DNA of 64,000 nt from Bacteroides cellulosilyticus (GTDB taxonomy: Bacteria; Bacteroidota; Bacteroidia; Bacteroidales; Bacteroidaceae): contig NZ_CP081903.1 in NCBI RefSeq assembly GCF_020091405.1, positions 6,871,739 through 6,935,738 of the forward strand, in the 5' to 3' direction. The notes under the pieces were generated by a model, which did no database searches, was not told the origin of the DNA, and saw only the letters and a list, made by a program, of their open reading frames with translations. Shown piece by piece: positions 1 to 64,000 of this stretch. The translations under genes were made by a program, and so were the position numbers. The stretch's first letter is position 1. Each line of letters begins with the position of its first letter.

Positions 1-2
1 TG

Positions 3-560
3 GAAACTAAAGACACTGGCAGTTTTGGTGCAATGGTAAAAATGTATATTGCTGCGGGTAATCTATTTATCGGTAATTTTGATGTAACCAAAGCATTGGC
101 AGGACAAGAAGGTGCTCTCAAAGCAACCACCTTCGGTTTTCAATTCTATAAGCATCCTAAAACACTGAAAGGGTATTACAAATACAAAGCCGGTCCTGTT
201 TATACAGAAAACGGTCAGCCACAAAGCGGTTCGAAGGACAGATTCGACATCTATGCCATTATGTACGAAGCTGACGACAATTCATTCATGCTGGATGGCA
301 CAAATGCCAAGACTTCCGATAAGCTTGTATATCTGGCACAAATAAAAGCCAATGAAGCACTGGAAACTGACCAATGGACTGAATTCAATTTACCGTTCGA
401 GCCCCAAAACAACAAATCCATCGATGAACAAAAACTTCAAAATGGAAAATATAAACTTGGCATTATATTCTCTTCAAGCGTAGAAGGTGACCACTTCAAA
501 GGAGCAGTAGGCAGCACACTTTATATAGACGAAGTAGAATTAGTTTGTGAAGAGAACTAA
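3..560 (+). CDS. PCMD-domain protein, C-terminal part (5' end outside window)
   Basis: The frame is open from the first in-frame codon to a TAA at 558-560, so only about 185 C-terminal residues are present and the start lies upstream of the window. The tail contains GDHFKGAVGSTLYIDEVE, nearly the same as GDKFKGAVGSTLIVDELE at the end of the lipoprotein at 1454-2977, which places it in the putative carbohydrate metabolism domain (PCMD) family of surface lipoproteins in Bacteroidales. The family's biochemical role is not established; many members sit near outer-membrane proteins. The stop lies 8 bp before the next ATG, so it probably shares an operon with the beta-barrel gene at 569. Confidence 0.8.
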   Translation, partial: ETKDTGSFGAMVKMYIAAGNLFIGNFDVTKALAGQEGALKATTFGFQFYKHPKTLKGYYKYKAGPVYTENGQPQSGSKDRFDIYAIMYEADDNSFMLDGTNAKTSDKLVYLAQIKANEALETDQWTEFNLPFEPQNNKSIDEQKLQNGKYKLGIIFSSSVEGDHFKGAVGSTLYIDEVELVCEEN

Positions 561-568
561 AAACGAAA

Positions 569-1363
569 ATGATTATGAAAAAATATAATATTATTTTTAT
601 AGCATTCCTGCTGGCAGTAGTAGGGAGCACATCTATAAAAGCGCAGGAAGATAGAACTAAAAGTATCACGCAATCCTACCTTCGCGGATGGGAATACTCT
701 TTGAAGGCAGGATTCAGCATTGGTGGTACCGCTCCACTGCCCTTACCTAAAGAAATTCGAAAAATAGATAGCTATGTACCCAGCATGGCCATTTCGATTG
801 AAGGAAATGCTACCAAATGGCTCGACGAGAAAAAATTATGGGGATTGACTCTAGGTTTGCGTCTGGAAACAAAGAACATGACAACAGAAGCTACCGTTAA
901 AAACTATGGTATGAAGATTATCAATACCAATGGTGGTGAATTGGAAGGTTTGTGGACCGGAGGCGTAAAAACAAAAGTAAAGAATTCCTATCTTACTATC
1001 CCCGTCCTTGCTAACTATAAAGTCAGCAAACGTTGGAAACTCGTAGCCGGACCTTATTTTTCTTATTTACTGGAAGGTGATTTCTCTGGCCATGTTTATG
1101 AAGGTCACCTCCGTACTCCCGATGAAACAGGTTCACGTGTAGACTTCAGTGGAGAAAGCGTTGCAACCTACGATTTCTCCGATGATCTCCGCAAATTCCA
1201 ATGGGGCATACAATTCGGTGGCGAATGGAAAGCTTTCAAGCATCTGAATGTTTATGCTGACCTAACTTGGGGTTTAAATGATATCTTTAAGAAAGACTTC
1301 AATACTATTAGTTTTGCCATGTATCCTATTTATCTGAATATAGGATTTGGGTATTCATTCTAA
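569..1363 (+). CDS. Outer-membrane beta-barrel protein (porin-like/PorT-like)
   Basis: 264 residues starting at ATG 569; ATG 575 two codons later is an equally good start and gives a cleaner signal peptide (MKKYNIIFIAFLLAVVGSTS, cleavage probably after KAQ). The mature part alternates hydrophobic and polar residues in short strands, for example WKLVAGPYFSYLL and LNVYADLTWGLNDIF, and ends in an aromatic GFGYSF, the usual C-terminal signature of an outer-membrane barrel. Length fits the small 8-10 strand barrels of Bacteroidetes. It is almost certainly co-transcribed with the preceding PCMD gene. Ligand or partner cannot be told from sequence. Confidence 0.75.
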   Translation: MIMKKYNIIFIAFLLAVVGSTSIKAQEDRTKSITQSYLRGWEYSLKAGFSIGGTAPLPLPKEIRKIDSYVPSMAISIEGNATKWLDEKKLWGLTLGLRLETKNMTTEATVKNYGMKIINTNGGELEGLWTGGVKTKVKNSYLTIPVLANYKVSKRWKLVAGPYFSYLLEGDFSGHVYEGHLRTPDETGSRVDFSGESVATYDFSDDLRKFQWGIQFGGEWKAFKHLNVYADLTWGLNDIFKKDFNTISFAMYPIYLNIGFGYSF

Positions 1364-1385
1364 CCTCCCTTAAAAGAGCTAAATC

Positions 1386-1444
1386 ATATCAGAATATAAA
1401 AAATCCGAAAGCTATAAACTTTCGGATTTTTTATATTCTGATAT
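1386..1444. terminator. Bidirectional terminator with 26-bp perfect arms
   Basis: Left arm 1386-1411 and right arm 1419-1444 are exact reverse complements around a 7-nt loop (CTATAAA). The inner part has the GC-rich core CCGAAAG/CTTTCGG with an A run on one side and a T run on the other, so it can stop transcription arriving from the barrel gene (+) and from the convergent lipoprotein gene (-). Confidence 0.85.
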
Positions 1445-1453
1445 ATAGTTCTC

Positions 1454-2977
1454 CTATTCTCCTAAAACTTCCAATTCATCAACAATTAGCGTACTACCTA
1501 CAGCACCTTTAAACTTATCACCTTCTTTACTTGAAGAACAGATAATAGCCAATTTATAAGTTTTCTCTTTATCATAAGCCTTACCTTCCAGATATTCAAA
1601 CGGAATATTGAATGTCGTCCATTCTGCCTTATCAGTACCATCTTCTAAATGCGCAACAGCTACACGATAGTCAGAATCATTGATATCAAGACCTGTAAGA
1701 ATGACTTCTTTACCATCTGCACCTACTGCCTCATACAGAACAGCCTGAATAGCACACTCATCTTGAAGACCAAGATTATCTTTTATATTATTTTTATCAG
1801 AACCATCAACATAATTATCACCACCTTTATACTTATAAACTCCTTTTAATGATAGTGGAATTTTATCATAAGGAATTCCAAACTCAGTCATCTTTAAAGG
1901 GGCTGTTATAGCTGTCATAAAATTAAAATTGAACTTACCTGTAAATAAAGAACCTGAAGCTAAAGGAGCATTTTTAGCAGTTAAAGCATTTCCTCTCGCA
2001 TCTAAAGTAACCAACTTAGCAGCTTTTCCTTTATAACCAGCTTCTTCCACCATTACAGGATATCCCACCGGATTAGCACTACCATTCACCATTTTCACAC
2101 CACCATTAGATGATGCTAACTGATCGGCGGGTTGAGGAGCCCAATATTCAGCATAACTCCCTTCTTGTACGGATTCCCATTCATCAAGAGGGAACTTCAT
2201 TAAAGAGGTTTTACTAGGAGATATCACCTTATAAGTAGTAGCAGTACCATCTTCTGCAACTACCGTATAAACCACAGTCTGAGAGAAATCGGCAGTTCCA
2301 CCTTCCACAGAGTAAGTAGCCTTATCAGAAACTTTAACAGTTGGAACCAAAGCTTTCAACTCTTCTGAAGTAGCATCATCAAGTACCTTGAAAGTAAATG
2401 TATTAGTGGCTTCATCCAACTTGGGCTGTTCAGTTACAACTGCATTCGCTTCATTACTTGGATCAAAGGCAAAACTAAGAATCTTCGCTTCACTACTTTC
2501 TGAACCGTTAAGGCGTTTCCCTTCATATACCACTTTTACTTGTTGGCTCTCCCCATTCACAACGGCAGCAATATCCATATCAATCTTTACCTGACCATTT
2601 GCAACAGTGCCTGCTGCATTTATAGTACAAGACAAAGTTTGCACATCCAGCTTCTGAATCCCTGTAAAAGTGTAAGTATCACCTTTTTTAGACAGTTCAC
2701 AATTACTCAATTCAACATCCCCCACTGGTATACCCATAAAACTGAAATCTTTCAAAGAAAGATTAATAGCAGCAGGCCCTGCCTTTGCTACAGATATTTT
2801 TTGTGGAATGTCCTTTCCCAAAAGTTGACCTTGTACTGTTACATTCAATGTTCCTTTATAGTTACCTACAATTTCCCCATCAATCGCTGTAGAATAGTCT
2901 GGATCATCATCACTACAAGCTATAAACAAACTCATTGAACAGATCAATGCAAACAAATAAAATAAATTCTTCTTCAT
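1454..2977 (-). CDS. Lipoprotein with calycin-like and PCMD domains
   Basis: 507 residues. The N-terminus MKKNLFYLFALICSMSLFIAC is a lipoprotein signal with lipobox F-I-A-C, followed by an acidic SDDDPD stretch, as in surface-exposed Bacteroides lipoproteins. Residues about 35-155 look like a calycin-like beta domain (IVGNYKGTLNVTV... to VKVVYEGKRL). About 160-255 is an Ig-like region of the kind found before PCMD domains (TTYKVISPSK). About 265-505 is the PCMD domain, ending like the partial gene at window start. It is monocistronic and convergent with 569-1363. Its leader and signal peptide are almost identical to those of 3343-4308. Function beyond surface glycan association is unknown. 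Confidence 0.8.
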   Translation of the reverse strand: MKKNLFYLFALICSMSLFIACSDDDPDYSTAIDGEIVGNYKGTLNVTVQGQLLGKDIPQKISVAKAGPAAINLSLKDFSFMGIPVGDVELSNCELSKKGDTYTFTGIQKLDVQTLSCTINAAGTVANGQVKIDMDIAAVVNGESQQVKVVYEGKRLNGSESSEAKILSFAFDPSNEANAVVTEQPKLDEATNTFTFKVLDDATSEELKALVPTVKVSDKATYSVEGGTADFSQTVVYTVVAEDGTATTYKVISPSKTSLMKFPLDEWESVQEGSYAEYWAPQPADQLASSNGGVKMVNGSANPVGYPVMVEEAGYKGKAAKLVTLDARGNALTAKNAPLASGSLFTGKFNFNFMTAITAPLKMTEFGIPYDKIPLSLKGVYKYKGGDNYVDGSDKNNIKDNLGLQDECAIQAVLYEAVGADGKEVILTGLDINDSDYRVAVAHLEDGTDKAEWTTFNIPFEYLEGKAYDKEKTYKLAIICSSSKEGDKFKGAVGSTLIVDELEVLGE

Positions 2978-3342
2978 AATTTTTGTTGTTTAGTTAATAC
3001 AAGCCTTCTCTACGAAGGCAATAATGTTCTGTTTTTACATTACAATAAATTAAGGATGCAAAATAACAGCTTTTAAAGAATATTTAAAAGGTCTATTCTA
3101 CTTATTAATGTTCTATTTTTAATAAGAAGTTTATTAACTTTTTTATCTAAATAAAAAAACAAAAGTGCTTTGAATTAAAAAAACAACTAAAAACATTTGA
3201 TTGTTTTCAAGTTCAAGAATTATTTATAGAACAAAAAAGGACTGTATAACTCCATACATTTACAAACACGTTCACAGATAACATATAATAAAAAATGAGG
3301 ATACTCTTTCGAATATCCTCATCCTATTTTTCTAAATTTGAA
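2978..3342. other. 365-nt AT-rich intergenic region
   Basis: Contains the 5' leader of the lipoprotein gene at 2977 with a likely promoter box (CAAAATAA on the plus strand at 3059-3066, reading TTATTTTG on the minus strand) and the terminator of the next minus-strand gene. I see no ORF with coding character here. Confidence 0.5.
3295..3323 (-). terminator. Rho-independent terminator of lipoprotein gene
   Basis: On the minus strand TGAGGATATTC pairs with a near-complementary arm ending in TCCTCA and is followed by six Ts. It sits about 20 bp downstream of the stop codon at 3343. Confidence 0.75.
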
Positions 3343-4308
3343 TTAGTTTCTCACTAAATCCAATCCTAAATTAAAGTTCGTCGTCACTGACCAATATCCT
3401 CCTATCATCTGAATAAATATTCCAGCAGCCTGTGCTTCTTCTGGTACTACACCACCTGCAACCAACGCATTCCAAAGTATAATCAAGTCATTTGTTAGCA
3501 CTGGTTCTCCAGAATCATCAGTTTCTCCTGTACTACGAAGCGTAAACAGATTATCAAATGCACTCTTATCTAAGTAAATATGAACATGGCCATTATCAGC
3601 TATTTTAATATTCATTGGTATCCCATCTTTAGCCCAACTCGCTATTTGGTTAATAGTAGCATTTTGTATTCCACTAAGATCAGCATTCAACAAACCACCA
3701 AGCAAAGCTTTAACAGTAGCCGGATCTTCACTCAATACAGTTTCTATAATTTCCCCCATACCACTTGCATCGCTTCCAGTAGCAGCAGTTAAAATAGCAG
3801 GAATATTCAGTTTTACAACAAATTTTCCATTCTTCTCACTCCAATATGCCAGATCCTTAGGAGAAGTTGTAAAACCACTTGTCACAAAATTAGCTTTTAC
3901 ATCACTCACAGTAGGAAAAGCACCCGTAAAGAAAATAGATATTATAGAAGAGGGATCCATAGCTATTTCAGGACTTGCAACATAATCAGCAATTATACTT
4001 CCACTTTTGTCTAAAGTGATTGAATTCAAGACTTGAGGCAAAATAGAACCACCCAAATGTCGAAATAAAGCTGAAATAAATTCTGGATAATTATCTTCTC
4101 CAGTAAATTGCCAATCAGTATACAAGGCACCTGTCATAGGCCAATTCTTTGTAGTCTCATTTTCCGTCCATTCATAATCCTCAGCTGTATATTCTGACAT
4201 TTTATAAGTTCCAATCCAAGGACTTACTTCATCATCATCATCATCACAAGCAGTAAACAAGCTCATTGAGCAGATCAATGCAAACAAATAAAACAAATTT
4301 TTCTTCAT
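3343..4308 (-). CDS. Putative lipoprotein of unknown function (DUF4925-like?)
   Basis: 321 residues. The signal MKKNLFYLFALICSMSLFTAC differs from the neighbour at 1454-2977 by one residue and is again followed by an acidic run (DDDDDE). The mature protein starts WIGTYKMSEY and continues as an alternating strand/helix protein with no motif I recognise; a relation to the DUF4925 lipoproteins of Bacteroides is possible but unproven. Promoter box, 5' leader and signal peptide are duplicated from, or to, the neighbouring gene, while the mature parts do not align. It has its own terminator, so it is probably a single-gene transcript. Confidence 0.65.
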   Translation of the reverse strand: MKKNLFYLFALICSMSLFTACDDDDDEVSPWIGTYKMSEYTAEDYEWTENETTKNWPMTGALYTDWQFTGEDNYPEFISALFRHLGGSILPQVLNSITLDKSGSIIADYVASPEIAMDPSSIISIFFTGAFPTVSDVKANFVTSGFTTSPKDLAYWSEKNGKFVVKLNIPAILTAATGSDASGMGEIIETVLSEDPATVKALLGGLLNADLSGIQNATINQIASWAKDGIPMNIKIADNGHVHIYLDKSAFDNLFTLRSTGETDDSGEPVLTNDLIILWNALVAGGVVPEEAQAAGIFIQMIGGYWSVTTNFNLGLDLVRN

Positions 4309-4826
4309 ATCTTTGTTGTTTAGTTAATAATGGCTCCCCATCACTGGGTAACCGTGCTTCTTCTTTTATCACTTTTGGGGTGCAAAATAACCGTTTTTTA
4401 TCACACCAAACAAGGTCAATACATTAATATTTTTGTCCTTTTTTTAATCTTTATCTATATATTCCTTCTTAAGATAAGCATTTCAACATCTCATTTATAA
4501 TATTAAGGATTATCTCATATCACCTCTTCCCCCCTTTCACCCCACCCAGAACGCACTTGCTCCGTACCAAGTCCGTAGTTTCTCCGTCTAAAGGTACTTC
4601 TGACCGAAAAATGTACGGAGCAAGTACGGTTCAGATACAGTTCGGGTACGATCCTGGCACAATTCAACACAGGATAAAAAACACCTCATTCCATAAAAAA
4701 ACAATATTTCTTCCTTCTCATGAGAAAAAATCCATAACTATTTGTTATCTTTAGGCATCCAAAAGCTTTTATTCAAAGGATTTGGCATGAATAAACCTTA
4801 TACATAAACCATTAAAGCAAAAGATT
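4309..4826. other. 518-nt divergent intergenic region
   Basis: Lies between the lipoprotein gene (-) and aroC (+). It holds the lipoprotein promoter box (CAAAATAA 4383-4390, minus strand), a palindromic repeat (4553-4650) and a weak aroC promoter candidate (TATCTTTA near 4746). The ORF that can be drawn through the repeat has no coding character. Confidence 0.5.
4553..4650. repeat. Dispersed palindromic repeat, copy A (degenerate)
   Basis: Arms 4553-4567 (GCACTTGCTCCGTAC) and 4613-4627 (GTACGGAGCAAGTAC) are complementary with one mismatch. The interior has TAAAGGTACTTCTGACCGAA, which matches the loop region of copy B at 20527-20546 closely. No T-tract follows, so it is not a simple terminator. 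Confidence 0.7.
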
Positions 4827-5903
4827 ATGTTCAACTCATTCGGCAACATTCTCCGCCTTACCAGCTTTGGGGAGTCACATGGTAAAGGCATCGGAGGCGT
4901 CATTGATGGATTTCCCGCTGGTATCCGCATTGACATGGATTTCGTGCAAGCGGAACTGAATCGTCGCCGTCCCGGGCAATCCCTCATCACAACGGCACGG
5001 AAGGAAGGTGATAAAGTAGAATTCCTTTCAGGTATCTTCGAAGGTAAATCGACAGGATGTCCCATCGGATTCATAGTATGGAACGAAAATCAACATTCCA
5101 GTGATTATGATAATATGAAGGAAGTGTACCGCCCCTCGCACGCGGATTATACATATAAAGTGAAATACGGCATTCGCGACTATCGCGGTGGCGGACGTTC
5201 ATCGGCACGCGAAACTATTTCACGCGTAGTGGCAGGTGCGCTTGCCAAACAAGCACTCCGTCAGCTGGGGGTACGCATTACGGCATATACCTCGCAGGTA
5301 GGCCCCATTCGTCTGGAAGAAAACTATACCGCTTATGACCTTGATCTTATAGATACCAATCCCGTACGTTGTCCGGATCCTGTAAAGGCGAAGGAAATGG
5401 AAGAGCTGATTTTCAAGATCAAGGGAGAAGGTGACACCATCGGAGGTGTAGTGACGTGTGTCATCAAAGGATGCCCTATCGGACTGGGACAACCGGTATT
5501 CGGCAAATTACACGCTTCGCTTGCCTCGGCCATGCTCAGTATCAATGCTGCCAAAGCATTCGAATACGGTGACGGATTTAAAGGCCTGAAGCAAAAAGGT
5601 TCGGAACAGAACGACGTATTCTTCAATAACTGCGGACGTATTGAAACGAAAACCAATCACTCCGGTGGTATTCAAGGTGGCATCAGCAACGGACAGGATA
5701 TCTTCTTCCGTGTTGCATTCAAACCTGTAGCCACCGTACTTATGGAGCAACATACGGTCAACATAGATGGAATAGACACCACACTGAAAGCCCGCGGTCG
5801 CCATGATCCGTGCGTATTGCCACGCGCAGTACCCATCGTAGAGGCAATGGCCGCCATGACCATACTGGACTTTTATCTTATTGACCGTACTACACAATTA
5901 TAG
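4827..5903 (+). CDS. aroC: Chorismate synthase
   Basis: 358 residues, the usual length. It converts 5-enolpyruvylshikimate-3-phosphate to chorismate with reduced FMN, the last shikimate-pathway step. Family signatures are clear: SFGESHG near the N-terminus, [20 protein letters not shown] around residue 95 and GGRSSARET just after it, and [13 protein letters not shown] in the C-terminal half. The ATG at 4827 gives the canonical [19 protein letters not shown] start. It stands alone; the next gene begins 95 bp downstream after a repeat-rich gap. Confidence 0.97.
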
Positions 5904-5904
5904 A

Positions 5905-5990
5905 AGTGGTAGGGTGTTAAAGTAATAGGGTGATAGAGTGACATTACCCTATCACTTTATCATTCTATCACTTTATCACCTTATTATATA
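5905..5990. repeat. Low-complexity octamer repeats forming an inverted repeat
   Basis: The aroC-peptidase gap is made of reiterated TATCACTT/AAGTGATA-like units. The left half (GGTGTTAAAGTAATAGGGTG...) is about 80% complementary to the right half (...CTATCACTTTATCACC). Confidence 0.6.
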
Positions 5991-5997
5991 TATATTT

Positions 5998-7359
5998 ATG
6001 AACGAAATACAGAAATACATTTCAGAGAATGAACCCAAGATGCTGGAAGACCTGTTCAGCCTCATCCGTATACCAAGTATCAGTGCAAAACCGGAACACC
6101 ATGATGATATGCTGGCCTGTGCAGAGCGTTGGGCACAACTTCTGATTGAAGCCGGTGCAGACGAAGCATTGGTGATGCCCTCAAAAGGCAATCCGATTGT
6201 TTTCGGACAGAAGACAGTAGATCCTACAGCAAAAACAGTTTTGATATATGCGCATTACGACGTGATGCCCGCAGAGCCGTTAGAACTGTGGAAAAGTGAA
6301 CCTTTCGAACCGGAAATACGTGACGAACACATCTGGGCACGCGGTGCGGATGATGACAAAGGGCAAGCATTCATCCAAGTGAAAGCTTTCGAATATCTTG
6401 TGAAGCACGGCATGTTGAAGAACAATGTCAAGTTCATTTTCGAGGGTGAAGAAGAAATTGGCTCACCCAGTCTGGAATCTTTCTGTGAAGATCATAAAGA
6501 ACTATTAAAAGCCGATGTCATTCTCGTATCGGACACCAGTATGTTGGGGGCGGATCTGCCCTCACTCACTACAGGACTCCGCGGACTGGCATACTGGGAA
6601 ATAGAAGTAACCGGACCTAACCGCGACCTGCATTCAGGACATTTCGGCGGTGCTGTTGCCAATCCCATCAACGTACTATGCGGCATGATTGCCAAAGTGG
6701 TAGATGCGGATGGACGTATCACAGTGCCCGGTTTCTACGATGATGTAGAAGAAGTGCCGCAGGCAGAACGTGATATGATTGCACACATTCCGTTTAATGA
6801 AGAAAAGTACAAAACCGCTATTGGCGTAAAAGAACTGTTCGGAGAAAAAGGTTACAGTACGCTGGAGCGTAACAGCTGTCGTCCTTCATTCGACGTTTGC
6901 GGCATCTGGGGTGGATATACCGGTGAAGGTTCTAAAACAGTACTTCCATCCAAAGCTACAGCAAAAGTATCCTGCCGTCTGGTTCCGCATCAGGACCACC
7001 ACAAGATTTCGCAAATGTTTGCCGATTATATTCGGAGTATTGCTCCGGATACGGTACAAGTGAAGGTGACACCGATGCACGGAGGACAAGGTTATGTATG
7101 TCCTATCAGCCTACCTGCCTATCAGGCCGCTGAGAAAGGTTTTGAAAAAGCATTCGGAAAAAAGCCACTGGCTGTGCGACGCGGAGGAAGTATCCCTATC
7201 ATTTCAACGTTCGAACAAGTACTTGGCATTAAGACAGTGCTCATGGGCTTTGGATTAGAATCAAATGCCATCCACTCACCCAACGAAAACTTCCCGCTCG
7301 ATATTTTCAGAAAAGGTATTGAAGCGGTGGTAGAGTTTTATTTAATTCTTAATTCTTAA
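5998..7359 (+). CDS. M20 family metallo-dipeptidase
   Basis: 453 residues from ATG 5998 (MNEIQKYISENEPKMLEDLF). A longer frame from 5938 runs back through the intergenic repeat and is not credible. Zinc-ligand motifs of the M20 family are present: YAHYDVMPA (first His/Asp) about residue 84, the bridging Asp in ARGADDDKGQ about residue 118, and EGEEEIGSPS about residue 150. A dimerisation lid domain lies between about 190 and 320. It likely hydrolyses dipeptides or short peptides in the cytoplasm. The last codons (LILNS-stop) are read from an AATTCTTAATTCTTAATT repeat. Confidence 0.9.
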   Translation: MNEIQKYISENEPKMLEDLFSLIRIPSISAKPEHHDDMLACAERWAQLLIEAGADEALVMPSKGNPIVFGQKTVDPTAKTVLIYAHYDVMPAEPLELWKSEPFEPEIRDEHIWARGADDDKGQAFIQVKAFEYLVKHGMLKNNVKFIFEGEEEIGSPSLESFCEDHKELLKADVILVSDTSMLGADLPSLTTGLRGLAYWEIEVTGPNRDLHSGHFGGAVANPINVLCGMIAKVVDADGRITVPGFYDDVEEVPQAERDMIAHIPFNEEKYKTAIGVKELFGEKGYSTLERNSCRPSFDVCGIWGGYTGEGSKTVLPSKATAKVSCRLVPHQDHHKISQMFADYIRSIAPDTVQVKVTPMHGGQGYVCPISLPAYQAAEKGFEKAFGKKPLAVRRGGSIPIISTFEQVLGIKTVLMGFGLESNAIHSPNENFPLDIFRKGIEAVVEFYLILNS

Positions 7360-7372
7360 TTCTTCATTTAAA
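7341..7372. repeat. AATTCTTAATT low-complexity repeat at a convergent gene end
   Basis: Three tandem TTAATTC/TTAATTCTT units form the last codons and stop of the peptidase gene and abut the stop of the convergent OmpA gene. Related blocks occur at 18358-18449 and 33391-33485. Confidence 0.7.
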
Positions 7373-9367
7373 AGTTGTCCTCAGCACCTTGAACTCTGTA
7401 CGACGGTTAATCGCATTACAAATCTCCTGCTGTTCCGGCGGGAGATTTTTTATAAACTCTTCTGTCAACACATCTCCCTCTTTCAGGAAAGGTGCTGATT
7501 TCAGCGTAAACTTGGTCACTGTTTTAGGTTGCTGTTCACCATATCCTTTCGGTGTAAGACGTTCCGGATCAATCCCTCCCTTAATAAGATAGCGTACAAC
7601 AGACTCTGCACGGCGTTGCGAAAGACGAAGATTATAATCATCATTTCCTTTATAATCGCAATGCGCAGACAGTTCGATAGTGACATTCGGATTGTCATTC
7701 AGCAACTCTATCAGTTCATCCAGAGCCACTGTAGATTCTGACGTCAGATCAGCCTTATCAAACTCATAAAAAATATTCTCTATCAATACAGGGCGGGTAA
7801 TGGAAGATAACGGAAACTCAAGTTCATAGAGGCGATCCTCATTAATATTTTCCGTTGCCATTTCTTCTTTGTCATTCAAATAACCACGGCAGGAAGCCAA
7901 CAGGGCATAACGGCATCCCGGTGCGAGCTCTTGAGTGAAAGTACCGTCTTTCTTCACGTTTATCTTTAAATAAGTACCGTCATCCCCCACCAAAGTGACA
8001 AGCGCATCAGAGAGTGCATCCCCCTCCTTATCATACACCAATCCTTTCAAGACATGGTGTACCTCTGGAAACTCAAAACTATAAATATGATCCCAGCCAC
8101 GGGCATCTCCACGGTTAGAAGAAAAGAAACCCCGATTGGGAGCACCGGGCTCAAAAGTCATACCGAAATCGTCACCCTGTGAATTCACCGGAGACTGCAT
8201 ATTTTCAATACGCCATCGCCCCGTCAGGCTATCTGTTATAGCACGGAATATATCTAGCCCCCCCATACCGGGATGTCCGGTAGAAGAGAAATAGAAAGTA
8301 CCATCCGGCGAAAAGGTAGGAAACATCTCATCAGCAGAGGTGTTTATTTCAGGTCCCAGATTGTCGACATAACCGAAACCGTCGCGGGTTACGTTAATAC
8401 GCCACAAATCCAGCCCCCCCTGCCCACCGGGCATATCAGATACAAAATAAAGATAATCACCCGCAGGAGACAACGCCGGATGAGCAACAGAAGAAAGCGT
8501 ATCATTCAGAATTACACATTTCTGAGGAGCTCCCCACTCTGCCCCGGCACGTTGAGAAACATAAATCTCGGCATAAGCAGGTGCATTGGGCAACGTCCGG
8601 CAGCGAGTAAAATACATTGTTTTACCATCCGACGAAAAAGAGCAGGCCCCCTCTTCAAACTCACTGTTCACTTCCGAAGCAAGCGGTTCGGGTTTCTGCC
8701 ATTGTTTCTTCTCATTCCGCTTAGAATGAAATATATCAGCACTTTTCATCCCGGTAATACCGTTCAGGTCAGTACCCTTCGCTTCGTTACGGGTAGAGGT
8801 GAAATACAAGATATCGGGATCATCTCCCGCATACATAGGAGAATAATCGCTCCGGCGGGAAACAAGAATAGGCACCCGTTTTACAATATATCGGGTAGGC
8901 TTCTTTTTCCATTCCTGCGCCAGACGACAAGAAGTGAGTCCGATTTGTGTCAGAGAGTCTTTACGTTCTTTCCCGGCAGGCAAGGTCTGTGCGTAAGCAA
9001 GGTAATTCTCATAATAAGGTATAGCCGCTGCATACTCACCATTCTTACGGAGCATTTCCGCCAGATAAAAATGAGAGAGAGTATCCGGATAACGATAACG
9101 GACAGCATTCATATAAGCGCCTTTGGCCTTCAATGTATAATTGATGCGTCGGTAACAATCGCCTTGCTTATAGGCCAGTACGCCCCGTTGCGAACGATCT
9201 TTCGGAGAAGTACGGGTATAGGCGGTTTTATAATGGCGGGCAGCATCAAAGTATTCACCACGAGCATAGCTTTGCTCTGCCTGGCGCAAACTCCGCCCCA
9301 CCCCACAGGAAGTGAGAAGTAAACCGACAGAAAGAAAAAAGAAAAGAAAACGCCTATATAATCTCAT
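7364..9367 (-). CDS. OmpA-family lipoprotein with TPR and PD40 repeats (PorE-like)
   Basis: 667 residues. The lipoprotein signal ends in LLLTSC. Residues about 25-160 are TPR-like helices (AEQSYARGEYFDAARHYKTAY, GEYAAAIPYYENYLAYA). About 190-440 holds PD40/WD40-like propeller blades (SPMYAGDDPDILYFTS, LSPAGDYLYFVSD, FSPDGTFYFSST). About 445-530 is a carboxypeptidase-regulatory-like beta domain, and the end is an OmpA peptidoglycan-binding domain (FYEFDKADLT, LSQRRAESVVRYL). This order is that of Por secretion-associated proteins such as PorE in Bacteroidetes and of many related envelope anchors. It is expected in the periplasm or inner leaflet of the outer membrane. Because two type IX-sorted proteins are encoded nearby, a role in that pathway is possible but not shown. 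Confidence 0.85.
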   Translation of the reverse strand: MRLYRRFLFFFLSVGLLLTSCGVGRSLRQAEQSYARGEYFDAARHYKTAYTRTSPKDRSQRGVLAYKQGDCYRRINYTLKAKGAYMNAVRYRYPDTLSHFYLAEMLRKNGEYAAAIPYYENYLAYAQTLPAGKERKDSLTQIGLTSCRLAQEWKKKPTRYIVKRVPILVSRRSDYSPMYAGDDPDILYFTSTRNEAKGTDLNGITGMKSADIFHSKRNEKKQWQKPEPLASEVNSEFEEGACSFSSDGKTMYFTRCRTLPNAPAYAEIYVSQRAGAEWGAPQKCVILNDTLSSVAHPALSPAGDYLYFVSDMPGGQGGLDLWRINVTRDGFGYVDNLGPEINTSADEMFPTFSPDGTFYFSSTGHPGMGGLDIFRAITDSLTGRWRIENMQSPVNSQGDDFGMTFEPGAPNRGFFSSNRGDARGWDHIYSFEFPEVHHVLKGLVYDKEGDALSDALVTLVGDDGTYLKINVKKDGTFTQELAPGCRYALLASCRGYLNDKEEMATENINEDRLYELEFPLSSITRPVLIENIFYEFDKADLTSESTVALDELIELLNDNPNVTIELSAHCDYKGNDDYNLRLSQRRAESVVRYLIKGGIDPERLTPKGYGEQQPKTVTKFTLKSAPFLKEGDVLTEEFIKNLPPEQQEICNAINRRTEFKVLRTTFK

Positions 9368-9502
9368 GCTCCATTACTTTTCATTGTTCATTCTAATAAA
9401 CTGAAAAATCGGCAGATTATTGTATCTTTCATCCCTTCTCGTTACATTTGCAGAAAACTCAGATAGCCTGATGCCTAAGAGCCTTTCAGACTATCTGTAT
9501 CC

Positions 9503-11716
9503 TTATTCCGAATCAAACGCCTGACGAAACGTACATCCGTTCTTCCATTCGGAGCAACCGTAAGCGGTTTTACCTTTAATAATGGTTCCTTTGCCACACA
9601 ACGGACAAACCTGTCCCTCAACAGAATCCGTATGAGCAGCACCTGTCTGAGCTGCATCTGCCTGAATATTCGCTGTCTGCGAAGCACCAGCAACCGGTGT
9701 GACAGGTTTAGCTTCAGCAGCCTTTTTCCGCGGCTTACTCTGACGCTTAGGCTTGGAAGCATCTTTTTCTTTAGCAGCTTTCCCGTTCTTATCACCTGCA
9801 GTCGCTCCCTGCACAGCCTGCACAATTGTAATATGCCGATTACTGTTATCTGAAAGCACACTCATCACAACTTCGGAAACCATCTGCTTCAGTTCCTCAA
9901 GAAATTGTGCAGCATTATATGTTTTCTTTTCAATCTCCCGGAGCTTCTTTTCCCAGATACCCGTCAGTTCGGCAGACTTCAGCAGTTCTTCATGGATAAT
10001 CTGAATAAGTTCGACGCCTGTGGGTGTAGCAATCAGGTTTTTCTTTTCCTTGCGGATATAATTGCGCTTGAACAAAGTCTCAATAATTGCCGCACGCGTA
10101 GACGGCCTGCCGATGCCATTCTCTTTCAAGGCATCCCGCAATTCATCATTATCCACCAGTTTACCTGCGGTTTCCATGGCACGCAACAAGGTAGCCTCTG
10201 TATAAGGACGAGGCGGTTGCGTCCACTTCTCATATAAATCAGGCACATGGGGCCCGCTTTCACCTTTCACAAAAGCAGGTAATACATTCTCTTCCTCTCC
10301 CGGATCTTTTTCTTCTTGCGACTGTGCCCCCGGAGTTCCGAATATAACTCTCCATCCCGGTTCCAGAATCTGCTTACCGGTAGTCTTGAATTCAATCTCT
10401 TCAACTGCACCCAATACCGTAGTAGTGGCAAACTTACAATCCGGATAGAACACTGCAATAAAACGACGCGCTATCAGATCGAATACGCGACGTTCCATAT
10501 CCGTCAGGTTCTGCGGATATTGCCCTGTAGGGATAATAGCATGGTGATCCGTTACCTTTGAATTATCAAAAACTTTTTTTGATTTCAGCAAAGTAGTGCC
10601 ATCCAGAGGAGTCGTAAACGTAGCGTAGTCACGCAGTCCTTTCAGAATACCCGGACATTTCGGATAAATATCATCACTCAAGTAAGTGGTATCTACACGC
10701 GGATAGGTAGCTACTTTCTTCTCATATAATGACTGAATAATTTTCAGAGTTTCATCAGCAGAATAAGCAAACTTCTTGTTGCATTCCACCTGTAAGGATG
10801 TCAAATCAAAAAGACGGGGTGGTGCTTCCTTCCCTTCTTTCTTAGAAACATCCGTAATTGTAAAAGGGGAATTTCTGATTTGTTCCAGCAGAGCCATACC
10901 TTGCTCCTGATTGGCAATGGGGTCTATTCCCCGGTTTTCCTCTTCCTTCTTGGGTTTCTTTCCGGCAGCAATGGCTTCCTTATTTTTCTCTGCTTCCAGA
11001 ATCAGTTCTTCTTCACTCTTCCTGATTATGGCGGCGAAGGTAGTATCGCGGTATACCGTTTTCAATTCCCAATATTGCTTGGGGACGAAGTTCTGTATCT
11101 CCAACTGGCGGTTTACGATGAGTGCCAGTGTAGGTGTCTGCACACGGCCGATGGAGAGCACTTGTTTGTTCTGCCCATACTTCATGGTATAAAGTCGCGT
11201 AGCATTCATTCCCAGCAACCAGTCACCGATAGCACGGGATAATCCGGCCTCATACAAGGGCTGAAAGTCGGAAGCATCTTTCAGTTTGGCAAAACCTTCA
11301 CGGATGGCCTCTTCCGTCAATGACGAAATCCACAGCCGCTTCACCGGACAGCGTGCCCCGGCTTTTTGCATCACCCAGCGCTGAATCAATTCTCCCTCCT
11401 GCCCGGCATCACCACAGTTGATAATCATGTCGGCTTTCTGCATGAGGGATTCTATCGTATGGAACTGTTTTTCGTAAGTGGGATTGCTGATGAGCTTAAT
11501 TCCAAAGCGGGGCGGTATCATGGGAAGGCTTCCCAGACTCCATGATTTCCAGTTCGGAGTATATTCGTGCGGCTCTTTAAGCGTACAGAGATGGCCGAAT
11601 GTCCAAGTCACCTGGTATCCGTTCCCTTCAATGTATCCGTCTCTCCTATCTTTCGCTCCTAATACATCAGCTATGTCACGCGCCACAGAGGGCTTTTCGG
11701 CAATACAAACTATCAT
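9503..11716 (-). CDS. topB: DNA topoisomerase III
   Basis: 737 residues. A TOPRIM domain opens the protein (EKPSVARDIADVLG; the acidic metal site is in NCGDAGQEGELI). The catalytic tyrosine is in TYPRVDTTYLS near residue 334. GIGRPSTRAAIIETL is the conserved type IA motif. The C-terminus has a Lys/Ala-rich linker and a four-Cys zinc ribbon (CPLCGKG... YGCSEWKNGC). It decatenates or unlinks DNA during replication and recombination. The start ATG lies behind a good TACCTTTG promoter on the minus strand, back to back with that of the next gene. Confidence 0.95.
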   Translation of the reverse strand: MIVCIAEKPSVARDIADVLGAKDRRDGYIEGNGYQVTWTFGHLCTLKEPHEYTPNWKSWSLGSLPMIPPRFGIKLISNPTYEKQFHTIESLMQKADMIINCGDAGQEGELIQRWVMQKAGARCPVKRLWISSLTEEAIREGFAKLKDASDFQPLYEAGLSRAIGDWLLGMNATRLYTMKYGQNKQVLSIGRVQTPTLALIVNRQLEIQNFVPKQYWELKTVYRDTTFAAIIRKSEEELILEAEKNKEAIAAGKKPKKEEENRGIDPIANQEQGMALLEQIRNSPFTITDVSKKEGKEAPPRLFDLTSLQVECNKKFAYSADETLKIIQSLYEKKVATYPRVDTTYLSDDIYPKCPGILKGLRDYATFTTPLDGTTLLKSKKVFDNSKVTDHHAIIPTGQYPQNLTDMERRVFDLIARRFIAVFYPDCKFATTTVLGAVEEIEFKTTGKQILEPGWRVIFGTPGAQSQEEKDPGEEENVLPAFVKGESGPHVPDLYEKWTQPPRPYTEATLLRAMETAGKLVDNDELRDALKENGIGRPSTRAAIIETLFKRNYIRKEKKNLIATPTGVELIQIIHEELLKSAELTGIWEKKLREIEKKTYNAAQFLEELKQMVSEVVMSVLSDNSNRHITIVQAVQGATAGDKNGKAAKEKDASKPKRQSKPRKKAAEAKPVTPVAGASQTANIQADAAQTGAAHTDSVEGQVCPLCGKGTIIKGKTAYGCSEWKNGCTFRQAFDSE

Positions 11717-11737
11717 TCATCTCTTTTTTTAGTCTGG

Positions 11738-11769
11738 CAAAGGTAATGCAAACTGAAAACAGAAACAAA
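11738..11769 (-). promoter_or_regulatory. Promoter of topB (TTTG-N20-TACCTTTG)
   Basis: The plus-strand CAAAGGTA at 11738-11745 reads TACCTTTG on the minus strand. CAAA at 11766-11769 supplies the upstream TTTG box with a 20-nt spacer, matching the Bacteroides consensus. Confidence 0.7.
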
Positions 11770-11809
11770 TTTATTTGCAAGATGTTAAAAGTGCCTCATA
11801 TATATATCG

Positions 11810-11817
11810 TACCTTTG
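11810..11817 (+). promoter_or_regulatory. -7 box TACCTTTG for 11845 gene
   Basis: An exact TAnnTTTG box lies 27 nt before the ATG at 11845; I see no well-spaced TTTG upstream. Confidence 0.55.
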
Positions 11818-11844
11818 CCGCACAATCATTAAATTGAAAACACA

Positions 11845-12282
11845 ATGGAAAAAGAATCATTCGATTATTCAAGAGTTCCCCATAACTTTGGTCTGTGCGC
11901 GACAGCAGATTGCCCTCATGCCGACACTTGCCTACGCCGGATTGCATACACTCATACACCGGCAAGTGTTACTTTTCCGCCTACACTGAACCCGAAAACA
12001 ATTGAAGCCATGGCAGGGAAGTGCGAATATTACCGTTCCAACCAAAAAGTGCGCTATGCCAAAGGTTTTGTCCGCACCACGGAAGCACTGGCTGTCAGCG
12101 CATCAGGAACGTTCCGCTACGGGCTGATAGGCAGTTGGGGAATCAGACGATATTATCAAAAACGGAAAGGAGAAACTTTACTGTCGCCTGCCGAACAACA
12201 AAGAGTGACGACGCTGGCCAGGAAATTGGGCTTGCAACAGGAAGAGTATTTCGATAGCTATGTAGAAGAATATAACTGGTAG
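11845..12282 (+). CDS. DUF6078-like protein of unknown function
   Basis: 145 residues. It opens FDYSRVPHNFGLCATADCPHADTCLRR, a Cys-rich head with a CxxxxCxxxxxC pattern that could bind a metal. It continues with a basic segment (YRSNQKVRYAKGFVR, GIRRYYQKRKGE) and a C-terminal helix (EEYFDSYVEEYNW). I recall this architecture as the DUF6078 family of Bacteroidales; no function is known. No signal peptide is seen, so it is probably cytoplasmic. It is monocistronic, with its own promoter box and terminator. Confidence 0.6.
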   Translation: MEKESFDYSRVPHNFGLCATADCPHADTCLRRIAYTHTPASVTFPPTLNPKTIEAMAGKCEYYRSNQKVRYAKGFVRTTEALAVSASGTFRYGLIGSWGIRRYYQKRKGETLLSPAEQQRVTTLARKLGLQQEEYFDSYVEEYNW

Positions 12283-12336
12283 CAAGGCGACTGTCGTCCG
12301 GCATACAACGGACAGGCAAGCAGCATCTTACAAACT

Positions 12337-12396
12337 AACAGCCGTGCCCCGGCAGGTGAATGAATTTCACCTTACGAGGACACGGCTGTTTCTTTT
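12337..12396 (+). terminator. Two-tier hairpin terminator
   Basis: The outer stem AACAGCCGTG (12337-12346) pairs with CACGGCTGTT (12381-12390). An inner GGTGAA/TTCACC stem sits inside, and the sequence TCTTTT follows. It terminates the DUF6078-like gene. Confidence 0.75.
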
Positions 12397-12399
12397 CAT

Positions 12400-12525
12400 G
12401 GTAACTTGGTTTACCCCAAATGGTAACTCCATTTACATGCCGAGGTAAAGGTCGTTACATACCGAGGTAAAGAGCGTTACAATAAGTGGTAAAGGTCGTT
12501 ACATCCAGCGGTAAAGGCTTTTACA
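12400..12525. repeat. Six-unit 22-bp tandem array of small dyads
   Basis: Units of 16 bp with the form GGTAAnnnnnnTTACa start at 12400, 12422, 12444, 12466, 12488 and 12510, so the period is exactly 22 bp six times. Unit 1 is GGTAACTTGGTTTACC; units 3 and 5 are both GGTAAAGGTCGTTACA. Spacers of 6 bp vary. Each unit is an imperfect inverted repeat. It lies between the 3' ends of two convergent genes, outside any ORF. Confidence 0.85.
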
Positions 12526-12610
12526 TCAAGATGCAAATAGGATGTAAATGCAGCACACTGATAATTAGCACACTAAACAAAAAGACCTTTCACCAATAAA
12601 ACCAGCAACC

Positions 12611-15600
12611 TTAATCCTTGAAGAATATTTTCTTCCTCAACACATCTGCTCCATTGGTAGCTATGACAATATAAAAGCCATTCTGCATACCGGGTAATCT
12701 CAGATAATTATCGTTTGTTTGTTGTAATAGCACCCGCCGTCCCGATAAATCAACAATTTCAATCTTCGTATTCTCATTACTGTCCAAACCGCTCCATGAT
12801 AACTGCTGATTGTAATAATATAATTCTCCGACGGGTGAAGCAACTTCCGGTGAGATTCCTGTCTCGATTTCATCTACGCAAGCTGCGTAAAGTTCATGAA
12901 TCGACCAGTAATTCCCTTTGCTTCCCGTCTGCACGATCCGGAATTTCGAGGCTTCCTCTGCCGGAAAAGAGATAATTTGTACTGCTCCCGCATTCTTTCC
13001 TGAGGCAACCCGTTTCCAAGCACCGTCTATACCAGTATTCAAATACACCTCACAGCCCGCAGGACCATCACCCGGACTCTTTGATGTATCCAAAATAATG
13101 CGGTTCAGTTTATGTGCCGACTGCATATCCACTATCACCCATTGTCCCGATTCCTGCGGAGCGTTCGTATCCCAGCGTGTAGCCGCATCGTCGTCGATGG
13201 CTTTAGGAGCATTGGAATTATTTGTACTGGCAGTGATGGTCCACTTCGTACGGGAAAGCAATACATCCGTTGCCGTGAAAACGGGAGCTATTGGCAAATT
13301 GTTCTCCCATACACCCAACTTATCAGCTACCGCGGCAGCCACATCAGTTACGGTAGATGTCACAGCCGCCTGTTTCTCGTGTCCGCTACTGGCAAAAATA
13401 AGATCATCTCTCGTATTGACCACTGCATTATGCAGCGCAACAGCACCGGTCGACTTTGGTAAATTCATGAAAGACGTCTGCCCGGATGTGCTGAAGTTAG
13501 CCAGATTCAAATTGAGTTTTCCGTTTTCAACCACTACACCATGTTTAGCACTCCCCCAGAAGTCAGCACCAAACAAAGTAACTTCACCAGAAAAATCCGC
13601 CTTGGTAGTCAGGAAACGAGTTTCCGAATAAACAGATTCATCTCCTTCAAGGGCTACTAACTGGGAGTTTATCATATCGAAACCTGCCGGATCCAAAGCT
13701 TCGTAAACAACAGAATTCCAGGAGCCGTCTATACCCAATCCTAAAGAACGACCGGATGCAGCTTTTCCCCCGTCAGCCTGAAAGACAATGCCCTCGAAAC
13801 CTCCGTAATGGAAATCGTTGTATAGAATTTGATTGCGGCAATCCCCCACAGTGATAAAACGTAATTCATTCTGGTTCTGCTTGTAAGCCTTGTTCTGATC
13901 CGCAGCAAGGCTATTGGGCCACGAACCGAACTTAGTTTCCGAACCACAAGCATAGACAATGGAATTGAACTGCATGTTACAAACCCGACCACCTTCCGAA
14001 CCGCCACCAATACGGATAGCATTCATGAAAACGTGTCCGGCAAGATAGTCCACATAGTGATTATCACATTTATAAGTAAACAAGTCCACACCGTTATATG
14101 CGGCTCTCACCCCTACATTCACGATATATGCATCTTTTCCCGTCACCTGAATGCAATAAGGATATTTAGTCACTGTAGGCAAGCTGGAAGTTACCTGCTC
14201 CGGATAGTCGAATGTCAAACCGCGCAAGCCACTGCCTGCCGAAAGTTTCAGGAAAGGCTGACCTTGCTCCTGTCCACGTCCTGCATAGACTTCAAGAATA
14301 CTGCCATGCCCCTTCGGAACAGTAGCAAAATCAGAGGCTCCCCGTAATTCTACACCTGTAGGAACCGTCAAGTTACCCAGTACCTTATAACGTCCGCCCG
14401 GCAAGTAAACAATACCTCCTCCTTCACTGGCCGCCTTGTCCATCGCTTTCTGGATAGCCTCCGTATTATCCTTGCCTTCTTGCAGTCCCCAACTGATATC
14501 TATCTGGAGCCACGAACTGCTTGAACTGGCATTAAACGTGACAACAAACGGCTCGGCACCAAAATCAAGTACATTATATAAAGCCAGACGATCGGGCTTG
14601 GTTTCGGGTACTTTCATTTCAGGAAAATCCGGCAAAGGTTTTGTCTCGACAGGCGTGTGGTCAATGCGGCATTCAAATAAAGACTGATTCTTCACTTCTG
14701 CCGTCTTTGCAAAACGATTGCCCGTCAGTATTGTACGAGCATCGGAACCGATGTAAATCTGCGGAGTATCATTGTTGAAGTCCGTATCCGAAGCCATTAA
14801 ATCACCACCTAAACTATTCACAGCACCTTTATTTACTGTGCATTGTTGCATCATCAGCTTGGCGGAAACTCCTTCCTCCATCAATACAGCTTCATCAGAA
14901 GCTGAAATCTCACATCCGTAAAGCTGCACAGGTCCGGTGCTGGAGGAAGTGACTACTACTCCTCTCTCGCAATCTTCAATATGAACACGAGTGAACATGA
15001 TACCTGCCGATGAAGTACCGTCCACATAAATACCCGTCTTGCAGTTCCGCAAAGTAAATCCGTAATTATGCCCGTTCGGCGCACCGTCTCCCGCTAAGGA
15101 AACTCCGGTACGGAACCCTTTATTATACCCCTCGATATCCACATAGCAAGTATACGACCAGTCATTACGGCGCATCACAATACCTGTTCCGTTCCTGTAT
15201 ATCCAGTCAGCATAAGCGCCTCCCACTCCCGGCGCTCCTTCCAGACCGGAGCCGGCCCAATAGTCGGGCGAGAAGTGTATCCACTCGAAACGCCCGACGT
15301 CAGCTATATTATCAATCTCGATACCACGGAATAACGGGGTACCATACACATCATAAATATTGGGGCAGCCTCCTCCATTCTTCCTCGACAGTACGATACC
15401 ACTATAAGAGTTCACCAGCGTGACATGCCGTACATTGCAATAATCATTTCCCCATACACCATCACGTCCGTACAGTATCGTGGGTGGATAAGGAGTTATC
15501 TTGTCCGGGTCCTGATGCGGATACCAAATGTTCAGATGGGTTAATGCCGTGGAGGGTTCCATCGTAATAAACGCATTTGATTCTGTTTCAGAACCTCCTT

Positions 15601-15976
15601 TCATATCTACCATCAGTATCGTTCCCTCAACCGGTTTTCCCTTCACCGGACGTTTCCACTCACCACGCATGGTCACTCCGGTAGGAATGAATAATTTCCC
15701 GGAGATACGGTAACGTCCTGCCGGAACAAAGAGCGTACCACCCCGACGGTTTTCACCCAACTTGCTCAAGGCTGTTTGAAAAGCATTTTGCGAATCTTTC
15801 GCACCGGTAGGGTCAGCACCGAAATCGGTAGTCACGGTATAAGTCGCCACTCCCACATCTTCCGCCGGATAATCATCCGACACAATCAATTGCCAGTTAC
15901 CAGGTTTGTCGTCAGACTGTGCCTGTACACATGAGGCTAACAAAGCCAAAACATAAAAAAGTAGTAATTTCTTCAT
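12611..15976 (-). CDS. Secreted pectate-lyase-fold (GH55/GH28-related) protein with F5/8C and sorting domains
   Basis: 1121 residues. The signal sequence ends LLASCVQAQS; LASC could be a lipobox, but the C-terminal sorting domain argues for signal peptidase I cleavage after AQA-like residues. Two right-handed beta-helix repeats of the Pectate_lyase_3/GH55-like type begin at about 48 (FGADPTGAKDSQNAFQTAL, GGTLFVPAGRYRISG) and about 470 (DFGAEPF..., GGGIVYLPGGRYKVLG). A galactose-binding F5/8 type C domain (discoidin-like) spans about 915-1040. The end (IEIVDLSGRRVLLQ, GFYIVIATNGADVLRKKIF) is a type A sorting domain of the type IX secretion family. It probably acts on or binds a polysaccharide outside the cell; the substrate cannot be read from sequence. 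Confidence 0.8.
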   Translation of the reverse strand: MKKLLLFYVLALLASCVQAQSDDKPGNWQLIVSDDYPAEDVGVATYTVTTDFGADPTGAKDSQNAFQTALSKLGENRRGGTLFVPAGRYRISGKLFIPTGVTMRGEWKRPVKGKPVEGTILMVDMKGGSETESNAFITMEPSTALTHLNIWYPHQDPDKITPYPPTILYGRDGVWGNDYCNVRHVTLVNSYSGIVLSRKNGGGCPNIYDVYGTPLFRGIEIDNIADVGRFEWIHFSPDYWAGSGLEGAPGVGGAYADWIYRNGTGIVMRRNDWSYTCYVDIEGYNKGFRTGVSLAGDGAPNGHNYGFTLRNCKTGIYVDGTSSAGIMFTRVHIEDCERGVVVTSSSTGPVQLYGCEISASDEAVLMEEGVSAKLMMQQCTVNKGAVNSLGGDLMASDTDFNNDTPQIYIGSDARTILTGNRFAKTAEVKNQSLFECRIDHTPVETKPLPDFPEMKVPETKPDRLALYNVLDFGAEPFVVTFNASSSSSWLQIDISWGLQEGKDNTEAIQKAMDKAASEGGGIVYLPGGRYKVLGNLTVPTGVELRGASDFATVPKGHGSILEVYAGRGQEQGQPFLKLSAGSGLRGLTFDYPEQVTSSLPTVTKYPYCIQVTGKDAYIVNVGVRAAYNGVDLFTYKCDNHYVDYLAGHVFMNAIRIGGGSEGGRVCNMQFNSIVYACGSETKFGSWPNSLAADQNKAYKQNQNELRFITVGDCRNQILYNDFHYGGFEGIVFQADGGKAASGRSLGLGIDGSWNSVVYEALDPAGFDMINSQLVALEGDESVYSETRFLTTKADFSGEVTLFGADFWGSAKHGVVVENGKLNLNLANFSTSGQTSFMNLPKSTGAVALHNAVVNTRDDLIFASSGHEKQAAVTSTVTDVAAAVADKLGVWENNLPIAPVFTATDVLLSRTKWTITASTNNSNAPKAIDDDAATRWDTNAPQESGQWVIVDMQSAHKLNRIILDTSKSPGDGPAGCEVYLNTGIDGAWKRVASGKNAGAVQIISFPAEEASKFRIVQTGSKGNYWSIHELYAACVDEIETGISPEVASPVGELYYYNQQLSWSGLDSNENTKIEIVDLSGRRVLLQQTNDNYLRLPGMQNGFYIVIATNGADVLRKKIFFKD

Positions 15977-16126
15977 GCCATATAAATTATTAGATTATGG
16001 TTCTTAAGATAAAACTGTAACAGCACAAAGATGCGGGAGAATAGTTAACGGAAGAATTAATATGGAATTAAAAACGAACTAAAATTCGCGCATATACTTA
16101 AAATCAGAGATAAAAGCAAAAGAAAA

Positions 16127-16158
16127 CGGACTGCAAGTATAAAAATACCCGCAGTCCG
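16127..16158 (-). terminator. Terminator of the mutA-mutB operon
   Basis: On the minus strand CGGACTGC (complement of 16151-16158) pairs with GCAGTCCG (complement of 16127-16134) and is followed by TTTTCTTTT. A second small hairpin (GGCGCTGAGGCGC) lies between it and the mutB stop. Confidence 0.75.
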
Positions 16159-16200
16159 CCTATTACTTTAGCGCCTCAGCGCCTTATTCACTTCTTAAAC

Positions 16201-18348
16201 TTATTCTTCGTCCATCAGGATTTCCAGAATCTGGCAAGCAGCCTTGGCAACCGGAGTACCGGGACCAAAGATAGCAGCTACACCGGCCCTATAGAGGAAA
16301 TCATAATCCTGTGCAGGAATTACACCACCGGCAATTACGATGATATCCTCACGGCCCAGTTTCTTCAATTCTTCGATGATCTGCGGAACCAGTGTCTTAT
16401 GTCCGGCAGCCAGTGAAGACACGCCCACTACGTGAACGTCATTTTCAACAGCCTCGCGGGCAGCTTCGGCAGGTGTCTGGAACAACGGTCCCATATCCAC
16501 ATCGAAACCACAGTCGGCATATCCGGTAGCTACAACCTTAGCACCACGGTCGTGACCGTCCTGACCCATCTTGGCAACCATAATACGGGGCTGACGTCCC
16601 TCTTTCTTCGCAAACTTTTCAGTCAACTCGCAAGCACGCTTGAAGTCACTGTCATTCTTACTTTCTGATGAATACACGCCTGATATAGTTCTGATTATTG
16701 CTTTATAACGTCCTACAATCTTTTCGCAAGCATAAGAGATTTCTCCCAATGTAGCGCGAACACGGGCAGCTTCCACTGCCAATTCCAGCAAGTTGCCTTC
16801 CTTGGTTTCCACGCATTTGGTGATAGCCTCCAATGCTTTCTGCACTTCAGCTTCATTACGTCCTTCTTTCAGACGCTTCAGGTTCTCAATCTGTTCCAGA
16901 CGAACTGCCGTATTGTCGATTTCAAGGATATCAATCGGAGCTTCTTTCTCCAAACGATACTTATTCACACCAACGATAGTCTGAGAACCGGAGTCGATAC
17001 GGGCCTGCGTACGTGCAGCTGCTTCTTCGATACGCATCTTAGGAATACCGGTTTCGATAGCTTTCGCCATACCACCCAATTTTTCAACTTCCTGAATGAG
17101 TTCCCAAGCCTTGTGAGCCAGTTCATTTGTCAGAGACTCTACATAGTAAGAACCACCCCATGGGTCAACATTCTTGCAGATGTAAGTTTCTTCCTGAATA
17201 TAAATCTGAGTGTTACGTGCGATACGTGCAGAGAAGTCCGTCGGCAACGCAATAGCCTCGTCAAGTGCATTGGTGTGCAAAGACTGAGTATGTCCCAGCG
17301 CGGCAGCCATGGCCTCGATACAAGTACGGCCAATATTGTTAAACGGATCTTGCTCGGTCAGTGACCAGCCCGAAGTCTGGGAGTGTGTACGCAGAGCCAG
17401 AGATTTCGGGTTCTTCGGATTGAACTGTTTCACAATCTTCGCCCAAAGCATACGTGCAGCACGCATCTTGGCAATTTCCATGAAGTGGTTTGTACCGATA
17501 GCCCAGAAGAAAGACAGACGCGGAGCAAAAGCATCAATATCAATACCCGCAGCTGTTCCGGCACGGAGGTATTCCAAACCGTCGGCCAACGTATAAGCCA
17601 ACTCTATGTCCGCCGTAGCTCCCGCTTCCTGCATGTGGTAACCGGAGATAGAGATAGAGTTGAACTTCGGCATCTTCTGAGAAGTATATTCGAATATATC
17701 GGAAATAATCTTCATGGAGAATGCAGGCGGGTAAATATAGGTATTACGCACCATGAACTCTTTCAGAATATCATTCTGGATAGTACCGGCCATTTCTTCC
17801 AACTTAGCCCCCTGTTCCAGACCGGCGTTAATATAAAACGCAAGGATCGGAAGAACAGCACCATTCATTGTCATGGATACGGACATCTTGTTCAAAGGAA
17901 TACCATCGAAGAGAACCTTCATGTTTTCCAGTGAGCAGATAGATACACCGGCTTTACCTACGTCACCTACCACACGTTCGTGGTCCGGATCGTAACCGCG
18001 GTGTGTAGCCAAGTCAAAGGCAACGGACAAACCTTTCTGTCCGGAAGCCAGGTTACGGCGGTAGAATGCATTCGACTCTTCAGCAGTAGAGAATCCGGCA
18101 TACTGACGGATCGTCCAGGGACGCAGTGTGTACATCACAGAGTACGGACCACGCAGGTAAGGAGGCAAACCGGCAGCATAGCCCAGATGTTCCATGCCTT
18201 CCAGGTCTTCCTTTGTATAAACAGGCTTCACTTCAATGTGTTCCGGCGTCTTCCAATCAGCATGGATGCCGTTAGCCTTTTGCCACTCAGCACCGTTTGC
18301 GGGCTGAAATGCGGCATATATATCTAAGTTCTTAAAATCTTTTCTCAT
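16201..18348 (-). CDS. mutB: Methylmalonyl-CoA mutase large (alpha, B12-binding) subunit
   Basis: 715 residues. It catalyses the adenosylcobalamin-dependent exchange between succinyl-CoA and (R)-methylmalonyl-CoA in the succinate-propionate pathway. The TIM-barrel part contains [18 protein letters not shown] and [24 protein letters not shown]. The C-terminal cobalamin domain has the base-off motif DGHDRG near residue 600, with [12 protein letters not shown] and [10 protein letters not shown] following. It is the downstream gene of a mutA-mutB operon, separated from mutA by an 86-bp inverted repeat region. Confidence 0.97.
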
Positions 18349-18357
18349 CGTTATATG

Positions 18358-18449
18358 AAATTAAGAATGAAGAATGAAGAATGAAGAATTACCATGCGGC
18401 GTTATAGCGCAGCCAAATTCTTCATTCTTAATTCTTAATTCTTCATTAA
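18358..18449. repeat. AATGAAGAATTAAG inverted repeat between mutA and mutB
   Basis: A left block of (AAGAATG)n ending GAAGAATT at about 18390 and a right block AATTCTTCATTCTTAATTCTT starting at about 18416 are complementary and enclose a GC-rich 25-nt spacer (ATGCGGCGTTATAGCGCAGC). The mutA stop codon (ATG-AAG-AAT-TAA) lies inside the right arm. Confidence 0.75.
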
Positions 18450-20297
18450 TATCTTATTGTATTCTCTCAGCGTTTCCAGCACGTTAACGCGAACATGGAT
18501 AAAGTTCTCGATACCGGCAGCCTTTAGTTCTTCCATGTTGGCAGGAGCACCGGCTACGATAAATATGGCACGGCCATCCAAAGCCTTGAAGGCAGGAACT
18601 GCATATTCTGCATATTCATCATCACTCGAACACAATACCACGATGTCAGCCTTGGCAGCCATGGCGGCCTCTATACCGGCTTCCACAGTGGGGAAACCAA
18701 GGTTGTCAATCACCTCATATCCGGCACAAGCCAGGAAGTTGCAAGAGAACTGAGCACGTGCCTGACGCATAGCCAGATTGCCGATAGTCAACATGAATGC
18801 TTTCGGACGCTTGCCGGAAGCTTCCGTTTCGAGACGCAACGCTTCAAATTCACTGGCAGCACGGTCGAAATTCAATGCCGGAACATCTTTTTCGCAAGTG
18901 TCGTGACCACCGCAGCAGCAAGTAGCTTCAAACGGTTTCTTCTCACCTGCCTTTTCATTGAAGTTCGGGAACTGATTGGTGCCCAACAATACTTCGCGAC
19001 GCTGAGCAACTGCTTTATGACGGGTCTTGTTGCTTTCGTTCACGGCAGCCTGTACCTTACCTGCTTTTACTGCTGCATAGAAACCGCCTTCTTCTTCTAC
19101 TGCAAGGAAGAGTTCCCATGCTTGTTTAGCGATGGATACAGTCAGATTTTCAATATAATATGAACCGGCAGCAGGATCAATCACCTTATCAAAGTGAGAC
19201 TCTTCTTTCAGCAACAACTGCTGATTGCGTGCCATACGTTCAGAGAACTCATCAGGAGTTGCATACGTTTTGTCGAACGGACTCACAGTCATTGAGTCCA
19301 CACCGCCCAAAGCAGCACTCATGGCTTCTGTCTGCGTACGCAGCAAGTTCACATGAGCGTCGAACAAAGTAAGGTTGAATGTAGAAGTTTCAGCGTGAAC
19401 ACGCATCTTGGCAGCACATTTAGCCTCCGCATCATAAGAAGCCACAATGTTTGCCCACAACATACGGGCAGCACGGAACTTAGCTATTTCGAGGAAATAG
19501 TTGGAGCTGATACCGAAATTGAATTTAATCTTCCTGGCAACTACAGCAGCAGGAACTCCGGCTTCAGTCAGTTGATTCAGATATTCATTACCCCAGGCAA
19601 GAGCATAACCCAATTCCTGATAGATATAAGAACCGGCATTATTCAGTGTCAGAGCCGTTACATTCAGTACACGGTATTCCGGCAGAGCAGCGGTTGCTTC
19701 AATCAAGGCTTTGGCTGTTGCCAGCATATCGCCCTTTTCTTTACCTTTGGCCAGCATCTTGTCGAAGAAGTCGTAGCCGATAGAACCTTGCAATTTCGTC
19801 AGGTCATATCCTTTTTTTTGGAAATAAGTCACCAGGATTTCCGCAAGTTCCACTACATGTCCCTGGCACGTGTAGAAGTTCAGTTCCACACACTCGGCAC
19901 AGATACCTTCGAGCAATGTCTCGATGTATTCGGCATTGAGCTCTTTTGCCTTCACACGGAACGCCAGTGAATCTACGCCTTTATTCAGAATATCCAGCGC
20001 TTTTGTGTTAGCTTCCTTCGGGCACTCCACCTTGATTTCCTGGCGTACCAGCCATTCGTTGTTGTCTTTCTTGGTGCCTCTGAGATAAGGGAATTCACCG
20101 GGAAGTGCATCCGTCGTTTTCAGTCCTTCGAGGTCTTCCATGCGATAGAAAGGTTTCACCTTGAATCCTTCGTTTGTTTTCCAAACGAGTTTCTTCTCAA
20201 AATCAGCGCCTTTCAGGTCGGCTGTAACTTTGTCCATCCACTGTTCGGTAGTGGTGGGAGCAAAGTCTGAGAAGAGTTTTTCTTTACTGTCTGCCAT
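18435..20297 (-). CDS. mutA: Methylmalonyl-CoA mutase small (beta) subunit
   Basis: 620 residues, the usual length of the non-catalytic subunit that pairs with the 715-residue MutB. It keeps the barrel ([34 protein letters not shown]) and a degenerate cobalamin-like C-terminal domain without a DxHxxG motif, which is normal for this subunit. A short Cys/His cluster (CCCGGHDTCEK, about residue 465) is a lineage-specific insertion of unknown purpose. The minus-strand promoter box TATATTTG lies 70 nt upstream of the ATG. Its last three codons and stop come from an intergenic repeat. Confidence 0.96.
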   Translation of the reverse strand: MADSKEKLFSDFAPTTTEQWMDKVTADLKGADFEKKLVWKTNEGFKVKPFYRMEDLEGLKTTDALPGEFPYLRGTKKDNNEWLVRQEIKVECPKEANTKALDILNKGVDSLAFRVKAKELNAEYIETLLEGICAECVELNFYTCQGHVVELAEILVTYFQKKGYDLTKLQGSIGYDFFDKMLAKGKEKGDMLATAKALIEATAALPEYRVLNVTALTLNNAGSYIYQELGYALAWGNEYLNQLTEAGVPAAVVARKIKFNFGISSNYFLEIAKFRAARMLWANIVASYDAEAKCAAKMRVHAETSTFNLTLFDAHVNLLRTQTEAMSAALGGVDSMTVSPFDKTYATPDEFSERMARNQQLLLKEESHFDKVIDPAAGSYYIENLTVSIAKQAWELFLAVEEEGGFYAAVKAGKVQAAVNESNKTRHKAVAQRREVLLGTNQFPNFNEKAGEKKPFEATCCCGGHDTCEKDVPALNFDRAASEFEALRLETEASGKRPKAFMLTIGNLAMRQARAQFSCNFLACAGYEVIDNLGFPTVEAGIEAAMAAKADIVVLCSSDDEYAEYAVPAFKALDGRAIFIVAGAPANMEELKAAGIENFIHVRVNVLETLREYNKILMKN

Positions 20298-20366
20298 AGT
20301 TTATTTTAATTAAAAAGATAATTAAGTAATCTCTTCACTTACCTATTTGTCGAAAAATAGGACTTG

Positions 20367-20374
20367 CAAATATA
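20367..20374 (-). promoter_or_regulatory. -7 box TATATTTG for mutA
   Basis: The plus-strand CAAATATA reads TATATTTG on the minus strand, with a TTG about 20 nt farther upstream. Confidence 0.65.
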
Positions 20375-20492
20375 CTCAATAAGTTATAATAACAAGGATT
20401 TTTAAGTAAAATTCGCATGGAGTTTGACATTCTGAAAGGATAGTGTTCAATTCCCCCGAAATCGGACTGTAGCCGAAACGTATCCGGACCGT

Positions 20493-20600
20493 ACTTGCTC
20501 CGTACCTGCTCCGTAGCTTCTTCGGTTAGAGGTACCTTTGACCGAAGAAGCTACGGAGCAGGTACGGAGCAGGTGCATTCCAGATACGGTGCAGACAGAT
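20493..20600. repeat. Dispersed palindromic repeat, copy B (34-bp arms)
   Basis: Arms 20493-20526 and 20541-20574 are reverse complements with a single mismatch, enclosing a 14-nt loop (TAGAGGTACCTTTG). The arms are themselves built from iterated TGCTCCGTA/TACGGAGCA units. No T-tract follows. The loop, the TCCGTAG segments and the downstream CAGATACGG match copy A at 4553-4650. Confidence 0.85.
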
Positions 20601-20645
20601 AGTCAGCCCCCTCAAAGCGACTAAAATAAAAACTCCCGGAAACCC

Positions 20646-20676
20646 TTTGCCAGCTCCCTTTTAATGCCTACCTTTG
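20646..20676 (+). promoter_or_regulatory. Promoter TTTG-N19-TACCTTTG for 20722 gene
   Basis: TTTG at 20646-20649 and TACCTTTG at 20669-20676 with a 19-nt spacer match the Bacteroides consensus; the ATG follows 45 nt later. Confidence 0.8.
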
Positions 20677-20721
20677 CGCGAAAATTCAGCAACTAAATAA
20701 AAAAGGTAAACAAAAGTAACT

Positions 20722-22383
20722 ATGGATTGGTTAGAGAGTTTGTTATGGGACCCTGCCTCCGTCGCCCATATCGTATGCTTGTATGCATTCGTAATATCTG
20801 TCGGCGTGCTTTTGGGTAAGATTAAGATTTTCGGAATATCACTGGGAGTGACATTTGTACTCTTCACAGGTATTCTGATGGGACATTTCGGTTTTACGGG
20901 TGAGACACACATTCTGCACTTCATCCGCGAATTCGGGCTTATTTTATTCGTATTCTGTATCGGTCTGCAAGTAGGACCGTCGTTCTTCTCTTCCTTTAAG
21001 AAAGGAGGCATGACCCTGAATATGCTTGCAGTAGGTATTGTTGTACTGAATATTGCAGTAGCTCTGGGCATTTACTTCATCGACGGAGGAGTCGACCTCC
21101 CCATGATGGTAGGTATCCTTTACGGTGCAGTCACCAATACTCCGGGTTTGGGTGCCGCACAGGAAGCATTGAACCAACTGAACTACACGGGTGACCCCAT
21201 CGCATTGGGATATGCCTGCGCTTATCCGCTCGGTGTTGTCGGTATCATCGGTTCTATTATTGCTATCCGCTACATCTGCCGGGTGAACCTGAAAAAGGAA
21301 GAAGATGAACTCTCTACACAGACTTCTGATATGAAGCACATGCCGCACATGTTGCATCTGGAAGTTCGCAACGAATCTATCGACGGAAAGAAGCTCCTCC
21401 AGATCAAAGAGTTTCTGGGACGTCCTTTTGTATGCTCACGTATCCGCCACGAGGGACATGTCAGCATTCCCAACCAAGATACGGAATTTCATATCGGAGA
21501 CCAGGTATTCATCGTATGCTCCGAGGAAGATGCCGAAGCGGTAATCGCTTTCATCGGTAAAGAAATTCAAGTGGACTGGGAAAAACAAGATATGCCAATG
21601 GTTTCACGCCGCATATTGGTGACTAAGTCCGAAATCAACGGTAAGAAACTGGGTAGCCTGCATTTCCGTAGTATGTATGGAGTGAATGTAACCCGTATCA
21701 ACCGTTCCGGTATGGATTTGTTTGCCGATCCGAATCTGATATTGCAGGTAGGTGACCGCGTTATGGTCGTAGGCCAGCAAGATGCCGTAGAACGGGTTGC
21801 CGGTGTATTGGGTAACCAGTTGAAACGTCTGGATACACCGAACATTGTGACTATCTTCGTGGGTATCTTCCTGGGTATTCTGCTGGGTAGTCTTCCTATC
21901 GCTTTTCCGGGCATACCTACTCCGGTAAAACTCGGTTTGGCAGGTGGTCCGTTGGTGGTTGCTATCCTTATCGGACGATTCGGTCATAAGTTGAAGCTGG
22001 TGACTTATACAACCATGAGTGCCAACCTGATGCTGCGCGAGATCGGTATTGTACTTTTCCTTGCCAGTGTAGGCATCGAAGCCGGTGAGCACTTTGTACA
22101 GACCGTAGTAGAAGGTTCCGGATTATCATACGTAGGCTATGGCTTCCTGATTACCGTAATTCCTTTGCTGATTATCGGTATGATCGCCCGCTTCTATTGC
22201 AAAGTGAACTACTTCACGCTGATGGGATTGATTGCCGGTAGTAATACAGACCCTCCCGCACTGGCGTATGCCAACCAGGCATCCGGCAACGATGCTCCGG
22301 CAGTAGGCTATTCTACGGTTTATCCGCTGACAATGTTCCTGCGTATTCTGGCGGGACAAATGATATTGCTGACAATGATGTAA
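20722..22383 (+). CDS. AspT/YidE/YbjL-family membrane transporter with TrkA-C domains
   Basis: 553 residues. Two homologous blocks of about five membrane helices (about 10-180 and 385-550) flank two cytoplasmic TrkA-C (RCK-C) domains (about 215-290 and 300-375; [20 protein letters not shown]). Duplicated signature segments are [16 protein letters not shown] and [16 protein letters not shown]. This is the aspartate:alanine exchanger-like superfamily. Substrate cannot be assigned; dicarboxylate or amino acid exchange is the usual guess. It has its own promoter and terminator. Confidence 0.9.
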
Positions 22384-22411
22384 GTTGCATCTTATAAAAC
22401 ACAGAAAGCAT

Positions 22412-22474
22412 AAAGACACAGAGATTATAAATTACGTTCAATAGAAGTATTTATTAATCTCTGTGTCTTTTTAT
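22412..22474. terminator. 16-bp stem terminator
   Basis: AAAGACACAGAGATTA (22412-22427) pairs perfectly with TAATCTCTGTGTCTTT (22455-22470), followed by TTATATTC. It separates the transporter from the ORF6N gene. Confidence 0.7.
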
Positions 22475-22491
22475 ATTCAAAACAACAGATC

Positions 22492-23073
22492 ATGAATGAA
22501 TTAGAATTAATCCAAAGTAAAATATATGAAATCAGAGGTCAAAAGGTAATGTTAGACTTCGACTTAGCAGAAATGTACGGCATTGAAACCAGACGTTTAA
22601 AAGAAGCCGTCCGCCGTAATATAGATAGGTTCGAAGGTGATGATTTCATGTTTCAACTAACTAAGGAAGAAATAACAGAACTTTCAAGGTCGCAAATTGC
22701 GACCTTGAACAGAGGGAGAGGTTACAATATCAAATATGCACCTTTTGCTTTCGCTGAACTTGGCATAGCAATGCTTAGCAGTGTACTGAATTCTAAAACA
22801 GCCATAGAAATTAATAGAGGAATCATGCGTGCTTTCGTAGCTGTACGCCAGTTGTTGGTTTGTTCACCGATAGATAGAGTTTCAGAACTTCAACATGAAG
22901 TAAAAGAATTAAAAGAATATATCGAAGAGGTTTTTGCAGATTATAACGACATAAACGATGATACCCGGACGCAATTAGAGTTGATCAATCAAACATTAGC
23001 AGAATTACAATTTCAAAAGCGATTAGAAGAAAAGCCCCGTAATCCTATAGGATTTATTAAGCCCTCAAAATAA
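22492..23073 (+). CDS. ORF6N-domain DNA-binding protein
   Basis: 193 residues. The N-terminal half matches the ORF6N domain known from phage anti-repressor-like and bacterial orphan proteins: IQSKIYEIRGQKVMLDFDLAE, YGIETRRLKEAVRRNIDRF, FMFQLTKEEI, SQIATLNRGRG and YAPFAFAELGIAMLSSVLNS. A C-terminal coiled coil (VSELQHEVKELKEYIEEVF) probably gives oligomers. Such genes are scattered in Bacteroidetes chromosomes and often mark phage or island traces, but no other mobile genes adjoin it here. A regulatory or DNA-binding role is inferred. Confidence 0.85.
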   Translation: MNELELIQSKIYEIRGQKVMLDFDLAEMYGIETRRLKEAVRRNIDRFEGDDFMFQLTKEEITELSRSQIATLNRGRGYNIKYAPFAFAELGIAMLSSVLNSKTAIEINRGIMRAFVAVRQLLVCSPIDRVSELQHEVKELKEYIEEVFADYNDINDDTRTQLELINQTLAELQFQKRLEEKPRNPIGFIKPSK

Positions 23074-23161
23074 GATAATCATAACGAAGAACTACTCTCA
23101 CTGACATAATATATCATGTCTCAGGAAGAGCAATTCTCCGCTACGCCGGTAGTATATTTTC

Positions 23162-23788
23162 TTACTTGATTTTGAGTCTCACAAACTCCTCCACAAAATC
23201 TATCGTCTTCTCAATGCCCAGCACCGAAGAATCAATACAGAGATGATAAGTTGCCGCAGCTCCCCATGTCTTGTAACTATAATAATTGTAATACTCCGAA
23301 CGTTTTTTATCTGCCTTGCTCATCATATTTTCCGCCTCTTCTTCCGAAATGTGATGCATAGCGCAAAGACGGGCAACACGTGCCTCATGGGAAGCAGAAA
23401 TAAAGATATTGGCGCAACGGGGATGCTCCCGAAGAATATAATCGGCACAACGACCTACAAAAAGACAAGACTTCTCAGAGGCCAGCTGACGGATCACATC
23501 ACTCTGCACTTTGAAAAGCGCGTCATTACTAAGACAATTCTGGGTAGGTAAGGCACCATCTCCCACAAAAGGGAAACGCATACCGAAAAGTCCGCCGATG
23601 ATTCCCTGAGAAGCACGCTCATCGGCTTTCTCAAAAAATTCACGACAGAGGCCACTCTCCTTGGAAGCCAGAGTTATCAACTCCTTATCATAGAAATCGA
23701 TGCCCAAGCGGGCTGCCAACTTCTCCCCTATCTCCTTTCCGCCGCTTCCCAATTGGCGACCGATGTTCACAACGAATTTCTTATTCAT
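23162..23788 (-). CDS. Cytidylate kinase-like family protein
   Basis: 208 residues. The P-loop-type start GRQLGSGGKEIGEKLAARLG followed by FYDKELI is the hallmark of the Cytidylate_kin2 group, which is distinct from canonical Cmk. HPRCANIFISASHEARVARL and SYKTWGAAATYHLCIDSS fit the lid and C-terminal parts. It probably phosphorylates a small nucleotide-like substrate, but its actual substrate is unknown. A promoter box TACTTTTG lies on the minus strand at 23820-23827. It is not linked in an operon with the MATE gene, which has its own promoter. Confidence 0.85.
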   Translation of the reverse strand: MNKKFVVNIGRQLGSGGKEIGEKLAARLGIDFYDKELITLASKESGLCREFFEKADERASQGIIGGLFGMRFPFVGDGALPTQNCLSNDALFKVQSDVIRQLASEKSCLFVGRCADYILREHPRCANIFISASHEARVARLCAMHHISEEEAENMMSKADKKRSEYYNYYSYKTWGAAATYHLCIDSSVLGIEKTIDFVEEFVRLKIK

Positions 23789-23819
23789 AGCTTCAATCTA
23801 AATATTGGTTTACTGATAG

Positions 23820-23827
23820 CAAAAGTA
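23820..23827 (-). promoter_or_regulatory. -7 box TACTTTTG
   Basis: The plus-strand CAAAAGTA is 32 nt upstream of the start of the cytidylate-kinase-like gene. Confidence 0.6.
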
Positions 23828-23871
23828 AGGATTTATAGGAAAGAAACAAAAAAAGTCACACGTTTTTCACC

Positions 23872-25224
23872 TTATCCCTCCGCTCTCTTGAATTTACGGA
23901 ACTGCCTTACCAACATTACCAGCGCTACCAGGCTGGCAAGCAAATCGGAGAATGGCATACTATACCATACACCTGCCGCACCAAAGAAACGGGGCAGGAT
24001 TATCAATGCCGGAAGCAGAAAAAGCATCTGGCGAGTAAGAGAAAGGAAAATAGCCTTACTTGCCATTCCGATACTCTGGAAAAAGTTGGATGTCACCATC
24101 TGGAAACCGATGATAGGGAAAAACATCACTACAACCCGTAAACCACGTGCCGAAATTGCTATCAGTTCCTCATCAGAAGTAAATATCGAAACTACCAGTT
24201 CGGGAACAAGCATTCCCATCAGAAAGCCGGAAGTTGTGACAACCGTTGCAAAGATGATTGTCAGTTTCAACACCCGGGAGACGCGCGCGTATTGCTGGGC
24301 ACCAAAGTTATATCCCGCAATGGGCTGCATACCCTGATTCAATCCCATCACAATCATTACAAATATAAATACCAGCCGATTGACAATACCGAATGCACCA
24401 ATGGATAAATCTCCCCCATAACGCTTCAGCCCTTGATTGATAACGATCACAATAAAACATGCCGCCAGGTTCATCAGGAAAGGGGACATGCCGATAGCAA
24501 GCGAATCCATCACAATCTTACGGCGCAGGCGGAAAATGCCGCGGTGAAAATGCAAGAGTTCGTCTTTATTGCTGAATATCTTGAATTGCCACAGTAATGA
24601 AATGACCTGGGCAATGATAGTGGCAATAGCGGCTCCACGGATGCCCCAACCGAAACCGTAGATAAATAAAGGGTCAAGTATCGTGTTGATAACAACCGTA
24701 GCAATAGTGGCATACATTGCTTTCTGTGGATGTCCGGAAGAGCGCAACACGGCATTCAAACCCAGATAAAGGTGTGTGACGACATTGCCAAGCAAAATGA
24801 TCTGCATATATTCGCGGGCGTACTTCACCGTCTCATCACTACCGCCGAAGAAGTAAAGGATGGGATCGAGAAATATCATCGTCGCTACCGTAAATGCCAA
24901 TCCCAGCACTATATTCAGCACCAGCACATTACCCAAGACACGTTGGGCTGTATCGTAATCTTTTTGTCCCAGTTTAACCGATACCAATGTGGAAGCTCCA
25001 ACTCCTACCAACGAGCCGAATGCAGCAGCAAGATTCATCAGAGGAAAAGTAAGTGCCAGTCCTGAAATAGCCATTGTGCCTACTCCGTGACCGATAAAAA
25101 TGCTGTCCACCATATTATATAAGGAAGATGCCGTCATGGCGATAATTGCCGGCACTGCATATTGCATCAGTAGTTTTCCAATCTTTTCTGTTCCCAACGC
25201 TGTGGGTGCCTTTTGTCCTGTCAT
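23872..25224 (-). CDS. MATE family efflux transporter
   Basis: 450 residues with twelve predicted membrane helices in two homologous halves. Typical segments are YAVPAIIAMTASSLYNMVDSIFIGHGVG near the N-terminus, GASTLVSVKLGQKDYDTAQRVLGN, and GLNQGMQPIAGYNFGAQQYARV in the second half. It exports cationic drugs or metabolites in exchange for Na+ or H+; the substrate is unknown. The minus-strand TACCTTTG box (25249-25256) gives a 25-nt leader. Confidence 0.93.
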   Translation of the reverse strand: MTGQKAPTALGTEKIGKLLMQYAVPAIIAMTASSLYNMVDSIFIGHGVGTMAISGLALTFPLMNLAAAFGSLVGVGASTLVSVKLGQKDYDTAQRVLGNVLVLNIVLGLAFTVATMIFLDPILYFFGGSDETVKYAREYMQIILLGNVVTHLYLGLNAVLRSSGHPQKAMYATIATVVINTILDPLFIYGFGWGIRGAAIATIIAQVISLLWQFKIFSNKDELLHFHRGIFRLRRKIVMDSLAIGMSPFLMNLAACFIVIVINQGLKRYGGDLSIGAFGIVNRLVFIFVMIVMGLNQGMQPIAGYNFGAQQYARVSRVLKLTIIFATVVTTSGFLMGMLVPELVVSIFTSDEELIAISARGLRVVVMFFPIIGFQMVTSNFFQSIGMASKAIFLSLTRQMLFLLPALIILPRFFGAAGVWYSMPFSDLLASLVALVMLVRQFRKFKRAEG

Positions 25225-25248
25225 ACCTATTTTCTTTTATTGAGGGTG

Positions 25249-25256
25249 CAAAGGTA
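25249..25256 (-). promoter_or_regulatory. -7 box TACCTTTG for MATE gene
   Basis: The plus-strand CAAAGGTA lies 25 nt upstream of the MATE start codon. Confidence 0.65.
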
Positions 25257-25342
25257 CTGATTTTCCGGCAAGCAAACAAAAGAAGGTGCAGGAAGAACGA
25301 ATCAATGTACCCGCCAATCCGTAACATTACCGGTGCTGCCGC

Positions 25343-25432
25343 ATGCACCTGACGCTGGAACAACTGATGAAAGCGGAAAGTCTGAACGAGAAGATCAAAA
25401 GCCTTATAGAACAGACCGGACGAAAAGGATAA
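25343..25432 (+). pseudogene. 29-codon ORF, probable gene remnant
   Basis: ATG 25343 to TAA 25432 encodes MHLTLEQLMKAESLNEKIKS then LIEQTGRKG. The composition is that of a real helical C-terminus, but there is no ribosome-binding site or promoter and an in-frame stop lies 7 codons upstream. A strong terminator follows immediately. It is either a small protein or the tail of a lost gene. Confidence 0.3.
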
Positions 25433-25446
25433 AGTCCCCCGGATTC

Positions 25447-25494
25447 CATGAAATAAGAAAGGCGTCCCTTACGGAGCGCCTTTCTTATTTCATG
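25447..25494. terminator. Bidirectional terminator, 18-bp perfect stem
   Basis: CATGAAATAAGAAAGGCG (25447-25464) pairs perfectly with 25477-25494. The loop adds a TCC/GGA pairing. It faces the short remnant on the plus strand and the 1505-residue gene on the minus strand. Confidence 0.8.
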
Positions 25495-25566
25495 ATTCTC
25501 ATCTCGCTCAACACGACAGGAAAAAGCTTCCTTCAATGAGTGAAAGAGAAGCCTCTTCCGCAAATC

Positions 25567-28500
25567 CTACTCAATGAAAATGATCTGTCGTCCCAGCACG
25601 TTCTCTCTTCTGACCACCAGCACATAGCATCCGGCGGAGATATCCGTCACGGACAGAGCCATGCCGTTCCTCAAGTCCTCCGCGCTACACGAAACGCTCC
25701 GTATTCTGACACCGCTCAAGGTTATGACTTCCAACCTGCAACCGCCTTCGCCCCGCAAGCCCGGGTAGCGGACAAAAGCTGTTCCCTTAAACGGATTCGG
25801 ATATACCCCCAACGCTTGCGATGAGGCTTCCGTCGAAGGAATTGAAGTATATTGCCCCGCATCGAAAATCTCATGGCCAAGTTGCTCATTACCCACATCA
25901 TCGCGCGAAATACAGTAGAAGCGGTAGGATGCACCCAACTCCGGAGCAAACAGTTCTTTCACTGAGGTTCCGGGGAATACATTCCAAAGTGTGAACGGCT
26001 CATTGTTTTTGCTGACCCAAAGCTCATAGCTCCTTATTACTCCCGTTCCTTCGTCGCTTCCTTCCCATTCCATCCACCATCGCGGCTCTCCCGTGGCGGC
26101 AGTGACCGACACCACTTTACTCTCAGGAGCAGTCTCATCAATCTTGTTGGAAAACAGCTCCGTCACAATCGGCGGATTGGCATCAAATACAATGGATGCT
26201 TTGTTGGCTATCACATCCCCTGTCCTGAGTCCCTGCTTTATTCCTGTGCGGAAGCTTACGAAACCCTCCCCTTCGGGAGCTGTCTTGTTAGGAGGCAGGA
26301 AGCCTAAGTCGGGATCTTCCTCTTCTTCCATCGTGGTGGGGTTGAGAGTAAGGAAATCCCAGCGAAGGACTCCTTTCGCCTCATCCAGATGACCTGTCAC
26401 ACGTATGATAAGTTCCTTCCCCGGACGCAGATCCACGTCTTGGGCAAACGAGCGCAGGTTGTCTCCCTTGAGGCTGTATGTCCTGCCGCCGAAACCGAAG
26501 TCTCCGAAACCGAACTGCGACAAGTCGAAGCGGCCGAGGTCGAGCGTATCATGGACGGTCACCGTATGCGCCGGCGCGGTAGCACTGCTCTTGTTTTCGA
26601 ATAAAATGCTGTATGACATGTCCGAGGGTTGACGTATCCAATGCTCCGTACCATATCCCGCGGGACCTATCTTCTCGTTCGGGTCGAAAGAACTCACCGC
26701 TTTCACATGCTTCTGTCCTCCGCCTTTCTTGGCCATGCAATCTTTTCCGGTTTTGACCATGTCAGCGCCCTGTATGACTAAGCTACTGACGAGCTGGTAG
26801 ATGAACGGAACACCCGAAAAGCTGAGGGCACAACTCCCCAGGCTCGTCCCGGTTATCCAGGCAGCGTTGAAAAGGGTCTCTTTTCCCTGAAACACATTCC
26901 CCCAGTTCCAACCGATCTTCAAGGCTCCCCATGCGCAACTGACTCCCGGTATCACCGACAAACCTCCATCGATAGCTGCCATTCCCAGTGCTTCGATGAA
27001 GCATGTGCCTGCCGCGACTATTCCCTGACTTTCACCGCTCCTGGTCACCAAAGTTCCGAGTTGCCCCCATAGTGGGTTGGACCACACGGCGATGCTTACG
27101 TCGCCAGGCGATTTGATCCGGATACGTATAGCTCCGTTACTGTTGCCCGGTATCACGGGAATCACCAGCGGGTAAATCCGCGTCTTGTGCATTCCGTCTA
27201 TTCTGTCATTCACCACGGAGAAGTCTCCCATTTCATTCATCATTTTCTTGCCGATGTCTGCCACCGCCAATTCTTCCGGTTGCACCGTCACGAAATCGAG
27301 GTATTCCACTTCCAACCCCTCCACGTCGGATATGGCGAAATAGACCGGCACGATGTAAGCATCCACGTTGCCTCGGTTACCATAGCTGATGGTGTATGTC
27401 TGCCATTTATTGAAGAGCATCCTGTCTCGTCCTTCCAGCGCGCACCACGTTTCAGGCTCTTCAGCTTCCACCACTTCGAAAGCCTCCGCAAGGACGTATT
27501 CCGTGTCGCCGTTCTTCACTACCACGTCCCACTTTCCGGTCTTTGCCTTGCTCATGTCCAAAAAGCCTCCCAATACTCCGCCTCCTTCCGGAAATTCCGG
27601 ATTCATGACGGGAAGGTCTTGTTCGCCCGGCTTGCGGAGGAACAAAACGCTCTCCTTCCCAAAACCTCCGCCGAACACGGAAATGCGCGCCAGTCCCATG
27701 TTTCCGGCCGAGGACGGCTCAATCCGTTCCACCCCCGTTATGTTGACGGTTTGTGCGGAAGCGGCTCTGCCCACGTTGTTGGACGTTTTCAACAGCACTT
27801 TATATACACCCGGCTTGGCATAGACGTGTTTCGGGTTTTTCAGGACAGAAGCAGGCGTCTTGTCCCCGAAATCCCATTCATAGGAGATCCCGTTCTCCGA
27901 ACGGTTGCCGAAAGTCACTTCATACCCCTCCTTGTAAACTTCGAAACCGGCGGTCGGGATATTGTCGCGTTCCGTTTCCTCGAATGTGACGCTCATCATC
28001 GGAACCCCGTCGTTCCCGTTGCCGGACAAGTCCTTGAATGTGTCGTCGAAAGAGAGGTAGAGTTCCAGCGCTTCTTCCCCGCTGAAATCTTTCCGGCGCA
28101 TGTTTGTCTTTATCTCTTCGGCGGTCAGGGCTCGCGACCACATCCTTACATCGTCAATCCAATAATCGACCTTGTCATTTCGAAACTGATCCGGACCTAC
28201 CACATACATGTAGTCGTCATCCGCAAGCAGGCTTCCTGCCAGTTCCTTCTCCAGCACCTGCTCACCATCAATATACATCTTCAGGTTGAGCAACCTGTCC
28301 GGATGGTCTTCGTACGTGAATGCCACATGATGCCAAAGAGTGTCGTCTATCCGCTCTTCCTTATACATCTCCACTTCACCCTTGTCGGTTCTGACATACA
28401 GAGTCGGGAAACCATTACCGTAGCTACTGTATGTCCTGATTCCCAAGTTGAAAGAACCTTGTGTATGATATCCCTGGCTTCGTGAGAATATGTTTCCCGC

Positions 28501-30084
28501 ACCATAGATACCTTCCTTGAAATTCACCCACGCCTCTACCGTCAACGCCTTGTCCGGACGGAAGTCGGAGTTTCCGCAGACAATCATGCCCTGATAAGGC
28601 TCATCTACATCGCGCTTGACGTGCCATGCCTTGTTAAGTTCCCCCGGTGCAGGCTGATTCCCGAAACGGAGGTAGTAAAGGTCTATTTTGTCCGATTGCG
28701 AGTAGTCGGATATCGGAGCCAGCGAAGCAATCAGGTGTTCTGTTCCCTTTCCGTCTATCATCAATTGGTTAACTTTTCCCGGTCTAGAATTAAAATTAAT
28801 GGGATAAGTGGCTATGTCAATGAAAGATTCTCCGGCATTTGTTGATTTTGCCTTATCAAAACACCCGCCGAAGACATAAAATGTTTTTCCGGTAACATCG
28901 TTGGGATCCGGAAGAAGTTTGTAAAGAGTCACATTTCCGGGAGATTGTCTCATTATCCTGCGGGACGGTTTCCAAGAAAGTCCTTTGTCTTTCGATATTT
29001 TCAGGTAATGATGTCCCCTGTAGGAATAACTTACGTATACGTAATCTCCTTTCGCTATTATAGTATGGTGAGAAGACTGATTGTTGGTCATATCCGCCTC
29101 CCTCAGGTTTATGGGAGGAGTCCACGTTGCGCCATTGTCATCCGAACGCACATACATGGAAGCTTTCTCATACCGTTCAAAGATTACGTGAAGCGTGTTT
29201 CCGACCTTGGCCATATGAGGCCAGTAGTGGTCACCTCTGTTAGACGGCCAAGGTTCAAAACAGGAGGTAATATCTCCCGACAACAACTTCGTTGAGAATA
29301 TTTGTCCCCGGTCGGCGGAAGTACTCATATAGACACGACCTCCCCCGGGACCTAAGTACCACGAATAATAACCATGCAGGACGTGAATATGACTTCCGTC
29401 AAAATGCAAGTCATAGAGTGTGGTGGCATGTGTTTCGGTCGAACTTTTATCGACCAAGTTCTTTTTGAAATTCTTTCCGCTATCAGTCGAAACGGCGGCA
29501 TAAAGTTCCGACGCTCTATATAATTCTTTCCTATAAGCTATGACGACTTGTTCGCCCATTGCCCTGATCTGCGAATTTGTTATACGCTTGTAGCCGTCTA
29601 TCATATCAATGACCGTTCCTTCCGAGAATGCCACCCCATTATCGTCGGAACGAAAATAATAAAGTCTGCCGGTACCATTATCCGCATAATTATAGTCGGT
29701 AACCGCTATGTGAACCGTGTTCCCGGACACTGCCATTGATTTACGATATTCGCTGCCGGTCAATTCTCCACTGTCGCTTTGAGTCATAATCAGTATGGGG
29801 TTATCCCACGTCTCTCCCAAATCCGCAGACCGGCGATAATAAAGCTTTCCCGGTTTATTGTATTCGTATTCCACCCAAAGCAGGTGGATGGTGTTTCCCT
29901 CTATTTGGCGGTCAACGGTTACGCTTTCCAGTTCTTTCTCCCCCTCTATCCGGCTCAAGTTCACCATTCGGTTCGAGATATACGATTCCTGTCCCTGCAG
30001 TGGAAAAACTCCTGCCGCAAGCACTATCCAACCGATCAAAAGAATCAGCCAATGTTTTCTTAAAGTGTAATGTTTAGCATTCAT
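25567..30084 (-). CDS. Giant secreted Asp-box/LamG/PKD/DUF7619 protein with type IX sorting domain
   Basis: 1505 residues. The signal peptide is WLILLIGWIVLAAGVFPLQG. Six Asp-box motifs (SADLGETW, SDDNGVAF, STDSGKNF, SADRGQIF, SDDNGATW, SKDKGLSW) over roughly residues 65-380 imply a sialidase-like propeller. I cannot see the Arg triad and Glu/Tyr of a working sialidase, so catalysis is unproven. A LamG/concanavalin-like domain lies at about 510-700 (ALTVEAWVNFKEG, YWIDDVRMWSRALTAEEI) and a PKD domain at about 715-790 (YEWDFGDKTPASV). Then come a helical insert with glycine-rich hydrophobic stretches, a DUF7619-like repeat (SSFDPNEKIGP, IVFDANPPIVT), a fibronectin-like segment and a C-terminal sorting domain (GVRIRSVSC, AGCYVLVVRRENVLGRQIIF). 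GC content looks higher than in its neighbours. A membrane AraC regulator is transcribed divergently. Confidence 0.75.
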   Translation of the reverse strand: MNAKHYTLRKHWLILLIGWIVLAAGVFPLQGQESYISNRMVNLSRIEGEKELESVTVDRQIEGNTIHLLWVEYEYNKPGKLYYRRSADLGETWDNPILIMTQSDSGELTGSEYRKSMAVSGNTVHIAVTDYNYADNGTGRLYYFRSDDNGVAFSEGTVIDMIDGYKRITNSQIRAMGEQVVIAYRKELYRASELYAAVSTDSGKNFKKNLVDKSSTETHATTLYDLHFDGSHIHVLHGYYSWYLGPGGGRVYMSTSADRGQIFSTKLLSGDITSCFEPWPSNRGDHYWPHMAKVGNTLHVIFERYEKASMYVRSDDNGATWTPPINLREADMTNNQSSHHTIIAKGDYVYVSYSYRGHHYLKISKDKGLSWKPSRRIMRQSPGNVTLYKLLPDPNDVTGKTFYVFGGCFDKAKSTNAGESFIDIATYPINFNSRPGKVNQLMIDGKGTEHLIASLAPISDYSQSDKIDLYYLRFGNQPAPGELNKAWHVKRDVDEPYQGMIVCGNSDFRPDKALTVEAWVNFKEGIYGAGNIFSRSQGYHTQGSFNLGIRTYSSYGNGFPTLYVRTDKGEVEMYKEERIDDTLWHHVAFTYEDHPDRLLNLKMYIDGEQVLEKELAGSLLADDDYMYVVGPDQFRNDKVDYWIDDVRMWSRALTAEEIKTNMRRKDFSGEEALELYLSFDDTFKDLSGNGNDGVPMMSVTFEETERDNIPTAGFEVYKEGYEVTFGNRSENGISYEWDFGDKTPASVLKNPKHVYAKPGVYKVLLKTSNNVGRAASAQTVNITGVERIEPSSAGNMGLARISVFGGGFGKESVLFLRKPGEQDLPVMNPEFPEGGGVLGGFLDMSKAKTGKWDVVVKNGDTEYVLAEAFEVVEAEEPETWCALEGRDRMLFNKWQTYTISYGNRGNVDAYIVPVYFAISDVEGLEVEYLDFVTVQPEELAVADIGKKMMNEMGDFSVVNDRIDGMHKTRIYPLVIPVIPGNSNGAIRIRIKSPGDVSIAVWSNPLWGQLGTLVTRSGESQGIVAAGTCFIEALGMAAIDGGLSVIPGVSCAWGALKIGWNWGNVFQGKETLFNAAWITGTSLGSCALSFSGVPFIYQLVSSLVIQGADMVKTGKDCMAKKGGGQKHVKAVSSFDPNEKIGPAGYGTEHWIRQPSDMSYSILFENKSSATAPAHTVTVHDTLDLGRFDLSQFGFGDFGFGGRTYSLKGDNLRSFAQDVDLRPGKELIIRVTGHLDEAKGVLRWDFLTLNPTTMEEEEDPDLGFLPPNKTAPEGEGFVSFRTGIKQGLRTGDVIANKASIVFDANPPIVTELFSNKIDETAPESKVVSVTAATGEPRWWMEWEGSDEGTGVIRSYELWVSKNNEPFTLWNVFPGTSVKELFAPELGASYRFYCISRDDVGNEQLGHEIFDAGQYTSIPSTEASSQALGVYPNPFKGTAFVRYPGLRGEGGCRLEVITLSGVRIRSVSCSAEDLRNGMALSVTDISAGCYVLVVRRENVLGRQIIFIE

Positions 30085-30249
30085 AAAATAGTATTTTTAA
30101 AAGTTATTAAAATATCCGCATTGCGGACCTGCGCGCTACACAATTCAAAATTACGCCTTAGCGTGGAGTATGCACTCTCATATTTGCAGTTTCTATTCTC
30201 AAAATCACAAAAAAAGAATCGAGACGCACCATATATTGTTTTAAACAAG

Positions 30250-30257
30250 TATCTTTG
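30250..30257 (+). promoter_or_regulatory. -7 box TATCTTTG, very close to the start codon
   Basis: An exact TAnnTTTG box ends 11 nt before the ATG at 30269, implying a leader of only about 5 nt. Confidence 0.6.
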
Positions 30258-30268
30258 AAAAAAAAACC

Positions 30269-31426
30269 ATGATAGAAGCCATTGTCACCACCTTTCCGAT
30301 GTTTGCCTGCCTTTTCTGGTGTTGTTTTTTCCTTATGGGATATTCCGGTTGCGATTCGGGCAAACGGTTGTTTTTCTTTTTCATGCTGACGGCCACATTC
30401 CTGTATCTGGGACACTGTTGTTACTTCAATAAGGAATACTCTCTGATACCGTTGACGGACACTGTTTATTCTTTCGCGAATCTGGCTGTTTTTCCCATTT
30501 TCTTTCTTTATATCAAATGGGTGACCACCAACGCCTCTATTTCTCCACGAAATTGGTGGGTGCTTCTTCCGGCTGCCTGCGTCAGCATTTCCATAGGGGT
30601 GACGTACGCTTACATGACCAAAGACGAATCAGACTATTTTGCCGGCAATTACTTCTATTCCGGTTCATATGATATGAAAACTACCGGAATATGGCTTCAG
30701 ACAAGATTGCATCAGTTGGCAGCCATCGTATTCTCCGCAGAACTGACACTGGTGCTGTATTTCGGGGAGCGGCATATCAGCCGGTTCAACAAGAGCGTGA
30801 ATGACTACTACTCGGATACAGAAAACAAAACGTTTACCCGCATGCGCAACCTGCTGATATACTTTGTAATCATTTCCTGCCTGTCGTTCGTGGTCAATTT
30901 ACTCGGAAAATCTTATTTTATAAACCACGGCACCCTCTTAGCTCCCCTTTCGCTACTTTTTGGCACATTTCTGTTCCTTATAGGCTACGAGGGGCACAAG
31001 CGCACGTTTACCGCCAAAGAGATGACGAGCGATACGGAAGCCTGTTCAGAATTCGGGCAAAGTCCGGATCCGCAGAAAGAACATACGAGCGATCATTTCC
31101 GGGATCTTTCAATCCGGTTGGTTTCCATTTTGAGGGAAGAACAACTCTTTCTGCTTCCGGACCTGAAGATATCCGACCTGACCTCACGCCTTCAGACCAA
31201 CAGGAATTACCTGTATCAGGCCATCAATGTGCAGATGAGCACATCTTTTTCGGAGTTAATCAATCGGTTGCGCATAGAATATGCGCAAGAACTGATGAAA
31301 GAAGACCGCTCGCTGAGCGTTACGGAAGTATGTATAAGATCCGGCTATCTGTCGGAAAGTTCTTTTTATCGCAATTTCAAACAGGTATCGGGGGTATCTC
31401 CCAAAAAGTGGCATCAAAGTTTATGA
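30269..31426 (+). CDS. Membrane-anchored AraC-family transcriptional regulator
   Basis: 385 residues. The N-terminal about 255 residues form seven hydrophobic helices (MFACLFWCCFFLMGYSG, LAVFPIFFLYIKWV, LLIYFVIISCLSFVVNLLG, LLSLLFGTFLFLIGYEG). The C-terminal about 100 residues form an AraC/XylS double helix-turn-helix (ISDLTSRLQTNRNYLYQAIN, SLSVTEVCIRSGYLSESSFYRNF, GVSPKKW). This 7TM-AraC layout is common in Bacteroidetes and probably senses an envelope signal. It is divergent from the giant secreted protein, which is a plausible target. Confidence 0.88.
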   Translation: MIEAIVTTFPMFACLFWCCFFLMGYSGCDSGKRLFFFFMLTATFLYLGHCCYFNKEYSLIPLTDTVYSFANLAVFPIFFLYIKWVTTNASISPRNWWVLLPAACVSISIGVTYAYMTKDESDYFAGNYFYSGSYDMKTTGIWLQTRLHQLAAIVFSAELTLVLYFGERHISRFNKSVNDYYSDTENKTFTRMRNLLIYFVIISCLSFVVNLLGKSYFINHGTLLAPLSLLFGTFLFLIGYEGHKRTFTAKEMTSDTEACSEFGQSPDPQKEHTSDHFRDLSIRLVSILREEQLFLLPDLKISDLTSRLQTNRNYLYQAINVQMSTSFSELINRLRIEYAQELMKEDRSLSVTEVCIRSGYLSESSFYRNFKQVSGVSPKKWHQSL

Positions 31427-31634
31427 CGCGTATGGCGTACCTGTAGGTATCAACACCCGACTCCTCCCTTTTATCCTTTTCTAGTTCCCAAAGGATGTTT
31501 TTTTATAACGACCTTTCCCATAACCCGCTCTCACAATCAATTATCAGCCTGAAATCAAGATATCCATGCACACATTAGCCCTAAACTTTTCCTAATTCTC
31601 CCCTCCTTCGTGCCATTATATGAAAAATGTTTCG

Positions 31635-31642
31635 TATTTTTG
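31635..31642 (+). promoter_or_regulatory. -7 box TATTTTTG for lysS
   Basis: The box predicts a transcript start near 31649. That rules out the ATG at 31610 and supports a start at 31670 (or 31658). Confidence 0.6.
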
Positions 31643-31669
31643 CCCCAAATAGTGTTAATGTACAACGAA

Positions 31670-33400
31670 ATGAATGTATTAGAACTAAGTGAACAGGAAA
31701 TCATTCGACGTAATAGTATGAATGAACTTCGCGCGATGGGCATCGATCCCTATCCCGCTGCAGAGTATGTAACCAATGCTTTCTCCACTGATATAAAAGC
31801 AGAATTCAAAGATGACGCTGAACCTCGCAAAGTATCCGTAGCCGGACGTATGATGACACGCCGCGTGATGGGCAAGGCTTCATTCATTGAATTGCAGGAC
31901 TCTAAAGGTCGCATTCAGGTATATATTACCCGCGACGATATCTGTCCGGGAGAAGACAAGGATCTCTACAACACTGTATTTAAACGCCTGCTCGACTTAG
32001 GCGACTTCATTGGAATCGAGGGTTTTGTATTCCGTACCCAAATGGGTGAAATCAGTATCCATGCCCAAAAGCTGACTGTACTGGCAAAATCCATCAAACC
32101 GTTGCCTATTGTAAAATACAAAGACGGTGTAGCTTATGACTCCTTTGAAGATCCCGAACTCCGCTATCGTCAACGTTACGTTGACCTTGTAGTGAATGAC
32201 GGCGTAAAAGAAACATTCCTGAAACGTGCCACGGTTATTAAGACCATGCGTGCCGTACTGGACGAAGCCGGCTACACAGAAGTGGAAACTCCGATTCTGC
32301 AATCCATCGCAGGTGGAGCAAGCGCCCGTCCTTTCATCACTCACCACAACTCACTGAATATGGATCTGTATCTGCGTATCGCTACCGAGCTTTACCTGAA
32401 ACGTCTGATTGTAGGTGGCTTCGAGGGTGTATATGAAATCGGAAAGAACTTCCGCAACGAAGGTATGGACAAGAATCATAACCCGGAATTCACCTGTCTG
32501 GAACTGTACGTACAATATAAGGATTACAACTGGATGATGAGTTTCACCGAGAAATTGCTGGAACGTATCTGCATTGCCGTGAACGGCAGCGAAGAAACTA
32601 CCATCGACGGTAAGACCATCAGCTTCAAGGCACCATACCGCCGCTTGCCCATCCTGGACGCTATCAAGGAAAAAACAGGTTACGACCTCAATGGCAAGAG
32701 TGAAGAAGAAATCCGCCAGGTCTGCAAAGAACTGAAAATGGAGATTGACGACACCATGGGTAAAGGCAAATTGATAGATGAAATATTCGGTGAATTCTGC
32801 GAAGGCACTTTCATTCAGCCTACTTTCATTACTGACTATCCTGTTGAAATGAGTCCGCTGACCAAGATGCACCGCAGTAAACCGGGATTAACCGAACGTT
32901 TTGAACTGATGGTGAACGGTAAAGAGCTTGCCAATGCTTATAGCGAGCTGAACGACCCCATCGACCAGGAAGAACGTTTCAAAGATCAATTGCGATTGAG
33001 TGAAAAGGGAGACGATGAAGCTATGTTCATCGACCAGGATTTCCTGCGTGCCCTGCAATTCGGTATGCCTCCCACATCAGGTATCGGTATCGGCATTGAC
33101 CGTCTGACAATGCTAATGACAGGCAAGTCGTATATTCAGGAAGTATTGTTCTTCCCGCAAATGCGCCCCGAAAAGATCACTCCGAAAGATGCTCCCGCCC
33201 AATATATGGAACTGGGCATTGCCGAAGACTGGGTACCCGTTATTCAGAAAGCCGGCTACAACACAATAGAAGATATGAAAGATGTGAATCCGCAAAAACT
33301 GCACCAGGACATTTGCGGTATTAACAAGAAATACAAACTGGAACTGACCAACCCGTCGGTAAACGACGTAGAAGGCTGGATTGAGAAAATTAAGAATTAA
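31670..33400 (+). CDS. lysS: Lysine--tRNA ligase (class II)
   Basis: 576 residues from ATG 31670 (MNVLELSEQEIIRRNSMNEL), the expected length for Bacteroides. ATG 31658 in the same frame is possible; the longer frame from 31610 lies upstream of the promoter. The N-terminal OB-fold anticodon domain covers about 50-165 (VAGRMMTRRVMGKASFIELQD). The class II core has motif 2 FRNEGMDKNHNPEFT and motif 3 GIGIDRLTMLMT. A C-terminal extension of about 70 residues is typical of the genus. The end (KIKN-stop) runs into an AATTAAGAATTAAAG repeat. Confidence 0.97.
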   Translation: MNVLELSEQEIIRRNSMNELRAMGIDPYPAAEYVTNAFSTDIKAEFKDDAEPRKVSVAGRMMTRRVMGKASFIELQDSKGRIQVYITRDDICPGEDKDLYNTVFKRLLDLGDFIGIEGFVFRTQMGEISIHAQKLTVLAKSIKPLPIVKYKDGVAYDSFEDPELRYRQRYVDLVVNDGVKETFLKRATVIKTMRAVLDEAGYTEVETPILQSIAGGASARPFITHHNSLNMDLYLRIATELYLKRLIVGGFEGVYEIGKNFRNEGMDKNHNPEFTCLELYVQYKDYNWMMSFTEKLLERICIAVNGSEETTIDGKTISFKAPYRRLPILDAIKEKTGYDLNGKSEEEIRQVCKELKMEIDDTMGKGKLIDEIFGEFCEGTFIQPTFITDYPVEMSPLTKMHRSKPGLTERFELMVNGKELANAYSELNDPIDQEERFKDQLRLSEKGDDEAMFIDQDFLRALQFGMPPTSGIGIGIDRLTMLMTGKSYIQEVLFFPQMRPEKITPKDAPAQYMELGIAEDWVPVIQKAGYNTIEDMKDVNPQKLHQDICGINKKYKLELTNPSVNDVEGWIEKIKN

Positions 33401-33485
33401 AGAATTAAAAATTAAATAAGAAGATTAAAGATCGAATGAGGGAAAGGAGTTTCCTTTCCCCTTTTAATTTTTAATTATTAATTAT
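33391..33485. repeat. AATTAAGAATTAAA inverted low-complexity repeat
   Basis: The left block AATTAAGAATTAAAGAATT contains the lysS stop codon. The right block (AATTTTTAATTATTAATTATT) precedes gpsA. The two halves are largely complementary around GGGAAAGGAGTTTCCTTTCCC, which itself forms a GC-rich hairpin. Confidence 0.65.
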
Positions 33486-33495
33486 TAATTTCGAT

Positions 33496-34491
33496 ATGAA
33501 ACTACCCGGAAAGATAGCCATAATGGGCGGAGGAAGCTGGGCTACAGCCATTGCAAAAATGGTACTTGCTCAGGCTGAGTCGATTAACTGGTATATGCGA
33601 CGAGATGATCGCATAACCGATTTTAAACGACTGGGCCATAACCCTGCCTACCTGACGGGCGTCAAATTCGACATGAAGCGCATCAACTTCAGCTCTAATA
33701 TCAACGATGTAGTAAAAGAGTCTGATACGCTGATATTTGTCACCCCCTCCCCCTATCTCAAAGCTCACTTGAAGAAGCTGAAAACGCGGATACGGGATAA
33801 ATTCATCATTACTGCTATAAAAGGAATCGTACCCGACGACAATCTGATTGTATCGGAGTACTTCACAAAAGAATACGGCGTTCCACCCGAAAATATTGCT
33901 GTACTGGCAGGTCCCTGCCATGCGGAAGAAGTAGCCTTGGAACGTCTCTCTTATCTCACCATCGCTTGTCCGGACACAGACAAAGCATGTACCATCGCCC
34001 GCCGTCTGGCCAGTTCATTTATCAAAACATCCGTCAGCAATGACGTAGCCGGTATAGAATACAGCTCTGTGCTGAAAAACGTATACGCCATTGCCGCTGG
34101 TATCTGTAGCGGTCTGAAGTACGGTGATAACTTCCAGGCGGTATTGATATCCAACGCCGTGCAAGAAATGAACCGTTTCCTGCAAACAGTACATCCGCTG
34201 AACAGAAACGTAAATGATTCTGTTTATTTAGGTGATCTGTTGGTGACAGGATATTCCAACTTCAGCCGTAATCGCACGTTTGGTACAATGATTGGTAAGG
34301 GGTATTCTGTAAAAAGCGCGCAAATAGAAATGGAGATGATTGCCGAAGGATATTACGGTACAAAGTGTATCAAGGAAATCAACAAACATCACCATGTCAA
34401 TATGCCGATACTGGATGCTGTCTATAACATTCTGTACGAACGCATTTCACCCATGATAGAAATCAAGTTGCTGACTGATTCGCTAAGATAA
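33496..34491 (+). CDS. gpsA: Glycerol-3-phosphate dehydrogenase [NAD(P)+]
   Basis: 331 residues. It reduces dihydroxyacetone phosphate to sn-glycerol-3-phosphate for phospholipid synthesis. The Rossmann motif is atypically IMGGGSWATAIAKM, as in Bacteroidetes. GPCHAEEVALERLSYL and the catalytic-lysine region LKNVYAIAAGICSGL are present, as is GDLLVTGYSNFSRNRTFG. It lies between lysS and pgi in the same direction, 95 bp after lysS and 160 bp before pgi. Confidence 0.95.
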   Translation: MKLPGKIAIMGGGSWATAIAKMVLAQAESINWYMRRDDRITDFKRLGHNPAYLTGVKFDMKRINFSSNINDVVKESDTLIFVTPSPYLKAHLKKLKTRIRDKFIITAIKGIVPDDNLIVSEYFTKEYGVPPENIAVLAGPCHAEEVALERLSYLTIACPDTDKACTIARRLASSFIKTSVSNDVAGIEYSSVLKNVYAIAAGICSGLKYGDNFQAVLISNAVQEMNRFLQTVHPLNRNVNDSVYLGDLLVTGYSNFSRNRTFGTMIGKGYSVKSAQIEMEMIAEGYYGTKCIKEINKHHHVNMPILDAVYNILYERISPMIEIKLLTDSLR

Positions 34492-34651
34492 TCTCTCCCT
34501 TAACTCCTCTTCCGCAAAGAAGAGAATAAAGTCAGAGTTGCGATATAAAGAAAAGAATATTATAAATAAATCTTATAAACCAAAAGTAACTCAAGCCTAC
34601 CTTTTCCACAGGGAAGGGGACGGGTAAGAGGCTTTTAAAACCTAGAATATT

Positions 34652-35989
34652 ATGATTAGTTTGAACATCGAAAAGACTTTTGGATTTATCTCCAAAGCAT
34701 CTGTTGCTGCTTACGAAGCTCAGGTAAAAGCTGCGCAGGAAGCATTGGAAAACGGTACCGGAAAAGGTAATGACTTCCTGGGCTGGTTGCACCTCCCCTC
34801 ATCTATCAGCCAAGAGCATTTGGCCGACCTGAAAGCTACTGCACAAGTTTTGCGCGACAACTGTGAGGTAGTAATCGTAGCCGGCATCGGCGGAAGCTAT
34901 CTCGGCGCACGTGCAGTCATCGAGGCTTTATCAAACAGCTTCACTTGGTTGCAGGAAAAGAAAACTGCTCCTGTAATGATCTATGCAGGACACAATATCA
35001 GCGAAGATTATTTGTATGAACTGACTGAATTCCTGAAAGACAAGAAATTCGGCGTCATCAATATCTCCAAATCCGGAACTACCACCGAAACCGCTCTCGC
35101 TTTCCGTCTGTTGAAAAAGCAATGTGAAGACCAGCGTGGTAAGGAAATGGCAAAGAAAGTTATCGTTGCCATCACAGATGCCAAGAAAGGCGCTGCCCGC
35201 ATCACTGCTGATAAGGAAGGTTACAAATCATTCATTATCCCCGATAATGTGGGAGGACGCTTCTCTGTACTGACTCCGGTTGGTTTATTGCCGATAGCGA
35301 TAGCCGGTTTCGACATCGAGAAATTAGTAGCCGGTGCCGCTGACATGGAAAAGGCTTGCGGTGTGAATGTTCCGTTTGCCGAGAATCTGGCTGCGCAATA
35401 TGCTGCTACCCGTAACGAGCTGTACAAGAATGGCAAGAAGATCGAGATCCTTGTAAACTTCTGCCCGAAACTGCACTATGTAAGCGAATGGTGGAAGCAA
35501 TTATACGGAGAATCCGAAGGTAAGGAAAACAAAGGTATTTTCCCGGCAGCTGTAGACTTCTCTACTGACTTACACTCTATGGGACAATGGATTCAGGAAG
35601 GTGAACGTACCATCTTCGAAACCGTAATATCTATAGAAAACGTAGACCACAAGCTGGAAGTACCTTCTGACGAAGCAAATCTGGACGGTCTGAACTTTCT
35701 TGCAGGTAAGCGCGTAGACGAAGTAAATAAGATGGCTGAACTGGGTACTCAGTTGGCTCACGTAGATGGTGGTGTGCCCAACATGCGTATTATCATCGAG
35801 AAGCTGGACGAATACAATATCGGTCAGTTACTTTACTTCTTTGAAATAGGATGCGGTATCAGCGGTTATCTGCTGGGCGTAAATCCGTTCAATCAACCGG
35901 GCGTAGAAGCATACAAAAAGAATATGTTTGCATTGCTGAACAAGCCGGGATATGAAGAAGAGTCAAAAGCTATTCAGGCAAGACTTTAA
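34652..35989 (+). CDS. pgi: Glucose-6-phosphate isomerase
   Basis: 445 residues, the short bacterial class. It interconverts glucose-6-phosphate and fructose-6-phosphate. Signatures are [51 protein letters not shown] and the C-terminal [15 protein letters not shown]. The gene is followed by a strong terminator at 36015-36056. Confidence 0.97.
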
Positions 35990-36014
35990 GAAAGAGTCAG
36001 TTAACCATATATAA

Positions 36015-36056
36015 ACGAGGTGTGGATGAGTTTAATCATTCACACCTCGTTTTTTT
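36015..36056 (+). terminator. Terminator after pgi
   Basis: ACGAGGTGTG pairs with CACACCTCGT (36041-36050), with an inner ATGA/TCAT pairing, followed by seven Ts. Confidence 0.85.
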
Positions 36057-36060
36057 ATTG

Positions 36061-36068
36061 TATCTTTG
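36061..36068 (+). promoter_or_regulatory. -7 box TATCTTTG for HAD gene
   Basis: This exact TAnnTTTG box lies 22 nt before ATG 36091 and so fixes that start rather than the earlier in-frame codon at 36022. Confidence 0.7.
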
Positions 36069-36090
36069 CAACCATAAAACAATAGGTATT

Positions 36091-36819
36091 ATGTTTCAAG
36101 AAGCTATTTCCCGCTATCTTCAGTCCAGCGGGCACTCAAAAATTCAATTGAAATCCGTTCTTTTCGATATGGACGGCGTATTATTTAATTCCATGCCTTA
36201 CCATGCCGATGCCTGGCACAAGGTAATGGAACGCCATGGATTGCACTTGAGCCGTGAAGAAGCTTACCTGCATGAAGGACGAACCGGAGCTGCTACTATC
36301 AATATCGTCTATCAACGGCAATACGGAAAAGATGCCACTCCCGAAATGATACAGAGCATTTATGCAGAAAAGAGTGCAGAATTCAACAGTAACCCCGAAC
36401 CGGAACGCATGCCCGGTGCATGGGAAGTACTGCAGAAAATAAAATCGGATGGACTGATACCGATGGTGGTCACCGGTTCCGGACAACACTCATTATTAGA
36501 CCGTCTGTCGCATAACTTCCCCGGTATGTTCCGTCGCGAACTGATGGTAACTGCCTTCGATGTGAAATATGGGAAACCACATCCGGAACCTTACCTGATG
36601 GCTTTACAAAAAGGAGGATTAGCCCCCAATGAAGCTATCGTAGTAGAAAATGCGCCTATGGGCGTACAAGCTGGTGCAGCAGCAGGTATATTTACAGTAG
36701 CTGTCAACACAGGTCCCATCAACGGACAGGTCTTACTGGATGCCGGAGCAAATGTATTATTCCCGTCTATGCAGGATTTTTGCGACAATTGGGAGAACTT
36801 ACGTAAAGCGTTCGAATAA
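36091..36819 (+). CDS. HAD-superfamily hydrolase (beta-phosphoglucomutase-like)
   Basis: 242 residues. The nucleophile motif is DMDGVLFNS (about residue 24), with both Asp residues of a phosphatase or mutase. Motif II is VVTGSGQ, the motif III lysine is in YGKPHPEPYLMAL, and motif IV is VVENAPMGVQAGAAAG. A helical cap lies at about 35-110. It probably dephosphorylates a sugar phosphate; the exact substrate is unknown. The start follows a promoter box and the terminator of pgi, so it is transcribed on its own. Confidence 0.9.
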   Translation: MFQEAISRYLQSSGHSKIQLKSVLFDMDGVLFNSMPYHADAWHKVMERHGLHLSREEAYLHEGRTGAATINIVYQRQYGKDATPEMIQSIYAEKSAEFNSNPEPERMPGAWEVLQKIKSDGLIPMVVTGSGQHSLLDRLSHNFPGMFRRELMVTAFDVKYGKPHPEPYLMALQKGGLAPNEAIVVENAPMGVQAGAAAGIFTVAVNTGPINGQVLLDAGANVLFPSMQDFCDNWENLRKAFE

Positions 36820-36840
36820 AGAAATCGGACGCTTTTTTAT
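36805..36840 (+). terminator. Terminator overlapping the HAD stop codon
   Basis: AAAGCGTTCGA (36805-36815, last codons of the HAD gene) pairs with TCGGACGCTTT (36825-36835) and is followed by more Ts. The stop codon TAA is in the loop. Confidence 0.7.
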
Positions 36841-36859
36841 TTATGGAAAAGAAAATATT

Positions 36860-37204
36860 TTATCTTAATAGTTCACTGATCTTTTTCCTTAAATTTAACT
36901 TTATTATTTCGTCAGGTTTTAACTCAAGCTCTATCAAAATCTTGGCAGTAGAGAGTTTATAAGCTTCATTTCCCCTATCATAATTCATCTGTTCTTTATC
37001 GATAGAATAGAGCAGGGCAAAATCATAATCCAAAGCTTTTGAAACATTATATAAAGTATCCGTATCAATACTTTTTCGTGTCAACATATAGTCAACACTC
37101 TGAGGCTTAACTTGCAGTCTTCTTGCAAGTTCAGCCTTTGTCACCAGTTTTTCAACCATGACATTTTTTATAACTTCACCGATGTATATAGTAGTCTTTT
37201 CCAT
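36860..37204 (-). CDS. XRE-family helix-turn-helix protein
   Basis: 114 residues. The segment LVTKAELARRLQVKPQSVDYMLTRKSIDTDTLYNVSKALD is a clear Cro/C1-type HTH. The C-terminal part (TAKILIELELKPDEIIKLNLRKKISELL) looks like a helical dimerisation segment. No toxin partner lies beside it. It is divergent from a small membrane ORF and sits in the remnant zone beside the tRNA-Arg integration site, so it may be a leftover regulator of an earlier island. Confidence 0.8.
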   Translation of the reverse strand: MEKTTIYIGEVIKNVMVEKLVTKAELARRLQVKPQSVDYMLTRKSIDTDTLYNVSKALDYDFALLYSIDKEQMNYDRGNEAYKLSTAKILIELELKPDEIIKLNLRKKISELLR

Positions 37205-37316
37205 TTCTATGAAGGTACGATTTATTATCCAAACCTAGAGGAAGTGAAATAAAAATTTATCTGTCCTGTAATACCTATTTATTCACAATTCACTTGTTTT
37301 ATCAAATAAATTGTGA

Positions 37317-37324
37317 TACTTTTG
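37317..37324 (+). promoter_or_regulatory. -7 box TACTTTTG
   Basis: An exact box lies 37 nt before the ATG at 37362. Confidence 0.6.
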
Positions 37325-37361
37325 TCGCAGAATGATATAAACAATAAATAATCAAATTACC

Positions 37362-37613
37362 ATGACTCTACTGATTCTTATTCTGATAGCGATTCCTGTT
37401 TGTATCTTGACAATTCTATTATGGATATACAATGATTATAAAAAGTACAAAAGACAGAATTGCTTCTTGATTTTATTGTTTTTGGCTTTACCTGCCACTA
37501 TACAAGCTCAATACACAGACAAAAATTGCTGTGTAAACTCTAAATGGCATGAAAATCCAAAAGAAATATTAGAGCATACGACTGGAAGTTTCACCACTTC
37601 CCATGGTCGTTGA
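37362..37613 (+). CDS. Small membrane protein of unknown function
   Basis: 83 residues. There is one N-terminal hydrophobic helix (LLILILIAIPVCILTILLWI), a basic loop (YNDYKKYKRQ), and then a second hydrophobic stretch ending ALPATIQAQ that looks like a fused signal peptide. The last about 20 codons overlap what seems to be the coding-like end of another gene on the opposite strand (see findings), so the C-terminus may be accidental. The next frame starts at its stop. I do not recognise the family. Confidence 0.4.
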   Translation: MTLLILILIAIPVCILTILLWIYNDYKKYKRQNCFLILLFLALPATIQAQYTDKNCCVNSKWHENPKEILEHTTGSFTTSHGR

Positions 37614-37672
37614 CAATAAACCACAATTCTTCAATACCTTCAATTTTATCATTACGCCAATCAAAATTGATT

Positions 37673-37960
37673 ATGATACTCCAAGACATTAAAAGCCGTC
37701 TTAACGAAACGCGAAACTGGTACATTGTACTGACATTGCCCCGGAAAGAAAGAAAAACCAAAGAAACTTTGGAAAATAAAGGCATGATAACTTATCTCCC
37801 TACCATTTACGTAAAACGCAGATGGAAAGAACAAGTAAAAGAAATACAGATTCCCGCTGTAAACAGATGCGTATTTATTTACGCTACCGGTACAGAGCTA
37901 GAGGGATTAAAAGGAACATATCCTACTCTTCCGATAGAAATGACGGAAGTAGGACATTAG
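37673..37960 (+). CDS. NusG-N-terminal-like (UpxY-type) protein lacking the KOW domain
   Basis: 95 residues from ATG 37673; an earlier in-frame ATG at 37610 adds a non-conserved tail. RNWYIVLTLPRKERKTKETL, VKRRWKEQVKEIQIPAVNRC and VFIYAT match the NGN domain of specialised NusG paralogues such as Bacteroides UpxY, which are about 170-190 residues and end with a KOW domain. Here the frame stops right after the NGN region and a strong terminator follows at 37990. No capsule locus is downstream: the mobile element begins 65 bp later. It is probably a truncated antiterminator. Confidence 0.7.
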   Translation: MILQDIKSRLNETRNWYIVLTLPRKERKTKETLENKGMITYLPTIYVKRRWKEQVKEIQIPAVNRCVFIYATGTELEGLKGTYPTLPIEMTEVGH

Positions 37961-37989
37961 AGTTGACTTTACAACTGGAAAGGGAAAAA

Positions 37990-38019
37990 GGGGGACACCG
38001 TGATGGTATCCCCCTTTTT
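37990..38019 (+). terminator. Terminator GGGGGACACC...
   Basis: GGGGGA-ACC pairs with GGTATCCCCC and is followed by TTTTT. It closes the remnant zone directly before the left attachment site. Confidence 0.8.
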
Positions 38020-38024
38020 GTTGT

Positions 38025-38085
38025 GTGACCCCGGTGCGATTCAAACGCACGACCTTCAGAACCGGAATCTGACGCTCTATTCACT
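38025..38085. repeat. attL: 61-bp copy of the tRNA-Arg 3' part
   Basis: Identical over 61 bp to 49661-49721 and diverging on both sides. It starts GTGACCCCGGTGCGATTC and ends CTCTATTCACT. It includes the acceptor 3' strand, T arm, variable loop, anticodon arm and part of the D arm but lacks the tRNA 5' end, so it is not a functional tRNA gene. Confidence 0.92.
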
Positions 38086-38529
38086 TAACATCCTTGTTTC
38101 CTGTTGATTAACTCTCATATATTAGGTTGATTAGGAAACTATTAGGAAACCGTCAACCCAGTTAGTATAGTCCACCACTTTCACTCCAACAGGTATGAAA
38201 CCATAGGTTTTCTATATAGTACCCTAAAACCTACAAATCCATACTACAGGAGTTCCAGTCTTCGACTACGATTTCATCTTCCAGCCAAACCATTCTCTGT
38301 TCTAGGAGAGATTTATCGCTCAATGGTCTCACACACATCATATCCCATAATAACCATGCACCCTTACTCATAAGTCCGTTAGAATGTGGTATATGTCCTA
38401 AACTGAGAAGTGATAAAGCTCTGTAAGAAAAGCGGCAAAGAGTAATTCAATGCCGCTTCATCCTCAGTACTTTAGAGATATCATCTCTTCTTCATTTCGT
38501 AGTTCTCTTCTGATTCAGCATCCGTTGCC
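38086..38529. other. Left-end non-coding region of the element
   Basis: 444 nt without a convincing ORF. It contains the arm-type repeat at 38131-38150, a nearby related GGTTGATTAGG, and small hairpins (for example AAGCGGC...GCCGCTT around 38429-38456, which may terminate the minus-strand operon). It probably holds integrase or excision-factor binding sites. Confidence 0.5.
38131..38150 (+). repeat. Arm-type direct repeat, left copy
   Basis: TTAGGAAAC-TA-TTAGGAAAC, identical to 49539-49558, placed 45 bp inside the attL core. Confidence 0.75.
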
Positions 38530-39588
38530 TTAATATGCTTCTATAATTTGTCTAAACACATCTCCAGCCATCAATCCACCACTCGCAGGTAATCCCCTCT
38601 TGTTGATAGAGACTATCATTGTGTATTTGGGATTGTCAACAGGGAAGTAACCACAGAACTCAACTCCATATTCAGCATCTTCTTCATTGATAACAATAGT
38701 ACCTTGCATCCCTGCTACTGAGACCTTATTAGACTTAACTGTTTTACCTAATCCGTCTGTTACATTGAATAGCAATGCCTGTTTCAGTTTGCCGATGCTC
38801 GCCTGACTTGCTATTAGTGGGTTGATTACCGTTATGCTATCCTTATATAGCTGTGGTTGTATCATTTTCCCATTGTTAGCAATGGCATTATAAAATGTGA
38901 GAATCTGAATTGGAGTAATCAGTTGGTCATATCCAATGCAGAACCAAGTGGTGTTACCATCTTCAACAGAATAGGATTTCAGATTAGCTATTCCTGTGAT
39001 GCTATCTGGCTTTCCGTAACTCATTTTATTCAGTAAGTTAAAGTAATCCTGCGTATGATTATCAAACGCAGCTTCTATCACCTTATAAGCTGCAATGTTG
39101 GAACTGTAAGCCAATCCTTGTTTCACTGAAATCTCACCATATCCGCCTCTATGCCAATTATGGTCTTTCAGTTCTTCTCCATCTACATGATAGATACCAT
39201 TGTCAACGTCCACCATCTCACCCAATTCAACTTTTCCAGTTTCCAAAGCTGCCAATAATGATATTGGGTGCATTAGGCTTGTAGGCTGCTGGGTGGCGAA
39301 GTTCTCACTTGGTTGATAGTCTGTACTGTCTTTCCTTTCAAGTCCAACCAGAGCCTTGATTTGTCCTGTCTGAACTTCCATGATAATCACTTGTCCAGAT
39401 AAGGCGTTAATCTCTGATAACTTGTTTCCTAATATAGAAGTAGCCTTAACTTGTAAGGTGCTGTCTATGGTGGAGCTTTGTATAACTTCCTGCTGCTTGA
39501 GTTGGCATGATAGTAAACACGTTGTTACAAGAATAATTATATAGGTTCTCACAGTTGCCTTAATCGTAAGCATTAATAAAGTTGCCAT
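38530..39588 (-). CDS. FtsI-like transpeptidase-domain lipoprotein with degenerate active site
   Basis: 352 residues. The lipoprotein signal has lipobox LLSC (Cys28). The rest aligns by eye with the transpeptidase domain of Bacteroides FtsI/PBP3-class proteins: IMEVQTGQIKALVGLE, ISLLAALETGKVELGEMVDV, GYGEISVKQGLAYSSNIAAY, IGYDQLITPIQILTFYNAIA, CGYFPVDNPKYTMIVSINK. The pedestal domain and N-terminal membrane helix of a class B PBP (about 700 residues) are absent. The catalytic motif SxxK reads S104-L-M-H107, SxN is intact (S162-S-N164), and KTG(T) reads M294-Q-G-T297. Both catalytic lysines are therefore lost, which should abolish acylation. It is the last gene of a compact operon. Inferred role: a periplasmic decoy, binder or inhibitor of septal wall synthesis rather than an enzyme. 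Confidence 0.85.
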   Translation of the reverse strand: MATLLMLTIKATVRTYIIILVTTCLLSCQLKQQEVIQSSTIDSTLQVKATSILGNKLSEINALSGQVIIMEVQTGQIKALVGLERKDSTDYQPSENFATQQPTSLMHPISLLAALETGKVELGEMVDVDNGIYHVDGEELKDHNWHRGGYGEISVKQGLAYSSNIAAYKVIEAAFDNHTQDYFNLLNKMSYGKPDSITGIANLKSYSVEDGNTTWFCIGYDQLITPIQILTFYNAIANNGKMIQPQLYKDSITVINPLIASQASIGKLKQALLFNVTDGLGKTVKSNKVSVAGMQGTIVINEEDAEYGVEFCGYFPVDNPKYTMIVSINKRGLPASGGLMAGDVFRQIIEAY

Positions 39589-39596
39589 ATAGTATA

Positions 39597-39902
39597 TTAT
39601 GCTCCTTGTCTTTTAAGCTCTACATCTAGATCATCTAATATAGACTTTAAGAATGAAAAGAGTTCCCTTGTGGTAGCTTGTCTTCCTTTAAATCTGTATG
39701 ATGCAATAGTTGCAGCACTACTGCTTGATATGACTTCTTGTAACTCAATGAATTGTTCCTTTAGAACATTCCATTCTAACCGTATTTGTTGGAAAGAACA
39801 GCCAGACGCAAGTTTATTATATAAGAAGTCAAGTTGTACCTCCATTTCCTTTAGGAGATGATTAGCTCGATTTACCGTCTTATAAGCATTAAATAGTCCC
39901 AT
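39597..39902 (-). CDS. Small helical protein of unknown function
   Basis: 101 residues with no signal peptide. Heptad-like helices run through most of the chain (NRANHLLKEMEVQLDFLYNK, ELFSFLKSILDDLDVELK), so a coiled-coil bundle is likely. The stop lies 8 bp before the FtsI-like gene and the start is 4 bp after the preceding gene's stop, so translation is probably coupled. I do not recognise the family. Its fixed place before the FtsI-like gene suggests a joint function. Confidence 0.6.
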   Translation of the reverse strand: MGLFNAYKTVNRANHLLKEMEVQLDFLYNKLASGCSFQQIRLEWNVLKEQFIELQEVISSSSAATIASYRFKGRQATTRELFSFLKSILDDLDVELKRQGA

Positions 39903-39906
39903 ATTG

Positions 39907-40263
39907 TTATAGTTTTAAGATTTCTAATACTGCTATTGCCTTATTTCTCAGTTCAAGAGAAGAGTTTAATTGGTAGCGTCTATTTACCTTCTCATCCCAT
40001 AGCTTGATGGCGAACAATGCCCCTAATGCGCAGGTATATTGACTGCTAAAGATGAAGTATGGTATTGTATGAAGAGCCGTCAAAAAATCGTGTGCGGTAG
40101 GTGCTAATCTTAACCGTAATGATCTACCATCGAGTTCTGCCAGCTTATTAGAATTGCTAACCTTATCATAGACCTTCTTGAACTTCTCCACTCCATTGTG
40201 GCGTATGTATTCATTAGAGAAACCATCTATAATTTCTTCTAATGTGTTTGCTAAGAATTCCAT
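39907..40263 (-). CDS. Small protein of unknown function
   Basis: 118 residues with no signal peptide. It opens with an amphipathic helix (MEFLANTLEEIIDGFSNEYI), has a basic middle (RSLRLRLAP) and a moderately hydrophobic segment (TIPYFIFSSQYTCALGALFAIKLW), and ends in a charged helix (ELRNKAIAVLEILKL). It could contact the membrane. It is in the five-gene minus-strand operon, 42 bp after the TerB-like gene. No family is recognised. Confidence 0.6.
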   Translation of the reverse strand: MEFLANTLEEIIDGFSNEYIRHNGVEKFKKVYDKVSNSNKLAELDGRSLRLRLAPTAHDFLTALHTIPYFIFSSQYTCALGALFAIKLWDEKVNRRYQLNSSLELRNKAIAVLEILKL

Positions 40264-40305
40264 ATATATTTAATTCTGTTCTTGATAGTAATTGTATTAG
40301 GAATC

Positions 40306-40650
40306 TTAAACCAAAGGAGGTAGATTGTACATCTTAACCATATAATGTAGTACTTTAAGTTCCATTTCATTAATTACTTCATCTACTGTTGCCATTTCAA
40401 CAAGTAATTTGTGTATCATAAGTTTCTTCTGGAAATCCAAGTTACTAATCAATGTCTGAACTTCTTCTTCTTTCATTAAGGCGGCTTCTTCGATTATTCC
40501 ACCTAAGAAATCCTCCAAACTAAAGCAAAGAGCTTTACTTGCTATTTCACTGAGTAGGCTATTCTCAAGGGAGCCTCTACGTCCGTCTGCATTTGCGATT
40601 ATTATCAATGTATGTAATATCGCTAACCTTTCTTTTGTGCTAAGTGACAT
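40306..40650 (-). CDS. TerB-like small protein (second of pair)
   Basis: 114 residues. LAILHTLIIIANADGRRGSLENSLLSEIA followed by LDFQKKLMIHKLLVEMATVDEVINEMELKVLHYMV has the A-x-ADG-x(n)-E and hydrophobic helix pattern of TerB (tellurite resistance) domains, which are all-helical metal- or membrane-associated modules found in many stress and phage-defence contexts. A strong GGAGG ribosome-binding site precedes the ATG. It resembles the upstream protein at 40739-41050 in its C-terminal half. The assignment is by pattern only. Confidence 0.55.
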   Translation of the reverse strand: MSLSTKERLAILHTLIIIANADGRRGSLENSLLSEIASKALCFSLEDFLGGIIEEAALMKEEEVQTLISNLDFQKKLMIHKLLVEMATVDEVINEMELKVLHYMVKMYNLPPLV

Positions 40651-40696
40651 CTTGTTTAATATTAATTCCTCCCTATTCCCTTTGGGAAGCTGTTGT

Positions 40697-40740
40697 AATA
40701 AAAGCGTAAGGAACAGTAATATTTTGGTATTACTACGCTT
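40697..40740 (-). terminator. Terminator/attenuator inside the left-end operon
   Basis: On the minus strand AAGCGTA pairs with TACGCTT, with inner GTAATA/TATTAC pairing, followed by TTTATT. It starts at the stop codon of the first TerB-like gene and so could limit read-through into the four genes downstream. Confidence 0.6.
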
Positions 40741-41050
40741 ATAAGTCTAATATCTTCTTTACGTTTTGAGCCAACTTGTATCTAAAGCTGCCAACAGTGT
40801 CACAAGCAGCGATTTCATTAATCCAGTCAAAGACTATCTTACGTTTTGAGTAATCCATATTGTGTAAAATGATAAAAGCTTCTCTTGGTGATAACTGTGC
40901 TGATTGGTTTGACATCTCTGGTGAAATTGAAAACCTCTCATAGGCTTCTAAGAGGATATTAAAAGGTTTTCCAGTAGGATAAGATTGTTCTCCACATGCA
41001 GCAACTCTAAGAATTGCACTAAATGCGATTAGTTCTTTACTTGTAAACAT
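40739..41050 (-). CDS. TerB-like small protein (first of pair)
   Basis: 103 residues from ATG 41050 (MFTSKELIAFSAILRVAACG). A GTG at 41128 extends the frame by 26 residues without clear support. EAFIILHNMDYSKRKIVFDWINEIAACDTVGSF lines up by eye with EVQTLISNLDFQKKLMIHKLLVEMATVDEVINE of the next gene, so the two look paralogous. It is the first gene after a leader of about 445 nt containing a structured RNA. An attenuator-like hairpin directly follows its stop. Confidence 0.5.
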   Translation of the reverse strand: MFTSKELIAFSAILRVAACGEQSYPTGKPFNILLEAYERFSISPEMSNQSAQLSPREAFIILHNMDYSKRKIVFDWINEIAACDTVGSFRYKLAQNVKKILDL

Positions 41051-41207
41051 AGATTTGAAATTGTGCTTACCTGTCCCCTCTAGCAAGCGATTATAGTATA
41101 AGTGTGAGGAACACAGCGATAGCTGCACACTTCATTAATGAATTGTTAATTGATAAGTACTCTGTTTCGTATGGTAATTCATGTATTATAGCCAGTGTTC
41201 CCTAACT

Positions 41208-41359
41208 GACTGTTACATAATAAGAAGCGTGGGAACTACTGAGTATTACCTAATCTGAGGCACTCTCGGCAACGAGAGTTTCTGGACTGCCCAAGCACAA
41301 GTAATAAACAATAGCCCACGCCATATGTTATATAGTCCACTTGGAGAAGTGGGTATATA
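41208..41359 (-). ncRNA. Candidate structured leader/regulatory RNA
   Basis: A nested rod can be drawn. GACT/AGTC (41208-41211 with 41334-41337) and ACATA/TATGT form the base. GCGTGGG (41227-41233) pairs with CCCACGC (41315-41321), TATTAC (41244-41249) with GTAATA (41301-41306), GGCA with TGCC, and ACTCTCG (41262-41268) with CGAGAGT (41273-41279) around a 4-nt loop. A second hairpin (41329-41343 with 41347-41359) shares bases with the rod's base, so the two are mutually exclusive. I do not recognise the class. The only promoter box nearby drives the minus strand, although the GCAA loop would be a GNRA loop if read on the plus strand. Confidence 0.55.
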
Positions 41360-41501
41360 GCATTGACGTGAGCGTCCTTGCCTATCATCCCTGTGCTTTG
41401 AAATTGTCCAGATTTCAGATTAAGGATAATATCTTAAACGCTCTTTGTTAACTAATATGTCCTTCTAAGCCACTAACGCATTAGTGTCATTAGAATTGGC
41501 A

Positions 41502-41509
41502 CAAAGTTA
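41502..41509 (-). promoter_or_regulatory. -7 box TAACTTTG for the left-end operon
   Basis: The plus-strand CAAAGTTA reads TAACTTTG on the minus strand. A transcript starting near 41495 would have a leader of about 445 nt before ATG 41050. Confidence 0.5.
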
Positions 41510-41579
41510 CAAATTCCGTTCTGATTAGCAAGGATATTGTTTATTAAATGTTGAGAGTTATCTCTACTTCATAATCCAA

Positions 41580-41640
41580 GGTAGGTATGAATTTCTTCCA
41601 ACCCCCTATATTTGTAGAAATTCAGTAATGTCTACCTACC
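41580..41640. repeat. Bulged long hairpin 3' of the short recombinase gene
   Basis: GGTAGGTA (41580-41587) pairs with TACCTACC (41633-41640) and TGAATTTCT (41588-41596) with AGAAATTCA (41616-41624), leaving an 8-nt one-sided bulge and a 19-nt loop. There is no T-tract, so it is not a typical terminator; a recombination or replication site is possible. Confidence 0.55.
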
Positions 41641-41646
41641 CTGATT

Positions 41647-42234
41647 TTAGAAGCTGAGACAGTCATAAGTCTGTAATATCTCTTCCTGCCTTAAACCGAG
41701 ATACCGTTTTGTGATGGCAACCGAACTATGATTGAATAGTTCCATCAGTTTGACCAATGCCAGTTCCGCATTATCACTGTTCATATTATAGACCTGTCTA
41801 CCAAATGTCTTTCTAAGGGAATGGCAGCTAAAGTTCTTAATCTTTAGCCTGTACTTCTTCTTCACCTCTTTAAGAATGATATTGATTCTCTGTACTGTGA
41901 AGATAGCGCCTTTCTGACTTATAAGGATTGGCGCATTGATTCCAACCGGATTTATATGCTCGTAGCACTCTTTAATATGTTGCTGCAATTGGGGGTTCAG
42001 TCTGATAGTTCTTACCTTACCCGTCTTCTTCTCAATTACAGTGAACTCGTCAGCACCTAATATATGTTTCCACCTTAGAGATAGAATATCAGATATTCTT
42101 AAACCTGTGAAGCATCCCAAAGCTATAAGGAGCGAGATTTTATAATTCTCGTCCTTAACTAACTTCCTTATGAGGTTCATAGCATCAGACCATATAAGGT
42201 AATCCGCAGTTGTACTTGAATATTTAAGTGACAT
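41647..42234 (-). CDS. Short tyrosine recombinase (catalytic domain only)
   Basis: 195 residues, about half the length of a normal integrase. It has the complete catalytic set: Arg46 (TGLRISDI), His138-x-x-Arg141 (CHSLRKTFG), His169 (LFNHSS) and Tyr178 (ITKRYLG). The N-terminal arm- and core-binding domains are missing, so it may work with a partner or on a short site, like small invertases and resolvases of this class in Bacteroides. It lies in the middle of the element, next to a long bulged hairpin. It is not the element's main integrase, which is at 48253. Confidence 0.88.
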   Translation of the reverse strand: MSLKYSSTTADYLIWSDAMNLIRKLVKDENYKISLLIALGCFTGLRISDILSLRWKHILGADEFTVIEKKTGKVRTIRLNPQLQQHIKECYEHINPVGINAPILISQKGAIFTVQRINIILKEVKKKYRLKIKNFSCHSLRKTFGRQVYNMNSDNAELALVKLMELFNHSSVAITKRYLGLRQEEILQTYDCLSF

Positions 42235-42370
42235 AATGTTCTGTTTTATAGGTTAATCAATCAAAGTGAATGTCGTTCCCGTACTGAGCCGTCTAACTCT
42301 CTGGCTACTAATCGTATGTTCACTAATAATAGAAGTGAATATCAAGAGCATCCCATTTCAGTACGTATTA

Positions 42371-42646
42371 TTAGAACGGTTTATCTCCGTACTGATAAGC
42401 TAAGATGGAATGATAAACCCTGTCGTAGAATGAGAACCCGCAACATGGTTGGAAGTAGCTCTTATAAGCTGCCGCATACTCACCCTGTGACTTTCCTTGC
42501 TTATCTAATAAGGTGTCCAGTGTGTTTAGCCAATGCCTTAAAGCCTGTAATCTCTTTATGTATTGCAGGTTGTTCTCGCTGTGGCATAATCTAACCTGTA
42601 AGGTAGTTATATGATTTATAGCCTTTTCTATTTCCTTTGTATTCAT
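42371..42646 (-). CDS. Small protein of unknown function
   Basis: 91 residues from ATG 42646 (MNTKEIEKAINHITTLQVRL). A longer frame reaches 42730 but adds an unlikely hydrophobic tail. The N-terminal half is helical with a heptad flavour (LQYIKRLQALRHWLNTLDTLLDKQ). The C-terminus is rich in aromatic residues and Cys (YKSYFQPCCGFSFYDRVYHSILAYQYG). It lies between the DUF3871 gene and the short recombinase. No family is recognised; it may be an element housekeeping or regulatory protein. Confidence 0.5.
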   Translation of the reverse strand: MNTKEIEKAINHITTLQVRLCHSENNLQYIKRLQALRHWLNTLDTLLDKQGKSQGEYAAAYKSYFQPCCGFSFYDRVYHSILAYQYGDKPF

Positions 42647-42742
42647 AATGTCTAATAATCTGGGGTTATAACTCTTAGTATATAAGGGAGGCATGGAATA
42701 GAAAATGGACACCACCGGAGTAGTGCCCATTCAGTAAGACGC

Positions 42743-43756
42743 TCATCCCAAGAACCAAGCATACTCACTGTCTCCCTGTTTGGCACGCTGAATGCCTTGT
42801 ACAAACTCTGTGCAGTTCAGATTCCTTTCCAAGAAGTTGTCTATGTAGCTTGACTTGACGCTTCCATTAAGGAGATTGAGAAGCTGCCAACCTGTAATGC
42901 TGCCTCCCGTACTCTTGAAATTGGTATCAGAAACGAATGCCCTGCAAGCCGCGTTAATCTGACTGTCTCCCAATAGTAAGCGAGGTAAATCCCGCTGCTG
43001 ATTAGGATTAAGAGCTTGGTATAATCTCATCCTTCCTATAATCTGGCAGAACTCAGATTCCGTAATGTTCATGCTGCCAAGTGTCTTTAACAGGTGCAGG
43101 TCTTTGGACGGATTATAGGCATGGAACAGGTTCAATGCTGCTGAGTATAGTTCTTGTATGCTCATCACCTCGATTTTATCCTGCAAGCCATCTGTTGTAA
43201 GCATAAGGTTACTGCACACACGATTACGGAAACCTATGAAGATTTTGAACTTCTCAACAGCTTTCTTACTGTACAGGTTAACCTCATTGTATGCTCTCAC
43301 TCCACCAATGGATAATGCAAGACGATTTCCATATTCATCGTGTACAATGGATGGAATTTCAAAGCAAAAGCACATGCGTTGGTAGAATAAGGTTTTCTCT
43401 TCTTCTGCCAGTTCAGACGCCTTCTTCCCTAATGCGCTGGGTATTCTGCCGTTAATAGGATGGGATATGCGTATCTCTGGCATATCAAGCTGTTCTCCAT
43501 GAAAGTAGTCCTTGGCTGCATCCACTACTGCACCTATAAAGGACTGGTGACTGATAGTCTCTTCCATTGATGCGAAACTTGGGATGATGCAGTCGTTTGT
43601 AAGATGCTGCAAGGTTACTTCCTGTGTGTTCGCTTCAATGAAATGGTTAGCCTTCTTGGGTGCTTCTTCGATGATTGTAGCTTCTTCTGCATACTTCCCC
43701 ATGTTTAAGCTCTCTCTTTGCTGTGCCACGTTGGGCATGATTACTAAATCTCTCAT
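42743..43756 (-). CDS. DUF3871-family protein
   Basis: 337 residues. Segments such as SHQSFIGAVVDAAKDYF, EIRISHPINGRIPSALGKKASEL, ALSIGGVRAYNEVNLYSKK and FKIFIGFRNRVCSNLMLTTDG match what I recall of the DUF3871 family, which is almost confined to mobile elements of Bacteroidetes. The family has no established function; similarity in length and context to phage-like DUF932 proteins suggests a DNA-replication or recombination accessory, but this is inference. No signal peptide or membrane segment is seen. Confidence 0.85.
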   Translation of the reverse strand: MRDLVIMPNVAQQRESLNMGKYAEEATIIEEAPKKANHFIEANTQEVTLQHLTNDCIIPSFASMEETISHQSFIGAVVDAAKDYFHGEQLDMPEIRISHPINGRIPSALGKKASELAEEEKTLFYQRMCFCFEIPSIVHDEYGNRLALSIGGVRAYNEVNLYSKKAVEKFKIFIGFRNRVCSNLMLTTDGLQDKIEVMSIQELYSAALNLFHAYNPSKDLHLLKTLGSMNITESEFCQIIGRMRLYQALNPNQQRDLPRLLLGDSQINAACRAFVSDTNFKSTGGSITGWQLLNLLNGSVKSSYIDNFLERNLNCTEFVQGIQRAKQGDSEYAWFLG

Positions 43757-44061
43757 AACTGTAATGATATTAAATGAATATTGATTGAATTACTGGAATA
43801 TGAATGAAGTCCATAATGGAACGGATTACTCCATTCACGTTCCAGACTTCATTACTACTCGCTATAGAATTGTTAGTGTTGTACAAGTACATCTAAGGCT
43901 ATATTGTGTTTACGTCTACAGAGAGCTTAATAGGGTTAGCTTGGAGGTGCCGGAGAACATTGGTTTTAGTGTGAATGGGAGTGTACCCTCTCTGCTCTTC
44001 TAAGGATGCTTTTCCCTTTGGAGCATGAGAGGGGGTGTTAATTAGTAGTATGGCAGTGCGT
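43757..44061. other. 305-nt non-coding gap with a hairpin
   Basis: The ORF that can be drawn at 43785-44003 on the plus strand shows no coding character. ACCCTCTC...GAGAGGGGGT (43985-44036) forms a hairpin just 3' of the DExH gene and may end its transcript. Confidence 0.45.
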
Positions 44062-45690
44062 TTACCTTTCTTCCAGTTCTTCTAATGCAGCATTTATCGC
44101 TTTCTTTGCTCGTAATTGTCTTAGTGTATTAACTCCTAACTTACTATATCCCTCTACCAATATTGGATGCTTTGTAGATATGGTTTCTAACTCCTGTTCT
44201 TCGCTATCTGATAGCATGCCCTCCTTGCTCTTTAAGTCACAGAACCGTTTATGATAATCTCTGAACTGTGGCGATGCAAGAATATTCTTCATTATATCCT
44301 CGTCTGCAATGTCCCATTCATAGCCTTGGTTGATTACTATGCCTAATTTCTTATAAGCCTCTTGCAGTGCTTCTGACGACCTATATATTATATTTGTAGT
44401 CCAATGTTGATAGAGCTTTAACTGGGCAACCATGTCATTGACTTCGTATCTGTCACCTTTCTTGATAATATATGTATGAACGCCCAGTCTCTCAAACTCC
44501 TTATCCTGCTGCTTTAATATCTTTATATCAGTCTCCTTATTCAGTTGCTCTGCTCTTCTGCAGGCAGTAGCAAGTTCGTCCTCTATGCTCTCCTTCATCA
44601 CATCAAACGGAAGGTAGTAATTCATAGCCTTGGGGTTGAAGATATGTACTATCTTATTCCTAAACGGATTGGACTTAGTTCTGATACGTCCTGCAATCTG
44701 GGGTATATCCATGTCAATGCTGATTAGGGTATGCTTGTTGTAGCCGTTACTAACGATAAAGCATATTGCCGTTTCAGAGTAGTAGTCCACTCCTTCAAAT
44801 GCCTTGCAAGTCACGAATGTAAACCGTTTGGCGGGAGCTGTTGAATTGGATATCTCAAAGCCTTCCAATTTATAATGATTCAATTCATCATCAGCACATA
44901 TAATTCTACAGTCGTCATTAGTTAACTTGCACTGCTTGAGTATCTCCTTAATCTCTCTTACACTATTAACAAAGAAGTATGCTTCCTCACTCTTAATCCC
45001 GTCTAAGACGAAGTAGCCTATATCTTGATAGTGCTTGATAATCTTAGCTGCTGTAGTACTTGCGTTCTTACAAGGGTAAGGATAGACTGTAATCTTATCC
45101 ACCGTCTTCCAGTTGGCAACATATTCTTCCATCTCTGCGAATATGTCGGGTTTAAACCGTTCTGGGATAGGGGTTGCAGTTAAGAAGCAATGAGACTTGA
45201 AGCATTTAAACTTCTCCATGATTTGATTTATTACCATTGTCCTAAACCCATATTGCTTTAACAGATTGTGATACTCATCCACAAGTATCTTAAATTCAAG
45301 CGGATTAATGAGGTCAATCAGTTTATCTACCTTATCATATGTACAGATTATCTTCTTAACTCCGTCCTGTTTAAGGAACTTACTTAACTTAGCTTTCACC
45401 GTCCTGTTGAGTTTATCATATAAGCCAAACAGTCTGTCATTAGTAGGACTTACCCCTGCTTGAATCTGTGACTTCTTCCAAGTAATGTCCTTACCATCCT
45501 TATCTTTAGGCGGGTAGCACTTATTAATTACCAACTCTGTCGTAGGTACGGCAATAATGTAATTCTCGTTATTAGTAAGTGCTATCGTAGTAGCACCGCA
45601 TCCAGTCTTAACCTTGTTGAAGATGCAATTCTCTGGGAAGTCATCCATAATGAGATAACCGTCCCGCTCTTGAATATCTAACTTTATCAT
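44062..45690 (-). CDS. DExH helicase-like protein with lysine-less P-loop
   Basis: 542 residues. Superfamily 2 motifs can be followed: motif I KTGCGATT (residues 28-35), motif II VDEYH (137-141), motif III LTATPIPE (170-177), and motif VI QIAGRIR (331-337) preceded by FVTCKAFEGVDYYSE. In motif I the invariant Lys of GxGK(T/S) is Ala33. The rest of the fold looks complete and the reading frame is intact, so this is a natural variant rather than a broken gene. The C-terminal 180 residues are helical and charged. A replication or remodelling role for the element is inferred. Confidence 0.7.
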   Translation of the reverse strand: MIKLDIQERDGYLIMDDFPENCIFNKVKTGCGATTIALTNNENYIIAVPTTELVINKCYPPKDKDGKDITWKKSQIQAGVSPTNDRLFGLYDKLNRTVKAKLSKFLKQDGVKKIICTYDKVDKLIDLINPLEFKILVDEYHNLLKQYGFRTMVINQIMEKFKCFKSHCFLTATPIPERFKPDIFAEMEEYVANWKTVDKITVYPYPCKNASTTAAKIIKHYQDIGYFVLDGIKSEEAYFFVNSVREIKEILKQCKLTNDDCRIICADDELNHYKLEGFEISNSTAPAKRFTFVTCKAFEGVDYYSETAICFIVSNGYNKHTLISIDMDIPQIAGRIRTKSNPFRNKIVHIFNPKAMNYYLPFDVMKESIEDELATACRRAEQLNKETDIKILKQQDKEFERLGVHTYIIKKGDRYEVNDMVAQLKLYQHWTTNIIYRSSEALQEAYKKLGIVINQGYEWDIADEDIMKNILASPQFRDYHKRFCDLKSKEGMLSDSEEQELETISTKHPILVEGYSKLGVNTLRQLRAKKAINAALEELEER

Positions 45691-45701
45691 AATTTATCTT
45701 T

Positions 45702-45952
45702 GGTGATTTAAAATCTGTTATCTGCGACCTTGATTATTGGACTTTAAATAATTCTCAACTCTGAATACTGGGATAATCAGTACTATTATATAGGGGTAAT
45801 TCACCACTCTTTGGGAATTTCAACTCTATCATCATCTCTACTTGGTGATTTATAAGCTGCTACCTGTGACCTCAATAATCAGACTACAGATTGCTCTCAG
45901 CTTCATTTATTAGGGTAAACTACCTTATTATATATAGGTAATTCACCACTCT
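45702..45952. repeat. Two imperfect 109-bp repeats, 142 bp apart
   Basis: Unit 1 (45702-45810) and unit 2 (45844-45952) both start GGTGATTTA and end TAATTCACCACTCT, with matching interiors (GACCTTGATTATTGGACT versus GACCTCAATAATCAGACT; TATTATATAGG versus TATTATATATAGG). Start-to-start and end-to-end distances are both 142 bp. The ends of each unit are complementary (GGTGATTTA/TAATTCACC). It lies upstream of the DExH gene and downstream of the ParB-like gene. Confidence 0.75.
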
Positions 45953-46009
45953 GGAAGAATTGAGAGTAGAAGAGCCAACCTCTCACATTGGCTTTCTCTG
46001 GGGTATGGA

Positions 46010-47104
46010 TTAAGCATTCAGAGCTTCTTGAAGCATCGCTTGGAAATCATCATCTTCCTTTACCTGCTTTAGTTTCTCGTCATTAAGCTCTAATTGCTTT
46101 AGTTTCTCCAAAGCCTCAAATGCTTGCTCCTCACCATGTACTTTGGCATAGCTGTTAAAGCCTTTAATGAAATAGCGTTTAGTAAGATATGGAACGCTGA
46201 TATTGGCAGCCTTACATAGTGTTATGAAATCGTTACCTCTTTTGATGTCAACTATGGCATCTTTGGATAGCTTGTACTCTCCTCCTTTTAAGACCTTGTT
46301 TAGTGTCTTCTCTGGAATATTCTTCTTGGTGTAAATCAAACCTGCCGTCGTTGGGTTGAATCCTTGTTGGATTAATTCATCCATATTCTCAAAGAGTTTA
46401 TCTTTAGAGGTCAGAGCGGCAACACCTACCTTAGCTTTCATATCCCAGTTGCCAATTCTATTGATTTCTTCCAGATAACCTCCCACATTCTCTCCCATAT
46501 CTTTAATCTCTTTAACAAAGACATTAGGGATAACTATGTCACCGTTAACAGAATTAAGTTTAGCAAATGCAGTACTTCTATGTTGACCATCTAAGATTAC
46601 AAAGTAGTCTTCTACCTCTTCTTCTGTTAGTGCTCTACTGTTTACATCTGTTATAGTATAGCCAGCTTTTATCAGTTCTTTGGCTTCTACAACGATGATA
46701 GGATAGGCATCTTCATATTTACCATTAGCAATAATGCCAATGAACTCATCTACCTTCTTAGAATCAATGGTTCTATTATGTTTCACAAAGGCAATCCTCT
46801 TGGAGACCTTCTCACCAGTCTTGGTTAATTGGAATGTTATAGGTTCATCATTAAGAGTGAGAGCAAGGGCTTCCTTTTTACTATCTTTCTTAACTTTAGC
46901 TTGCTTTAATCGCTCAATGATTTGTCTTTGGCAATTAATTACTGCTTCATCCTGCTTCCTATTAATCATATTCTTTAAATCCCTCTCAGCTTTAACCAGT
47001 TGTTGTTTCAAACTTGTAGTGCGCACAACCTTTCCTGATTTAGCGTTAGCTACTGAATCAATGTTTATTGTAGTCTCTCCTACTGTCTTAGTAATTGCTT
47101 CCAT
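46010..47104 (-). CDS. ParB/DGQHR-domain protein
   Basis: 364 residues. A Lys/Arg-rich helical N-terminus (about 25-80) precedes a ParB/sulfiredoxin-like domain with the diagnostic ILDGQHRSTAFAKLN (Asp172-Gly-Gln-His-Arg176). The rest is helical (GFNPTTAGLIYTKKNIPEKTL, an HTH-like stretch) and ends in an acidic tail. Such proteins either bind DNA at partition sites or, in DGQHR families such as DndB, act in DNA-modification systems. No dnd-type genes are present. Beside a long tandem duplication in non-coding DNA, a partition or replication role is plausible. Confidence 0.75.
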   Translation of the reverse strand: MEAITKTVGETTINIDSVANAKSGKVVRTTSLKQQLVKAERDLKNMINRKQDEAVINCQRQIIERLKQAKVKKDSKKEALALTLNDEPITFQLTKTGEKVSKRIAFVKHNRTIDSKKVDEFIGIIANGKYEDAYPIIVVEAKELIKAGYTITDVNSRALTEEEVEDYFVILDGQHRSTAFAKLNSVNGDIVIPNVFVKEIKDMGENVGGYLEEINRIGNWDMKAKVGVAALTSKDKLFENMDELIQQGFNPTTAGLIYTKKNIPEKTLNKVLKGGEYKLSKDAIVDIKRGNDFITLCKAANISVPYLTKRYFIKGFNSYAKVHGEEQAFEALEKLKQLELNDEKLKQVKEDDDFQAMLQEALNA

Positions 47105-47185
47105 ATATATTATTATTTAGAAGATTAATGATTTTAATTACTATAATCATCAATTTTGGTACCTTATCGTTTCTGATTACGGAGG

Positions 47186-47193
47186 CAAAAGTA
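47186..47193 (-). promoter_or_regulatory. -7 box TACTTTTG for ParB-like gene
   Basis: The plus-strand CAAAAGTA lies 82 nt upstream of the start codon at 47104. Confidence 0.5.
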
Positions 47194-47235
47194 TTATGAA
47201 TTTAGGAGGAAGGGAAGTAATTTAGGGTAAAGAGC

Positions 47236-47269
47236 TTTAGGGAAAGCTGATTATGCAGCTCTCCCTAAA
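47236..47269. terminator. Hairpin 3' of the 301-residue gene
   Basis: TTTAGGGA (47236-47243) pairs with TCCCTAAA (47262-47269), with inner AGCTG/CAGCT. On the minus strand it follows the stop at 47287. Confidence 0.6.
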
Positions 47270-47286
47270 TATTAGTCGTCTGATTA

Positions 47287-48192
47287 TTAAGACATTACAT
47301 AAAAGTAATTTGAAGTACTTATAGGAGCATAGTCTGTACACTTCTTGATGGTATCTGCTACTTTCTTACCAACATCTACAGGCTCTCTAATATATTCAAT
47401 TCCGTTCAAGGTTACTGTTCCAAATTGTTTAATCATAAACCAGTTTCTCTTAGTAATGGGAGTATGCAAATAACTTGTGTAAAACCATTCCTGCTCTGCG
47501 ATGTTAGCAAGGTATAAGAATCTACCTATGAATGTCATTTTACTTGGCTTAACAGCAGTTATATGAGCATCCAGAAAGTATCTGAACAGCTCAACGAAGA
47601 ATTTCATCTTACGAGTTCTGACCTTATCTTCTTCAGTTGTAGAACTCCAATATGGTACTATATCAAGTGAGTTATCAACAGAAAGCAGATGCTCTGCACA
47701 AAATTTCTTGAATAGATGTAATAAGATGGGATTGTCGGTTGATACCGTCTTCCCTTCTGTCTTTAATATTAATTGTGTATTATGAGGATTCTCATATTCA
47801 GTATGTAGTTCTCTCTTAATCTGCAAGGTATCATTAAGCATGTCATATAAATCCATTATGGTCTCACGAGTAGTTGGAGGAGACTTTATCTCATAGCTAA
47901 AGCAACTATTAGTGAAGTCTGTGGCAAAGAGGAATAGTAACCAGAACTTATCAGGATTGAGATTATAGATTGTAAGCGTCTTCTGGATTTCAAGATTTGA
48001 AATGAATTCCTCATACTTATCATTGTACTGTTCTTCAAGGATGGAGAACCTATTCTTAAATATGTCCGTAGCAGTAAGCTCTGCCAGTTCCAATGTATCA
48101 TCGTCCATAAACTCATCTGGTCTACAATATCTTCTTGCAACGAAGGCAATGTATTCTAATTTATCTTCTGTTAATTCCATTAATCTAAGCAT
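47287..48192 (-). CDS. Unknown protein of the mobile element
   Basis: 301 residues; the start is probably at ATG 48192 or at the ATG four codons later (MELTEDKLEYIAF). It is mostly helical, acidic in the first half (CRPDEFMDDDTLELAEL) and aromatic in the second (RNWFMIKQFGTVTLNG). No signal peptide, membrane helix, zinc cluster or known catalytic motif is seen. It lies between the integrase and the ParB-like gene, where elements of this kind often carry replication-initiation or regulatory genes, but I see no winged-helix or primase motif to support that. Confidence 0.55.
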   Translation of the reverse strand: MLRLMELTEDKLEYIAFVARRYCRPDEFMDDDTLELAELTATDIFKNRFSILEEQYNDKYEEFISNLEIQKTLTIYNLNPDKFWLLFLFATDFTNSCFSYEIKSPPTTRETIMDLYDMLNDTLQIKRELHTEYENPHNTQLILKTEGKTVSTDNPILLHLFKKFCAEHLLSVDNSLDIVPYWSSTTEEDKVRTRKMKFFVELFRYFLDAHITAVKPSKMTFIGRFLYLANIAEQEWFYTSYLHTPITKRNWFMIKQFGTVTLNGIEYIREPVDVGKKVADTIKKCTDYAPISTSNYFYVMS

Positions 48193-48252
48193 TTGGACAA
48201 CAAAGATAGATAAATTATCCCCACTTGCATTACTACAAGCGGGGGTATCTGG

Positions 48253-49521
48253 TCATTTATCCCAAACATACTTCATAACCTTAGCATTAGCTTTGTTCTC
48301 CATCACGAAATCACGCTCAATATAAATGTCTGTTACTTTCATTGCATCGTCAACATGATTCAACGCTGCATGAACAGTGTATTTATCAATTCCAACCTTA
48401 TTAAGTGCTATAGTAGCCCATGAATGGCGGGCAGCATAATATTCTAAATCGTCCACTTCCAACAACGCTCCAATCTCCTTTAAGCCATAATTGATTGCCT
48501 TGTTAAATCCCTTCTCGTCAACATAGTATTGATAGAAGTTGAATAGACGTTTGCCTGTCATATCCTTATACTTCTCAATGAGAGGCAGGATTAACTTAGG
48601 TATATCAACCTTCATTTGAGCTTTATCCAATCTACGGTCTTTCGTCTTGGTACGATTATAGATGATTGTATTGCCTTCCATCTCAGTGGCATTATAAAGG
48701 TCTGCTGAGTTCATACCCATAAGGCAGAATGAGAGTATGAAGCAATCTTTAGCTAGATTATAACGGCATGTAGCCTTATAACCTTTCTTCATATCCTTAT
48801 AAGGTAGATTCCATACCTTCTTAATAATGTCTACCGGTATTGCTCGTTTACGTGTAGCTTCCTGCCTAGGAACTTCTACATGTTCAAATGGAGAGTTAGG
48901 TATAAGAATTATATTCTTATCATAATCATTATATTTCTTCTTAGCTTCATTGAAGAGATGTCTTATGCTTCCCAAATAGAGTGAAACTGTCCTATTGGAA
49001 GGTATTCGTTTACCCTGCTTCTGTAATTGAATCACCAATTCTTCTCTCTTAAGGTTGAGATATGCCTTGAAACCATTTAGGAGTTGAGAGGTAACTTCAT
49101 CTGTCTTTAAATGTTCCTTACCTAAATAGTTCATAAAAGAATTAAGGGCAGACTGATAGTTCTTCCTTCCCTTAATACTTGTCGTCTCCAACCATTCCTT
49201 ACAGAACTGAATGAAATCTATAGACCGTGTTCGCTCACGCTCTGACTTTAAGTAATCGAACACATCATCTAAAGTGCAAGCATTCACTTCCAACTGAAGT
49301 TTAGCACATATGCCTTGATAAGTACGGACAAGATTATCAACTTCCCGCTTAATAGGAGTTCCTTCCTTCAGCTTCAAGGACTTGGTTAAGTCCTTAGATG
49401 TTGCAAAGAGACTTGTAGACAATCTCTTAAACTTACGGTCTAGAGTAAACCTAAGCTTTACATTATAAGTTCCGTCACTCTTAACCTCACCTTTCTTGAT
49501 TTCTTCTCTAATAGTCAGCAT
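48253..49521 (-). CDS. int: Tyrosine integrase of the element (Arg-I-less type)
   Basis: 422 residues with the three-part layout of Bacteroidetes integrases: an arm-binding N-terminus (about 1-85), a SAM-like core-binding domain (about 100-195) and a catalytic domain (about 225-415). Catalytic residues read Arg365 (YAARHSWAT), His389 (LNHVDD) and Tyr400 (TDIYIERD). The first arginine is replaced: GMNSADL has Asn271 where most have GLRxxDL, and the HxxR histidine is Tyr362. The known CTnDOT integrase also lacks the first Arg, so this is a recognised variation. It sits 140 bp from the right attachment site and must be the enzyme that used the tRNA-Arg site. Confidence 0.92.
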   Translation of the reverse strand: MLTIREEIKKGEVKSDGTYNVKLRFTLDRKFKRLSTSLFATSKDLTKSLKLKEGTPIKREVDNLVRTYQGICAKLQLEVNACTLDDVFDYLKSERERTRSIDFIQFCKEWLETTSIKGRKNYQSALNSFMNYLGKEHLKTDEVTSQLLNGFKAYLNLKREELVIQLQKQGKRIPSNRTVSLYLGSIRHLFNEAKKKYNDYDKNIILIPNSPFEHVEVPRQEATRKRAIPVDIIKKVWNLPYKDMKKGYKATCRYNLAKDCFILSFCLMGMNSADLYNATEMEGNTIIYNRTKTKDRRLDKAQMKVDIPKLILPLIEKYKDMTGKRLFNFYQYYVDEKGFNKAINYGLKEIGALLEVDDLEYYAARHSWATIALNKVGIDKYTVHAALNHVDDAMKVTDIYIERDFVMENKANAKVMKYVWDK

Positions 49522-49538
49522 CTTAGCTCTTACTTAAA

Positions 49539-49558
49539 TTAGGAAACTATTAGGAAAC
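49539..49558 (+). repeat. Arm-type direct repeat, right copy
   Basis: Identical to 38131-38150 (two TTAGGAAAC units 2 bp apart). It lies between the integrase start and the attR core, 102 bp inside the core. Confidence 0.75.
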
Positions 49559-49660
49559 AAGTGTGGTATATTAGCGATATTAAAGCATAATTCTTCGTCT
49601 GAAGAGTAATGTGCCCAATAAAAAATCCTCGATAATCTATTGATTACCAAGGATTTCCAA

Positions 49661-49721
49661 GTGACCCCGGTGCGATTCAAACGCACGACCTTCAGAACCG
49701 GAATCTGACGCTCTATTCACT
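49661..49721. repeat. attR: 61-bp direct repeat within tRNA-Arg
   Basis: Identical to 38025-38085. It covers the tRNA from the discriminator base to the D loop. Confidence 0.92.
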
Positions 49722-49734
49722 AAGCTACGGAGCC
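49662..49734 (-). tRNA. tRNA-Arg (anticodon CCG)
   Basis: 73 nt, complete cloverleaf on the minus strand: acceptor GGCTCCG/CGGGGTC (two G-U pairs), D arm GCTT...GAGC, anticodon arm TCAGA-TTCCGGT-TCTGA with CCG at positions 34-36, 5-nt variable loop, and T arm GTGCG-TTTGAAT-CGCAC. The discriminator is A; CCA is not encoded. It decodes CGG arginine codons. Its 3' 60 nt are the right attachment site of the mobile element, and the sequence was restored by the insertion. Confidence 0.95.
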
Positions 49735-49747
49735 TTAAATGCGGGGA

Positions 49748-49755
49748 CAAAAGTA
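49748..49755 (-). promoter_or_regulatory. -7 box TACTTTTG for tRNA-Arg
   Basis: The plus-strand CAAAAGTA lies 14 nt upstream of the tRNA 5' end. It is outside the element, so the insertion left the promoter intact. Confidence 0.65.
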
Positions 49756-49905
49756 TAAAAAAATCGGGCATATTCCTAATGATTTGTCTTTTTTTACAGT
49801 AAAAGCCTATAAATAAGAATATTATTTTGAGAGCCACAACTGGTTAACAAGAAACAAATTGCTCATAAAATTAGCCAAATACGATGCAAATATAAATATT
49901 ATACC

Positions 49906-49913
49906 TATATTTG
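49906..49913 (+). promoter_or_regulatory. -7 box TATATTTG for asnA
   Basis: An exact TAnnTTTG box lies 25 nt before the ATG. Confidence 0.7.
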
Positions 49914-49938
49914 CCGAACAAAAACATAGTACGCACTT

Positions 49939-50976
49939 ATGAGTTATCTGATAAAACCAAAGGGTTATAAACCCTTGTTGGACTTAAAACAAACAGAATT
50001 AGGAATCAAACAGATCAAAGAGTTCTTCCAATTGAACCTTTCATCGGAATTACGTTTGCGTCGTGTCACAGCCCCGCTTTTCGTATTGAAAGGTATGGGT
50101 ATTAATGACGATTTGAATGGCGTAGAACGTGCAGTATCATTTCCTATCAAAGATTTGGGAGATGCGCAAGCCGAAGTAGTACATTCTCTTGCCAAATGGA
50201 AGCGATTGACATTGGCAGACTATAATATTGAATCCGGATATGGTATTTATACGGACATGAATGCCATACGCTCAGACGAAGAGTTGGGAAATCTTCATTC
50301 TCTCTATGTAGACCAATGGGACTGGGAACGTGTCATCACTACCGAAGACCGGAACGTGAACTTCCTGAAAGAAATTGTGACCCGTATTTATGCAGCCATG
50401 ATACGTACAGAATATATGGTGTATGAAATGTACCCTCAGATTAAGCCTTGTCTGCCTCAGAAGTTACATTTCATTCATGCGGAAGAGTTACGTCAACTTT
50501 ATCCGGATCTGGAACCCAAATGTCGCGAACATGCCATTACGAAAAAATATGGTGCTGTATTCATTATCGGTATTGGCTGCAAACTAAGCGATGGAGAGAA
50601 ACACGACGGACGCGCCCCGGACTATGATGACTATACCACAGAAGGGTTGAATGGTCTTCCGGGCTTGAATGGTGACCTTTTATTATGGGATAATGTATTG
50701 CAGCGCAGCATTGAGCTATCATCCATGGGTATCCGTGTAGATAAGGAAGCCCTGCAACGCCAGCTGAAACAAGAGGGAGAAGAAAAACGACTGGAACTCT
50801 ATTTCCATAAACGTCTGATGAATGACACATTGCCCCTTTCTATAGGTGGTGGTATCGGGCAATCACGTCTTTGTATGTTCTATTTAAGAAAAGCTCATAT
50901 CGGCGAAATTCAAGCCAGTATCTGGCCGGAAGATATGCGTGAGGAATGTAAGGAACACAATATTTACTTGATTTAA
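49939..50976 (+). CDS. asnA: Aspartate--ammonia ligase
   Basis: 345 residues, close to the 330-350 of the family. This ammonia-dependent asparagine synthetase is related to class II tRNA synthetases. Signatures include ERAVSFPIKDLGDAQAEVVHSLAKWKR, VDQWDWE, GIGCKLSDGEKHDGRAPDYDD and the terminal GGGIGQSRLCMFYLRKAHIGE. It has its own promoter. Its natural terminator now lies about 1.9 kb downstream because a group II intron has inserted 12 bp after the stop codon. Confidence 0.96.
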   Translation: MSYLIKPKGYKPLLDLKQTELGIKQIKEFFQLNLSSELRLRRVTAPLFVLKGMGINDDLNGVERAVSFPIKDLGDAQAEVVHSLAKWKRLTLADYNIESGYGIYTDMNAIRSDEELGNLHSLYVDQWDWERVITTEDRNVNFLKEIVTRIYAAMIRTEYMVYEMYPQIKPCLPQKLHFIHAEELRQLYPDLEPKCREHAITKKYGAVFIIGIGCKLSDGEKHDGRAPDYDDYTTEGLNGLPGLNGDLLLWDNVLQRSIELSSMGIRVDKEALQRQLKQEGEEKRLELYFHKRLMNDTLPLSIGGGIGQSRLCMFYLRKAHIGEIQASIWPEDMREECKEHNIYLI

Positions 50977-51081
50977 TACTCAGATACAATCGAGTAGGAG
51001 GAAAACGGAGTAGTTTTCTTCCTACTTTCGTTTTCCGACCTCTCACACCACCACGCATGCCGTTCGGCACGTGGCGGTTCT

Positions 51082-52488
51082 TTATCTGCGATGCAATTTA
51101 CTGTAATACTCCATCAAGGTAGGGTATCCCGATAGTTTCAATTTGTCATTGTTCATTGCAGAGGTAAGTATGCGACTACCGGCTACACTCCAATATCCCA
51201 ATCGAGTATTGGCATGTTGCCAAGCATAAAACCTACTGATACCACACTTCTGCAAGTTTACAAACTTCGTTCTAATCTTCTTCCAACATTTCCAGATGCA
51301 CATCCGTATTCTACGGCGAAGCCATTCGTCTATTCGTTTCAAATAACTCTGCATATCTGCTAACTGAAAGTAGTCTATCCACCCTCGTATAAACAGACGA
51401 AGTTCCACCTTGCGTTTATCATAGCCCATACCATTACTTCTTCCTGTCAACTCTTTCAACCGAGTTTTCAATTTAAGATAGCTTTTAGGATGGACAGATA
51501 GGCGACACTCTCCTTTATGAACATAAAATGAGTATCCCAAAAACTTCATTCCGCGAATATAACCAACGCTAGTCTTATCTACATTAACCTTTAAGAAAAG
51601 GTGCCTCTCAAGAAAAGTAGTTATACTCTCCTTTACACGTAACACAGAACGTTTACTCTTACAGAAAATCATGCAGTCATCAGCATAACGAACAAACTTG
51701 TGACCACGAGATGCCAACTCAATGTCCAATTCATGGAGCATGATGTTGCTCAGCAACGGACTCAAAGGACCACCTTGGACGGTGCCATGAGCACGGCTTT
51801 CGTAATGTCCACCCACCATTACACCAGAGATAAGGTATTTATGGATGAGGGAGATAACACGACCATCCTTCACTGTGCGAGACAAAATCTCTATCAGCTT
51901 GCTATGGTTGACCGTATCGAAGAACCTTTCCAAGTCCAAATCAACACAGTATCTGTAACCGTCACTGATATATGATTGGGCACGCTGCAAGGCCTGGTGA
52001 GCACTCCGTTTAGGCCGGAAACCAAAACTGTTGTCACTGAAGTGACGTTCGTAAAGTGGACTAAGCACCTGGCTGATGGATTGTTGAATAAGACGGTCAA
52101 CAACGGTGGGAATACCTAATTGACGCTTCTTACCTCCATCTTTGGGAATTTCAACCCGGCGAACAGGATTGGGACGGTAGATACCGTCAAGCAAAGAGTT
52201 TATCAACTCATCCTTATGGAATTTAAGGTAAGGAAGTAAATCTTCCGTTTCCATCTTATCGACACCTCCACTGCCGCCATTGGACACAACCTGTTTGTAA
52301 GCACGGTTCATGTTCGCAGGTGACAAGATGCGCTCTAATAAATCATCTTTGGTAAATTGCACTTCCACGAGGTGGTTTTCAGTTATCCCAATAAAAGTCT
52401 GCACTCCGACATAGCTTTCGGATTCCGTCCTATCCTTCTGCCGGTAGTTATCACTCAATGTTGATATTTTCTGCATTCGTTCCTTCAT
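51082..52488 (-). CDS. ltrA: Group II intron reverse transcriptase/maturase
   Basis: 468 residues. Reverse-transcriptase blocks are complete: GIPTVVDRLIQQSISQVL, FSDNSFGFRPKRSAHQAL, CVDLDLERFFDTVNH, TVQGGPLSPLLSNIML and the catalytic RYADDCMIF. The maturase domain X (GIIM) follows (LFIRGWIDYFQLADMQ, WLRRRIRMCIWKCWKK). There is no C-terminal HNH endonuclease domain, as in classes that home to terminators or replication forks. The frame is intact, so the intron may still be active. It splices and mobilises its own intron RNA. Confidence 0.95.
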   Translation of the reverse strand: MKERMQKISTLSDNYRQKDRTESESYVGVQTFIGITENHLVEVQFTKDDLLERILSPANMNRAYKQVVSNGGSGGVDKMETEDLLPYLKFHKDELINSLLDGIYRPNPVRRVEIPKDGGKKRQLGIPTVVDRLIQQSISQVLSPLYERHFSDNSFGFRPKRSAHQALQRAQSYISDGYRYCVDLDLERFFDTVNHSKLIEILSRTVKDGRVISLIHKYLISGVMVGGHYESRAHGTVQGGPLSPLLSNIMLHELDIELASRGHKFVRYADDCMIFCKSKRSVLRVKESITTFLERHLFLKVNVDKTSVGYIRGMKFLGYSFYVHKGECRLSVHPKSYLKLKTRLKELTGRSNGMGYDKRKVELRLFIRGWIDYFQLADMQSYLKRIDEWLRRRIRMCIWKCWKKIRTKFVNLQKCGISRFYAWQHANTRLGYWSVAGSRILTSAMNNDKLKLSGYPTLMEYYSKLHRR

Positions 52489-52901
52489 CGGGTAACATTC
52501 ATTGACTACTCGCTTAAATAAAGTTCAGACCTTCCCCGACTGTCGATTTTTTTTCCGGGTACTATGTCTTCTGCTGACTTCTCACAACAAGCTTTACTCC
52601 GTGCCTCTGAAAAAAAAATACATCCGCACGTCTGTGAGACCTCCCCAGTTAAGAATATATTCTTTCCATCTTATACCTGCCGGATTTACTTTGGATGTTT
52701 CCGGATAGTTATCGGGCTTTGTCTTGCATTGCAGACTTACCCACATCCTTTAGCCTTTTATCCGGTTTCTGTTCGTCAGGCCAGATGTTTGCCGAGACCT
52801 TCCTTTGGATTCCACCTCACGATGGACACCCTTGGCGTTGGCTAAACACTTCCCACTATCAGGGTGTGTAAGGGACTTGCACCCATTAGAATATATCCAT
52901 G
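52489..52901 (-). other. Group II intron domains I-III (non-coding RNA part)
   Basis: About 410 nt of intron RNA upstream of the maturase ORF on the minus strand. ORFs that can be drawn here on the plus strand are shadows of the folded RNA. Confidence 0.7.
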
Positions 52902-52914
52902 CTGGGCGAACAAT

Positions 52915-52950
52915 AGAAAAGGCAGAGATTTTATGATTTCTGCCTTTTCT
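52915..52950 (+). terminator. Displaced asnA terminator
   Basis: AGAAAAGGCAGA (52915-52926) pairs with TCTGCCTTTTCT (52939-52950), followed by GTTTATCTC. Before the intron arrived it would have been about 15-25 bp downstream of the asnA stop. Confidence 0.7.
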
Positions 52951-53045
52951 GTTTATCTCTGTTCGAAGAAATAAAAAGAATGCTCTATTACAGGAATCAG
53001 ATTAAAATTGTATCTTAGCATCCGAAACTTTTAACACACAAAATT

Positions 53046-53708
53046 ATGAACGTTCAAATAGAAGAAAGTTGGAAAGCACGTTTGGAACCGGAATTTGAAA
53101 AAGATTATTTTCATACACTAACGGATTTTGTACGGGAAGAATACAGTCATTATCCGATATACCCTCCGGGAAAGCTCATATTCAACGCTTTCAATCTTTG
53201 CCCATTCGATAAGGTGAAAGTAGTTATCATCGGTCAGGACCCTTACCACGGTCCCGGACAAGCTCATGGTTTATGCTTTTCTGTGAACGACGGAGTTCGT
53301 TTCCCTCCTTCATTGATTAATATATTCAAAGAAATAAAAGATGATATTGGTACAGATGCTCCCACCACTGGAAATCTGACCCGCTGGGCCGAGCAAGGCG
53401 TCCTGCTCCTGAATGCAACCTTAACTGTCCGTGCCCATCAGGCAGGTTCTCATCAGAACCGCGGCTGGGAGACTTTTACGGACGCCGCCATACGTGTCCT
53501 TGCCGAACAGCGTGAACACCTCGTATTCATCCTCTGGGGATCTTATGCACAGCGTAAGGGTGCATTCATCGACCGGAGCAAGCATCTTGTTCTGACTTCT
53601 GCACATCCCTCTCCCCTATCTGCCTACAATGGCTTCTTTGGAAATAAGCATTTTAGCAGAGCGAATGCCTATTTGAAAGAACATGGAGAACAAGAAATAG
53701 CGTGGTAA
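53046..53708 (+). CDS. ung: Uracil-DNA glycosylase (family 1)
   Basis: 220 residues. It removes uracil from DNA as the first step of base-excision repair. Signatures are the water-activating GQDPYHGPGQAHGLCFSV, LLLNATLTV, and the minor-groove loop HPSPLSAYNGFFG, preceded by FILWGSYAQRKG. A terminator follows at 53736-53803. Confidence 0.97.
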   Translation: MNVQIEESWKARLEPEFEKDYFHTLTDFVREEYSHYPIYPPGKLIFNAFNLCPFDKVKVVIIGQDPYHGPGQAHGLCFSVNDGVRFPPSLINIFKEIKDDIGTDAPTTGNLTRWAEQGVLLLNATLTVRAHQAGSHQNRGWETFTDAAIRVLAEQREHLVFILWGSYAQRKGAFIDRSKHLVLTSAHPSPLSAYNGFFGNKHFSRANAYLKEHGEQEIAW

Positions 53709-53735
53709 AAAGCAATTCCTAATCAGAAAAAAAGA

Positions 53736-53803
53736 TATCCCCTTCTACACTGAAGCATTCCGATAAATAAATCGTTTCAACAGTATAGAAGGGGATATTT
53801 TTT
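53736..53803. terminator. Terminator between convergent ung and lptD
   Basis: TATCCCCTTCTA (53736-53747) pairs with TAGAAGGGGATA (53786-53797) across a long loop. A runs on the left and T runs on the right allow use in both directions. Confidence 0.75.
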
Positions 53804-53844
53804 ATGAAAAAGCAAATGCAGTGAAAGGAATATCAAATGGATTC

Positions 53845-56631
53845 TTAATACCATTTAATATTAGTCTGTGTCTGACTCTTCTTATCATATTTCAAATCTT
53901 GCAGAATACTGGCATTGGCACGGATAACGAAGCTATAGTACTTCCATGTACCAAATGGAGAAAGACTGGCAGACATGCTGAAACAGTGCAAGTCACGCGT
54001 TATATTGAAAGAAGTCTGTACTATCTTTTTAGCATTAAAGTCATAACCGGAGTTGAAGCTGACTGCCCACTTATTGGAAATCTTAACATTACCATTAATA
54101 TTAAGCGCATTCAGACTAAACTTATACGGATAACGCATGCTCTCTCTGTTGATTGGTCTGGAGGTATCTTCTGTTATATTAAAACCTGTACTTAGATTTA
54201 TAGACCAAGGCATTTTGAAAACCTGATAACCGTCATCATCTACAGCAGCTTTTTCCTTCTTCCGCTTGGTAGGCGTATTACTTGTTCCCGCATCATCAGT
54301 TTCGTCACTTTCACTGTCCGCATCAGTCTGTTCGTTTCCTTTTCCATCATCTTCACTCTTCTCTCCGGTAAAGAATGCTTTCCACTTCTTCCATGTATCG
54401 TTATTAAGCGTGTAACTGAAAGAGTTCCCATAGCCCTGGAAACGTCCAAAACGTCCGTAAGACCACTCTGTGCGGTCACTCGTTACAACCCTACCGTTTT
54501 TATCAAAGGCATAAGCATAAGTAGCAAAGACTGAACTCATACTGAAGGTATAGTTCTTACTCAATTTCAAACGCAAATTTAATGTCAGGTTACTCCATGG
54601 ACGCACCTTAGCAGCCGTATTATAAGAAATACTCGCACCCAACTCATCAATCAGACTGACCTTGCGTATTGAGTCATTCTTATCCTTATATTTCATTTCC
54701 AAGTTATTGGATATCTGGAATGAAATATTTCCAGATCTTCCTTGTCCAGGCACTCCGAACATTTGTCCGGCATATGGAGAATAAGTGATCGTATCTTGTG
54801 TTCCATCAGCATTGGGTTTAATATAAGTATCATAGTAACCATAGCGGGAAGAACCAAAGTCAGGAGCTGCACTGATACTGACAGAAGGAGTTATGACATG
54901 TCGAATCTGTATTTCCTTTTTCTTCATAAACAAAGGTTTATACATACCATAAATCTTTGTATTAACACCCAGACTGGCACTATAGTTATATACTCGATGG
55001 AAACCATAAATAGTATCAGTTTCTACTTCCCGCCCACTGGTACCTATATTCGGATCCCAGTCTTTCATCACCTTACGTGTATACCAACGCTCCGTATAAC
55101 TCACCGATGGAGTTACATTGAAGTACTTGAACAATGTAAACGTAGCACTGATAGGTATTTCATGTTTCATTCCGTTCTTCCAGTCCTTCACCAGATTGGA
55201 TTTGAACAGAAGATCATCTTTCGTAGTAATACTGTTAGAAAGGCGGCCACTATAGCGGAGAGAAATCTTCTCATACCACTTCTCATTACCTACTGCATTT
55301 TTCCGTTTGAAAGGAAAAATAGTACTCAAAGTAATATTCAAATCCGGTAAAGTTACGGCAATCGAAGAATCCTTCATACTCTGCGCAATATTACCGGTAG
55401 CAGCAATAGAAAGTTTCTGATCGGGGAAGTTACGTGAGTAGCTGATACTGGATGTTTTGGTATTCTGCGTCATAGCCTGCGCATTGTACATATTACCGAT
55501 ATTAGTACGCTCGTAGCTACTGGACGAGAAGTTCACACTGGCCGAGAATGACGAATTCGGACTGGCCTTGGGATCCTGGCGATGTGACCAAACAACTTTG
55601 AAGTCTTTTGCTACTGCATAGTCATCCAGGCCTTTATCACCGGTTTTAGTCACCTGATAGCTGGCCTGAAACAGACCGGAGAATTTATAACGAACATTAT
55701 AATTGGTCTCCGCATTCAAAGCCCAGGAGCCTTTAGTAAAGATATCACCGCGCAGTTTCAAATCCATCTTGTCGCTGATAGCGAAATAGTAACCGCCATC
55801 CGTCAAACCAAATCCACGGGTAGAGTCATCCATATAACTTGGCATGATGAAACCTGATGAATAACTACTGGAGAAAGGAAAGAAGAAAAACGGTACGGCA
55901 AGAGGTAGCGGGACATCCTCAATAACCAGATAAGCAGGCCCCGTCACTACATTTTTCTTGGGGCGTACTTTGGCATAGGTCATCTGCATGTAGAAGTGAG
56001 GATGATCGTGATTATCACAGGTAGTATAACGGCCGCTCTTCATGTACAGCTCATCGTTCATACCCTTCTTAGCATTATTACCGGTCACATATCCTTCACC
56101 TTGCTGACTGACTACATTACTAATCAAGCCCTTTTTACTCTTAAAATTATACCGAATCGTATTCGTCTCATAAGGTGTATCCCCATCTTTGAAGACTGGT
56201 CTCCCCTGTATGACTTTTAATGAGTCTTCCACACCATGGGCAAAAACCGTACTACTGTCCATATTCATAGTAATCACCTCGGCAGCCAACTCTATCTTCT
56301 GATAGTTCACCTTCCCATCTCCATATAAATTGGCAATACCATTCTGAGTGAACACAATAGAGTCAGTAGCTTCATAAATCACCGGAGCATCCAAAGGTTG
56401 CTTTTTCTTACCGGCAGGCTGCAATTGTATCGTATCGTTTTGCAGGGTATCCCCCTTCAATAAAGTGTCTCCTCTTTGTACACCTTCTATATTAAAGGTG
56501 TCTGTCCGCTCGGTTCCTGTGGGAACAGTTCTTCCACGCCGACGTTGCGAAAAAGCCTCGCCGGAGAGCAGGAGTAAGACAAGTAGTAGTATGAATGATA
56601 TGAATGTATTTGCTTTCAATGGCGTAATCAA
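53845..56631 (-). CDS. LPS-assembly protein LptD homologue
   Basis: About 928 residues if translation starts at TTG 56631 (LITPLKANTFISFILLLVLLLL signal peptide). The open frame extends to ATG 56736, but a promoter box at 56655-56662 lies inside that extension, so the longer form could only come from read-through. After the signal come an OstA-like beta-jellyroll (about 55-200; SIVFTQNGIANLYGDGKVNY, YVTGNNAKKGMNDELYMKSG) and a long barrel with repeated aromatic strands. VPFFFFPFSSSYSSGFIMPSY is typical of the family. An acidic, Lys-rich insertion (about 780-830) lies in a loop. It inserts lipopolysaccharide in the outer leaflet. It ends at TQTNIKWY. Confidence 0.85.
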   Translation of the reverse strand: MITPLKANTFISFILLLVLLLLSGEAFSQRRRGRTVPTGTERTDTFNIEGVQRGDTLLKGDTLQNDTIQLQPAGKKKQPLDAPVIYEATDSIVFTQNGIANLYGDGKVNYQKIELAAEVITMNMDSSTVFAHGVEDSLKVIQGRPVFKDGDTPYETNTIRYNFKSKKGLISNVVSQQGEGYVTGNNAKKGMNDELYMKSGRYTTCDNHDHPHFYMQMTYAKVRPKKNVVTGPAYLVIEDVPLPLAVPFFFFPFSSSYSSGFIMPSYMDDSTRGFGLTDGGYYFAISDKMDLKLRGDIFTKGSWALNAETNYNVRYKFSGLFQASYQVTKTGDKGLDDYAVAKDFKVVWSHRQDPKASPNSSFSASVNFSSSSYERTNIGNMYNAQAMTQNTKTSSISYSRNFPDQKLSIAATGNIAQSMKDSSIAVTLPDLNITLSTIFPFKRKNAVGNEKWYEKISLRYSGRLSNSITTKDDLLFKSNLVKDWKNGMKHEIPISATFTLFKYFNVTPSVSYTERWYTRKVMKDWDPNIGTSGREVETDTIYGFHRVYNYSASLGVNTKIYGMYKPLFMKKKEIQIRHVITPSVSISAAPDFGSSRYGYYDTYIKPNADGTQDTITYSPYAGQMFGVPGQGRSGNISFQISNNLEMKYKDKNDSIRKVSLIDELGASISYNTAAKVRPWSNLTLNLRLKLSKNYTFSMSSVFATYAYAFDKNGRVVTSDRTEWSYGRFGRFQGYGNSFSYTLNNDTWKKWKAFFTGEKSEDDGKGNEQTDADSESDETDDAGTSNTPTKRKKEKAAVDDDGYQVFKMPWSINLSTGFNITEDTSRPINRESMRYPYKFSLNALNINGNVKISNKWAVSFNSGYDFNAKKIVQTSFNITRDLHCFSMSASLSPFGTWKYYSFVIRANASILQDLKYDKKSQTQTNIKWY

Positions 56632-56654
56632 CTTATAGTTTCCGCTTGAAGGGA

Positions 56655-56662
56655 CAAAAGTA
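56655..56662 (-). promoter_or_regulatory. -7 box TACTTTTG for lptD, inside the upstream frame
   Basis: The plus-strand CAAAAGTA implies a transcript start near 56648, 17 nt before the TTG codon at 56631. Confidence 0.6.
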
Positions 56663-56707
56663 CGTAAATTATACGGATAATCTCCCTTTTTAAAGAAATT
56701 TAGATTG

Positions 56708-57244
56708 CTACAAGAACTGTTCGCACCAGCGATCAAAACGTTTCAGACCTGCATTACCGAAATTTGAAAGACTTTTTCGGGCTTTCTCCACTGTTTTTTC
56801 CCGCTCCAGATGAGTCTTGGAATAAAACTTATCGGCAAAACAAACGACTTGCTCTTCCAGGCTAACCGGGAGCATATCCCGATGAGGTACTGGCAGGTTT
56901 TGCGAAATAATATCATCCAGAGATAGTCCTGCGCCCGTATGCCTTTCACATACCAACGCATGCCGGGGATATCCTTCCTGACGCATCAGATCTGCCCCTA
57001 AATAGCCATGACAGATATAGGGCTGATCGCCAAAACAGAAGATTCCCGGAGCATTAGTCAGAAAGATTCCGATATCATGCAGCATGCCGGCTTCATATAA
57101 AAAGTCTTTATCCAACTGAAGCTCCGGATGGTGATCAGCAATTGAAAGAGCCTTCTCGGCCACCAAACGACTATGCACCAACAAGATGTGTTTCCGTTCA
57201 TTATCCTCCGGATAATATTTATCGATGATTGTAACGGGTGACAT
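56708..57244 (-). CDS. HD-domain protein
   Basis: 178 residues. HD motifs are visible: a first His in HILLVHSRLVAEKALSIA, the AGMLHDIGIFL pair (His-Asp about residue 56) and further His residues in YICHGYLGADLMRQEGYPRHALVCERH. It is likely a metal-dependent phosphohydrolase acting on nucleotides or a related substrate. The start codon directly follows the stop of the glycosyltransferase gene with no gap, so the two are translationally coupled. Confidence 0.85.
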   Translation of the reverse strand: MSPVTIIDKYYPEDNERKHILLVHSRLVAEKALSIADHHPELQLDKDFLYEAGMLHDIGIFLTNAPGIFCFGDQPYICHGYLGADLMRQEGYPRHALVCERHTGAGLSLDDIISQNLPVPHRDMLPVSLEEQVVCFADKFYSKTHLEREKTVEKARKSLSNFGNAGLKRFDRWCEQFL

Positions 57245-58963
57245 TTATTTCTTTTTAAACTTATACATATAAATCTCATCACGCAAATCGCAACTGCGCT
57301 TCTTCGTAAGGAAAATCTCTTCAAAGTCGTATGTATTTCCAAATTCTTCAAACAACAGTTCTTTTCCTCTCTCCGGCAAAACAACATATCCCTCACCGGA
57401 CGGCAAATCCTTCTCAAAATGACGCATCTGATCATTCATATAGAAATTTGCACAATAGAAGCTCATGCCATCATATGAGTAGACCGTTCCCTGCGGCACA
57501 TATTCCCTGATTTGGTTAACCAGGTGCTTGTCCGATTTAACTGCCAACACCGTAGGTTGATAGACCCCATCCAGAGAAACGAAAAGACAAAGCATACATC
57601 CGGCGATACTATATAATAAGGAGTAAGCGCCGGCCCGCTTCGCTACTCCCATCCATGTGCAGACGGCCGCTATCAAAGGAAGCACCACCAGACACCATTT
57701 AGGAATAGACAGAGAAACCGATTCCAAAGCATGCATAAAAGATACATTTTCAGCAGCATGACGACCGGTTCCAAAAAGACTATCCGGTATCAGCCCTAAA
57801 CGTACCACTATGAAAGTAACCGTAAGTATCAAACACAGAGACGCAAATATATGTGCAGAGATTTTAAATACTTTTGCCCCACGCTGCACCAAAGCTAATA
57901 AATATTCAGCTATCAGCACTGCCATAAATGGATAGATGGGAAGCAGATAAACGCTACGTTTACTCTTGGGGATGCAATAGAATATGAAAATAAAGAGAAT
58001 TACCACCCATGTGAACAATTGCAAGGGCGACTGTGAACGGAATTTTTTCCAGGCTTTCCCAATACGTTCGCCGAAAGATATCCCCTCAGGTAACACACGC
58101 ATGTTTTTCCATTTCAGTCCAAAGAGAGATATCAGCAATACCAAAGTCCAGGGTATCCAGCCCCAGATAACAGTTAGGAAATTATACCATATCGGATTCT
58201 CATGTGATCCGTAGGACATCTTTCCCATGAAGCGACCGGTATTCTCTTCCAACATTAAATCGACAAAAGACTGTCCGCCTTGTGCATAAGCTGCGCCCGC
58301 CCAGGCTGCATAAGGAATCAAAGAAAGGATTCCTACAGGCAATAACAAGAAGAATGTCTTCCAGAAAGAACGTCCACGCAACAACTGGTAAATACCGATA
58401 CAGACACATGGGAATATAGAACCTACCGGTCCTTTGGTCAATGTGGCACAGCCCATCAGTAAAACAGCCAGCCAGGGAATGCCGCGGCACTCCTTCTCAT
58501 CCCAACGAAACAGTAAACACAATGAAATAACAATAAACGACACCTGCAACATATCTACACGGCAAGCTACCGCTGCCCGATGTACTTCAAAAGAAGACAG
58601 AAGAAGGATAGAAGCCAGAAAAGCTGTTTTTACACCCTTACGTTTTGCTATAAAAGAGAAGAACACCAACTGCATAGCCAGGAATGCAATAGCAGACGGC
58701 AGGCGGGATGAATACTCTGACACTCCTCCAAAAAGAGAAGAGATGGCAGCAATGGCCCAGTAGAGGAAAGGAGGCTTATAAGCTATATCGGTACCATAAT
58801 TCACCGGAAGTATCCAGTTACCACTCTCTAACATAGAAAAGGCAACAATGGCCTCACGTGGTTCACCTTTAGAATAAAAAATGGTTTCCCCCAGAAAAGG
58901 GAGTATCACAAGCATACTGAGTAGCGCTATAAACCAGAACGCTTTCTTCCTATCATCTGACAT
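57245..58963 (-). CDS. ArnT-like/PMT-family membrane glycosyltransferase (GT39/GT83)
   Basis: 572 residues with about 11-12 hydrophobic helices. FYSKGEPREAIVAFSMLESGNWILPVNYG near the N-terminus contains the conserved acidic pair and the E-R/K loop of ArnT/PMT enzymes; KPPFLYWAIAAISSLFGGVSEYSSRLPSA follows as in this family. A periplasmic C-terminal domain begins at about 465. It probably transfers a sugar from a lipid-phosphate donor to a lipid or protein acceptor. It is divergent from the gtrA/GT2 pair, which could make such a donor. It forms an operon with the HD gene, and perhaps lptD by read-through. Confidence 0.85.
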   Translation of the reverse strand: MSDDRKKAFWFIALLSMLVILPFLGETIFYSKGEPREAIVAFSMLESGNWILPVNYGTDIAYKPPFLYWAIAAISSLFGGVSEYSSRLPSAIAFLAMQLVFFSFIAKRKGVKTAFLASILLLSSFEVHRAAVACRVDMLQVSFIVISLCLLFRWDEKECRGIPWLAVLLMGCATLTKGPVGSIFPCVCIGIYQLLRGRSFWKTFFLLLPVGILSLIPYAAWAGAAYAQGGQSFVDLMLEENTGRFMGKMSYGSHENPIWYNFLTVIWGWIPWTLVLLISLFGLKWKNMRVLPEGISFGERIGKAWKKFRSQSPLQLFTWVVILFIFIFYCIPKSKRSVYLLPIYPFMAVLIAEYLLALVQRGAKVFKISAHIFASLCLILTVTFIVVRLGLIPDSLFGTGRHAAENVSFMHALESVSLSIPKWCLVVLPLIAAVCTWMGVAKRAGAYSLLYSIAGCMLCLFVSLDGVYQPTVLAVKSDKHLVNQIREYVPQGTVYSYDGMSFYCANFYMNDQMRHFEKDLPSGEGYVVLPERGKELLFEEFGNTYDFEEIFLTKKRSCDLRDEIYMYKFKKK

Positions 58964-58992
58964 ATATTTCTGTTTTTAGTGATTTCTGTGCG

Positions 58993-59030
58993 CAAAAGTA
59001 CGAATTATTCTGCAACAATCCCTAACTTTG
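58993..59030. promoter_or_regulatory. Back-to-back promoter boxes
   Basis: CAAAAGTA at 58993-59000 reads TACTTTTG for the minus-strand glycosyltransferase. TAACTTTG at 59023-59030 serves gtrA on the plus strand. Confidence 0.6.
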
Positions 59031-59043
59031 CCTTCTCAATTCT

Positions 59044-59430
59044 ATGAATATGAAGAGACAGAAAAAACTGCCGGAATTTATTCGTTTCATTATGGTAGGT
59101 GTCTTTGCCACCGCTCTGCACTATGGTTTATATTTTATATTCCAGCGATTCATCAATGTAAATATAGCCTACAGCATAGGCTACATACTCAGCTTTATTG
59201 CTAATTTTTATCTGACAGCCCTTTTTACCTTCGGAAAGAAGCCATCCTGGAAGAAAGCTTTTGGCTTCGGGGGAGCCCATCTGATCAACTATATCCTGCA
59301 TATAAGTTTACTGAATCTGTTCCTTTGGTTAGGCTTTTCCAAACCCTTCGCCCCCATACCGGTATTTACCATCGCTATCCCGGTAAACTTCCTGCTAGTG
59401 AGATTTGTTTTCAAATACAAAGAAAGATAA
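59044..59430 (+). CDS. GtrA-family membrane protein
   Basis: 128 residues with four membrane helices (FIRFIMVGVFATALHYGLYF, IAYSIGYILSFIANFYLTALF, LINYILHISLLNLFLWLGF, VFTIAIPVNFLLVRFVF). GtrA proteins are thought to flip polyprenyl-phosphate-linked sugars across the inner membrane. ATG 59044 follows the promoter box by 14 nt; ATG 59050 is also possible. It is paired with the GT2 gene 50 bp downstream, the standard gtrA-gtrB arrangement. Confidence 0.88.
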   Translation: MNMKRQKKLPEFIRFIMVGVFATALHYGLYFIFQRFINVNIAYSIGYILSFIANFYLTALFTFGKKPSWKKAFGFGGAHLINYILHISLLNLFLWLGFSKPFAPIPVFTIAIPVNFLLVRFVFKYKER

Positions 59431-59480
59431 TTTGTTTTTCTCCCGATTTCTTACGAATATTGCAAAAAGAATAATTGATT

Positions 59481-60434
59481 ATGGAAAAATCTCCAGTACT
59501 CGCTATCGTAGTACCTTGCTACAAAGAAGAAGCTGTATTACACGAAACACATAAAAGACTCAGTCTCCTATTGGATAAACTGATAGCAGAACGACACATT
59601 TCTCAGGATAGTTATATCTTATATGTAAATGATGGCAGTACAGATCAGACTTGGCCTATCATCAAGGATTTACACCAAAATACCCCCTATGCCTGTGGGC
59701 TGAATCTAGCCGGAAATGTGGGACACCAAAATGCACTCATGGCCGGACTGAATGCCGTCAAAGAACGATGTGATGTTGCCATTTCCATAGATGCCGACTT
59801 GCAAGATGATGTCAACGCCATTCCCGAAATGCTCGAACGCTACCGGGAGGGATGTGACATTGTTTATGGTGTACGCCGGGAACGTAAAACCGACACTTTC
59901 TTCAAACGTACCACTGCCCTCGCTTTCTACAAGTTGATGAAAATAATGGGAGTAAAGTCGGTTTATAACCATGCGGATTATCGCTTGATGAGTTGCCGTG
60001 CTATCCAACAACTTTGCCGTTTTCGCGAGCGCAATCTCTATCTGCGCGGACTGGTGCCTCTCATCGGTTACCAAACCGCCTGTGTTTACTATAATCGCGA
60101 CAAGCGTTTTGCCGGAGAATCGAAATATCCATTCAAGAAGATGTTGAACTTTGCCATCGACGGAATCACATCTTTCTCAGTCAAACCTGTGCGCATGGTT
60201 TTCTGGCTGGGCTGTATTTTTATACTGATAGCCGTATGCGTCACCATCTGGACGCTACGCGCTTACTATTTCCACGACACTGTGCCCGGATGGTCATCTC
60301 TGATGATTTCCCTCTGGCTGGTAGGTGGTACAATATTGGTATCCCTGGGAATTGTAGGCGAATATATCGGTAAAATCTACATTGAAGTAAAGGACAGGCC
60401 AAGATATAACGAGGAAGAATTGCTGTTGCGTTAA
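59481..60434 (+). CDS. GT2 family polyprenyl-phosphate sugar transferase (GtrB/DPM1-like)
   Basis: 317 residues from ATG 59481. The GT-A domain has VVPCYKEEAVLHET, YVNDGSTDQTW and the metal-binding SIDADLQDD. Two C-terminal membrane helices (MVFWLGCIFILIAVCVTIW and SLWLVGGTILVSLGIVGEYIG) and the end KDRPRYNEEELL are typical of GtrB/ArnC-like enzymes that load glucose or another sugar on undecaprenyl phosphate. With GtrA and the ArnT-like enzyme opposite, a periplasmic glycosylation route is likely. Its last 4 bp overlap the stop of the convergent transporter gene. Confidence 0.92.
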   Translation: MEKSPVLAIVVPCYKEEAVLHETHKRLSLLLDKLIAERHISQDSYILYVNDGSTDQTWPIIKDLHQNTPYACGLNLAGNVGHQNALMAGLNAVKERCDVAISIDADLQDDVNAIPEMLERYREGCDIVYGVRRERKTDTFFKRTTALAFYKLMKIMGVKSVYNHADYRLMSCRAIQQLCRFRERNLYLRGLVPLIGYQTACVYYNRDKRFAGESKYPFKKMLNFAIDGITSFSVKPVRMVFWLGCIFILIAVCVTIWTLRAYYFHDTVPGWSSLMISLWLVGGTILVSLGIVGEYIGKIYIEVKDRPRYNEEELLLR

Positions 60435-61393
60435 TGTTGCGCTTCTTCCCTCTTTCTTTTTTTCCATAGCTGCCAGCTATTGATCAGATTCTGCCATAAG
60501 ACATAAGATCCCGGTCCCACGGAGGAAAGTGGATTCAGATAAGTATATGCCATCCAGATAGCAAGAACCGTATTTTTCTGTCCCAGTGCCTGCCCGCCAC
60601 TGATACGGTCATTATAACGTCCACCTATATTCTTACCCAAAAAGAATTGCAGGCAACAAGCCACTAATCCGGCAAAGGCTATCAATATTTCCACCGAAAC
60701 CGGTGCATCACTGATTACCAGGGAACGAACTGTTTGTCCGGATACAATAGCAAGCGCTACGCCCCACAAATAAAAAGCAAGATCATGGAAACCCAATAAA
60801 AAATGGTGTACACGGGGCATAAACACTCTCAGAAACCACGCCAGGAAGAAAGGGAACAACAACAACGGGAACACTTTACTCAGGATTTTCAAGAAAGCGG
60901 CAAAGAAAGTCATGTCAGCATGAGGCTCCACTAACGGAAAAACCAAAGGAACCGCTACTGCCGCCAGCAAATTAGACAATAAGGTATAAGTAGTCAACGT
61001 AGATGCACTGCCTCCCAACTTGCCAGTGATGACAGCCGCTGCAGTAGCAGTTGGACAAATCACACAAACCATCGCCCCCTCAAATACTTCCCGATATATT
61101 TCATCCATCGGACAGCATACCAGCAAAGCGGCAATCGCCAGACATGAAATTGTCTGAAACAGCAGCAACCAGCCATGCCATGCTTTAGGTTTCAGTTCAT
61201 TCAGTTTTTCTACTTTACAAAAAGTAAGCAACAGTTGGACAAAGATCAGCAGCGGAGTAATATACGCAATCAAATCACTAATATATGGTTTGGTAGGCGC
61301 CAAGAAAGGGACATTTGCAAGGATAAAGTATCCCAAAGTACCTGAAAGCATCGCCAGTGGCAATGTCCAGTTCTTAAGAAAACGAACTAACAT
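60431..61393 (-). CDS. Bile acid:sodium symporter (SBF) family transporter
   Basis: 320 residues with nine to ten membrane helices. Family motifs are CVICPTATAAAVITGKLGGSASTLTTY and the C-terminal GQALGQKNTVLAIWMAYTYLNPL, which lies in the crossing-helix region of ASBT-type proteins. The substrate is unknown; organic anions, bile acids or steroid conjugates are possible in a gut bacterium. It lies convergent with the GT2 gene and divergent from the amidase gene. Confidence 0.88.
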   Translation of the reverse strand: MLVRFLKNWTLPLAMLSGTLGYFILANVPFLAPTKPYISDLIAYITPLLIFVQLLLTFCKVEKLNELKPKAWHGWLLLFQTISCLAIAALLVCCPMDEIYREVFEGAMVCVICPTATAAAVITGKLGGSASTLTTYTLLSNLLAAVAVPLVFPLVEPHADMTFFAAFLKILSKVFPLLLFPFFLAWFLRVFMPRVHHFLLGFHDLAFYLWGVALAIVSGQTVRSLVISDAPVSVEILIAFAGLVACCLQFFLGKNIGGRYNDRISGGQALGQKNTVLAIWMAYTYLNPLSSVGPGSYVLWQNLINSWQLWKKRKREEAQH

Positions 61394-61512
61394 ACCTTTT
61401 TTCTATTTAATTTGCGGGTGCAAAGTTAGTCTGTTTTAAAGAAATCTCTCACAAATCCCGGGGAAAAGTAACAAAACTTCATGTAAAACGTGAGTTTTCT
61501 ATAAATTTCCAC

Positions 61513-61520
61513 TACATTTG
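61513..61520 (+). promoter_or_regulatory. -7 box TACATTTG for amidase
   Basis: The box overlaps a possible TTG codon at 61518 and so excludes it; the ATG at 61536 is then only about 9 nt from the predicted transcript start. Confidence 0.65.
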
Positions 61521-61535
61521 CAACGACTTTTGGGT

Positions 61536-62738
61536 ATGAAACTATATAAACGACACATATTATATATCTGTATTTGCTTCGGGCTGTTCATCTCTCCTTT
61601 TTGCACTACCAGCATCGAAGCAAAAGACTTCGTTGTCGTTATTGACGCCGGACATGGCGGTCATGACCCCGGTGCTTTAGGCCGAATCTCCAAAGAAAAG
61701 ACTATCAACCTGAATGTTGCCCTCAAATTAGGCAAACAGATAAAAAGGAATTGCCCTGATGTAAAAGTGGTATATACCCGTGAAAGAGATGTATTTATCC
61801 CACTTGACAGACGCGCGGAAATAGCCAATAATGCTAAAGCAGATTTATTCATTTCCATTCATACCAATTCCGTAGCGGGCGGTAAAACAGTCAAAGGAGC
61901 CTCTACATGGACGCTCGGTTTAGCCAAGTCGGATGCCAACTTAGAAGTCGCTAAACGGGAGAACTCCGTAATTTTATACGAAAGTGATTACAAGACGCGG
62001 TACGCAGGATTCAATCCAAACTCAGCCGAATCTTATATCATCTTTGAATTCATGCAAGATAAATACATGTCTCAGAGCGTACACCTTGCCTCATTGGTAC
62101 AGAAAGAATTCCGCCATACCTGTAAGCGTGCAGACCGTGGTGTACACCAGGCAGGGTTCCTTGTATTGAAAGCGAGTGCCATGCCCAGCATCCTGGTAGA
62201 ACTCGGTTTCATATCCAATCCGGAAGAAGAACGTTATCTCAATTCGGAAGCGGGAACCACCACACTTGCCAACGGAATATTCCGTGCTTTCCTGTCTTAT
62301 AAACGTGAACATGAAATACGGATGACAGGAAGCAGCCGCACCCTACTACCGGAGGATACGGATGCCGGCAGGGTAGAAGAAGAGATACCTGCCCCCCCCG
62401 TTTCCAATAACACCGAAACCAAACAAAATACAGAAAAAGTAGCTGACAGGCAAACCGATAGTGCTGCTCCAGTGTTTAAAATACAGATACTTACTTCTTC
62501 CCGTCCGCTTGCCGCCAATGACAAACGACTAAAAGGGCTGAAAGGTGTAGAGTATTATCAGGAAGGCGGACTTTGTAAATATACATACGGTGCATCGACC
62601 GATTATAATAAGGTATTACGAACTAAACGGGAGATAGCACCAAAATTCAAAGACGCATTTATCATTGCTTTCAAAAACGGAAAGAAGACAAGCGTCAGCG
62701 TTGCTATCGAAGAATTTAAAAAGAAAAGAAATAAATAA
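61536..62738 (+). CDS. N-acetylmuramoyl-L-alanine amidase (Amidase_3)
   Basis: 400 residues from ATG 61536 with the signal peptide ILYICICFGLFISPFCTTSIEA. The zinc-amidase domain (about 30-260) shows VIDAGHGGHDPGA, a downstream Glu, FISIHTNSVAGG and PSILVELGFISNPEEE. A linker rich in Pro, Thr and charged residues (about 270-310) leads to a C-terminal SPOR-like domain (about 315-400; FKIQILTSSRPL, FIIAFKNGKKTSV), which would target septal denuded peptidoglycan. It cleaves the peptide stem from muramic acid during cell separation. It is in tandem with the MlaD gene 15 bp downstream. Confidence 0.93.
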   Translation: MKLYKRHILYICICFGLFISPFCTTSIEAKDFVVVIDAGHGGHDPGALGRISKEKTINLNVALKLGKQIKRNCPDVKVVYTRERDVFIPLDRRAEIANNAKADLFISIHTNSVAGGKTVKGASTWTLGLAKSDANLEVAKRENSVILYESDYKTRYAGFNPNSAESYIIFEFMQDKYMSQSVHLASLVQKEFRHTCKRADRGVHQAGFLVLKASAMPSILVELGFISNPEEERYLNSEAGTTTLANGIFRAFLSYKREHEIRMTGSSRTLLPEDTDAGRVEEEIPAPPVSNNTETKQNTEKVADRQTDSAAPVFKIQILTSSRPLAANDKRLKGLKGVEYYQEGGLCKYTYGASTDYNKVLRTKREIAPKFKDAFIIAFKNGKKTSVSVAIEEFKKKRNK

Positions 62739-62753
62739 TAAGACTATAACATC

Positions 62754-63650
62754 ATGATGAAGTATCTTACTAAAGAAGTTAGAATAGGAATTGCGGGCAT
62801 TATTGCTCTCTGCATATTGGTATATGGTATTAACTACCTGAAAGGCATTCATATGTTTAAGCCTACCAACTATTTCTACGTCAAGTTCCATAACATTAAT
62901 GGACTGACCAAATCAAGTCCGGTCTTTGCTGATGGCTTTCGCGTAGGTATTGTACGCGACCTTTATTATGACTACAATGAACCGGGAAAAGTGGTAGCGG
63001 AAATAGATGTAGACCCGGAACTGCGTATTCCTAAAGGCAGTACCGCCGAATTAGCCTCCGAACTGATGGGTGGTGTAAAAATGAACTTGCTACTTGCCAA
63101 TAATCCACGCGAAAAGTATCTGACAGGTGATACCCTACAAGGTAACGTCAACAATGGTGTAATGGACCAGGTAGCCACCATCATGCCTCAAGTAGAAAAG
63201 ATGCTTCCCAAACTGGATTCCATCCTTGCTTCACTGAACACAATCCTTGGAGACCCGGCAATTCCCGGTACATTGCACAGCGTGCAAAACACAATGGCTA
63301 GCATGGAAGTCACCAGCCGACAGCTACAGGCCATTATGAGTAAAGATATTCCTCAGCTTACTAAAAAGCTGAATACTATAGGAGATAATTTCGTCACTGT
63401 CAGTGACAACCTGAAAGAGATAGATTACGCAGCCGCATTTGCCAGAATAGATTCGACTTTAGCAAATGCAAAAATGATTACAGACCAATTAGGCAGGAAA
63501 GACAATACAATCGGTTTATTACTGAACGATCCGTCACTTTACAATAATTTGAATGCTACAACAGCCAATGCTGCCAGCCTTCTTGAAGATCTAAAATCAC
63601 ATCCGAAAAGGTATGTTCATTTCTCCCTGTTCGGCAAAAAAGATAAGTAG
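62754..63650 (+). CDS. MlaD/MCE-domain lipid-transport protein
   Basis: 298 residues from ATG 62754 (or 62757). A single N-terminal anchor helix (IGIAGIIALCILVYGINYL) is followed by one MCE domain (about 38-120; YFYVKFHNINGLTKSSPVFADGFRVGIV, ISSELMGG-like ASELMGGVKMNLLL) and a long helical C-terminal tail (about 140-280) that would form the hexameric channel or contacts with partner proteins. It is the periplasmic substrate-binding part of an ABC phospholipid transporter; the MlaE and MlaF genes are not in the window. The pairing with an amidase gene is common in Bacteroides. Confidence 0.9.
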   Translation: MMKYLTKEVRIGIAGIIALCILVYGINYLKGIHMFKPTNYFYVKFHNINGLTKSSPVFADGFRVGIVRDLYYDYNEPGKVVAEIDVDPELRIPKGSTAELASELMGGVKMNLLLANNPREKYLTGDTLQGNVNNGVMDQVATIMPQVEKMLPKLDSILASLNTILGDPAIPGTLHSVQNTMASMEVTSRQLQAIMSKDIPQLTKKLNTIGDNFVTVSDNLKEIDYAAAFARIDSTLANAKMITDQLGRKDNTIGLLLNDPSLYNNLNATTANAASLLEDLKSHPKRYVHFSLFGKKDK

Positions 63651-64000
63651 GGAAAATCTCTTTAAATAGAATAAGTCTAAATAATAGGAGCAAACAGAAT
63701 TGGAAGAAAAAGCCTCAGTAAGTCCATGTAGAAACTAAAGTATTCCCATCTGTCAGATTATTTAAAAAGTTAAAAACCTTATTCTTTTCTAATATATCAT
63801 CCTAGAAGTCAGATACTTATAAAAATGCAATAGCCTCCCTGTGGGGCTATTTGCATGAAGCAAGATAAGTAGTTGAAAGTAAAGAGATTATTGTTTTTAG
63901 ATAAAAAGCAAGAAAAAACACATTTGTTTTTCTCAAATAAGATTGCGAATTTTGCATGCGTAGAAGTTTTGCTTAATTAATAAATGTATTTAAAGCCGTT
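63651..64000. other. 350-nt non-coding region at window end
   Basis: No coding frame is seen. A hairpin ATGCAATAGCC...GGCTATTTGCAT (63825-63856, one bulge) lies in it without a T-tract. The last 100 nt are AT-rich and may be the promoter region of a gene beyond the window. Confidence 0.5.

Follow-up and report, generated by a model that had tools for sequence, protein, structure and literature searches.

A mobile family of FtsI-like proteins with lost catalytic motifs in Bacteroidales

The locus and its integrative element

The 64,000-nt stretch of Bacteroides cellulosilyticus DNA analysed here (the window) carries, within an element integrated at a tRNA-Arg gene, an open reading frame for a lipoprotein with an FtsI-type transpeptidase (TP) domain, hereafter pseudo-FtsI. 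The features of the locus are the following:

38025–38085, no strand: left att copy, 61 bp, same as the corresponding part of tRNA-Arg (repeat search; empty site in L115)
38530–39588, minus: pseudo-FtsI lipoprotein (signal peptide and lipobox Cys28, FtsI-type transpeptidase domain, SLMH / SSN / MQG)
39597–39902, minus: cargo ORF, 8 bp upstream of the pseudo-FtsI gene
39907–40263, minus: cargo ORF, unknown
40306–40650, minus: cargo ORF, TerB domain (E 2.5e-7)
40739–41128, minus: cargo ORF, no Pfam family
41647–42234, minus: short tyrosine recombinase directly upstream of the cargo slot (E 3.4e-19)
42371–42730, minus: small ORF common to the window and L003
42743–43756, minus: DUF3871 backbone protein (E 2.5e-166)
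44062–45690, minus: backbone ORF resembling a helicase by eye only (no Pfam family above cut-off)
46010–47104, minus: ParB-like backbone protein (weak, PHROG E 3.7e-4)
47287–48192, minus: backbone ORF, function unknown
48253–49521, minus: tyrosine integrase (Phage_int_SAM_5 above cut-off; arm-binding and catalytic domains weaker)
49661–49721, no strand: right att copy within tRNA-Arg (repeat search; empty site)
49661–49734, minus: tRNA-Arg (CCG), integration target

The transpeptidase fold is present in full in the window protein, which is 40–44% identical to the host FtsI domain. Its SxxK, SxN and KTG positions read SLMH, SSN and MQG, the Ser and SxN thus being retained. Both the N-terminal membrane helix and the pedestal are missing; instead, a signal peptide ends in a lipobox (LLS before Cys28) and the TP domain starts at about residue 34–40. 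These features uphold what an earlier note had read from the letters, namely an FtsI-type domain that lost its catalytic motifs together with the pedestal and membrane helix, and gained a lipobox. The defining motifs set the protein apart from catalytic FtsI, though it belongs to the same fold family.

The perfect 61-bp direct repeat at 38025–38085 and 49661–49721 matches part of the tRNA-Arg gene. In a related genome (G808, locus L115) the site is empty: window segments 31568–38085 and 49661–50988 align there to adjacent stretches that overlap by exactly 61 bases, which indicates an insertion of 11,636 bp. The integrase adjoins the tRNA-Arg gene, and the DUF3871 gene, the short recombinase and five co-oriented cargo genes (34.8–39.3% GC) lie further in, with pseudo-FtsI as the last. 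Integrase, att repeats and empty site together bear out the mobile element proposed earlier. The same tRNA-Arg in G790 (L116) hosts a related but different element devoid of the pseudo-FtsI gene. Bounding direct repeats of 177–242 nt, 10.3–13.5 kb apart, enclose an integrase and pseudo-FtsI in four of five further loci examined (L006, L090, L091 and L093); a search of the fifth, L044, found none. No relaxase or transfer gene appeared among the Pfam matches of the element ORFs scanned. A 38-nt repeat (79%) near both att copies, at 38113–38150 and 49521–49558, may represent integrase arm sites. Parts of a group II intron with a reverse transcriptase/maturase were also seen near asnA (51082–52826).

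Distribution, motif loss and selection across the family

The family comprises 25 members from 22 sources, including two (L128 and L139) that were met while reading elements. Searches at the family level (E 1e-90) matched 8 of 399 genomes, own included, at 10 loci, two of which are the 484- and 487-aa members; at the genus level (E 1e-95) they matched 43 of 158 genomes, with short-frame members in 12 (14 loci, own included) and frames of 703–748 aa as the remaining matches; and at the order level (E 1e-95) 2 of 393, the own genome and G654. These genome counts are lower bounds because the E cut-offs are strict, L128 and L139 having been missed by the genus-level search. The genome_contigs set yielded 29 loci, four of them close members and the rest FtsI- or PBP-type. 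One member (L093) comes from another family of the same order, another (L005) from the isolate B. xylanisolvens XB1A, and three of the 22 sources (G135, G379 and G814) each hold two divergent members. A contig binned as uncultured Clostridium (L004) carries a Bacteroidales-type element, probably as a result of a binning error.

Phage and plasmid origins were considered and rejected. Matches were found in 22 of 50,697 phage records, all below 60% identity and the best by bits at 36% over 63% of the query; there was no convincing BFVD fold match, and the single IMG/VR viral contig with a member (L082) displays the same element backbone. The three best plasmid matches are 37.5–38.9% identical, two of them (H22 and H23) being FtsI in dcw clusters on plasmid-labelled records and the third (H21) having no annotation. 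The plasmid-listed records NZ_OY725928.1 and NZ_OY725768.1, on which dcw cell-wall clusters lie, probably represent fragments of chromosome assemblies.

Each of the 25 collected members is an open frame of 286–487 aa; the TAA reported for L093 falls within the three codons that precede its 357-aa ORF. Two members, L128 and L139, have internal deletions, the stretch after the FYNAIAN-like segment being absent in both. Motif counts, taken from one alignment of 24 members plus L139 separately, revealed the SxxK Lys in a single member (L045), the SxxK Ser in 5/25, SxN in 16/25 and KTG in 3/25, with all three motifs intact only in L045. Ser, Lys and KTG Lys occur in 38/38 comparison rows, which were classed as FtsI-type by carrying these residues rather than by a full-length check. 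To the question raised earlier of whether SxxH/MQG-type changes are conserved across elements, these counts answer that the Lys is lost in 24/25 members and KTG in all but three; the window copy is not a lone decayed outlier among motif-keeping homologues. L045 (G135, 9735–10835) is a lipoprotein reading SLCK, SSN and KTG; its gene has other surroundings, and a TPR-CHAT gene lies ~4 kb upstream.

Beyond the motifs, the pseudo group still conserves 38 of the 67 columns that are near-invariant in FtsI-type rows, the residue being unchanged in 36; across the PGSTFK block, the commonest residue differs at each of the six positions. Within the main clade of 17 members, His occupies the SxxK Lys position in 15, the Ser position is Gly in nine and Ala in five, and the KTG Lys is missing in 14. 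In a tree of 61 rows, a branch supported at 100/100 separates 23 members from all other rows; L128 and L139 were left out, and the tree, which came with a warning on long branches meeting, is unrooted because the PBP2 outgroup L099 was dropped (no tblastn match at 1e-3). Viewed from FtsI, the first to split off is the membrane-anchored L092 (STVE); L045 falls outside the main clade. The nearest catalytic relatives are FtsI of Bacteroidales. The earlier suggestion that the element captured a host FtsI domain is consistent with this topology, as far as an unrooted tree with long branches goes.

Purifying selection acts on the family: dN/dS was 0.11–0.38 in 60 estimates (among 66 listed of 253 pairs), save for one very close pair with few changes (0.45). 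By segment, main-clade values were 0.14–0.45 over 31 pairs; no segment exceeded 1 in these averages, which hide single sites, so that nothing points to an arms race. Between the window copy and every relative, dS (1.6–2.3) is near saturation, which makes the dN/dS of this copy (0.11–0.22) rough.

The lipobox Cys is found in 20 of the 23 members listed, two of them (L005 and L083) recognized by eye, as the script pattern missed both; it is absent in L042 and L093, and L092 has a membrane segment instead. In surface lipoproteins of B. fragilis, acidic residues are overrepresented behind the Cys (consensus SDDDD; PMC5080379). The window copy lacks any such signal: it reads CQLKQQEV, and other members CQxKQQ, CNSTKQ, CTPTKQ and similar, in contrast to a lipocalin-like neighbour that reads CSDDDEEE. 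Two acidic residues at +2 to +6 occur in 0/20 lipobox members versus 7/7 lipocalin-like lipoproteins encoded near such genes. From this absence we infer an anchor that faces the periplasm. The lipobox agrees with the outer- or inner-membrane tether put forward earlier, either membrane being a candidate.

A cargo slot with exchangeable cassettes

A search of the 158 genus genomes (E 1e-60) located the short recombinase at 57 places, and the downstream stretch (mostly the first 6 kb) was read at 47 of them, 13 with pseudo-FtsI and 34 without. In L006, L082, L085 and L087 the pseudo-FtsI gene is inserted before the last gene of a module made of an ORF with weak likeness to a J domain (DnaJ, sub-threshold E 0.002), a 136-aa ORF, a 212–259-aa ORF and a lipocalin-like lipoprotein; the same module lacks it in L120, L126 and L129. 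There is therefore no obligate partner gene at these places, and pseudo-FtsI behaves as an independent cassette whose product has to work by itself or on host factors. In 25/35 fetched elements a lipoprotein gene comes after the short recombinase; per ORF, lipoproteins in the cargo after the recombinase (35/112) are not clearly above those in the flanking chromosome (5/22), a rough count, as the rule missed the cargo of L138.

Several neighbourhoods deserve mention in their own right. In L092 (G863, 9149–10728) the membrane-anchored member overlaps a LytTR DNA-binding ORF by 4 bp, possibly as a regulator pair. Another recombinase of the family to which the short one belongs, with differing envelope cargo, is present in the own genome (L133, G000:C1:3799260-3807300). 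Related large ORFs lie downstream of pseudo-FtsI in L004 (5713–7842) and L041 (11833–13731), that of L004 with a glucosaminidase (endolysin-like) domain.

Recombinase-linked arrays of orphan immunity genes (rAID; reference recombinase BF9343_RS08045) are known in Bacteroidales (PMC12247911). Like them, the present elements have short, low-GC genes, all in one orientation and differing from genome to genome, downstream of a tyrosine recombinase; rAID calls for at least two co-oriented downstream genes below 41% GC, and the window element has five, at 34.8–39.3%. They differ in that no known immunity family is found among the element cargo proteins scanned and in that several cargo genes encode envelope lipoproteins. 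No repeat common to the cargo gaps was evident among 20 listed of 22 repeat families.

Possible functions of pseudo-FtsI

As the window protein and nearly all of its relatives on similar elements lack key catalytic residues, it probably binds something rather than builds cell wall. Fold, motif losses, intact frames, purifying selection, mobility and cassette exchange were computed, and action by binding is what we infer from them: pseudo-FtsI is very probably a selected, binding-only pseudoenzyme of mobile elements. It is like FtsI/PBP3 (PF00905) in its fold, in the above identity to the host domain and in the SxN kept by 16/25 members, and unlike it in that the pseudo group lost the SxxK Lys (24/25), keeps KTG intact in 3/25, lacks the pedestal and is borne by mobile elements, with a lipobox in place of the membrane helix in the window copy.

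The most likely mode of action, which we propose tentatively and by inference, is that of a protective decoy. The protein, a lipid-anchored and periplasm-facing FtsI transpeptidase domain with its catalytic residues lost, whose gene is a cassette of its own in the cargo slots of small integrative elements, would bind a putative periplasmic ligand and thereby keep it from FtsI or septal peptidoglycan. Candidate ligands are an incoming toxin, a phage factor or a peptidoglycan fragment, whose capture would protect the host and the element within it. We favour this reading because the TP fold is kept, contacts of the type seen in the Pseudomonas aeruginosa divisome are lost and the gene is traded among slots like protective cargo. 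Single-gene cassettes, repertoire-like presence and divergent copies side by side speak for it, as does the precedent, in the same order, of the recombinase-linked immunity arrays outlined in PMC12247911. On the other side, PADLOC made no call for the protein, dN/dS exceeds 1 in no segment and the cargo is not clearly lipoprotein-enriched; a loose, passive decoy does not explain the near-fixed His at the lost Lys (15/17 of the main clade), and the near-saturated dS of the window copy makes its own ratios rough.

Alternatively, pseudo-FtsI might be a dominant-negative look-alike that docks on septal partners of the host (FtsL, FtsN-like activators, FtsW) and slows or alters the building of the septal wall to the element's advantage, which we regard as rather unlikely. 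Its nearest catalytic relatives, the FtsI of Bacteroidales, fit this reading, and inactive PBP 2B of B. subtilis, also a class B PBP, can keep a structural part in division, as reported in PMC5656894; that precedent shares action without catalysis, although it concerns a laboratory mutant of a full-length division protein and not a natural mobile gene. In P. aeruginosa FtsI (PMC7614612), however, the parts that contact FtsW are the membrane helix and the linker following it; FtsL is contacted by the pedestal and by a patch on the TP domain to which Y229, R233 and residues 551–557 belong. The membrane helix, its linker and the pedestal are missing here, which weakens the direct FtsW binding put forward earlier. 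Alignments of pseudo-FtsI to P. aeruginosa PBP3 stop at residue 549 or before, short of the 551–557 contact, and V47 aligns with Y229 at a position that is Asp in 37/38 FtsI-type rows and V, T or other in the pseudo group. Moreover, two divergent copies coexist in 3/22 sources, unlike what a strong inhibitor would allow. The missing contacts would weaken a divisome role by analogy with P. aeruginosa, from which they are known; the Bacteroides divisome may differ. Of the further roles suggested earlier, blocking division and excluding competing elements may be regarded as possibilities.

Binding of peptidoglycan or lipid II, as a sensor or as a clamp tethering the membrane to stem peptides without chemistry, is unlikely. 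The conserved columns (38/67, 36 with the same residue) agree with it, and the LytTR overlap of L092 could mark a sensor pair, but the commonest residue is changed at 6/6 PGSTFK positions, the KTG Lys is mostly lost and SxN is changed in 9/25, making it improbable that FtsI-like stem-peptide recognition is intact; the LytTR case is also single, with no further LytTR-linked relative in 399 genomes at E 1e-100 in a search run without a positive control. Residual or alternative catalysis with His replacing Lys, to which the His of the main clade and the Ser and SxN of the window copy would lend themselves, appears very improbable from the motifs, as the Ser position of that clade is mainly Gly (9/17) or Ala (5/17) and its KTG Lys is missing in 14/17. 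Likeness to the penicillin target had suggested a sponge sequestering beta-lactams; judged on residues, this idea was rejected as extremely improbable, the SxxK Lys being absent in 24/25 members and the nucleophilic Ser that these drugs acylate in 20/25. There is likewise very little chance that a captured domain is decaying: motifs drift, two members are internally deleted and two lack the lipobox Cys, but 25/25 frames are open, purifying selection acts and the members form one clade. Simple decay was hence rejected, in agreement with the earlier note, although decayed copies may have escaped an ORF-based collection, which is biased towards intact frames.

Class B PBPs are among the best-studied drug targets. 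Our literature search, which covered listings of open-licence papers, turned up no account of a natural, mobile and dead FtsI family. L045, with all motifs intact, offers a matched live/dead pair. Extended to the whole family, the decoy reading would make these proteins copies of a host division enzyme that lack catalysis and divisome contacts and catch toxins or phage factors directed against FtsI or the septal wall. Such target-mimic immunity would be maintained as a repertoire of cassettes on small integrative elements; we put this forward as a doubtful possibility. Should pseudo-FtsI modulate division, it would serve as a naturally occurring tool for probing the divisome without catalysis. 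A decoy role, if true, would point to warfare in gut Bacteroides that targets FtsI or the septal wall.
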